The notes under the pieces were generated by a model. It searched no databases and had not been told where the DNA came from. It saw only the letters and a program-made list of their open reading frames with translations. From Cytophagales bacterium CG12_big_fil_rev_8_21_14_0_65_40_12 (lineage in GTDB: Bacteria; Bacteroidota; Bacteroidia; Cytophagales; Cyclobacteriaceae), in contig PCUU01000040.1 of the NCBI GenBank assembly GCA_002786855.1, forward strand, positions 1 through 36,308: 36,308 nucleotides of DNA. Reading direction: 5' to 3'. Position 1 is the stretch's first letter; every line of letters begins with the position of its first letter. Positions 1-36,308 of this stretch are shown here, one piece after another. The position numbers and the translations under genes were made by a program.

Positions 1-635
1 AACTGCTCAAATTGATTTACATAATCCTCCAGTGTTGGGTAAACATTGAAGTGATCCCATGCAATGCCAGTAATGGTCGCAATGTGGTGATGGTAATGCA
101 GGAATTTAGGTCTTAAATCAAGTGGAGAAGTAGTGTATTCATCTCCTTCGATAATGATAATGGGTGCATCGGTAAGTTTCACTTGTTCAGCAAAACCTTT
201 GATCTGAGCACCCACCATATAATCAAAATCGCGACCAATGTCTTTTAAAACATGCATTACAATTGCGGTAAGGCTTGTTTTTCCATGACTTCCCCCTATT
301 ACAATGCGTTGCTTGTTTTTAGAAGCCTCGTAAATGTATTCAGGAAAAGAAAGCACCTTTACACCTATTTCTTGGGCCTTTAATAATTCAGGGTTGTTGG
401 CCTTAGCGTGCATGCCCAGCACAATCAAATCGATGGAGTTATCAATTCTATTGGCGTCCCAGCCCTCTTTTTCAGGAAGAATACCTCCAGCTTGGAGCTT
501 AGATTTCGAAGGCTCGTAAAAATGGTCGTCCGATCCGCTGACCTGATGACCTGCCTTTTTTAGGGCAAGGGCCAAGCTGTGCATGATGCTTCCGCCAATT
601 GCAATGAAATGAATGCGCTGAGATTTCTGGGTCAT
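1..635 (-). CDS. mpl: UDP-N-acetylmuramate:L-Ala-gamma-D-Glu-meso-DAP ligase (Mpl), 5' part only
   Basis: This minus-strand frame starts at the ATG complementary to 633-635 and runs off the left edge, so only about 211 N-terminal residues are visible. The protein opens with a Rossmann-like IHFIAIGGSIMHSLALAL and a GSDD turn, as in the MurC/Mpl family. It then shows the Mur-ligase ATP loop GGSHGKTS, and later EGDEY and an HHHIATITGIAWDHFN stretch typical of Mur central domains. The GGSIMH start and the GAQIKGF segment favour Mpl over MurC. Mpl joins recycled cell-wall tripeptide to UDP-MurNAc in the cytoplasm, which returns murein fragments to peptidoglycan synthesis. It is divergent from dnaB, with 170 bp between them. 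A canonical promoter lies just upstream. MurC is the main alternative. Confidence 0.85.
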   Translation of the reverse strand, partial: MTQKSQRIHFIAIGGSIMHSLALALKKAGHQVSGSDDHFYEPSKSKLQAGGILPEKEGWDANRIDNSIDLIVLGMHAKANNPELLKAQEIGVKVLSFPEYIYEASKNKQRIVIGGSHGKTSLTAIVMHVLKDIGRDFDYMVGAQIKGFAEQVKLTDAPIIIIEGDEYTTSPLDLRPKFLHYHHHIATITGIAWDHFNVYPTLEDYVNQFEQ

Positions 636-654
636 TTTAAATTGATTAGTCGGC

Positions 655-684
655 CAAAATTAAGACAAAATGGAAGTTGAACAA
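655..684 (-). promoter_or_regulatory. Bacteroidetes-type promoter for mpl
   Basis: Read on the minus strand there is TTG (complement of 682-684), a 19-bp spacer and TAATTTTG (complement of 655-662). This matches the Bacteroidetes vegetative consensus TTG-N17-23-TAnnTTTG. The -7 box ends about 20 bp before the mpl ATG, leaving a leader of roughly 15 nt. Confidence 0.6.
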
Positions 685-770
685 ATATTGTCAGATAATC
701 GTCAAACAAACGTTGATAACTCTGTTGAAAACTAAGTGGAAAGCTTGTTGGAAAGAAAGACTGTCTTTGG

Positions 771-801
771 TTGTGGCAAAGAAGTTTTAGACCTAGGTTT
801 G
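771..801 (+). promoter_or_regulatory. Candidate promoter for dnaB, abutting its start codon
   Basis: TTG at 771-773, a 20-bp spacer and TAGGTTTG at 794-801 fit the Bacteroidetes consensus. The -7 box ends only 4 bp before the ATG at 806. Transcription would therefore begin at or next to the start codon, giving a leaderless or nearly leaderless mRNA. Alternatively, translation starts at the internal Met 23 (872). Confidence 0.45.
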
Positions 802-805
802 AGGA

Positions 806-2374
806 ATGGAAAAAGAAAAATCTTCAGCTTTAAGATTGGGTTATAAAAGCAGAAATGCCTTAAGTAACGAAATGAGTCAATTGGGTAAATTGCCTCCCCA
901 AGCTGTTGATTTAGAAGAAGCCGTACTTGGTGCACTCATGTTGGAAAAGGATGCTTTGACCAACGTGATTGATATCCTTAGGCCACAGTCTTTTTACAAA
1001 GAGGCCCATCAGGTGATTTACCAAGCTATTTATGATTTATTTCAAGCTTCAGAACCTATTGATATCCTGACGGTAACCAGTCAGCTAAGAAAGGAAGGTA
1101 AGATTGAAATGATTGGCGGGCCGTACTACATTACGCAACTCACCAACCGAGTAAGTTCCGCGGCCAATATTGAATACCATGCAAGGATCATTGTTGAACA
1201 GTCGATCAAAAGAGAATTAATTCGTATTTCGTCTGAAATTCAAAGAGACGCATTTGAGGATACTACAGATGTTTTCCAATTGCTCGACAAGATGGAACAA
1301 TCGCTTTTCGAAGTTTCAGAAAACAATATTCGTAAGGAATACCAAAAAATGAAGGACATCATGACGACTGCCCTTGAAGAAATTCAGGCACGCAAGAATC
1401 ATAAAGATGGACTTACTGGAATCCCTTCTGGTTTCACCAATTTAGATAGAGTTACTTCTGGTTGGCAGAAATCAGATTTGGTAATTATTGCGGCAAGACC
1501 GGCCATGGGTAAAACTGCCTTTGTGGTTTCTGCCTTGCGCAATGCAGCAGTAGACCATGGTCATGCAGTGGCTATTTTCTCTCTGGAAATGTCGTCTGTT
1601 CAATTGGTTAATCGACTTATTTCAGGCGAAGCTGAATTAGAAGGGGAAAAAATTAAAAAAGGAAACTTGGCCGAGCACGAATGGGCTCAACTTGTGCATA
1701 AAACAGCGAATCTAACAAAAGCCCCCATTTTTATAGATGACACGCCTGCGCTTTCGATCCTCGAATTGAGGGCGAAATGCCGTAGGCTTAAACAACAGCA
1801 TGACATTCAGTTGATTGTAATCGATTACCTTCAACTGATGTCAGGCGATTCTTCAAAAAGTGGAGGTGGGAGTGGTAATAGGGAACAAGAGATCGCGTCT
1901 ATTTCTCGCTCTTTGAAAAATTTGGCAAAAGAATTAAGCGTGCCCGTGATTGCACTTTCGCAATTGAGTAGAGCGGTGGAAACCCGTGGCGGAGATAAAC
2001 GACCACAGCTATCGGATTTGAGGGAATCTGGTTCTATTGAGCAAGATGCCGATATGGTAATGTTCCTTTACCGACCAGAATATTACGGTATTACGCAAGA
2101 CGAGAATGGAATGCCAACCCAAGGCATAGGGGAAGTAATTATCGCTAAGCACAGAAACGGTTCGTTGGAAAATGTACAGCTGAAATTCATCGGCAAGTAC
2201 ACCAAGTTCACCGACATCGATGTGAGTGGTTTTGGCGGAAGTTATGGAGCCACTTTCCCAACCTCAGGAGCTTCTAGTTTTGAATCCGGTGGTGCCAAGA
2301 CTTTCCAAAGCAAAGCGAATGGTATTGATACCCCGCCTGCATTGCCACCAAGTGGAGAAGAGGCACCATTTTAA
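806..2374 (+). CDS. dnaB: Replicative DNA helicase DnaB
   Basis: The product is 522 residues, somewhat longer than the ~470 of E. coli DnaB. It unwinds the duplex at the replication fork as a hexamer. The N-terminal helical domain begins around LPPQAVDLEEAVLGALMLE (residues 29-47). The RecA-like C-terminal ATPase domain has Walker A in AARPAMGKTAF (about residues 230-240), Walker B in LIVIDYLQLM, and the family-typical QLSRAVE and DLRESGSIEQDADMV segments. The last ~50 residues are rich in Gly, Ser and Pro and look disordered. No intein is present. The start at 806 keeps a basic ~25-residue extension before the conserved domain; Met 23 at 872 is an alternative and would give a conventional leader. 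The MDR gene follows 59 bp downstream on the same strand. Confidence 0.97.
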   Translation: MEKEKSSALRLGYKSRNALSNEMSQLGKLPPQAVDLEEAVLGALMLEKDALTNVIDILRPQSFYKEAHQVIYQAIYDLFQASEPIDILTVTSQLRKEGKIEMIGGPYYITQLTNRVSSAANIEYHARIIVEQSIKRELIRISSEIQRDAFEDTTDVFQLLDKMEQSLFEVSENNIRKEYQKMKDIMTTALEEIQARKNHKDGLTGIPSGFTNLDRVTSGWQKSDLVIIAARPAMGKTAFVVSALRNAAVDHGHAVAIFSLEMSSVQLVNRLISGEAELEGEKIKKGNLAEHEWAQLVHKTANLTKAPIFIDDTPALSILELRAKCRRLKQQHDIQLIVIDYLQLMSGDSSKSGGGSGNREQEIASISRSLKNLAKELSVPVIALSQLSRAVETRGGDKRPQLSDLRESGSIEQDADMVMFLYRPEYYGITQDENGMPTQGIGEVIIAKHRNGSLENVQLKFIGKYTKFTDIDVSGFGGSYGATFPTSGASSFESGGAKTFQSKANGIDTPPALPPSGEEAPF

Positions 2375-2403
2375 GAGAGCGCTTTCCGTGAAGTATGCTT
2401 AAT

Positions 2404-2432
2404 TTGTACATCTTCCGGCAATTTTAATTTTG
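2404..2432 (+). promoter_or_regulatory. Promoter-like element overlapping the MDR gene start
   Basis: TTG at 2404-2406, an 18-bp spacer and TAATTTTG at 2425-2432 match the Bacteroidetes consensus, but the box ends one base before the ATG at 2434. If it is active, transcription would start inside the first codons. It may be a chance match, with the gene read from dnaB transcription. Confidence 0.25.
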
Positions 2433-2433
2433 T

Positions 2434-3435
2434 ATGAAATCCTTAATTCTTACCCATCACCCCGAAGAAAAGCTTCAATTTTTGGATATCCCGAAGCCAG
2501 TGCCTGCAGCAGGACAAGTTCTGGTGAAGCTAAAAGCCGCAGCACTTAACCGCAGAGACCAATGGATCAGAGAAGGCAAGTATCCGAATATCCAATTCGA
2601 TACCATTTTGGGTTCTGATGGTGCAGGGATTGTTGAGGCAATTGGAGAAGGTGTTGCAGGAGATTTATTGGGTAAAGAAGTCATCATAAATCCCAATGTC
2701 AATTGGGGAGAGGATCCGAAAGTCCAGTCCAAGGCCTATAGCATTATAGGAATGCCAAATAATGGCACTTTTGCAGAGTACATTACCGTGGATGCCGATA
2801 AGGTTTTCGCAAAACCTCAGCACCTCGATTGGGCAGAAGCGGCTGCCTTGCCTTTAGGCGGCTTGACGGCTTTCCGAGCAGTATTTACTCATGGCCAAAT
2901 TAGCGAGGGTAAAAACGTATTGATCTCTGGCGTTGGGGGAGGCGTGGCTCAATTTGCTTTCCTTTTCGCGATAGCGGTGAAAGCCAAGGTATTTGTAACC
3001 TCTGGTGATCAAGAAAAAATTGATACTTGCTTGAATTTAGGGGCTAAAGCTGGTTTTAACTACAAAACTGAAGGCTGGCAAAAAGAAGCATTAAGATCAT
3101 CAGGAGGCTTTGATGTGGTGATTGACAGTGCTGGGGGAAATCAAATCAATGATTTCATCAAAATGGCCAAGCCCGCTGGTAAAATTGTTTTTTATGGAGC
3201 AACTAACGGAATGCCCCAAAACTTGGATATGTTCCGCCTGTTCTGGAATCAAATTACGCTTCAAGGTTCAACGATGGGCAACGACCTTGAATTTGCCGAT
3301 ATGGTAGATTTCGTGAACCTCTACAAAATCAAGCCTATTATCGATTCTGTAAGGCCTTTTTCAGAAGCCATCTCTGCTTTTGATGAGATGAAAAAGGGTG
3401 GTGCTTTTGGGAAGTTGGTCTTGTTGCTAGACTAA
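2434..3435 (+). CDS. Zinc-free MDR-family oxidoreductase (quinone oxidoreductase-like)
   Basis: The 333 residues form a medium-chain dehydrogenase/reductase. An N-terminal GroES-like domain (about 1-125) includes AALNRRDQWIREGKYP and LGSDGAGIVEAIGEG. It is followed by a Rossmann NAD(P)-binding domain with GVGGGVAQFAF near residue 165. The catalytic zinc ligands of alcohol dehydrogenases are absent: the usual Cys is replaced in ALNRRD and the usual GHE motif reads GSDGAG. The structural-zinc cysteine cluster is also missing, so it belongs to the zinc-independent quinone-oxidoreductase-like branch. It probably performs NAD(P)H-dependent reduction of a quinone, enal or enone; the substrate cannot be read from the sequence. 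The last 120 bp have a diverged copy at 24937-25056. Confidence 0.85.
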   Translation: MKSLILTHHPEEKLQFLDIPKPVPAAGQVLVKLKAAALNRRDQWIREGKYPNIQFDTILGSDGAGIVEAIGEGVAGDLLGKEVIINPNVNWGEDPKVQSKAYSIIGMPNNGTFAEYITVDADKVFAKPQHLDWAEAAALPLGGLTAFRAVFTHGQISEGKNVLISGVGGGVAQFAFLFAIAVKAKVFVTSGDQEKIDTCLNLGAKAGFNYKTEGWQKEALRSSGGFDVVIDSAGGNQINDFIKMAKPAGKIVFYGATNGMPQNLDMFRLFWNQITLQGSTMGNDLEFADMVDFVNLYKIKPIIDSVRPFSEAISAFDEMKKGGAFGKLVLLLD

Positions 3436-3609
3436 TCTGAGTTGAGCTTTTTCTATCCGTTCACTTGATGTTAATTTTTTACTGATGACTTGCCCTTTTG
3501 AATAAAAACAAATGGCAAGCTTGTATTTTATGTCAATCGCAGAAAGATTAAAGAATATTGATGTAATCTTAAAAAGAATATCATTAAGTAATAAGATCAC
3601 ATGTTTACC

Positions 3610-3633
3610 TATAACTAGATTATAACTAGATTA
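3610..3633 (+). repeat. Short 11-bp-period tandem repeat upstream of the histidine kinase
   Basis: The sequence TATAACTAGATTA occurs at 3610-3622 and again at 3621-3633, a period of 11 bp, about 15 bp before the first possible ATG of the kinase. A role as a regulator half-site pair is possible but unsupported. No TAnnTTTG box was found nearby. Confidence 0.35.
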
Positions 3634-3648
3634 CGATCTCGTCATACC

Positions 3649-5661
3649 ATGATTTCTGATCCTTATCCTATATTCAACACTTTGTGTTTTTGTCATTTTA
3701 AAAGAAATGGACGCTTTAGAAAGGTATTCTCGGCTCCAGTCTTAATGATAATTCTCTTTGCATTTCTGGCGCAAAAGGAGGCCTCAGGTCAAAAAAAAAC
3801 CCTAATTGAAAATGATAGGTTTAACATTTCTATTTCAACAGGAGATGGACTATTGGCTTTTGAGGATTCCACAGGCAGCCTGACAATTCATGATGTTGTA
3901 GATTCAGAGTTATTCAACCAAGGGTTAAATGGCCCAAATAGTCCTACTGGAGTTTATTGGGTGAAGGTTACTTTAATGAATACTACTCCATATGACATGG
4001 ATGTTGTAGCTACTCAACCAAGGTCTATTGAAACTATACTTTATAAACAGGAAGGGGAAGTTTTTTTTAGAGCGCTTTTTGGGGCTTTTCAGAAAAAAAG
4101 TGATTTAAATAAAGGAGATAGCCGTAGTCATGTTTCATTTAAGCTGAAGGCTGGCCTACCTAATGACATTTACTTTAAAGTAAGTGGAAGATCTTTTACG
4201 GCAACTTTTGTCGACTCTAAAACTTTTGTAGCAGCACAATCGCGCAGCCAATTGCAAGACTTTCTTTTTTTCGGTGCCTGCGCCATTCTGATTATCTATA
4301 CGCTGGTTCAATTCCTTATTTACAGGAAAATCTCCTATCTATGGCTGTTAATGTTCACTCTAGGAACTGGCATGTATGCATTTTGTATCAGAGGCTACTT
4401 TATTGATTGGCTAATGCCAGAAATGCCTAAAACGGGGTTGAATTTTTCTTTTGTTTGGTCTCAGGTGGGGCAGTTAGGGGCAATATTGTTAGCTATTGAC
4501 TTCTTGCAATTGAAAAGCAAGTTTCCCGCTTGGTACAAGGTTTTTTTAGGCCTTATTCTTCTCCTTGTCTTTAGAACTTCATACGGGGTATATCTTACTG
4601 CGGTGCTCGATGACTACGGGACAATGACCAATATGGGGCTTTTCACTTTGCTGTTTGATATTGCCGCTTATACTGTGTTACTGTTTTCTGTTTGGAAAAA
4701 AGTAAATGTGAGTAGAAAGGTTTTTCTGTGTGGGCTAATTTTGTTCGGCTTAGGACTTATTATAGTTATCGTGATTTGGAAATCTAGCTTAATTACAGAC
4801 TACAGATTATTCTTATTGTATACCGGATCACTATGCTCATTGGCACAAGTTTTAATTTTTTCAATTGCCTTGGGAATTGAATTGCGTCAACATGAAGTTG
4901 ATAAAAATATAGCCTTGGATGATTTGAATACTGCACTCAAAGACCAAAACCAAAAAGTAGAGATGGAGGTAGTAGAGCGGACAAGAGAGGTGAATTTGCA
5001 GAAGGAACAATTACAAGACAGAAATGAAAAGATTGAGACCCTGTTTAAGGAGATTCACCACAGAGTAAAGAATAACCTTCAGATGATCTCAAGTTTATTA
5101 AATATGCAGCAGGATTTTGTTGGAGATGATAGCTCCTCTAGGGCTTTGGCGGATAGTAGGAGTAGAGTGAGCGCCATGTCCATCATCCATCAATTTCTTT
5201 ACAAGACGGATGATATTGATCAACTTGATTTTAAGGAATACATAGAAGAACTCTCTGCTAAAATAGATGAGTTGTATGGCGGTAAAGTGAGTATTCAATT
5301 GTTAATGAATTTTGACAAGGATTACTCTTACGATTTGGATACGAGTATTTCATTAGGACTTATTCTGAACGAACTGTTTACAAATGCTTACAAGTATGCT
5401 GCTTCTGAAGACCAAGAATTAATGATTAAGATCAATTTGAATGAACAGCATCAGGGGTATTATCAGTTAGATTTTATCGACAATGGAGACGCGATGAAGG
5501 CTCCATTTTCAGAATTGGTAAATAAGGGATTTGGTCTTAGATTGTCATCGCGACTGGCAAGACAGTTGCAAGGAACTTTTAGCTATGAATATGATCATGG
5601 CAATAAGTTTTCGATAATTTTTGCAAGCATGGAAACCAGAATGGCTTTGGCAGATGACTAA
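3649..5661 (+). CDS. 7TMR-DISM sensor histidine kinase
   Basis: The 670 residues form a membrane sensor kinase. A hydrophobic export segment (about 31-48) precedes a periplasmic 7TMR-DISMED2-like sensor domain (about 55-200, including GVYWVKVTLMN). Seven membrane spans lie between about 205 and 410, followed by a coiled coil (412-465). The kinase core is of the HisKA_2 type: the H-box EIHHRVKNNLQMISSLL has its likely phospho-His at 470/471. The ATPase domain has the N-box LNELFTNAYKYA (573-584), DNGD (611-614) and GFGLRL (627-632). DISM domains are thought to sense carbohydrates or other small ligands. The 3' end overlaps the response regulator start by 8 bp, so the two are almost certainly a cognate, translationally coupled pair. 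Met 33 at 3745 would put the signal peptide at the very N-terminus and may be the true start. Confidence 0.9.
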   Translation: MISDPYPIFNTLCFCHFKRNGRFRKVFSAPVLMIILFAFLAQKEASGQKKTLIENDRFNISISTGDGLLAFEDSTGSLTIHDVVDSELFNQGLNGPNSPTGVYWVKVTLMNTTPYDMDVVATQPRSIETILYKQEGEVFFRALFGAFQKKSDLNKGDSRSHVSFKLKAGLPNDIYFKVSGRSFTATFVDSKTFVAAQSRSQLQDFLFFGACAILIIYTLVQFLIYRKISYLWLLMFTLGTGMYAFCIRGYFIDWLMPEMPKTGLNFSFVWSQVGQLGAILLAIDFLQLKSKFPAWYKVFLGLILLLVFRTSYGVYLTAVLDDYGTMTNMGLFTLLFDIAAYTVLLFSVWKKVNVSRKVFLCGLILFGLGLIIVIVIWKSSLITDYRLFLLYTGSLCSLAQVLIFSIALGIELRQHEVDKNIALDDLNTALKDQNQKVEMEVVERTREVNLQKEQLQDRNEKIETLFKEIHHRVKNNLQMISSLLNMQQDFVGDDSSSRALADSRSRVSAMSIIHQFLYKTDDIDQLDFKEYIEELSAKIDELYGGKVSIQLLMNFDKDYSYDLDTSISLGLILNELFTNAYKYAASEDQELMIKINLNEQHQGYYQLDFIDNGDAMKAPFSELVNKGFGLRLSSRLARQLQGTFSYEYDHGNKFSIIFASMETRMALADD

Positions 5662-6271
5662 TTTGAAAAAGAGGATCTTAGTAGTAGAAGATAACATTGT
5701 GATGGCCGATGATCTCTCCAACACGTTGATGAAACTCGGCTATGAGGTGCTTGAGCCTGCAATCACTTACAGTGAAGCCATTAAAGCGCTTGAAAAAGAG
5801 GTTTTAGACCTTGTTATCTTAGATATCAATTTGGGGACAAAAAAAACGGGTGTAGATGTAGCCAATTACATCAAGAAAAATTTGAACCTACCATTCATAT
5901 TCCTCACCTCTTTTACTGATATACGCACATTGGAGCTTGCAAAGGCCACCGTACCCTATGCCTATCTTGTAAAGCCATATCAAGAGATAGACATCATGGT
6001 GGCATTGGAAATTGCCTTAAGTAACTTTCAGAAATTAGCTTCGAACAATACGATTGATGCCGAGCGTCAAATCCCTGACTTCACTTCCATGGAAACGGTA
6101 GTTTTAAAAAAGATTGCTGAAAACCTCACTACTAAACAAATGGCTACCGAGCTTTTTATAAGTGAAAGTACAGTGAAAAACCACAGACATAATATTTGTC
6201 AAAAGCTTGCTTTGCCATCATCGAATAACTCTCTTCTTACATGGGTGCTCAACAATAAGCAGCACTTATAA
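5654..6271 (+). CDS. REC-LuxR response regulator, partner of the upstream kinase
   Basis: The 205-residue protein has a receiver domain (about 6-125) and a LuxR/GerE DNA-binding domain (about 145-205). The receiver is complete: acidic pair E12/D13 in VVEDN, phospho-acceptor D57 in VILDINLG, T85 in FLTS and K107 in LVKPY. The HTH contains MATELFISESTVKNHRHNI, whose STVKNH recognition helix is typical of the NarL/LuxR class. The start at 5654 is preferred over an upstream in-frame ATG (5621) because MTNLKKRILVVED begins as receivers usually do, and because its ATG overlaps the kinase stop. It should bind DNA as a dimer after phosphorylation. The 23-bp inverted-repeat elements before the next two transcription units are candidate targets, by inference. 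Confidence 0.92.
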   Translation: MTNLKKRILVVEDNIVMADDLSNTLMKLGYEVLEPAITYSEAIKALEKEVLDLVILDINLGTKKTGVDVANYIKKNLNLPFIFLTSFTDIRTLELAKATVPYAYLVKPYQEIDIMVALEIALSNFQKLASNNTIDAERQIPDFTSMETVVLKKIAENLTTKQMATELFISESTVKNHRHNICQKLALPSSNNSLLTWVLNNKQHL

Positions 6272-6437
6272 CCCGATTTATGCAATAGGAATCGTGATGA
6301 TGGCGTAAATCACAAAGAATCAGGAAGTTTGGCTTAGATAGCATAGCAGCGCTATGGTGAGAAGACAAACGAAGTATAGCGACTGATTCAAAGTGAGTTA
6401 CGTCAGTAATAGAAAGTCTATTGCATGATTCGGGTTT
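6270..6437. repeat. Palindromic dispersed repeat, MITE-like (copy 1, complete)
   Basis: This 168-bp element begins at the stop codon of the response regulator. Its ends are imperfect inverted repeats of about 55 bp. The left end reads AACCCGATTTATGCAATAG; the right end ends in CTATTGCATGATTCGGGTT. GCGTAAATCAC and AAGAATCAG on the left pair with CTGATTC and GTGAGTTACG on the right. An inner stem pairs GTTTG with CAAAC, and the tip is CATAGC-AGC-GCTATG. Its first 49 bp recur at 36260-36308 with one mismatch. There is no ORF. It fits a non-autonomous inverted-repeat element. As RNA it would fold into one long hairpin and could end or protect the upstream transcript. Confidence 0.8.
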
Positions 6438-6498
6438 AGTCTAGTCATACTTTTCTTCAATTCTCATTCACGCTTTTAGCACTCAGGTGTCAGCCTAT

Positions 6499-6549
6499 AA
6501 ATAGCACCCTAGGGTCTATTTACATCTACTGCTTGTGACGGTAATTTTG
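6499..6549 (+). promoter_or_regulatory. Operator plus promoter of the split response regulator
   Basis: A nearly perfect inverted repeat lies at 6499-6521: AAATAG-C-ACCCT on the left mirrors AGGGT-CTATTT on the right with one extra base. Exactly 20 bp later comes the -7 box TAATTTTG (6542-6549), 16 bp before the ATG at 6566. There is no TTG at the -33 position; the palindrome's right half occupies that place, as in activator-dependent promoters. The same arrangement occurs at 7223-7273. Confidence 0.6.
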
Positions 6550-6565
6550 AGTTTGTCTAAAAGCC

Positions 6566-6928
6566 ATGAAGAAAAACATATTGGTGGTGGAGAACGAAGT
6601 CGTCATTGCCGATGATATTTGTCTTCGTCTTAAAAAATTAGATTATCAAGTACTAGAACCCGCGCTAACTTATAGGCAGGCGCTACATTCGGTTAATAAT
6701 GAGCTGCCCGACCTGGTTTTCATCGATTTACGATTAACGGGTAAAAAGACTGGCATTGACCTAGCTAGGTATATTTTAAAGAATAGCAATATCCCTTTTG
6801 TGTTCATAACGGCTTGCAGTGATTCGGCTTCAATGAAAGAGATCAATCAACTGAAACCCTTAGCCTGTTTAAATAAAGCATTTTCAACTGCCCTGTTGGC
6901 TAAAACCATGGAGAGCGCATGGATTTAA
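6566..6928 (+). CDS. Stand-alone receiver domain, 5' half of a split response regulator
   Basis: The 120 residues are one receiver domain similar to that of the regulator at 5654 throughout (shared ADD, YxVLEPAxTY and TGxDxA stretches). The phospho-acceptor D54 (FIDLRL), T82 (FITA) and K104 (CLNKAF) are present. The acidic pocket reads VVENE, so the Asp that helps bind Mg is Asn (position 10), and the usual KP is KA. Phosphorylation may be weak or absent. The ORF ends just where the paralogue's linker to the LuxR domain begins, and its stop overlaps the next ORF by 10 bp in another frame. This looks like a regulator split by an old frameshift, or a real two-protein form with coupled translation. 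Confidence 0.8.
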   Translation: MKKNILVVENEVVIADDICLRLKKLDYQVLEPALTYRQALHSVNNELPDLVFIDLRLTGKKTGIDLARYILKNSNIPFVFITACSDSASMKEINQLKPLACLNKAFSTALLAKTMESAWI

Positions 6929-7164
6929 ATAATCAAGAAAAAACTCCAGTACAAGATGCATTGGCACCTTTAACCCAAATGGAAAAGAAGGTGGTGTCAT
7001 TGATAAGTCACGGGCTATCCACATTAGAAATTGCAGATAGGCTTTGTCTGAGTAAAAGCACAGTGAAGACTCATCGTCACAACATCTGTAGAAAATTAAA
7101 ACTACCGAAAAACCAGAATGCGCTGCTCAACTGGGTGCTACTTAATAATCATCTGATCAGATAA
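6919..7164 (+). CDS. Stand-alone LuxR-type DNA-binding protein, 3' half of a split response regulator
   Basis: The 81 residues hold a LuxR/GerE HTH (about 20-80) with LTQMEKKVVSLISHGLS and LCLSKSTVKTHRHNICRKL. The domain is closely similar to the C-terminus of the regulator at 5654, down to the final LLNWVLLNN. Its ATG lies 10 bp inside the receiver ORF (ATG 6919-6921, receiver stop 6926-6928), so it is in the -1 frame and probably translated by coupling. Free of a receiver, it could bind DNA constitutively, or act with the upstream receiver as a separate subunit. Its own promoter and that of the giant gene share an inverted-repeat element, so autoregulation plus control of the giant gene is a reasonable guess. 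Confidence 0.78.
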   Translation: MDLNNQEKTPVQDALAPLTQMEKKVVSLISHGLSTLEIADRLCLSKSTVKTHRHNICRKLKLPKNQNALLNWVLLNNHLIR

Positions 7165-7222
7165 AGCACTAAAAATATGCCCAGCCTAAATTTCCTCTTC
7201 AATGAGTCGCGTATTCAAAAAA

Positions 7223-7273
7223 AAATTAAACCCCAGGGTCTATTTCCTGAAAGTAAGGTATGCTCTAGTTTTG
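7223..7273 (+). promoter_or_regulatory. Operator plus promoter of the giant surface-protein gene
   Basis: The 23 bp at 7223-7245 match the element at 6499-6521 at 19 positions, with the right half AGGGTCTATTT identical and the left half degraded. TAGTTTTG follows at 7266-7273, again exactly 20 bp after the element, and again there is no TTG at -33. Transcription would begin near 7278, giving a leader of about 110 nt before the ATG at 7392. Confidence 0.6.
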
Positions 7274-7391
7274 AAACGAGGGATGAAATGTTCCTCAGCC
7301 TCCCAAATAGATTTTAGTATCAGCAACTTCTCTGCTTGTCTTGAACGAGCACAGCTAAACTTTTGCCCAAAAAATACCAAAACAGCCATAT

Positions 7392-10300
7392 ATGAAATTC
7401 ACTAATTCTAACACTTCAAAAACAGCAGGCATGCCTATTCGTTATGTATTGCTCGTTTTAGTAATGCTATTTTCCTTTTTGCAGAATCTTAAGTCTCAAT
7501 CTACCTTTTTAGGAGATATTCAAAGTGCTAAATTCCCTGCCAATATCGAGCAGTTTAAAACTGAGGGTACTAAAGCTTATTTTATTGGAAAGACTAATCA
7601 AGAGGCTGCTAAACATGTATTCATAACAGATGGTACGGAAGCAGGAACGAAGAATCTATCTCAAGCTTTTGAAGTAAACGGTATATTCAATGTACAGCAT
7701 ATTGAGTTGGTGGGGAGTACCTTGTTTTTTTCAACCAATAGCGCAATCTATAAATCAGATGGAACCGTGGTTGGTACTATCAAAGTGGCAGAAGATTTTG
7801 CTTATGGTATTAGTAATTTAAAGGCGGCCAACGGGCTTCTCTTTTTCACTGCCGATGATCAAGTGAATGGAGTTGAATTATGGAAGAGCGATGGTACCGA
7901 AGCGGGTACGCAAATGGTAAAGGACATCAAAGTTGAGTTTTCGCTCTCTGGTAATGACGCTTCCCCCTCTAATTTAATGACGTTAGATAATAAATTAATA
8001 TTTGCAGCCAGCTCCATAGAATATGGATTAGAATTATGGGTTTCAGATGGAACTCAGGCTGGAACGACCTTATTAAAAGACATTAACCCAGGTACTAGTG
8101 GCCTTTTTCGTGTTGGAGCTAGTACCGATATCGCCATCCTGAATAATGAGTTATACTTTAAGCTTCAAGTATCTAATGGTAAAGATCAACTTTGGAAGAC
8201 CGATGGCACCCCCTCTGGCACAGTCTTGATCAGTGATTTTGCAGGTGTATCAACCACTTTGTCTGGGTTCTTAACTTTTAATAATGAAGTTTACTTCGGA
8301 CTTCAGCAAGGTTCAAGTTATAAGCTTTATAAAACTGATGGCACTACGGGCGGTACTATAGAAGTAAGTACAAATGGCCCAGGCCCTAATGCTCAACTGA
8401 AAACTGTTGGTGGTGAATTTTATTATGTTAATAATATAACTTTATATAAATCTGATGGAACAGCTGGGGGTACTTCTGCTATAAAAACATTTAGTAACAG
8501 TAAACTGCTTCCTGTCGAAGGGTTGAATGGTAAATTCATTTTCGTGAGTGATGCTATAGATTTTGGAGGTCTAGGTTACGAATTATGGGAATCAGACGGA
8601 ACGGATGGAGGCACTCAGTTAATTGTGGATCTTTTTCCTGGAGCCACGAGTGGAATCATCACATCTGACAATAATAGCACTATTTCTACCCTTAAACTTG
8701 GATCCGAAATACTCTTTTATGGAGATGATGGAAACTCTGGAGAAACGCTTTGGAAAACAAACGGTACGGCTGGAGGCACTCAGAAAGTAGCGGACATTAA
8801 TCCACAAGGGATCTCCTCACCATTTACCACATTCGTTGACATGGTAAATGTTGGCGCTGAGGTACTTTTTGAACTTCAAAACCAAACGGTAGAATTATGG
8901 AAAACAAATGGAACACTTGGAGGTACAACTAAACTCGTAAATACAGAAAATTTCGAGCAGAGCACTCTGATTTCAGGTGCTACCAAAGCAGCAGCTATTT
9001 TTGGCAAAACACTTTGGTTTATAGAGAATAACCCTTCTGCCCTCAGCAAAGTGTCTATCACGGAAGACCAAGTAGACGGCATTCAAGATGGGGCTTTTAT
9101 TGGTGATAAACTCATTTTCACTTCAGGGATTAATTTGGATATCTACGGGCAAGAAGTATGGGCATCTGATGGTACAAATGGTGGGACTGAAATTTTAGCT
9201 GACATTATTCCTGGTGAATCAGCTCCGAACTTGCCAAAGTCTTCAAACCCCAGTGGTTACACCTCGGTAAATAATTTAGTGTTTTTTACCGCTGGTGAGG
9301 ATGGTAGTAATAATCGCGCATTGTGGGTAACTGATGGTACAGTGGGAGGTACTACTAAATTAACTGCAGCAGGCCCTGGAAGCAGAGGTATAGCCTTAGG
9401 TAATGAGTATTTTTACAGCACTGGAGGAGGGCAGGAAATAGCCAAACTCAATAAATCTGATGGTACCGTTGGGGGCATTGTTGCTGTTAAAACTTTCAGT
9501 GCAGTTCATACTCCAGAAAACTTTCAAGCAGCGAATGATGCCATCTTTTTCACAATTCCATCCGGTGCTGACAGAGGCCTATGGATTTCTGACGGTACCG
9601 AAGCAGGTACAGTTAAAATAAGTACTACAATTACCGCTTTCGCAGATGTGAACAAACAAGGCAATAAATACTATTTCATTAATTCGAGTAAACTATATGA
9701 AACCGATGGCACATTAGCAGGCACTAAAAGTATATTAGGTACTTCTGGTCAAGTGTTAGAAATGGTTGCTGCGGGAGGCAAACTATTTTTCACTTTTCAA
9801 GCGACTCAATTGTTTAGAACTTTCTATGTGTTCGATGGAGATATTTCTACCGTAGTCGAAGTTCCAGGTACCGATGGCCTTAGTAATTTCGAAGACTTGC
9901 ATGTAAACGGTAACAAAGTCTATTTTAGAGCAACTGCGGCTGGTAGTGGTACAGAACTTTATGTTTACGAGGCACCCATTTCACCGACTGTAGCGGTAAG
10001 TATCCGGTATGTATCAGATAATGGAAATCAGGTTATATATGGCGTGCCTGATGGTTATCAAGTAGGAGAACAAGACGCAAATACAAGAGTAGGTGATGCC
10101 ACTTTAGATGATGAAGTGACTAGTTTTTTTGATTTTGTCATCAGCAACTCTGGCGGGGCTGAGTTAACATTTACCTCTGCTCCAACATTCACAGGCACAA
10201 ATGCAGCCTCATTCGAGTTTGTAGATTTTCCAAGCAGCATTGCTGCACAGTCCACTGGAAAATTCAAAGTGAAATATACAGGAAATGACGTTCATGGAAT

Positions 10301-13300
10301 CCAAATCGTAACAGTCAACCTCTTCACTAATGATCCGAGCAATGATACTTATTCTTTTGAAATTAGTGCCAACAACCGTACCGAACCTAGTTTTCAAGGT
10401 TACAATCAAGATTTTGGTATCTTACCGGCCAGCAATAATGGAGAATTAGAGTTTGGCTCATTGGCCATTGGTGAAACCGTAACTAAGACGATTTATGTGG
10501 CAAACCCAGGTTATGGTAATCCTTTAAATATCAATCAGGTTTCTTTTGAAGGAGATGCAGCTGGCGATTATTCCGTCAAAGAAATCCGCAATGAAACTGG
10601 TATTAAGGCTTATTTATATCATACTATTCAACCGGCTAACGCATTGGACTCTATAAAGCTGCGAGAAAGTTTCAGGGCTACAATTGTGATCGAGTATGCC
10701 CCAACTGCTTCGGGCAGTAGGGAGGCCATCATGAGGCTTGATACCAATTCGCCAAGAGATGATTCTGACAACTCGAAATTTCACCTCAATTTGTTAGGTA
10801 GTGGCTCTTGCGTAGATGTAGGAAGTATTACCCCGGCAGGGCCAGTTACCATTTGCCAAGATTCGGGAGAAAGTGTTACCCTGAGTATTCCCGCAATTGA
10901 TGGAGCAGAATATTGCTGGGGAGATACCGGCTGGAAAAGAGTAAAGAATTTTGGAGAAACTAATCCATCTGAACATTATTTGACATTTGATAATGCCAAT
11001 ACTCCAATTGTTGGTATGCGCTCTTCAACTGCGATGGCCAATGTTTATAAATATGAAAACGATGATTTTGTGCAGGTTGGCCCTGCAGATTTCGGTAACA
11101 TAAAGGATAACAGCCAGAACTTTAAAGCGGAAAAGAATTTTGATATAGCTACAAATCCTGTTAACGGAGACATTTATTTTGCCTATTCCGATAACTCAAA
11201 CTCAGGAAAAATCACGGTTAAAACGTTTGATGGTTCTGTCTGGCAGACCGTTGGTGCTAATGGTTTTTCTGATGGTTTGGCAAGACTAGTTAACCTTAAA
11301 ATAAGCCCTTCAGGGGAGCTTTATGTGGCTTTTAGAGATGCCTCAATTTTTAACAGAGCTACTGTCATGACCTTTGATGGCACCAATTGGGTACCATTAG
11401 AGAAAAAAGGATTTACAGCAGCAAGTGCGCTTTCTTTAGACTTAGAGCTAGTAGGTGAAATACCTCATTTGGCTTATAGGGACGGAGGGAAACCTAATAG
11501 TGGCGCTACGGTTGCTAAATTTGAAAATGATGCCTGGACTGTTATCGGTACTGCTGGATTTTCAGAAGGCTCCTTGCAGTATATTGATTTAGAAGTTGAC
11601 TCGAACAACAAGCTTTATGTAGCTTATATTGATGATGAAAATCAAGAGAAATTAGCCATTAAAACTTATGATGGAGCAAATTGGGTCAATGTAGGTTCGA
11701 ATAGTAGACTCCCTAATCAGATATCCGGTTTAGACCTTGAACTGAATGGCACAGTACCTTATTTATCTTACCTAAAAGGGACACGAGCTGGTTTTTATGA
11801 ATATTCAGATGGCGCTTGGCTTGAGAAACAACTGCTTTTTGAAGGCTTTAGCGTTATGTCTCTGGCTACTGATAACAATGGAGTTTTATACAATACTTCA
11901 AATTCATATGTAGTAAGTGGTGTCGGTGAAACTAGCTTCAGTCTACAAAAACTGGAGCTGGGTACCTGCCTAAGCACTACTAATACTTTGGTGACTTCAG
12001 ACCCTGGTTTTTATCAGGTTACCGTTACTATTCCTGGCAGCGGCTGCGTGGCGCGTTCACAAAATATTGTAGAAGTAAGGGTTCAGGAGTGTTTGCCAGC
12101 AATAGTAGTACAAGGGAATGACTTGGAAATAGAAAAAGGGGATCAATTCCCCAGATATCAGGATGGTACACAGTTTATAAACGTGCAAGCAAATGCGACT
12201 GGTTCCTCTACTTTCAATATCATCAATAATGGTTTGGCCGACCTTGACTTAACATTGCCGCTCACCTTAACAGGTGCAAGTGCAGATAAATTTTCGATCA
12301 GTGCGCAGCCTCAGTCCGCAACAGTAGCAAAAGAAGATACCGTGTCATTTGAGGTTCAATTCAATACACCTGCCGATTACAATACCTATGAAGCAATTGT
12401 GAATATTGCCAATAATGTGTCAGGTAAATCACCTTATACATTCAAGGTGAAAGGCACAGCAACGGGCATTAGTCTGTCAATGGTTGATTCCTTTATGTTA
12501 GATAATAATTCCGATGGAAAAGCAGGGCCAAGCGATGTTATTAAGTATACTGTAACTGTAGACAATGCAGTGGGTGCGCCTACTTACACAAATCCTGGCT
12601 TTGCATATTCAAGTGTTATCCCAAATACATCTTTAGTAGTTGGTAGCGTAACTACTTCGGTGGGTTCTGTGGTTACAGGCAATATGGCAGGAGAAACACT
12701 ACCTGCTATTTTTTTAGGAGACCTTGCCGCAGGCGAGAACGTAATCATTACGTTTGAGCTAGAGGTAAGCCCGAATTTAGGAGAGGATGTTGAAGAAATA
12801 ATTGCTCAGGCTCAATTATATATCGACAACCAAATCACTAACCTTACTGATGACCCAAGTATTGGAGGAAATCAAGACCCAACAGTAACGGCAGTTGCGC
12901 CAAAAGGGCTGTCGATGGTAAGTGCTACAAAAGACAGTGACACACAAATTACAGTCACTTTCAGCGATAATGTGGAGATGCCAAATGGCTCTACACCTTT
13001 TGCTAATTTTATTATCACAGATGGTTTGGGTACAGTCTTTTCTGCTTCTAGTATTGCCGATGTTACTGCCGGAGATGATCAATTGATCATTACTGTGGCT
13101 AATACGAGTACAGCTGTAGGCGACTTAATACTCACTTACGATACATCAAAAGATGAAGGGCAAGTTTCAGTGGTAGCTGATAATACTAAGTTCCTTCCAG
13201 ATAATTTTGTAGGAGTAGTAATAGATAGCGACAGTGTGCTGCCTACAATTGTAAGCGCTGAGAAAAACAGCAATACTGAGATCACGCTTACATTTAGTGA

Positions 13301-16300
13301 ACCAGTTCAAACCAATGCTACTAACCCAACTGATTTCACGGTCACTGATGGAGTAAGTGCTAACTTTGCAGTAAGTGCTCAAGCCGATGGCACAGCCAAA
13401 GATGCCCTGATTGTATTGACAGTTACAGATTTATCTGGTGCTGTAGGCGATTTAAAAATCACTTATACTAACAATAATAATGAGATCAGCGATTTCGGAA
13501 ATAACACTTTGGCCACCGATGCTACAGGAGTAAGTATTTCGGATACATGGTCTTTTATCACTACTTGGACCACAACTACTGATGGAGAATCTATTGTTAT
13601 CCCAACTTCTACGCTGAGTACGATCAGCATTATGTGGGGTGATGGTGAATTTGATACAGGAGTCAATGGAAATAAAAGCCATACTTACAGTACAGCGGGG
13701 ACTTATACGGTCAGCATTTCACCTACTATTACCCGCATCTTTATGGGAAGCACAGATGCTGCAAATGATGCTGCAAATAAGGAGAAGCTAACTTCAGTAG
13801 AGCAGTGGGGGGGCTCCGTTTGGGCTGATATGACAGGTGCTTTCTCAGGAGCAACAAATATGGTGGTAAATGCTTCAGGTGCTCCCGACTTGAGTAGCGT
13901 TACCAAGATGAACAACATGTTCAGTAATGCCTCTTCATTTAATCAGAGCATAGACCATTGGGATGTAAGCAATGTAACTGATATGTCAGGCTTGTTTTTT
14001 TCTGCTGAATCATTCAATCAATCCTTAAATAATTGGGACGTTAGTAATGTGACCAACATGAGCGCGATGTTCATTTCAGCAACTGCATTCAATGGGGATA
14101 TTACATCTTGGAATGTAGGCAAGGTCACGGATATGACTTCGATGTTTTCCTATACAGATGTATTTAACCAGGACATTAGTGCATGGAATGTTGGAGCTGT
14201 TCAAAACATGACCAGAATGTTTTTGAATGCAAAAATTTTCAATCAAGATATATCTTCATGGAATGTGGGATCGGTGCTTGATATGAGATCAATGTTTACT
14301 AGTGCAGGTGCTTTTAACCAGTCATTGAATGGCTGGGATGTAAGTAAAGTATCCAATATGTCTTCAATGTTTAGTGCCGCCTCTATATTTAATGGTAATA
14401 TATCGTCATGGGATGTATCGGCAGTAACTAACATGTCTAGTATGTTCAGTGGGGCTAGCGCCTTCAATCAAGACATTAGCGGATGGAATGTGAGCAAGGT
14501 GACTTCTATGCAACAGATGTTTAATGTTGCTCTGGCTTTTAACCAAAATATTGGACTTTGGGATGTCAGTAGCGTTACAAATATGGTAGAGATGATGAGG
14601 TCAACGGGTGCGTTTGATTATGACTTGGGTGATTGGGATCTGACGAGCATTACTTCCATAAGCGGAATGTTAAATGGTACGGGCATGTCAGTCAAAAACT
14701 ATGACGAAACCCTAATAGGTTGGGCGGCACAAGACCTTACAGATGGATTAACTTTTGGGGCCTCTGGACTGAATTATTGTGCGGGTGCAACGGCACGCCA
14801 AAGTTTAATTGATAACCAAGGTTGGACGATCTCTGATGCTGGCGAGCTCTGTCTACCAACTATGGTCAGCGCAGTAATTGACAACAATACACAGATCACG
14901 CTTACTTTCGACCAAAATATTCAAACCAATGGTACTAACCCAACCGACTTTACGATTACCGATGCAGCTGGTAAGACTTATGCTGTAAGTGCTCAGGTAG
15001 ATGGAACTGCAGGTGACATAGATATTGTGCTGACGGTGGCCGATATGAGTGCCGCCTTTGGAGCCCTTACGGTTACCTATACCAATAATAACAACGAAAT
15101 AAGCGATGCTGCTACGGGAGCCTCTTTCTCTGAGACAGATGGAACTGGTGTTAGTATTGAAAGACCTTTTATTACTACATGGATGACTACTTCTCCAAAT
15201 GAAAGTATTACCATTTCTGCAAGAATAGGAGAAACTTACGACTATACCATTCATTGGGGAGATGGAGGCTCTGATGTTAATGTAACTGGTAATGTTACTC
15301 ATGCTTATGTTGTGGCCGGGACTTATGAAGTCACTATTTCAGGTGCTTTTCCCAGAATTTCTATCGGCCAAAGTGCAAATAAACTTCAAACGGTTGAGCA
15401 ATGGGGTAGCCAGCGATGGACTTCTATGCAGGTGGCTTTTAATGCTGCAGAGCACCTAACTGTCAACGCCACAGATGCGCCCGACTTGAGAGGTGTAACA
15501 GTGATGGATGGAATGTTCAGCAATGCGAAAGCCTTTAATCAGGATATAAGTCATTGGGATGTGAGTAACGTGCTTGATTTTTCACAATTATTCAATGGTG
15601 CGGAGACCTTTAACCAGCCTTTAGATGCTTGGGACGTGAGTAGTGCAACTGATATGGAGAGAATGTTTGAAGGAGCCGTGGCTTTTAATCAGGACTTGAA
15701 TAGCTGGGATGTAAGTAATGTTTTGGACATGGAAGACATGTTTAAGGGTGCCACATCTTTCAATGGCAATATTGGCAGTTGGGATGTGAGTAGCGTAACT
15801 ACCATGGATGAAATGTTTAGGGATGCTGCAGCCTTCAATCAAAGTTTGAATAATTGGGATGTAAGCTCAGTTACTACCACTGATAGTATGTTCGAAGACG
15901 CCATTGCTTTCAATGGAGATATCTCATCATGGGATGTGAGCAGTGTGACGCAATTCGGAGGAATGTTTGAAGGAGCACTGGTATTTAATCAGGACATAAG
16001 TGGCTGGGATGTCAGCGCTATGATATCTGCCAGCTTTATGTTTGGACAAACAAATGCTTTCAATCAAGATATCAGTGGTTGGGATATAAGTAGCCTTACA
16101 AGTCCTGCTGCCATGTTCAAAGACGCTATTGCCTTTAATCAAGACATCTCAGCTTGGAATACAAGTAGCTTTGTAAATGCATTTAATATGTTTCAAGGAG
16201 CCACTGTTTTTGACCAAGATTTGGGAGCCTGGGATATTGGAAATCTAACCAATATGACCAATATGTTTAGTAATTCTGGGATGTCGGTTGAAAGCTATGA

Positions 16301-19300
16301 CAATACCTTAATCGGTTGGGCAGCTCAAACAGTCCAAAATGGAGTAACGCTTGGTGCAGCAGGAGTCAACTATTGCGATGGATCAACAGCACGCCAAAGT
16401 TTAATTGATAATCAAGGTTGGACGATCTCTGATGCTGGCGAGCTTTGTTTACCGACTATGGTCAGCGCTGTAATTGACAACAATACACAGATCACGCTTA
16501 CTTTCGACCAAAATATTCAAACCAATGGTACTAACCCAACTGACTTTACGGTTACCGATGCAGCTGGTAAGACTTATACTGTAAGTGCTCAGGTAGATGG
16601 AACTGCAGGTGACACGGATATTGTGCTGACGGTGGCTGATTTGACAGCGGTAACAGGTAAAGTTATCGTCACTTACACTAACAATAATAATGAGATTCGA
16701 GATACGTCTACTGGTACACTTGTTACGGCAACAGATGCTACAGGTGTAATTATAGAACGTGCCTTTATAACTACATGGGAAACGACAACGCCAAACGAGA
16801 GTATAGTAATCCCTACGGCATCTGGAGAAACGTATAGTTATTCTATTAATTGGGGTGATGGCAGTTCTGATGATAATCAAACAGGCAATGCCAGTCATGC
16901 CTATGCAATAGCAGGCTCATATACAGTATCGATAACAGGTACTTTCCCAAGGATTCACTTAGGAAGCAGTATCCCATTTGCCCAAGTAAATAAGGATAAG
17001 CTATTAAAAATTGAACAATGGGGTAGTATCGATTGGAAATCCATGGAAGAGGCCTTCAATGGTGCTTCTAACATGACCATTCAAGCTACAGATGCTCCTG
17101 ACTTAGGTGAGGTTACATCAATGAAAGGGATGTTTTCATCAGCAACCTCTATGAATCAAGACATCAGTCACTGGAATGTGAGTACCATCACAGATATGGG
17201 GTCTATGTTCTCTCGCGCTACGGCCTTCAACCAAGACCTTAGTAATTGGAATACTGGGGCTGTTACAAACATGTGGGGTATGTTCAGTAGTGCGACCAAT
17301 TTTAATGGTGATATCCGTGCTTGGGATGTGAGCAGTGTTGAGTCAATGAGAACTATGTTTGCCGGTGCAACTACTTTTAATCAAGATCTGAATAATTGGG
17401 TAACCAGTAGTTTAACCAGTATGGGAAGTATGTTCGAAGGAGCCAGCGCCTTTAATGGGGCAATGGGGAATTGGGATATGAGCAAAGTAACTGACATGAA
17501 TGCTATTTTCGTTACTGCCGGTAATTTTAATCAAGACATCAGCGGCTGGAATACGAGCGCTCTTACTAATGCTGCCTACATGTTTGAAGGTGCAGCTGCT
17601 TTCAATCAAGATATTTCAGGCTGGGATATGAGTAAGGTTTCTAGCATGAATGGTATGTTTAAGAGCGCCACTTCATTCAATCAAAATTTAGGTGATTGGG
17701 ATATACGCGCTGTAACAGGCATGGCCAATATGCTGTCTGGCTCTGGGCTATCTGGTGCCAATTATGACCTAGCCTTGATAGGATGGGGAGGCCAAACGGT
17801 TCAAAATGGAGTAACATTAGGAGCCGCTGGGATTAACTATTGTGATGGGGCCACTGCCCGTGAAAGCTTAATTAACAACGCTGCTTGGACAATTACTGAT
17901 GATGGGGAACTGTGCAATCCTAAAATGGCAAGCGCTACGAAAGACAGCGATGTTCAAATCACAATAACCTATGATCAAAATGTTCAAACCAATGGTACGA
18001 ATCCGACAGACTTTACTGTCACCGATGGAATAGGGTTAACCTTTGCGGTTACAGCACAAGCTGATGGAACAGCTGGAGATTCCGATATACAATTGACGGT
18101 AGTAGATTTATCCTCAGCAGTCGGTGACATTACGGTGACTTATACCAATAACAATAATGAGATAAGTGATGTAGCGAGCGGAGCACGTTTTGCAGCAACG
18201 GATGCCACAGGTATAACAATCGATACTGATGTAGCAGAACCAACTATGGTAAGTGGGTTAAGAGATAATGACACTCAGCTAACTATTACATTTAGTGAGC
18301 CACTACAGATTTTAAATGCAGACCCGAGTGATTTTAAAATAATCGATGCAAACTCAGTGAATTATGCAGTCACTGCTATTGCAGATGGTACTGCCGAAGA
18401 TAATCAGCTGGTATTTACAGTAGATGATTTTGGTGCTGCTGAAGGCCCACTCACCTTAACTTATGAAAGATGTGGTTCTCAAATTAGCGACTTTGGTAAT
18501 AACTCGATGGGAGATGATTTGGTAGGAATAGAGATTGCCCTTCTGCCCGCTGTTGAGTTTTCTACTACCGCTTCAAATGGTTTAGAATCTGTGAATAGTG
18601 TTGATTTGCTTATCAACTTAGATGAGATAAGTGACGACAATATAACTTTTGACTATACTGTTGCAGGTACAGCTACAGGTGGAGGTACAGATTTCTTACT
18701 CGCTGATGGAAGTGTTACCATAAACGCAGGAGATAATAGTGCTAAAATTAGTATCACAGGAATTGTGGATGATTTCTTGGATGAAGCTGATGAAACCATA
18801 ATAGTCTCTTTCTCTAATCCAGTAAATGCAATACTAGGCACGAATCAAGTCCATACATACACCATTACAGATGATGATGTTGCAGGGTTCACTAAGACTA
18901 AGTCGACCGTAACTATAACAGAAGATGGCTCATCCGAAGCCTTCGATGTGGTGCTAGATTCAGAACCTACAAGTGATGTAGTGATTGATGTTGCGAGCAA
19001 TGACACAGGCGAATCGAGTGTAAGCCCTGCTACTTTAACATTTACTAGTGCCAATTGGAATATCGCACAAACCGTTACAATGACAGGTGAAAACGATGAC
19101 GTTCAGGATGGAGATATAGCTTCAATTATAACGTTAAGCATCGATGCCAACTTAACAACAGATGCTAATTACAGCGGTTTATCTGATCAAAGTGTATCGG
19201 TTACCACGACTGATGAAGATACAGCAGGTTTCTTTAAAAGTAAGACCTCTGTTACAGTCACTGAAGCAGGTAGTTCTGAATCATTTACAGTTTTCTTGGG

Positions 19301-22300
19301 CTCCGAACCTACAAGTGATGTAGTGATTGATATTGCGAGCAATGACACGGGAGAATCGAGTGTAAGTCCATCTACTTTGACATTTACGAGTGCTAACTGG
19401 GATACGCCACAAACTGTGACGGTAACAGGAGTGGATGATGATATTGATGATGGAAATATCACCTCAACAATAACATTGAGCGTCAATGCGGGCTCGACAA
19501 CAGATGCTAACTACAGTGGTTTATCGGATCAAAGTGTATCGGCTACCACGACTGATGATGATACAGCTGGATTCTTTAAAAGCAAATCTATCGTCACGGT
19601 AACAGAAGCCGGAGGTTCTGAAACATTTACAGTTTTCTTGGGCTCCGAACCAACAAGTAATGTGGTGATTGATATTGCCAGCAACGACACGGGAGAATCG
19701 AGCGTTAGCCCTGCTACCTTAACATTTACAAGTGCCAATTGGGATGTTGCCCAAACGGTGACAATAACAGGGGAAAACGATGATGTTCAGGATGGAGCTA
19801 TAGTTTCAACTATAACCTTGAGCATCAATGCCAACTCAACATCAGATGCTAACTACAGCGGTTTATCTGATCAAAGTGTATCGGCTACTACGACTGATGA
19901 AGATACAGCAGGTTTTTTTAAAAGTAAGACCAGCGTTACAGTCACAGAAGTAGGCAGTTCTGAAACATTTACAGTTTTCTTAGGCTCCGAACCTACAAGT
20001 GATGTAGTGATTGATGTTACGAGCAATGACGCGGGAGAATCGAGCGTTAGTCCTGCTACTTTGACTTTCACTAGTGCCAACTGGGATACGCCACAAACCG
20101 TCACAATAAGAGGTGAAAACGATGACGTTCAGGATGGAGATATAGCTTCAATTATAACACTGAGCATCAATGCCAACTCAACATCAGATGCTAATTACAG
20201 CAGTTTGTCTGATCAAAGTGTATCGGCTACCACAACTGATGATGATACAGCTGGATTCTTTAAAAGTAAGACCACCGTTACAGTCACAGAAGTAGGTAGT
20301 TCTGAAACATTTACAGTTTTCTTGGGCTCAGAACCTACAAGTGATGTAGTGATTGATATTGCGAGCAATAAAACAGGTGAATCGAGCGTAAGTCAATCTA
20401 CTTTGACCTTTAGCAGTGCCAATTGGGATACGCCACAAACTGTTACGGTAACAGGTGAGAACGATAACGTTCAGGATGGAGCTATAGCTTCGACTATAAC
20501 TTTGAGCATCAATGCCAACTTAACATCAGATGCTAGCTACAGCGGTTTATCTGATCAAAGTGTATCGGCTACCACGACTGATGATGACGTTGCAGGTTTT
20601 ACTTTAAGTAAGACAACAATGGCTTTAACCGAATCACCTACCTCTGACAAATTTTCGATCACGCTTAATTCTGAACCAGTAGGGGATGTCGTGGTGAGCA
20701 TATCTAGTAATGATGTTAGTGAAGCTTCGGTTTCTGCTTCTTTAATGACTTTTACTTCTTCCAATTGGAATGTTGCACAGTTTGTTACGGTAACTGGTGT
20801 AGATGATGACATCGTGGATACTGATCAATCTGTAACGGTTACAATTTCAGTGGATGATAATTCAAGCGATGACACTTATGATCCTCTAAATGATCAAACA
20901 ATTTCGGTTACTGTAGAGAATACCACTTCAACTTTTGTCTCTATTGCAGATGTAACTGGGGTAGAAGATGACGGGACAATCAATGTTATAGCAACGCTTG
21001 AGAAAGCAGTAGAAGGAGGTTTTTCTTTAAATTTCTCGACAGTTGATGGAACAGCAATAGCCGGTAGTGATTTCACAGCCTTGACTAATGCATCTATAAA
21101 CTTTGCTGGAACAGTAGGTGAAACTCAAAACATCGTGCTGCAACTCATTGATAATGCAGATGGAGAGTTAGTTGAAAACTTAAAAGTTATCCTTAATTCA
21201 ATAAGTGGTACTACGCTAGCCTCACTAATAGATATTTCGGACGATGCTATAGTCACCATTACAGACGATGATGCTCAGGTAGTCGCCAGCGTTTCGGTAC
21301 CATCTAATGGCACTTTCAAAATAGGCGATAATTTAGATTTTACCGTCACCTTTAGTAATCCCATTTCTATTTCAGGTGGAACAACTAGTCTACCGATTAT
21401 AATTGGTAGCACTCAAGTAAATGCCATTCAAGTAAGGGCAGTAACCAACAGCAGTACCGTTCTCTATCGATATGTTGTGCTTGAAGACCAACTTGATGAA
21501 AATGGAATATCAGTTGGTTCAGCTTTAAATCTAAATGGAAGTACTATCAAAGATCAATTTAATGTAGATGCTATTCTTTCTTTAAACAGTATAGCCGCTA
21601 CTTCGGCTGTATTGGTAGATGGGGTAAAGCCGACTCCAGTGATCTCATCAACAGTGGGAGCTTTAACCAATACGGCTTTCACGGCTACATTCAATTATGA
21701 TGAGGCTGTGGAGGGACTCGATGTAGCGGATATCACTGTAACTAATGGAATAGCTAGCGATTTTACTTCTTTAACAACAGGAACAGCTTGGAGCGCCATT
21801 ATTACTCCATTAGCAGATGGGCCATTAACAATCACATTGAATGCTAATGTTACTGCCGATATCGCAGGTAATGCAAGTAAAGCTGGAAATACATTGAGTA
21901 CTACATATGATGCAACAGCTCCTACGGTTTCGAGCATCACTAGATCAGAAGATGGCCAGCTGCCAACGGGGACCACATCGGCCAACTTTACCATTGTTTT
22001 CTCTGAAGATGTAACGGGTGTCGACTTGGCTGACTTTGAAATTGTGTTAACAGGAACAGCAACAGGAACAGTTAATACAATCACTCGGGTAGATGCAAAG
22101 ACCCATACAGTAAATGTAAATGGCATTGGCGGGCAAGGTACAATTGGCCTGAATGCTAAAGATGATGACACGATTATCGATGCTGCTACCAATCCATTGG
22201 CAGGCACATTCACAGGTCAAGTGTACAGTACCAATTTTATTCCAACCGACATTCTTTTGAGTGATGTTACTATCGCAGAGAACAATGCGTTGAATGCTAA

Positions 22301-23141
22301 GGTGGGTGCTTTGAGTACTGCAGATACTGATTCAGGAGATAGCCACACCTATAGCCTAGTAGCAGGAATTGGAGATGCAGATAATGCAAGTTTTGTAGTG
22401 GATGGGTTAGACCTAAAGGTGAATAACACTTCTTTCAACTATGAGGCCAAAACCAGTTATGATATCAGATTGAAAACGGACGATAGCAATGGGGGAGTGT
22501 TTGAAAAATCACTTACCATAACGGTGACCAACGTGAATGAGGATCCGTTTGCGCTTAGCCTGACAAATTCGACTATTGAAGAAGCGGACGAAGCACAAGA
22601 CGTGGGTAGTTTAATGAGTCTAGATCCTGATAATGGAGATACCTTTGTCTACACCCTTATAACTGGATTAGAAAGTAATAATAATGCTGAATTTGACATA
22701 GAGGGTTCCACCTTAAAAACAGCTGGTTTGATCAACTTCGAGCAGGGGGCAACAAGGACAATACTTGTTAGAACTACAGATGCAGGAGGGCTGACTTTCG
22801 ACCAAGAGTTTACTATTACCATAGAGGAAGTAGAGGTAGAGCCTATCCGGAATTACACCACTAATGCACCTGGTGCAGAAGTGAAAAATGTGTTCTCGCC
22901 AAATGGAGACGGTGTAAATGAAACTTGGATTATTGAGGACATAAAGGATAATCCAATCAATGAAGTAAAAGTCTATGCTCAAGGCGGTAAGCTTATCTAT
23001 AGCAAAGTGAACTACCGCAACGATTGGGGTGGTACTTTCAAAGACAACCCTGTGCCCGATGGTACCTATTACTACGAAATCAATATTTACAATGGACAGA
23101 AGATCATCAAAGGCTTCTTGACAATTATTAGAAACCGATAA
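7392..23141 (+). CDS. Giant modular T9SS-exported surface protein (5249 residues)
   Basis: A single open frame of 15.75 kb. Domains in order, by approximate residue: signal peptide 1-36; about fifteen ELWxxDGTxxGT repeats 45-865; two choice-of-anchor D/HYDIN-like domains 867-1135; a Cys-containing second propeller-like region 1136-1567; another ASPM/HYDIN-like domain 1567-1692; a DUF11-like domain 1692-1836; six SwmB-like Ig domains (two at 1837-2052, then 2486, 3020, 3509 and 3615); three PKD-like plus BspA-like (DUF285) blocks at 2052, 2592 and 3124; a Calx-beta domain 3717-3830; six exact 114-residue repeats 3831-4514; Calx-beta 4515-4631; three Ig-like domains 4632-4948; two cadherin-like domains 4949-5152; and a T9SS type B signal 5153-5249. 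It is probably a secreted or cell-surface adhesin or matrix protein. There are no catalytic motifs that I recognise. Alternative start: Met 14 at 7431. PorP-OmpA follows 11 bp downstream. Confidence 0.93.
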   Translation: MKFTNSNTSKTAGMPIRYVLLVLVMLFSFLQNLKSQSTFLGDIQSAKFPANIEQFKTEGTKAYFIGKTNQEAAKHVFITDGTEAGTKNLSQAFEVNGIFNVQHIELVGSTLFFSTNSAIYKSDGTVVGTIKVAEDFAYGISNLKAANGLLFFTADDQVNGVELWKSDGTEAGTQMVKDIKVEFSLSGNDASPSNLMTLDNKLIFAASSIEYGLELWVSDGTQAGTTLLKDINPGTSGLFRVGASTDIAILNNELYFKLQVSNGKDQLWKTDGTPSGTVLISDFAGVSTTLSGFLTFNNEVYFGLQQGSSYKLYKTDGTTGGTIEVSTNGPGPNAQLKTVGGEFYYVNNITLYKSDGTAGGTSAIKTFSNSKLLPVEGLNGKFIFVSDAIDFGGLGYELWESDGTDGGTQLIVDLFPGATSGIITSDNNSTISTLKLGSEILFYGDDGNSGETLWKTNGTAGGTQKVADINPQGISSPFTTFVDMVNVGAEVLFELQNQTVELWKTNGTLGGTTKLVNTENFEQSTLISGATKAAAIFGKTLWFIENNPSALSKVSITEDQVDGIQDGAFIGDKLIFTSGINLDIYGQEVWASDGTNGGTEILADIIPGESAPNLPKSSNPSGYTSVNNLVFFTAGEDGSNNRALWVTDGTVGGTTKLTAAGPGSRGIALGNEYFYSTGGGQEIAKLNKSDGTVGGIVAVKTFSAVHTPENFQAANDAIFFTIPSGADRGLWISDGTEAGTVKISTTITAFADVNKQGNKYYFINSSKLYETDGTLAGTKSILGTSGQVLEMVAAGGKLFFTFQATQLFRTFYVFDGDISTVVEVPGTDGLSNFEDLHVNGNKVYFRATAAGSGTELYVYEAPISPTVAVSIRYVSDNGNQVIYGVPDGYQVGEQDANTRVGDATLDDEVTSFFDFVISNSGGAELTFTSAPTFTGTNAASFEFVDFPSSIAAQSTGKFKVKYTGNDVHGIQIVTVNLFTNDPSNDTYSFEISANNRTEPSFQGYNQDFGILPASNNGELEFGSLAIGETVTKTIYVANPGYGNPLNINQVSFEGDAAGDYSVKEIRNETGIKAYLYHTIQPANALDSIKLRESFRATIVIEYAPTASGSREAIMRLDTNSPRDDSDNSKFHLNLLGSGSCVDVGSITPAGPVTICQDSGESVTLSIPAIDGAEYCWGDTGWKRVKNFGETNPSEHYLTFDNANTPIVGMRSSTAMANVYKYENDDFVQVGPADFGNIKDNSQNFKAEKNFDIATNPVNGDIYFAYSDNSNSGKITVKTFDGSVWQTVGANGFSDGLARLVNLKISPSGELYVAFRDASIFNRATVMTFDGTNWVPLEKKGFTAASALSLDLELVGEIPHLAYRDGGKPNSGATVAKFENDAWTVIGTAGFSEGSLQYIDLEVDSNNKLYVAYIDDENQEKLAIKTYDGANWVNVGSNSRLPNQISGLDLELNGTVPYLSYLKGTRAGFYEYSDGAWLEKQLLFEGFSVMSLATDNNGVLYNTSNSYVVSGVGETSFSLQKLELGTCLSTTNTLVTSDPGFYQVTVTIPGSGCVARSQNIVEVRVQECLPAIVVQGNDLEIEKGDQFPRYQDGTQFINVQANATGSSTFNIINNGLADLDLTLPLTLTGASADKFSISAQPQSATVAKEDTVSFEVQFNTPADYNTYEAIVNIANNVSGKSPYTFKVKGTATGISLSMVDSFMLDNNSDGKAGPSDVIKYTVTVDNAVGAPTYTNPGFAYSSVIPNTSLVVGSVTTSVGSVVTGNMAGETLPAIFLGDLAAGENVIITFELEVSPNLGEDVEEIIAQAQLYIDNQITNLTDDPSIGGNQDPTVTAVAPKGLSMVSATKDSDTQITVTFSDNVEMPNGSTPFANFIITDGLGTVFSASSIADVTAGDDQLIITVANTSTAVGDLILTYDTSKDEGQVSVVADNTKFLPDNFVGVVIDSDSVLPTIVSAEKNSNTEITLTFSEPVQTNATNPTDFTVTDGVSANFAVSAQADGTAKDALIVLTVTDLSGAVGDLKITYTNNNNEISDFGNNTLATDATGVSISDTWSFITTWTTTTDGESIVIPTSTLSTISIMWGDGEFDTGVNGNKSHTYSTAGTYTVSISPTITRIFMGSTDAANDAANKEKLTSVEQWGGSVWADMTGAFSGATNMVVNASGAPDLSSVTKMNNMFSNASSFNQSIDHWDVSNVTDMSGLFFSAESFNQSLNNWDVSNVTNMSAMFISATAFNGDITSWNVGKVTDMTSMFSYTDVFNQDISAWNVGAVQNMTRMFLNAKIFNQDISSWNVGSVLDMRSMFTSAGAFNQSLNGWDVSKVSNMSSMFSAASIFNGNISSWDVSAVTNMSSMFSGASAFNQDISGWNVSKVTSMQQMFNVALAFNQNIGLWDVSSVTNMVEMMRSTGAFDYDLGDWDLTSITSISGMLNGTGMSVKNYDETLIGWAAQDLTDGLTFGASGLNYCAGATARQSLIDNQGWTISDAGELCLPTMVSAVIDNNTQITLTFDQNIQTNGTNPTDFTITDAAGKTYAVSAQVDGTAGDIDIVLTVADMSAAFGALTVTYTNNNNEISDAATGASFSETDGTGVSIERPFITTWMTTSPNESITISARIGETYDYTIHWGDGGSDVNVTGNVTHAYVVAGTYEVTISGAFPRISIGQSANKLQTVEQWGSQRWTSMQVAFNAAEHLTVNATDAPDLRGVTVMDGMFSNAKAFNQDISHWDVSNVLDFSQLFNGAETFNQPLDAWDVSSATDMERMFEGAVAFNQDLNSWDVSNVLDMEDMFKGATSFNGNIGSWDVSSVTTMDEMFRDAAAFNQSLNNWDVSSVTTTDSMFEDAIAFNGDISSWDVSSVTQFGGMFEGALVFNQDISGWDVSAMISASFMFGQTNAFNQDISGWDISSLTSPAAMFKDAIAFNQDISAWNTSSFVNAFNMFQGATVFDQDLGAWDIGNLTNMTNMFSNSGMSVESYDNTLIGWAAQTVQNGVTLGAAGVNYCDGSTARQSLIDNQGWTISDAGELCLPTMVSAVIDNNTQITLTFDQNIQTNGTNPTDFTVTDAAGKTYTVSAQVDGTAGDTDIVLTVADLTAVTGKVIVTYTNNNNEIRDTSTGTLVTATDATGVIIERAFITTWETTTPNESIVIPTASGETYSYSINWGDGSSDDNQTGNASHAYAIAGSYTVSITGTFPRIHLGSSIPFAQVNKDKLLKIEQWGSIDWKSMEEAFNGASNMTIQATDAPDLGEVTSMKGMFSSATSMNQDISHWNVSTITDMGSMFSRATAFNQDLSNWNTGAVTNMWGMFSSATNFNGDIRAWDVSSVESMRTMFAGATTFNQDLNNWVTSSLTSMGSMFEGASAFNGAMGNWDMSKVTDMNAIFVTAGNFNQDISGWNTSALTNAAYMFEGAAAFNQDISGWDMSKVSSMNGMFKSATSFNQNLGDWDIRAVTGMANMLSGSGLSGANYDLALIGWGGQTVQNGVTLGAAGINYCDGATARESLINNAAWTITDDGELCNPKMASATKDSDVQITITYDQNVQTNGTNPTDFTVTDGIGLTFAVTAQADGTAGDSDIQLTVVDLSSAVGDITVTYTNNNNEISDVASGARFAATDATGITIDTDVAEPTMVSGLRDNDTQLTITFSEPLQILNADPSDFKIIDANSVNYAVTAIADGTAEDNQLVFTVDDFGAAEGPLTLTYERCGSQISDFGNNSMGDDLVGIEIALLPAVEFSTTASNGLESVNSVDLLINLDEISDDNITFDYTVAGTATGGGTDFLLADGSVTINAGDNSAKISITGIVDDFLDEADETIIVSFSNPVNAILGTNQVHTYTITDDDVAGFTKTKSTVTITEDGSSEAFDVVLDSEPTSDVVIDVASNDTGESSVSPATLTFTSANWNIAQTVTMTGENDDVQDGDIASIITLSIDANLTTDANYSGLSDQSVSVTTTDEDTAGFFKSKTSVTVTEAGSSESFTVFLGSEPTSDVVIDIASNDTGESSVSPSTLTFTSANWDTPQTVTVTGVDDDIDDGNITSTITLSVNAGSTTDANYSGLSDQSVSATTTDDDTAGFFKSKSIVTVTEAGGSETFTVFLGSEPTSNVVIDIASNDTGESSVSPATLTFTSANWDVAQTVTITGENDDVQDGAIVSTITLSINANSTSDANYSGLSDQSVSATTTDEDTAGFFKSKTSVTVTEVGSSETFTVFLGSEPTSDVVIDVTSNDAGESSVSPATLTFTSANWDTPQTVTIRGENDDVQDGDIASIITLSINANSTSDANYSSLSDQSVSATTTDDDTAGFFKSKTTVTVTEVGSSETFTVFLGSEPTSDVVIDIASNKTGESSVSQSTLTFSSANWDTPQTVTVTGENDNVQDGAIASTITLSINANLTSDASYSGLSDQSVSATTTDDDVAGFTLSKTTMALTESPTSDKFSITLNSEPVGDVVVSISSNDVSEASVSASLMTFTSSNWNVAQFVTVTGVDDDIVDTDQSVTVTISVDDNSSDDTYDPLNDQTISVTVENTTSTFVSIADVTGVEDDGTINVIATLEKAVEGGFSLNFSTVDGTAIAGSDFTALTNASINFAGTVGETQNIVLQLIDNADGELVENLKVILNSISGTTLASLIDISDDAIVTITDDDAQVVASVSVPSNGTFKIGDNLDFTVTFSNPISISGGTTSLPIIIGSTQVNAIQVRAVTNSSTVLYRYVVLEDQLDENGISVGSALNLNGSTIKDQFNVDAILSLNSIAATSAVLVDGVKPTPVISSTVGALTNTAFTATFNYDEAVEGLDVADITVTNGIASDFTSLTTGTAWSAIITPLADGPLTITLNANVTADIAGNASKAGNTLSTTYDATAPTVSSITRSEDGQLPTGTTSANFTIVFSEDVTGVDLADFEIVLTGTATGTVNTITRVDAKTHTVNVNGIGGQGTIGLNAKDDDTIIDAATNPLAGTFTGQVYSTNFIPTDILLSDVTIAENNALNAKVGALSTADTDSGDSHTYSLVAGIGDADNASFVVDGLDLKVNNTSFNYEAKTSYDIRLKTDDSNGGVFEKSLTITVTNVNEDPFALSLTNSTIEEADEAQDVGSLMSLDPDNGDTFVYTLITGLESNNNAEFDIEGSTLKTAGLINFEQGATRTILVRTTDAGGLTFDQEFTITIEEVEVEPIRNYTTNAPGAEVKNVFSPNGDGVNETWIIEDIKDNPINEVKVYAQGGKLIYSKVNYRNDWGGTFKDNPVPDGTYYYEINIYNGQKIIKGFLTIIRNR
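7625..9730 (+). repeat. ELWxxDGTxxGT repeat array, about 15 copies
   Basis: Within the giant protein, motifs such as LWKSDGTEAGT, LWVSDGTQAGT, LYKTDGTTGGT, LWESDGTDGGT and LWISDGTEAGT recur at irregular spacing of about 40-60 residues, alternating with short beta-rich segments such as LFFTADD. This is the ELWxxDGT repeat family of bacterial surface proteins and suggests one or two beta-propellers at the N-terminus. Several copies carry N for D (KTNGTAGGT), so the motif is drifting. Confidence 0.85.
13908..14657 (+). repeat. BspA-like (DUF285) repeat block 1: ten 75-bp units
   Basis: Ten consecutive 25-residue units of the form MxxMFxxAxxFNQDISxWDVSxVTx run without a single indel. They are preceded by a PKD-like segment (WGDG, HTYSTAGTYTVSI) and by EQWGGSVW. 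A degenerate cap follows (YDETLIGWAAQ) with a Cys pair (NYCAG and GELC), probably a disulphide. The fold is expected to be an elongated solenoid suited to binding. Confidence 0.9.
14793..15048 (+). repeat. Nearly identical internal duplication, copy A (partner 16389-16644)
   Basis: About 256 bp covering the end of BspA-like block 1 and the start of the next SwmB-like domain is repeated 1596 bp (532 codons) downstream. I count roughly a dozen mismatches, mostly silent. This is far closer than the flanking blocks, so it indicates recent duplication or gene conversion. Confidence 0.85.
15504..16253 (+). repeat. BspA-like (DUF285) repeat block 2: ten 75-bp units
   Basis: Ten 25-residue units start at MDGMFSNAKAFNQDISHWDV and keep an exact 75-bp period up to 16253. 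They are framed as in block 1 by a PKD-like segment before and a YDNTLIGWAAQ cap with NYC and ELC after. Several units have lost the leading Met (FSQLF, TDSMF, FGGMF, ASFMF, PAAMF, AFNMF). Confidence 0.9.
16389..16644 (+). repeat. Nearly identical internal duplication, copy B (partner 14793-15048)
   Basis: This is the second copy of the duplicated stretch, spanning the block 2 cap (RQSLIDNQGWTISDAGELC) and the N-terminal half of the following SwmB-like domain. The corresponding junction after block 3 (17850 onward) is clearly more diverged. Confidence 0.85.
17121..17720 (+). repeat. BspA-like (DUF285) repeat block 3: eight 75-bp units
   Basis: Eight 25-residue units run from MKGMFSSATSMNQDISHW to the unit ending at 17720, two fewer than in blocks 1 and 2. 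The same PKD-like lead and Cys-containing cap (YDLALIGWGG, NYCDG, GELC) are present. The exact 75-bp period fits gain or loss of whole units. Confidence 0.9.
18882..20933 (+). repeat. Six tandem 342-bp (114-residue) repeats
   Basis: Units begin at 18882, 19224, 19566, 19908, 20250 and 20592, each at an Ala-Gly-Phe after a DxD turn, with no indels. Each unit carries TVTEAGSSETFTVFLGSEP, SNDTGESSVSP, LTFTSANWDTPQTVTVTG and DANYSGLSDQSVS. Units 2-5 are the most alike at DNA level (for example GATGTAGTGATTGAT recurs); units 1 and 6 are more diverged. These are Calx-beta-like or Ig-like domains. Acidic loops (ENDDVQDG, TTDDDTAG) between strands suggest Ca2+-stabilised linkers. Confidence 0.92.
22887..23141 (+). 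other. T9SS type B C-terminal sorting domain
   Basis: The last 84 residues begin NVFSPNGDGVNETWIIEDI and continue with VKVYAQGGKLIYS, WGGTF, PVPDGTYYYEINIY and KGFLTIIRN. This is the gliding-motility-associated (CHU_C type) C-terminal domain that directs export through the type IX machinery. Type B clients usually sit beside a PorP/SprF gene, as here. Confidence 0.93.
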
Positions 23142-23152
23142 ATATCAAAGTC

Positions 23153-24793
23153 ATGCAAAAGCAAATGAAAAACTTAAGAAACATATTCATCCTTGTGTTT
23201 ACCTTAGCTTTGATAGTCAAAGAGTCAAAGGCGCAACAAGTACCCTTGTTTAACCAATATTATTACTCAGGTAGTCTTGCGTTTCCATCAGGTACTGTCT
23301 TTCTGGAAAACCGTTATTTAAGTCTGGTTTATAGAGATCAATTTGGAGGACTTGTCGGTTCTCCTAAAAACTTTGCTTTGGCATATAACACTGCTATAAA
23401 GGGAAGAAAAGCATTCAGTTTTAATATTGCCACGGCCGATATCGGATTTACCAGCCAGATTAAACTCTCAGGAGGAATGGGCTATAAATTATTTGGCCGA
23501 GGTAAAGATGGCCTTTCAGTTGGTGCTCAAATGGGCTTATCTCTTTTTAGTTTGAATGAAGAGAGGGTCAACCCCGAAAATCCTGCTGATAATGTGTTGA
23601 TTGACGTGTTGGGCCAAAATGGTAGTTCACTTAGCTTTGACTTTTCCGTCACTTACAGAATAGGAAAGTTTGGAATAGATGTAGCGATACCAAATTTGAT
23701 CAATGAAAGCTTATCGGACGATGCTTACGTACGGATCAACGATGATAACGTACCTGATTTTATAGGTGGAGCACGCTACGCCTTTTCTATTAACTCAGAC
23801 TTGATTTTCACACCTTATGCTGGGATTAGACTGAGGGAGACAATAGGGGCCGAGCTTGATCTCTTGGGTGAGGTTAATTTTAAAGATAAGTTTAGGCTAA
23901 CAGCAGGCTATAGAGATAATTATGGACCAAGTATAGGGCTAGGTACAAAGGTTTTTCCTCAGCTGTTCTTTACCTATAATTATGATTTTGGCGAAAAGGA
24001 CGCGCCATTTCTGGCCGATGGCTTTAACGAGTTCGGCTTGCACCTTCAACTCAACGATAAAGTTGATCAACAATCGATATGTGTTATGGAAGGCGAAGCC
24101 GTTGTCAATAGAATTATAGATCAAAAAATATTTGATGAGAATCTAGTTAGTGCAGACGATAAGGATAAAGCCCTTTGTTACTTCGCAAGTCTAGAGGTAG
24201 GTAAGAGCAGGCAAAAAAATCTTAAAGCAGAGCAAGCGTTCCAAGCGCTTTTTACCAAAGTAAAAGCCGATGAATTAGAGAATCAAGAAATCGTAAGATT
24301 AGCTAAACTCCAAGAGGAACAGCGACTTAAAGAAGAGCGTGAGCAGGCTGAGATCAGAGCAGAGCGCGAAAAGCTAGCAGAAATCGAGAAATTGAAACTG
24401 AAGGAATTAGAACGACTAGCGCAAATCAAAGAAGAAGAAATCAAAAAAGCTCTAACCCTCGCTACAGAATCTGTTTCGTTTAAAACTGGCAGTTCAGAAC
24501 TAACAGATGAGTCAAAAGCACCTCTAGATAGAGTAGTAGTGTTATTAAGTGAAAATAAGGAGGTAAAGCTTGCCTTAGCAGGATTTACTGATAATACTGG
24601 AAATGCAGAAGCAAACCTGCGCTTATCTCAAGTAAGGGCAGAGGCGGTGAAAGCCTACTTAGTCCTAAAAGGGATTTCAAGCGAAAGAATAACGGCAAAA
24701 GGCTTTGGTATTGCTGATCCAAGAGCAGATAATTCCACAAGTGAAGGGAGGGCATTAAATAGACGAGTGGAGATGAAGATAGTAAAGAATTGA
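23153..24793 (+). CDS. PorP/SprF-family outer-membrane protein fused to an OmpA domain
   Basis: The 546 residues have a signal peptide (1-27, ending SKAQQ). A PorP/SprF beta-barrel follows (about 28-305; PLFNQYYYSGSLAFPS at the start, PEDNxDY-like spacing lost). Next come a short Cys-containing linker (CVMEGEAVV to KALCYFAS), a charged coiled coil (about 370-435) and an OmpA-type peptidoglycan-binding domain (about 438-546, with VSFKTGSSELTDESK, GFTDNTGNAEANLRLSQVRA and GRALNRRVEM). PorP/SprF proteins partner T9SS type B clients. The extra OmpA domain would tie this barrel to the cell wall. The gene begins 11 bp after the giant gene and ends before a strong terminator, so the two form one operon. 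The second ATG (23165) is an alternative start. Confidence 0.9.
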   Translation: MQKQMKNLRNIFILVFTLALIVKESKAQQVPLFNQYYYSGSLAFPSGTVFLENRYLSLVYRDQFGGLVGSPKNFALAYNTAIKGRKAFSFNIATADIGFTSQIKLSGGMGYKLFGRGKDGLSVGAQMGLSLFSLNEERVNPENPADNVLIDVLGQNGSSLSFDFSVTYRIGKFGIDVAIPNLINESLSDDAYVRINDDNVPDFIGGARYAFSINSDLIFTPYAGIRLRETIGAELDLLGEVNFKDKFRLTAGYRDNYGPSIGLGTKVFPQLFFTYNYDFGEKDAPFLADGFNEFGLHLQLNDKVDQQSICVMEGEAVVNRIIDQKIFDENLVSADDKDKALCYFASLEVGKSRQKNLKAEQAFQALFTKVKADELENQEIVRLAKLQEEQRLKEEREQAEIRAEREKLAEIEKLKLKELERLAQIKEEEIKKALTLATESVSFKTGSSELTDESKAPLDRVVVLLSENKEVKLALAGFTDNTGNAEANLRLSQVRAEAVKAYLVLKGISSERITAKGFGIADPRADNSTSEGRALNRRVEMKIVKN

Positions 24794-24851
24794 TTGTTGA
24801 TAATTATAATGATGGACTATTTTGGTTGAGGTACTAAAATGATAGTCGATG

Positions 24852-24880
24852 AAAAGCCACCAGACGGGTGGCTTTTTTTA
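24852..24880 (+). terminator. Rho-independent terminator of the surface-protein operon
   Basis: The stem GCCACC (24856-24861) pairs with GGTGGC (24867-24872) around a 5-base loop. AAAA before and a run of seven T after extend the stem. It lies about 60 bp past the PorP-OmpA stop. Confidence 0.9.
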
Positions 24881-24936
24881 TTCTGTCTTGTCATGAAATA
24901 GCGTTAGGTAAAAAGTAATGTTATAAAAGCAGAAAC

Positions 24937-25056
24937 GACCTCTATAGAATCAAGCCTATTATTGATTTAGTAAGGCCTTTTTTAGAAGCCATCTCTGCTT
25001 TTGATCATATGAAAAAGGGTGGTGCTTTTGGGAAGTTGGTAGTGGAGTTACCTTAG
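24937..25056 (+). pseudogene. Relic of the 3' end of an MDR oxidoreductase gene
   Basis: These 120 bp align without gaps to 3316-3435, the last 40 codons (including the stop) of the MDR gene. I count 102 of 120 identical bases and 31 of 39 identical residues, with a stop in the same place. Nothing upstream continues the homology, so the 5' 90% of the gene is gone. The divergence suggests an old paralogue rather than a fresh copy. The 16 bp just before it (24920-24935) equal 840-855 in dnaB, the neighbour of the MDR gene. Confidence 0.85.
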
Positions 25057-25271
25057 CCGGAATTTGATTTCAATAGCCATTTCAGTGGTGCATCCTTTAA
25101 TCTTCTAAAGAAATAAAAAGGACTTCAAAAATTTTGTTAAAAGTAGGCCCGCCACTTAAAAAAATAGGTCACCATTCAAAAGAGCATTTGAATGTCTGGA
25201 AAATTCATTCTGATTTAGGGCTAATTATTTACTAAACTGTAGGCACAATTCAATCAAAAACAGAATAGCCT

Positions 25272-26894
25272 ATGAATCAGAAATTCAAAATTGGGGTATT
25301 TGGGGCGCTTTTATTTTTTAGTGCTTTCTCATTAAAATCCCAAGACTACAACAATGCTGCTCAGCTTGCCGCAAGGCTCAAGCAACTGGCGAGCAGTTCC
25401 CCCGATGTAAAACTAGAATCAATTACCAAAACCGATGGTGGCAAAGACATTTGGATGTTGACCATTGGTAAAGGTGATGTAGATAATAAACCAGCCATGG
25501 CAGTGGTCGGTGGGGTAGAAGGAAGTCATTTATTAGGAGTAGAAATGGCAGTGCGTTTTGCAGAGGGTTTGGTTAAAGATCATCCCAAAGCATTAGAAAA
25601 CAGCACTTTTTATGTTTTCCCAAACATGAGTCCTGATGCTACCGAACAATACTTCGCGAAGCTAAAATATCAAAGAAGCGGTAACGCAAAGCCAACGGAT
25701 GACGATCGCGATGGAAAACTGAATGAAGACCCTTTCGAGGATTTGAACGGGGATGGAATGATTACTTGGATGCGTGTTGAAGATGCAACAGGCGATTGGA
25801 TTACCCACCCTGCCGATGATCGAATTATGATCAAAGCCAACAAAACCGAAGGTGAAAAAGGAAAATACAAGATTTTCTCCGAAGGAATGGACAATGACAA
25901 AGACGGTGCTTTCAATGAAGATGGTGAAGGTGGAATTCATTTCAACAAGAACCTTACCTATGATTATCCATATTTTGAGGCGGGTGCTGGTGAACACTCA
26001 GTTTCTGAAAAAGAGAACAGGGCACTTTTAGATATGCTTTATACCAAATGGAACCTGTATGGTGTATTTACCTTTGGCCCTGGCAATAACCTTTCAAGTC
26101 CTTGGAAATACAACCGAGCTGGAGCAAGCAAAAGAGTAGTAACGAGTATTTTGGAAGATGACGCTGCCCTGAATAAACTGGCTTCGGATACCTATAATAA
26201 GGCTACGGGTTTAAAGAATTCTCCCCCTTCTGTTGAACAGGGTGGCGACTTTATTCAATGGGCTTATTTCCATTTTGGAAGATTGAGCCTTGGAACACCA
26301 GGATGGTGGGCACCGACAGTAAAGGAAGATTCTACCATGAAAGCCAACAAAGACAAGAACTTAGAAGTGAACTTTGTGAGATGGGCTGCTCAAGAAAAAC
26401 TCGATAATTATTTTGTGGATTGGAAGGAGATCAGTCATCCTGATTTTCCAAGTCAAAAAGTAGAAGTGGGAGGGATCGCACCATTCAAAATGAACAATCC
26501 TCCATTGGCTTTGGCAGAAAATGCATTCAAAAAGAACGTTGATTTTATCGTGGACTTAGCCGCTATGCAGGCCGATTTGCAATTGGTGAACCTTAAATCA
26601 GAGGCAGTAGGCAAAGGTATGACAAGAATTACAGTTGATGTTTACAATGGAGGCGCACTGCCAACTCACACCGATATGGGAACCCGTTCTCGATGGTTGA
26701 GGCCAGTAAAGGTAGAAATGATGATAGGCAAAGGACAAGAAATCATTTCGGGAAGAAGAATCCAAATGGTGAATAATATTAAAGGAGATGGTGCTGTGCA
26801 ATTTACCTGGCTTGTGAAAGGCAGCGGATCGGTGCAAATCGAAGCTGGTGCTCCACATGCAGGAACAGACAAAGTGAGTGTAAACCTTAAATAA
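25272..26894 (+). CDS. M14 carboxypeptidase-like protein, probably without normal catalytic activity
   Basis: The 540-residue exported protein has a signal peptide (about 1-23, ending LKSQ). It shows an M14 fold (zinc carboxypeptidase) by close parallel with the next gene: KLESITKTDGGKDIWMLTIG, FPNMSPDATEQYF, a Ca-binding-like DDDRDGKLNEDPFEDLNGDG, and a beta-rich C-terminal domain. The active site is altered. Where the neighbour has H-S-N-E (zinc HxxE), this has E83-G-S-H86. The third zinc His is in FTFGPGN with no His, the Asn-Arg pair is NK (225-226), and the catalytic Glu region reads LSLGTPGWW. It may be a pseudoenzyme, bind another metal, or serve as a partner of the downstream enzyme. 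The two genes are 8 bp apart. Confidence 0.85.
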   Translation: MNQKFKIGVFGALLFFSAFSLKSQDYNNAAQLAARLKQLASSSPDVKLESITKTDGGKDIWMLTIGKGDVDNKPAMAVVGGVEGSHLLGVEMAVRFAEGLVKDHPKALENSTFYVFPNMSPDATEQYFAKLKYQRSGNAKPTDDDRDGKLNEDPFEDLNGDGMITWMRVEDATGDWITHPADDRIMIKANKTEGEKGKYKIFSEGMDNDKDGAFNEDGEGGIHFNKNLTYDYPYFEAGAGEHSVSEKENRALLDMLYTKWNLYGVFTFGPGNNLSSPWKYNRAGASKRVVTSILEDDAALNKLASDTYNKATGLKNSPPSVEQGGDFIQWAYFHFGRLSLGTPGWWAPTVKEDSTMKANKDKNLEVNFVRWAAQEKLDNYFVDWKEISHPDFPSQKVEVGGIAPFKMNNPPLALAENAFKKNVDFIVDLAAMQADLQLVNLKSEAVGKGMTRITVDVYNGGALPTHTDMGTRSRWLRPVKVEMMIGKGQEIISGRRIQMVNNIKGDGAVQFTWLVKGSGSVQIEAGAPHAGTDKVSVNLK

Positions 26895-26902
26895 TAAAAC
26901 CG

Positions 26903-28642
26903 ATGAAAAGATATATATCCAACTTATTCGCTGGTTTAATCATGGTAGGTTTAACGCTACCTGTTGCCAGTTTTGCACAAAGTGCCGATGGAATATTTAG
27001 GGCTGCGGGTTCTCCCCATAATCCTAAAGTAGATATTGCATTCAACCGATACTACACGGCCGAAGGCCTTGCTGAAATTTCTAAGAAAATTGCAGATGCC
27101 CACCCAGATTTGGTGAAGCGTATTTCGATTGGTAAATCTTTCGAAGGACGTGATTTATGGATGCTGCAAGTTACCAATTACAAAAAAGGCAATGCGGATA
27201 GAAAACCTGCTTTTTATGTAGATGGGAATATTCACTCCAATGAAATTCAGGGTGCCGAAATCTGTATTTACACCGCTTGGTATTTGACAGAAAACTTTGG
27301 CGATGTGGAGTACATTACTGAAATGTTGAATGACCGCATTTTCTATATCGTTCCAACCATCAACCCTGATGCCAGGAACAACTATATGAAAGAAGCCAAT
27401 AATGGAAGCTCTCCAAGATCTGGTATGATGCCATTGGATGATGACCGTGATGGTCTATTTGATGAAGATGGTCTGGATGATTTGGATGGAGATGGCTCCG
27501 TAACCAGTATGCGAAGAAAAAGCGAATATGGAGATTTCATCGTTGATCCACTTGATCCACGCAAAATGCTCCAAATCGGACCAGATGACATTACTACCGC
27601 TCAGCGCTATGAAATGCTCGGTGCTGAAGGTGTAGATAATGACGGTGACGGCCGAGTAAATGAAGATAGAGTTGGTTATTATGACCCAAACCGAGATTGG
27701 GCTTGGAAATGGCAACCTGATTATATTCAAGGTGGAGCTTTAAAATACCCATTCAGTGCGCCAGAAAACCGAGCGGTGGCAGATTTTGTAATGGCACATC
27801 CAAATATTGCTGGTGGACAGAGTTTCCACAACAGTGGAGGTATGATTTTAAGAGGCCCCGGAGCTGAAGAAGACTTAGCCACTTATAATAGAGCTGATAT
27901 CCGTATTTACGATGCCATCGGTATGAAAGGCCAAAAAATGCTACCCGGTTACCGATATTTGACGGTTTATAAAGATTTGTACTCTGTATTCGGTGGAGAA
28001 TTAGATTGGTTCTATGGCAGTAGAGGTATTTATACCTTTACCAACGAGATTTTCTCAAGTTTTGCCTACTACAAAAAGGACAATGCTGGTCGCGATCAGG
28101 GCTATGATTTTGATAAAGAATTATTAGCAGGTGATGCATTTACCCCTTGGGCAACTTATAACCATCCGACTTATGGCGAAGTAGAAATTGGAGGTTTTAA
28201 GAAAAACTTCGGCAGGGCTACCCCTGGATTTATGTTGGAAGAAGAACTTCATAGAAATATGTCTTTTGCTTTATACCATGCCCACCATATGCCAATGTTG
28301 AGCATAGATAAAGTGACTGAAAAGGACTTAGGTGGAGGGCTTCGTGAGATCACAGCTGTGATCAAAAATGATAGATTAATGCCGACACATGCCTCTCAAG
28401 ATTTGAAATATAAAATCGAGCGTCCGGATTATGTATCAATTTCGGGTGTTGACGTGCAGGTGGGTATGATTGTAGAAGATGCCGATCTTGCTTTGACGAC
28501 AGAACAAAAAGTAGATCCCGCCAAATTGGTGTTAGAAAACATTCCGGGCAACAGTACGGTAATGGTGCGATGGATCGTTTCGGGCAAAGGCAAACCTAAA
28601 ATTGTGGTAGACAGTGCAAAAGGAGGGGTTGTAGAGAAATAA
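26903..28642 (+). CDS. M14 zinc carboxypeptidase, exported
   Basis: The 579-residue protein has a signal peptide (about 1-26, ending ASFAQ) and a complete M14 active site. Zinc ligands are H111 and E114 in GNIHSNEIQGAE and H309 in QSFHNSGG. Substrate-binding R264 is in DPNRDW and catalytic E382 in FTNEIF. An acidic insert (DDDRDGLFDEDG, LDDLDGDGS, DNDGDGRVNED) resembles Ca-binding loops. The C-terminal ~110 residues form a beta domain. It should remove C-terminal residues from peptides or cleave peptidoglycan-type peptides outside the cytoplasm; the specificity is not readable. It is cotranscribed with the preceding altered paralogue and ended by a terminator. Confidence 0.93.
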   Translation: MKRYISNLFAGLIMVGLTLPVASFAQSADGIFRAAGSPHNPKVDIAFNRYYTAEGLAEISKKIADAHPDLVKRISIGKSFEGRDLWMLQVTNYKKGNADRKPAFYVDGNIHSNEIQGAEICIYTAWYLTENFGDVEYITEMLNDRIFYIVPTINPDARNNYMKEANNGSSPRSGMMPLDDDRDGLFDEDGLDDLDGDGSVTSMRRKSEYGDFIVDPLDPRKMLQIGPDDITTAQRYEMLGAEGVDNDGDGRVNEDRVGYYDPNRDWAWKWQPDYIQGGALKYPFSAPENRAVADFVMAHPNIAGGQSFHNSGGMILRGPGAEEDLATYNRADIRIYDAIGMKGQKMLPGYRYLTVYKDLYSVFGGELDWFYGSRGIYTFTNEIFSSFAYYKKDNAGRDQGYDFDKELLAGDAFTPWATYNHPTYGEVEIGGFKKNFGRATPGFMLEEELHRNMSFALYHAHHMPMLSIDKVTEKDLGGGLREITAVIKNDRLMPTHASQDLKYKIERPDYVSISGVDVQVGMIVEDADLALTTEQKVDPAKLVLENIPGNSTVMVRWIVSGKGKPKIVVDSAKGGVVEK

Positions 28643-28695
28643 AGCAATTTGATGAATCTATAAATTTGACTCTGTAGTCAGTGCTATTCGATAAA

Positions 28696-28727
28696 GACCT
28701 GCCCTTCAATGAGCAGGTCTTTTTTTA
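28696..28727 (+). terminator. Rho-independent terminator after the M14 pair
   Basis: GACCTGC (28696-28702) pairs with GCAGGTC (28713-28719) around a 10-base loop, followed by a run of eight T. The TPR gene on the other strand ends inside the T run, so it may serve the convergent gene too. Confidence 0.9.
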
Positions 28728-29048
28728 TTCCATCTCAAACAATAAATTCTGATAAGCCGCACTCAATTCTCTTAAGGCTTTGGGGTTGTTCTGGGCTTTA
28801 GCTAACTCAATACCTTGCTTATAAATTTCAATGGCACGGGCTTCATCTTCAAAATCGACATAAAGTTGGGCCGCATGATAATAGGTGGGGAGGTAATCAC
28901 TAAAGTGATTCAAAAGATGATCAAAATAGTTTTTGGCTTTCTCTGGCTGTTCGGCTAGGTATTCAGTGCCTAAGGCATACCAATTGAATGGATCATTTTT
29001 ATCCTCTTCCAAGAACTTCTCTAACATCTTCAAACGTTGCTCATTCAT
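28725..29048 (-). CDS. Small tetratricopeptide-repeat protein
   Basis: The 107 residues carry about two and a half TPR motifs: DPFNWYALGTEYLAEQPEKA (about 19-38), LPTYYHAAQLYVDFEDEARA (about 53-72) followed by IEIYKQGIELA, and a helix pair to the end. There is no signal peptide, so it is a cytoplasmic protein-binding scaffold of unknown partner. It is divergent from etfB. A TAAATTTG box (complement of 29096-29103) sits about 48 bp upstream without a matching TTG. Confidence 0.85.
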   Translation of the reverse strand: MNEQRLKMLEKFLEEDKNDPFNWYALGTEYLAEQPEKAKNYFDHLLNHFSDYLPTYYHAAQLYVDFEDEARAIEIYKQGIELAKAQNNPKALRELSAAYQNLLFEME

Positions 29049-29226
29049 TGGCTCAATTCAATTTTTATTTACTTTAGCGATTGACTATCTTCGGGCAAAT
29101 TTAAGGCTTCTGCCTTCTTTTGCATCGTTTTTCTCTAAAATCGGCCGTTTCAGAAATAATATTGAACACTGCGCCTTTTGAGAGGTTGAATAAAGAAAAT
29201 CAATTATAAAATAATCATAAGCAAGC

Positions 29227-29964
29227 ATGAATATACTCGTTTGTATCACCCACGTTCCAGATACGACTTCGCGCATCGCTTTTTCTGATAACAATACCAA
29301 ATTCGATAAGACAGGCGTACAATTTATCATTGGCCCATACGATGATTACGCATTGGCAAGAGCGGTAGAGTTAAAGGAAGCGAGCGGAGGAAAAGTCACC
29401 GTTTTAAATGTTGGCGAAGTAGAAACTGAACCCACAATTAGAAAAGCATTGGCCATTGGCGCTGACGAAGCCATAAGGGTGAACGCTTTTCCTTCAGATT
29501 CTTATTTCGTTGCCAAGCAAATTGCTGAGGTTGCTAAACAAGGAAATTATGATTTGATTTTAATGGGCCGTGAGTCCATTGATTTCAATGGCGGAATGGT
29601 ACACGGTATGGTTGCCGAAATGCTGGGAATGCAATCATTCTCTCCAGTAATGTCTTTAGAAATTGAAGGTGATACAGCCAAAATCAGCCGAGAGATTGAA
29701 GGCGGTAAAGAGAAACTTGAAGTGAAATTGCCTTTTGTGGCGGGTTGTCAAGAGCCAATCGCAGAATGGAAAATCCCAAATATGCGTGGCATCATGTCGG
29801 CTAGAACTAAGCCATTGAATGTGGTGGAACCAAGTGACAATTCAACAATGACTGCCGTGGCGCAATATGAATTACCAGCCCCTAAAGGCGCTGTTAAAAT
29901 GATTGATGCCAATAATGTTGAAGAGCTGGTTTCTTTATTAAAGAATGAAGCGAAAGTAATCTAA
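29227..29964 (+). CDS. etfB: Electron transfer flavoprotein, beta subunit
   Basis: The 245-residue protein begins MNILVCITHVPDTTSRIAF, as EtfB/FixA proteins do. It contains GPYDDYALARAVELKE (about 37-52), the GADEAIRVNA turn, LILMGRESIDFNGGMVHGMVAEMLG (about 117-141) and the late conserved NMRGIMSARTKPL. EtfB binds AMP and, with EtfA, forms the soluble heterodimer that passes electrons from acyl-CoA and other dehydrogenases to the quinone pool. Its stop is 17 bp before etfA. Confidence 0.96.
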   Translation: MNILVCITHVPDTTSRIAFSDNNTKFDKTGVQFIIGPYDDYALARAVELKEASGGKVTVLNVGEVETEPTIRKALAIGADEAIRVNAFPSDSYFVAKQIAEVAKQGNYDLILMGRESIDFNGGMVHGMVAEMLGMQSFSPVMSLEIEGDTAKISREIEGGKEKLEVKLPFVAGCQEPIAEWKIPNMRGIMSARTKPLNVVEPSDNSTMTAVAQYELPAPKGAVKMIDANNVEELVSLLKNEAKVI

Positions 29965-29981
29965 CCCCAAAAGCCAAAGAC

Positions 29982-30935
29982 ATGTCAGTTTTAGTATTTA
30001 TAGAATTAGAAGACGGAAAGATTAAAAAATCTTCAAGAGAAGCCATTGCTTATGGTGCTGCGATTGGAGAGGTAACCGCTTTGGCCCTTGGCTCTGCTTC
30101 GAATGATGAGCTCGCCTCAGCAGGAGAGAATGGAGCTACAAGAGTATTACACGTTGCCGATGAAAGATTGAATGCAGGACTTATTCAGCCATTTGCTGAG
30201 GTGATTAGTTCAGTTTTTGCATCTTCTGGAGCCTCAATTTTAGTAACAGCAAAATCCTCATTGGCCGATGCCGTGGTAGGACGAGTTGCTGTTAAATCTG
30301 GAGCTTCGTTAGCCTCAAATGTTTCGGCATTGCCAGACACTTCGAATGGTTTTGTAGTAAAACAAAGCATATACACAGGAAAAGCGACTGCCAACATGAG
30401 CTTGACTTCGGACAAGAAAATATTAGCCATCAAAAAGAATGCAATCGAACTTAAAACTGGAGGTGCAACAGCATCTGTTGAAGCAACTAGTGTATCGCTT
30501 GATGATGCTTGGTTTGGTGCGAAAATCATTTCTTCCGAAAAAGCAGAAGGTGATGTTTTATTGCCAGAAGCTGATATCGTAGTTTCAGGGGGTAGGGGAT
30601 TAAAAGGCCCAGAAAACTGGGGAATGATAGAAGACCTAGCCAAAACTTTGGGCGCTGCTACTGGTTGTTCTAAACCCGTTTCGGATATGGACTGGAGACC
30701 ACACCACGAACACGTTGGCCAAACGGGGGTAAAGGTGAGTCCAACACTTTATATCGCGGTGGGTATTTCAGGTGCAATTCAGCATTTGGCAGGAGTCAAT
30801 TCTTCTAAGTATATTGTCGTGATTAATAAAGATGCTGATGCGCCATTTTTTAAGGCTGCTGATTACGGTATCGTTGGTGATGCTTTTGAAGTATTGCCAA
30901 AACTAAATGAAGCATTGAAAAAAGCCTTGGCTTAG
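29982..30935 (+). CDS. etfA: Electron transfer flavoprotein, alpha subunit
   Basis: The 317 residues have the usual EtfA layout. The N-terminal domain starts MSVLVFIELEDGKIKKSSRE. The C-terminal FAD domain has VVSGGRGLKGPENWGMI (about 198-214), GCSKPVSDMDWRPHHEHVGQ and TLYIAVGISGAIQHLAGVNS, then VINKDADAPFFKAADYGIVGD. It carries the FAD of the ETF dimer. The next gene starts 12 bp after the stop. Confidence 0.96.
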   Translation: MSVLVFIELEDGKIKKSSREAIAYGAAIGEVTALALGSASNDELASAGENGATRVLHVADERLNAGLIQPFAEVISSVFASSGASILVTAKSSLADAVVGRVAVKSGASLASNVSALPDTSNGFVVKQSIYTGKATANMSLTSDKKILAIKKNAIELKTGGATASVEATSVSLDDAWFGAKIISSEKAEGDVLLPEADIVVSGGRGLKGPENWGMIEDLAKTLGAATGCSKPVSDMDWRPHHEHVGQTGVKVSPTLYIAVGISGAIQHLAGVNSSKYIVVINKDADAPFFKAADYGIVGDAFEVLPKLNEALKKALA

Positions 30936-30947
30936 TTTTTTAGCATT

Positions 30948-31535
30948 TTGGATAAAATTAAAATAGAAATTTTGGGTCTATCATCGAGCCAGTCACAAAC
31001 GTCTGGCTCGTTTGCTCTTGTACTGGGTGAAGTGGAAGGCGAAAGAAGATTGCCCATTATTATAGGAATGTTCGAAGCCCAGGCCATTGCCTTAGAAATC
31101 GAAAAAATCACTCCAAACCGGCCTATGACCCATGACTTATTCAAGTCTTTTGCGGAAGGATTTGGTTTTGAGATAGAACATATCATCATCTCTGATTTAA
31201 AGGAAGGCGTTTTTTTCGCTAAAATCGTTTGCTCTGATGGGATTAAAACCGTGGATATCGATGCCCGTCCCTCTGATGCCATTGCGATCGGTATTCGTTT
31301 TAACGTGCCCTTTTTTACCTATGAAAAAGTACTGTCTGAAGCAGGGATTATCCTTACAGATGAAGAAGAGATAGATGATGATTTCGAAGACGAGGTACTG
31401 GCAGATAAACCCAAAGGAGACCGCTTGCAAGATTATTCTCTAGATAAACTTCAACAAATGTTGGATGAGGCGCTTGGCAATGAGGACTATGAACGCGCAG
31501 CCAAGATTCGTGATGAAATGAACAAAAGAAGTTAA
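30948..31535 (+). CDS. Bifunctional nuclease (DUF151) family protein with C-terminal UVR motif
   Basis: The 195-residue protein has a BFN/DUF151 domain (about 1-135: GSFALVLGEVEGERRLPIII, FEAQAIALEIE, DARPSDAIAIGIRFNVPFF). An acidic linker follows, then a UVR-type helical pair (LQQMLDEALGNEDYERAAKI, about 166-185) as in UvrB/UvrC. The start is a TTG at 30948; the next in-frame ATG would remove the first strands of the domain. Some family members have shown DNase/RNase activity; the role here is unknown. It lies between etfA and a nucleoside transporter, an order I recall from other Bacteroidetes genomes. Confidence 0.9.
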   Translation: MDKIKIEILGLSSSQSQTSGSFALVLGEVEGERRLPIIIGMFEAQAIALEIEKITPNRPMTHDLFKSFAEGFGFEIEHIIISDLKEGVFFAKIVCSDGIKTVDIDARPSDAIAIGIRFNVPFFTYEKVLSEAGIILTDEEEIDDDFEDEVLADKPKGDRLQDYSLDKLQQMLDEALGNEDYERAAKIRDEMNKRS

Positions 31536-31545
31536 AGCTAACCTG

Positions 31546-31580
31546 AGCCTTTCCGATTACTTTGGAAGGGCTTTTATGTT
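31546..31580 (+). terminator. Probable terminator after the nuclease gene
   Basis: AGCCTTTCC (31546-31554) pairs with GGAAGGGCT (31564-31572), with one G-U pair and a 9-base loop. A short, interrupted T run follows. It is weaker than the other terminators here and may allow read-through. Confidence 0.55.
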
Positions 31581-31647
31581 TCTTCATAGGGTTGGCAGTG
31601 AAAGTAGCAAAGCATAATGATCATGGCCTAATGAATGGATTGAAATC

Positions 31648-32961
31648 ATGGCAATAGTAAGAGGAATAATTGGGCTAATAGTCCTCATTGGCATCGCCTT
31701 TTTGCTTTCTGGCAAAAGAAAAAAAATTGATTGGAGATTGGTTGGGGTCGGTGTTATCATCCAACTGGTCATTGCCCTGCTTATTTCAGAAGTAGATTTC
31801 ATTAAGCGAGCTTTTGATTTCGTAAGCCAAGGCTTCGTGACCTTTTTAGGTTTTTCATTAAACGGAGCGGAATTTCTCTATGGCGATTTGGCCAAGAATA
31901 GTTCAGCTGTAGAAGGTGTAAATCATAATTTAGGTTTCCTTTTTGTATTTCAAGCATTGCCAACAGTAATTTTCTTTTCAGCTGTAACCGCTGGGCTTTA
32001 CTATCTCGGTATCCTTCAAAAAATTGTTTACGGGTTTGCATGGATCATGGCCAAGACCATGCGCTTATCGGGAGCTGAATCAATGTCGGCTGCAGGTAAT
32101 ATCTTCTTAGGCCAAACAGAAGCTCCTTTGTTAGTCAAACCATTTATTTCTGGAATGACCCGTTCCGAATTACTTTGTTTAATGACAGGCGGAATGGCAA
32201 CCATCGCAGGTTCTGTTTTGGGCGCTTATGTTTCATTTTTAGGAGGTGGAGATCCAGCACAGCAAGCAAAATTTGCTACCTATTTATTGAGCGCTTCTGT
32301 GATGAATGCTCCTGCAGCCATCGTTATGGCAAAGATTTTTTTACCCGAGCTAGAACCCGATAAAATCGACTCAAGGCTAAGAGTGAATAAGGATCAAATT
32401 GGAGTCAACGTGATTGATGCCCTTGCTGGTGGAGCTTCTGACGGATTGAAATTAGCCTTGAACATTGGCGCAATGCTGCTTGCCTTTATTGCGGTGATCT
32501 ACTCATTGAACTGGATTCTTGTTGATGGAATAGGAGAATGGACAGGTCTTAATGCTTTTGTTATTTCGAGCACAGGTGGTGTTTTTGATGGTTTCAGTCT
32601 TCAGTATATCCTTGGTCAGTTATTTAGGGTTTTTGCCTTTATCATGGGAGTGGAATGGGCAGAAACGCTTCAAGTAGGCAGTCTGATTGGCCAGAAAACT
32701 GTGATTAACGAATTTGTTGCTTATCTGAGCTTAGCAGATATGAAGGCAGCGGGCGATTTAAGCGAAAAGTCAATTGTCATTGCGACTTACGCCCTATGTG
32801 GATTTGCGAACTTCTCTTCCATTGCCATTCAAATTGGAGGTATTGGAAGTTTAGCACCCAATCGACAAGGTGATCTTTCTAAACTAGGGATCAAGGCATT
32901 GATGGCAGCTACTTTAGCCACAATGATGACGGCTACGATTGCAGGTGCGCTGTTTGGGTAA
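31648..32961 (+). CDS. Concentrative nucleoside transporter (NupC/CNT family)
   Basis: The 437 residues form a multi-span inner-membrane protein of the CNT family, which imports nucleosides with Na+ or H+. The N-terminal helices (MAIVRGIIGLIVLIGIAFLL) and the gate domain precede the signature GQTEAPLLVKPF (about 155-166). Downstream come LMTGGMATIAGSVLGAYVSF and the second substrate/ion site around VINEFVAYLSL (about 352-362). The final helix pair is GIKALMAATLATMMTATIAG. It is a usual length for bacterial CNTs. anmK follows 9 bp downstream. Confidence 0.94.
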   Translation: MAIVRGIIGLIVLIGIAFLLSGKRKKIDWRLVGVGVIIQLVIALLISEVDFIKRAFDFVSQGFVTFLGFSLNGAEFLYGDLAKNSSAVEGVNHNLGFLFVFQALPTVIFFSAVTAGLYYLGILQKIVYGFAWIMAKTMRLSGAESMSAAGNIFLGQTEAPLLVKPFISGMTRSELLCLMTGGMATIAGSVLGAYVSFLGGGDPAQQAKFATYLLSASVMNAPAAIVMAKIFLPELEPDKIDSRLRVNKDQIGVNVIDALAGGASDGLKLALNIGAMLLAFIAVIYSLNWILVDGIGEWTGLNAFVISSTGGVFDGFSLQYILGQLFRVFAFIMGVEWAETLQVGSLIGQKTVINEFVAYLSLADMKAAGDLSEKSIVIATYALCGFANFSSIAIQIGGIGSLAPNRQGDLSKLGIKALMAATLATMMTATIAGALFG

Positions 32962-32970
32962 TCAATCTTT

Positions 32971-34050
32971 ATGCTAAAGGATAACTACAAGGTTATAGGC
33001 TTAATGTCAGGTACATCTTTAGATGGACTGGATATCGCGTATTGTAGCTTTGAGAAGAAGCTTGGGCAGTGGCATTTCGATTTACTTCAGTCTGAATTTG
33101 TTGCTTATACTGATGAATTCAGAGGCCGGTTAAAAAACAGTATTGACTTATCAGCAATTGATCTGTTGGTATTGAATAATCAGTATGGTGTATGGTTAGG
33201 GCAAAAAGCAAAACGATTTTTAGACCAGCATCAGCTCGAAGTTGACTTCATAGCCAGCCATGGTCACACCGTTTTTCATCAGATCGACAAACAACTTACT
33301 TATCAGATTGGCAACGGACAGACTCTGGCTAATACTTCTGGCCAAAAAGTAATCTGTGATTTTAGAGCATTAGATGTAAGTCTTGGTGGCCAAGGCGCTC
33401 CTTTAGTGCCGATAGGCGATAAGCTTTTGTTTTCAGAGTATGACTTTTGCCTCAATCTAGGTGGGATTTCTAATGTTTCTTTTGATCATCTAAGAGAGCG
33501 CATTGCATTCGATATAGCACCAGTGAATATGTTGCTCTCTTATGTACTAAAGTCGACTGGTCTTCCATACGATGATGGTGGGAGTATGGCAAAAGAGGGT
33601 AAGCTATGTGAGGAACTCTTTGATGCATTGAATGCGCTACCATATTATCAATTGCCTTTCCCTAAATCATTAGGTTATGAATGGTTTGTAGATCAAGTAG
33701 TGTCAATTCTGAATCAATTCGATTTGCCAATTGCGGATTTACTTTGTACCAGTGTACATCATATTGCTTTTCAGATCGCAAGTTCCATAGGCCATTATAC
33801 ACATCCTGGAGCTAAAATGCTGGTCACTGGGGGAGGGGTGAAGAACCATTTTCTAATTGAGATACTGAGAAGCTATTTAAAAGATGAGATAGAGGTAGTA
33901 ATACCAAGTTCCGAAATCATTGATTTCAAAGAAGCGATTGTTTTTGCCTTTATGGGGGTGCTTCGCGATTGCGGTGAAATCAACTCCTTAAGGTCTGTTA
34001 CGGGGGCATATAAAGATGCTAGCTCAGGGGTTCTTTTTTATCCTAACTAG
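32971..34050 (+). CDS. anmK: Anhydro-N-acetylmuramic acid kinase
   Basis: The 359-residue cytoplasmic sugar kinase has GLMSGTSLDGLDIAYCSF (10-27), IASHGHTVFH (94-103), GQGAPLVPIGDKLLF (140-154), LNLGGISNVSFD (161-172), the catalytic Asp in AFDIAPVN (D181) and the late ATP-site VTGGGVKNHFLIE. It converts 1,6-anhydro-MurNAc from murein turnover to MurNAc-6-phosphate. Together with mpl at the other end of the window, it shows that this organism recycles its cell wall. It is probably cotranscribed with the transporter. Confidence 0.95.
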   Translation: MLKDNYKVIGLMSGTSLDGLDIAYCSFEKKLGQWHFDLLQSEFVAYTDEFRGRLKNSIDLSAIDLLVLNNQYGVWLGQKAKRFLDQHQLEVDFIASHGHTVFHQIDKQLTYQIGNGQTLANTSGQKVICDFRALDVSLGGQGAPLVPIGDKLLFSEYDFCLNLGGISNVSFDHLRERIAFDIAPVNMLLSYVLKSTGLPYDDGGSMAKEGKLCEELFDALNALPYYQLPFPKSLGYEWFVDQVVSILNQFDLPIADLLCTSVHHIAFQIASSIGHYTHPGAKMLVTGGGVKNHFLIEILRSYLKDEIEVVIPSSEIIDFKEAIVFAFMGVLRDCGEINSLRSVTGAYKDASSGVLFYPN

Positions 34051-34063
34051 GTTCTACTTACTT

Positions 34064-34342
34064 TCATAATTCTCCTTTGTATAAATCCCAAACAGGAAAA
34101 ATAAGCTCGTAGTCGTTCCAATTAAGGTTTCCATCAGTGATTTCGAATCTTTCAAATACTTGATGATTTAAATACTTTGAAATGGAAGGGTGCAATGACT
34201 TTAGCAAGAAGGGCTTAAAATCTAAAACCCTTTTAACACCATCATTGAATTCTATTTCAATTAAGAATTCCGAAATTATTTTAGCTGAAATGACTTTTAT
34301 CACTTCGGTTTCATTTTCCCTATAGTCAACAAGTATTTTCAT
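34064..34342 (-). CDS. DUF2442 protein
   Basis: The 92-residue protein resembles the DUF2442 family: an IEFNDGVKRVLDFKPFL stretch (about 32-48) and the C-terminal LNWNDYELIFPVWDLY (about 73-88). It is the second gene of a minus-strand pair; its ATG overlaps the stop of the DUF4160 gene (ATGA), so translation is coupled. Such pairs are often listed as toxin-antitoxin-like, but no activity is established that I can cite. It may recruit or regulate its partner. Confidence 0.8.
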   Translation of the reverse strand: MKILVDYRENETEVIKVISAKIISEFLIEIEFNDGVKRVLDFKPFLLKSLHPSISKYLNHQVFERFEITDGNLNWNDYELIFPVWDLYKGEL

Positions 34343-34644
34343 TTTACACGTTGGGTGATTTTTTCGAACTCCACCTCTTTATGATACACAAAGTAGTTAA
34401 TCCATTTTTGGATAATTTGATTTCCGTATTCTTCTAAAAACGCTTCAAAATCCTTTAGGTTCTTTCCCTTCAAAGGTTGCATCCCTTTTACATTGGTTAT
34501 TCTAATTTCTGATATTTCTCCATCAATGATATAGAATTCGGCTTTGCTTTCAAACTCTCCTTTTTTAGCATGAACATGAATGGGTTCGTGTTCATTGGAA
34601 TAGAAGAACAATATGATTCCTAAGTATTCAAAAATCTTTGGCAT
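34339..34644 (-). CDS. DUF4160 protein
   Basis: The 101-residue protein has the DUF4160 hallmarks MPKIFEYLGIILFFYSNEH then EPIHVHAKKGEFESKAEF (about 20-37), and a C-terminal LKDFEAFLEEYGNQIIQKW helix. It is the first gene of the DUF4160-DUF2442 unit. The pair is short, AT-rich and isolated between anmK (convergent) and an unrelated gene, which fits a mobile or addiction-type cassette. The function is unknown. Confidence 0.82.
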   Translation of the reverse strand: MPKIFEYLGIILFFYSNEHEPIHVHAKKGEFESKAEFYIIDGEISEIRITNVKGMQPLKGKNLKDFEAFLEEYGNQIIQKWINYFVYHKEVEFEKITQRVK

Positions 34645-34969
34645 CTCTAGGGACTATATATTAAAGATACAAAGTATTGATTATTGAAATGCTATAAATT
34701 ATGTACGGAAATTTGATTCATGATTTTCAAACTGTCCGCCTATTTAGCCTTTTTGGGTTGATTTGATCATTACAATCGCGCGTTCATTCCCATCTATTGC
34801 TAGTTCATCCTTGATTTAAGCGGGTTCATCCGCAACTTGTTCACTAACCAATCAATGGTGTACGCTTTCGTAACACATTTACCCGAATTTGGCGATGTTA
34901 AAAATTTATAATGCTGATAATCAGTGATTTAAAATCGTTGGCATGTCCATTGACTAAAGAATGGCACGA
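34645..34969. other. Gene-free divergent region
   Basis: This AT-rich stretch lies between the DUF4160 gene and the small exported protein gene, which diverge, so it must hold both promoters. I found no TAnnTTTG box with a proper TTG on either strand; TACTTTG on the minus strand near 34670 is one base short. No ORF, repeat or hairpin of note was seen. Confidence 0.5.
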
Positions 34970-35380
34970 ATGAAAAACTTAAGAACAAAAAATCAAAACA
35001 ACAAAGTCATGAAAAGCTCAAAGGTAAGAACTCAAAAGAATTTAAGTGCGGTAATTGCTTTAGCACTGGCATTGGTTACTTTATTTCAGGCGAGCTTTGT
35101 TAGCTCAAATGAGACATCAGACAATAATGTAACGATCATGGAAGCAGAATTGGTAGCCGAAATTGAGATGATGCTGTCGGAAAACGAGGATACCTCAATC
35201 ATAGATGAAGTATATATGGAAATCGAAAATGAGAACATTGCAACTGTTAAAGTTTTCGATACCAACAATGAGTTGATCGCAGAAGGTAATCCTAGCGAAA
35301 ACGAAGAGGTTAGAAAATTGGTGAATCAAGCCGATTTCTTGCTGCAGTCTACCGAAGCGAGGTATTTTAGAATAGGATAA
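34970..35380 (+). CDS. Small exported protein of unknown function
   Basis: I do not recognise a family. From 34970 the product is 136 residues; the frame also has ATGs at 34961 and 35009. A basic start and a hydrophobic helix (AVIALALALVTLFQASFVSS) form a signal peptide or anchor, and the start at 35009 would give it a more usual length. The mature part is acidic (many Glu and Asp), about 90 residues, with a central VKVFDTNNELIAEGNP that resembles a beta hairpin. It has no Cys and no lipobox. It is followed by a perfect hairpin and a terminator, so it is transcribed alone. Confidence 0.7.
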   Translation: MKNLRTKNQNNKVMKSSKVRTQKNLSAVIALALALVTLFQASFVSSNETSDNNVTIMEAELVAEIEMMLSENEDTSIIDEVYMEIENENIATVKVFDTNNELIAEGNPSENEEVRKLVNQADFLLQSTEARYFRIG

Positions 35381-35395
35381 AATTGGTAAAAACAA

Positions 35396-35433
35396 TCTTC
35401 CCTCTATTCACATGGTCAGTTGTAGAGGGAAGA
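35396..35433 (+). other. Perfect 11-bp hairpin without a T run
   Basis: TCTTCCCTCTA (35396-35406) pairs exactly with TAGAGGGAAGA (35423-35433) across a 16-base loop, 16 bp past the stop of the small exported protein. There is no T tract, so it is not a standard terminator. It could stabilise the mRNA 3' end or be a protein-binding site. Confidence 0.7.
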
Positions 35434-35479
35434 CAAAATATCTAGTTAGTTAATGGTTAATTTGGTTTAATTGGAAAGG

Positions 35480-35508
35480 GTCGCTCATAAGAGCGACTTT
35501 TTTCTTTT
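35480..35508 (+). terminator. Rho-independent terminator
   Basis: GTCGCTC (35480-35486) and GAGCGAC (35491-35497) form a 7-bp stem with a 4-base loop, followed by six T, a C and four T. It ends the transcript of the small exported protein. Confidence 0.88.
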
Positions 35509-35643
35509 AGTGCTTCTGCTTCGATGCAAGTGCTATTCACAAATTTGTCTTTAAGATGAATGAAAATGGAATGTGCCCCAAGACATGTATAAATTGGATT
35601 TGATGCGTTAAATTTCATGAGAGTTTCACCTAAACCTATGATT

Positions 35644-36240
35644 ATGAAGAGCATACACTTACCACTTTTAGTGTTTTCTTTGGCGCTTTATATCGCTACA
35701 GAAAGCCAAAGCACTGCGCAAACCAACGCATCAAACACCCTGAGAGATCAATGGACATCCATGATCAATTCGGCTGAGAGTTATAATGAATATAAGATCA
35801 TCAAATTGACTAAGCTTCAGGATTTCAGAGGGGCTTTTAATGATAGCCTTAATAGTTACTCAGCGAAATTAGCTGAGCTTAAAACGGAAAGTGCCCAGCT
35901 AAAAACCGAAGTTGAATCATTAAAATCAGACTTAACAGAGATGTCTAATAACTGGCAGTTGAGCAAGAGCACCAATGCAGAAATTAGTTTTTTGGGCTTG
36001 ACTTTTAGAAAGTCCTTTTACAACGCTTTGGTTTGGTCAATTATCGCGTTGCTATCGATTGTTGTTTTTGTGATGTATAGCAGAATTAAGCGGGTTTGCT
36101 CTGTGGTTAAACGCGTAAAGGGTGCCTATTCAAGAATCAGTGACGAATACAGAAGCCATCGCTATCAGGCCACGGAGCATCAAATCAAACTAAAGCGAGA
36201 ATTACAAACAGCCCTCAATAAGCTCGAAATGGCAGAATAA
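35644..36240 (+). CDS. Exported coiled-coil protein with C-terminal membrane span, unknown function
   Basis: From Met 10 of the open frame (35644) the product is 198 residues; an ATG at 35617 is also possible, but the signal peptide (MKSIHLPLLVFSLALYIATE) starts cleanly here. A Tyr/Lys-rich segment (YNEYKIIKLTKLQDFRGAFN) is followed by a coiled coil (about 65-105), SFLGLTFRKSFYNALVWSII, a membrane span (ALVWSIIALLSIVVFVMY) and a second basic/acidic coiled coil. From memory this layout matches a Bacteroidetes family sometimes labelled tRNA (guanine-N1)-methyltransferase, but no methyltransferase motif is visible and that label would be wrong. It may tether or scaffold envelope proteins; that is inference. 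Confidence 0.75.
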   Translation: MKSIHLPLLVFSLALYIATESQSTAQTNASNTLRDQWTSMINSAESYNEYKIIKLTKLQDFRGAFNDSLNSYSAKLAELKTESAQLKTEVESLKSDLTEMSNNWQLSKSTNAEISFLGLTFRKSFYNALVWSIIALLSIVVFVMYSRIKRVCSVVKRVKGAYSRISDEYRSHRYQATEHQIKLKRELQTALNKLEMAE

Positions 36241-36259
36241 TACCCTCTTTAAAAACTTT

Positions 36260-36308
36260 AACCCGATTTATGCAATAGAAATCGTGATGATGGCGTAAAT
36301 CACAAAGA
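36260..36308. repeat. Palindromic dispersed repeat, copy 2 (cut by window end)
   Basis: The last 49 bp equal 6270-6318 except for one base (A at 36279, G at 6289). Like copy 1, it starts close behind a gene's stop codon (20 bp here) in the same orientation. The rest lies beyond the window. Confidence 0.9.

Follow-up and report, generated by a model that had tools for sequence, protein, structure and literature searches.

A conserved inverted-repeat element as the putative operator of a REC-LuxR response regulator, upstream of a split regulator paralogue and a giant surface-protein gene in a Cytophagales bacterium

Introduction

Response regulators of the NarL/FixJ type, among them NarL, VraR, and DevR, act at inverted-repeat operators near -40, and two-component systems have been tied to surface proteins or to protein export in Bacteroidota. 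FimR, of the Porphyromonas gingivalis FimS/FimR system, is described as directly binding and activating the promoter of the surface-fibre gene mfa1 (PMC1974823), and PorX/PorY two-component control is described as governing genes that include those of the T9SS machine (PMC8050853). On the side of the exported proteins, the Flavobacterium johnsoniae SprB/SprF pair is reported to consist of a giant, repetitive type B T9SS substrate whose gene lies beside that of a PorP-like partner (PMC9143113).

Here we analyze a stretch of 36,308 nucleotides (hereafter the window) from a Cytophagales bacterium, in which a repeated 23-bp element precedes both a second set of regulator genes and a gene for a 5249-residue surface protein. 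To our knowledge, the response-regulator operators defined so far in Bacteroidota are few, and little is known of what leads members of this phylum to produce surface proteins thousands of residues long. Comparisons within the window, across its genus and family, and with a larger collection of genome contigs suggest that the element is very probably the landing site of a regulator of the type we call RR1, placed before that regulator's own split copy and the giant surface protein.

Results

Geometry of the two element copies

Both copies of the element lie on the forward strand, at 6499..6521 (AAATAGcACCC-TA-GGGTCTATTT; in full AAATAGCACCCTAGGGTCTATTT) and at 7223..7245 (AAATTAAACCC-CA-GGGTCTATTT; in full AAATTAAACCCCAGGGTCTATTT), and they form direct repeats in the same orientation, 724 bp apart. 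A first-pass annotation of this DNA had reported that they match at 19 of 23 bases with AGGGTCTATTT identical, and that 20 bp separate each from its -7 box. The sequence agrees on both counts: the copies are also recovered by repeat comparison (repeat D1, 83%), and the spacing is exact for TAATTTTG (6542..6549, forward strand) as well as for TAGTTTTG (7266..7273, forward strand). Both boxes fit TAnnTTTG, the -7 form of Bacteroidota sigma-A. The same annotation was right that neither promoter has a TTG at -33, where the sequence reads CTATTTAC and CTATTTCC (CTATTT in both promoters); this lack is consistent with dependence on an activator.

In Flavobacterium psychrophilum, TAnnTTTG is reported to occupy -12 to -5 (PMC9723704), and by that numbering both ACCCnnGGGT cores of the window would be centered at -43.5. 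The element as a whole extends from roughly -33 to -55, overlapping the -33 position. Copy 1 is the near-palindrome that had been proposed, AAATAG-c-ACCCT against AGGGT-CTATTT, that is, an inverted repeat whose upstream arm carries one extra base. Copy 2 keeps the ACCC..GGGT core and has a weaker upstream arm, and the upstream arms of the window copies are weaker than those found in relatives. As a minor correction of the 23-bp form, the putative functional unit is best written as a 10-bp core, ACCCnnGGGT, with outer AAATAG/CTATTT.

The window contains 28 TAnnTTTG boxes, counting both strands, and the best pair of 23-mers located 20 bp upstream of such boxes shares 19 identities. First-order shuffles of the window (n = 200) gave best pairs with no more than 17 identities (mean 13.25). 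Besides the 19-identity pair, one further pair of 23-mers in the window has at least 16 identities. The expectation that the window holds no third copy is borne out by a weight matrix trained on other genomes (described below), for which the next match scores 5.7 bits and is the palindrome of copy 1 read backwards.

We also searched the organism's own genome, which comprises 4.06 Mb in 99 contigs, the window being contig C68. The pattern AGGGTCTATTT-N17-23-TANNTTTG has two exact matches in the whole 4.06-Mb genome (control 0). With up to two mismatches allowed, CCCNAGGGTCTATTT gave 16 genome matches, none of them with exactly one mismatch, vs. 15 in the control; ACCN4GGTCTATTT-N20-TANNTTTG with up to three mismatches gave two exact matches and three with three mismatches, and 8 in the control (whole genome). 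No third site of this kind was thus found in the 4.06-Mb genome by the patterns used. The first-pass annotation would have been undercut by many genomic copies unconnected with promoters, and these patterns returned only the two sites of the window. A repeat family is ruled out as the nature of the element, there being only two exact genome copies.

Regulator genes around the elements

A sensor histidine kinase of 670 aa is encoded at 3649..5661 on the forward strand (Pfam domains 7TMR-DISM, HisKA_2, and HATPase_c), directly upstream of the response regulator RR1 (5654..6271, forward strand, ATG at 5654). RR1 is a full-length protein with a REC domain and a LuxR/GerE helix-turn-helix (HTH), the Pfam scores for which (Response_reg 54.8 bits, GerE 47.7 bits) are both above the gathering score. 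Helix comparison gives TVKNHRHNI, and RR1 is the proposed binder of both elements. Two shorter genes on the forward strand follow element 1: REC2 (6566..6928), a stand-alone receiver of 120 aa, and HTH2 (6919..7164), a stand-alone GerE HTH of 81 aa with the helix TVKTHRHNI. A Pfam scan of RR1, REC2, and HTH2 found no autoinducer-binding domain of the quorum-sensing LuxR kind.

That these two short genes are the halves of a split paralogue had been suggested from the reading frames, and alignment agrees, since they match the N-terminal and C-terminal halves of REC-LuxR proteins and meet in the linker. REC2 aligns with RR1-type receivers (50% identity to that of Roseivirga-group genome G013) and ends where the linker starts, while HTH2 begins within the linker and aligns with the HTH at 43-54% identity (ten matches). 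Upstream of 6904 the HTH2 frame is closed. On this evidence the second regulator is split at the linker, by evolution or by an assembly error. None of the other 11 loci with a regulator of the same helix type (KNxRH, see below) contains an HTH-only frame of at least 40 residues similar to HTH2, and at the place of REC2/HTH2 the relatives carry full-length REC-LuxR genes or REC-only genes. At 6919-6928, the REC2 gene, stop included, runs 10 bases into HTH2 (counted from its ATG), an overlap of the kind seen in translational coupling.

Because RR1 alone is full length and is encoded directly behind the kinase, it is favored over HTH2 as the candidate binder. HTH2 may bind the element too, as its helix is nearly identical to that of RR1.

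Between RR1 and element 1 lies a self-complementary intergenic repeat of about 167 bp (6270-6436), with a predicted folding energy of -61 kcal/mol as RNA. Copies with 96% identity occur on two other contigs of the same genome, and partial copies on two more; full-length copies (85-89%) are present in G001 and G015, another copy is found in G013, and G013 and G015 contain dozens of partial matches. An Rfam search of window positions 6200-7400, the repeat included, gave no match.

Conservation and spacing in related genomes

Lack of conservation in related genomes would have spoken against the element, and we find it conserved in the genus, in the family, and in the contig collection. It occurs in two forms, one of 22 bp (AAATAGACC-TTAA-GGTCTATTT), found in Roseivirga relatives, and one of 23 bp, close to AAATAGnACCC-nn-GGGTCTATTT, found in the window, Pedobacter, Chitinophagaceae, Aquirufa, and a flavobacterium.

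Within the genus, GGTCTATTT-N18-22-TANNTTTG gave 14 matches in 9 of 19 genomes (control 3), all except one at N20 (13/14). The matches in G011 (N20) and G015 (N18) lie within open reading frames and were discounted as sites. Across the family, AGACCN4GGTCTATTT-N15-25-TANNTTT matched 17 times in 7 of 390 genomes, every time at N20 (17/17), with no match in the control. For the looser GGTCTATTT-N15-25-TANNTTT, 11 family genomes (that of the window among them) gave 36 matches, 24 of which have the N20 spacing; several of these genomes had been met through the N18-22 pattern. Its totals are about those of the backward control (36 vs. 33 in the family genomes, 30 vs. 31 in the others), so that the signal there is the N20 peak alone. 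In eight genomes to which motif loci had led, N20 accounts for 14 of 30 loose matches, a share that is partly circular in that their loci had been chosen with N20. Genome G004 has a further N20 match to the loose pattern at C7:806604.

In the collection of genome contigs, ACCN4GGTCTATTT-N20-TANNTTTG matched 26 stretches, 19 of them outside reading frames of more than 150 codons. These 19 belong to Roseivirga, a second genus of the family, an uncultured Cytophagales bacterium, Aquirufa, Pedobacter, Chitinophagaceae/Chitinophagales, and a flavobacterium. The remaining seven were set aside as chance: L116, L117, L125, L131, and L135 lie inside reading frames, and L113 and L133 are two Nostoc records with near-identical sequence. 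A strict pattern of the 23-bp type had no match in 395 genomes of the phylum, and it is therefore the contig-collection search that carries the breadth of the element beyond the family.

From the chosen loci, 45 distinct sites were tabulated, and a weight matrix was built from 29 non-redundant sites of 41, the window being left out. Information averages 1.62 bits per position over the 16-bp core and 1.26 over the -7 box, both of which had been used in selecting the sites. For unselected positions, the average is 0.83 bit per position over the 8 upstream of the core vs. 0.18 in the spacer. Applied to the window, the matrix scores copy 2 at 44.1 bits and copy 1 at 35.2 bits (100 shuffles reached at most 15.4). 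These high values are partly circular, since patterns derived from the window copies or their relatives had served to collect the training sites.

Linkage to one type of LuxR-domain regulator

The first-pass annotation had also linked the element to a LuxR-domain regulator encoded nearby, and three observations support this link: the linkage at individual loci, the pattern of presence and absence across the genus, and a common recognition helix. A site is present in 11 of the 12 loci that encode a regulator with a KNxRH helix, in contrast to 0 of 22 loci of other LuxR-type regulators (Fisher 4e-8). For both sets, a site was defined as a core with at most one mismatch, N20, and at least four of the six -7 box letters; the stretches compared span 12-16 kb for the control loci, 8.2-19 kb for the KNxRH loci, and 36.3 kb for the window. 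The twelfth KNxRH locus, which has no site (G010), is on a contig that ends inside the neighboring kinase gene. Among the 12, the window and L089, L090, L092, L094, and L205, these five having been chosen for their motif matches, are not independent of the motif. The other six, L069-L072 and L201-L202, had been chosen by protein similarity; five of them have a site, the miss being G010. All four of L069-L072, fetched before the motif was sought in relatives, have one, and L073 and L074, fetched together with them and bearing another helix, have none.

The recognition helix common to the site-linked regulators is T(V/I)KN(H/Y/Q)RHxI, vs. VEKHRSNI or KFHIKNLY, for example, in other LuxR-type regulators; none of the 17 readable helices among the 22 control loci is of the KNxRH type. 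Orthologues of RR1 (E <= 1e-50) are encoded by 9 of the 19 genus genomes, eight of which have sites: seven by the strict pattern, plus G017, where variant -7 boxes stand at N20 upstream of two REC genes. The ninth genome is G010, with its truncated contig. In the 10 genus genomes that lack RR1, GGTCTATTT-N18-22-TANNTTTG has no site outside reading frames.

For distant genomes selected by the motif, six of eight have a KNxRH regulator 2.0-2.1 kb from the nearest site, and in these six a kinase gene lies between regulator and site, divergent from the site. In Aquirufa (G779), the KNxRH regulator and the site are on separate contigs. An uncultured Cytophagales genome (G777, CALEMF01) has a run of sites and no KNxRH regulator in the stretch read (L296), and its best matches to RR1 are weak (E 1.3e-15 and 3.4e-14). 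The neighboring kinases were recognized by similarity to the kinase of the window; of the four that were scanned for domains (L069, L121, L205, L291), every one has HisKA_2, and all but that of L205 have 7TMR-DISM.

Stretch L296 (G777:C20:1-16000) contains six site copies within about 12 kb, and at least one copy precedes two paired genes, the second of which encodes a protein with a T9SS type A tail.

Genes downstream of the sites

Downstream of element 2, the gene at 7392..23141 on the forward strand encodes a surface protein of 5249 aa in which 3 + 7 stretches match DUF285 repeats. Its C-terminus carries a T9SS type B sorting domain (TIGR04131, 63.4 bits against a cut-off of 35; CHU_C match). 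A PorP/SprF-OmpA outer-membrane partner follows at 23153..24793, forward strand (TIGR03519 above cut-off), and the 11-base gap between the two suggests that its gene is likely co-transcribed with that of the giant protein.

The giant surface protein as a putative target, proposed in the first-pass annotation, is conserved in some of the relatives. A site precedes a giant surface protein in three of the eight site-bearing Roseivirga genomes, namely that of the window (G000), G007, and G013, and no such protein was found behind a site in the other five. Common to all eight (G000, G001, G002, G004, G005, G007, G013, G017) is a site upstream of REC-only or REC-LuxR accessory genes, and for G004 and G017 no target was found beyond these. 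In G007 (L091), the product encoded after one site carries DUF285, and the G013 products have Ig-like and FG-GAP repeats, one of them with a T9SS type A tail. In G001, G002, and G005, a 511-residue protein is encoded downstream of the sites that lie behind the second regulator; in G002 it is of the GH3 family and not a surface protein.

Several arrangements near these sites were noted along the way. At L069 10389-10804, and at the same place in L070 and L090, sites precede a GH3-family protein (R. ehrenbergii, two sites) or its counterparts (R. echinicomitans, R. seohaensis), a target unlike the surface-protein targets elsewhere. A further palindrome in L094 (10227-10240, G013) stands before the gene of a 1111-aa protein and has no -7 box. 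In L092 (6192-9557, G007), a 1121-aa protein whose C-terminus is similar to that 1111-aa protein is encoded in the opposite direction and adjoins the giant-protein site.

In the family's second genus, the genes preceded by sites encode long proteins that run past the sequence seen (G213, and contig 83 of G149), as well as an 867-residue Lcl_C-domain protein and a 320-residue protein with a phage-collar domain. At 11338 and 7426 of L072 (G149:C36), two CCCTGGGGTCTATT(T/G) boxes stand before a kinase gene and the gene of an 867-residue protein, with poor -7 boxes. Beyond the family, sites in Pedobacter (L126, L137) and the flavobacterium (L136) are each followed by a gene whose DUF285 product bears a T9SS type A sorting domain. 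Sites of the uncultured Cytophagales bacterium are likewise followed by genes for T9SS type A proteins, directly in L120 and in second place in L129, and in L124 and L127 such genes occur later in the run.

Discussion

Proposed mechanism

We consider it probable that RR1, together with its kinase, binds the element as a dimer and activates the split paralogue and the 5249-residue adhesin. The 23-bp element would then be the putative operator of a NarL/FixJ-type (REC-LuxR) regulator, RR1 (5654-6271), working with the 7TMR-DISM/HisKA_2 kinase encoded just before it. Once phosphorylated by this kinase, RR1 would dimerize on the inverted repeat centered about -43.5, overlap the place of the missing -33 box, and recruit RNA polymerase in a class II-like manner. 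In so doing it would switch on both the REC2-HTH2 genes and the gene of the giant adhesin, the latter along with its PorP/SprF partner. That its action is activation is suggested only by the position of the element and the missing -33 TTG.

More weakly, the products of the split paralogue might feed back on the system. REC2 could serve as a sink that draws phosphate from the kinase, and HTH2 might bind the operator as well, either competing for it or sharing it as a helper; such feedback would limit the output of a very costly protein.

Alternative readings

The main rival to activation is repression by the same regulator at the same operator: a dimer of RR1 (or HTH2) would cover the -33 region and block polymerase until a signal arrives. 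The position of the element, at roughly -33 to -55, would suit a repressor, and HTH2, with nearly the same helix and no receiver, could bind without a signal. Promoters with no -33 TTG are, however, expected to be weak unless helped. Contact with polymerase demands a fixed spacing, whereas repression tolerates shifts, and the strictly fixed 20 bp seen here look like the demand of such a contact. We therefore regard repression as unlikely, and activation by RR1 remains our preferred reading. The fixed distance to the -7 box is also about the size of a promoter spacer, which might suggest that the element is not a regulator's operator at all but the -33/-35 element of an alternative (e.g., ECF) sigma factor. 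Yet the box is an inverted repeat of 22-23 bp whose 8 unselected upstream positions are far more informative than the spacer, it is followed by a -7 box of the ordinary sigma-A form, and it travels with a LuxR-type regulator, all of which makes a sigma-factor element very unlikely.

Two further readings do without a regulator. Invertible promoters bounded by inverted repeats are known in Bacteroidota, and with a multi-copy repeat nearby at 6270-6436, the copies might be taken for recombination sites that flank an invertible or deletable promoter segment, or for fragments of a mobile repeat. The two copies run in the same direction, however, which is not the opposed arrangement of an invertible promoter; exact copies number only two in the genome, and the distance to the -7 box is kept before unrelated genes of many genomes. 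Recombination sites are thus an extremely improbable explanation. Just as hard to credit is that the match of 19 in 23 bases reflects chance or a recent local duplication with no function, even though the genome has only two copies and both are in one gene neighborhood: the element is conserved with exact spacing in other genomes and genera, and it is linked to one regulator type. Chance similarity as such is ruled out by the N20 result in the family, the shuffles and matrix, and the regulator linkage.

Scope and significance

A wider generalization, which we put forward tentatively, is possible but doubtful. An operator family consisting of a GGTCTATTT box, N20, and TAnnTTTG might be common from Cytophagales to Pedobacter, Chitinophagaceae, and Flavobacteriaceae, and through it HisKA_2 kinases and LuxR-type regulators with a KNxRH helix would control very large, T9SS-exported repeat proteins, often with DUF285. 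In the present genome, the second regulator would have come apart, its receiver and its DNA-binding domain each being free and both under the same operator, giving a built-in feedback of phosphate sink and competing binder. Our confidence in this broader proposal is lowered by the finding of giant-protein targets in only three of the eight site-bearing Roseivirga genomes.

The analysis provides a concrete putative operator together with its candidate binder (RR1) and kinase, predicts the spacing to single-base precision, and names a few candidate targets; the box pattern can be used to seek targets of the same system in other genomes. No published description of this box or operator was found among the literature matches listed. 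One of the papers, PMC12239597, includes a LuxR-like protein, which belongs to an unrelated suppressor background.

Comparison with known systems

The class of mechanism is already known; among the literature matches listed, the operator, the regulator subtype, and the targets have not previously been put together. The likeness to NarL/FixJ-type regulators lies in the REC and GerE architecture of RR1 and in an inverted repeat centered near -43.5. Solved relatives include NarL, DesR, DevR, and FixJ, and those of the HTH include VpsT, EsrB, DevR, VraR, and NarL. The differences are that the operator here consists of GGTCTATTT with its mirror, which we take to be unlike the NarL heptamer, that the partner kinase is of the 7TMR-DISM/HisKA_2 type, and that the promoter is of the Bacteroidota type with a -7 TAnnTTTG.

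FimS/FimR, as described, offers a precedent in the form of a two-component system of the same phylum with direct control of a surface-fibre gene, although its described targets are fimbriae. PorX/PorY shares with the present locus a two-component control tied to the T9SS; here, by contrast with the account given of that system, a REC-LuxR protein is the regulator, and one of the proposed targets is an exported surface protein. The SprB/SprF genes of F. johnsoniae, in the published description, form the same kind of gene pair as is found in the window, where the giant protein differs in carrying DUF285 repeats.
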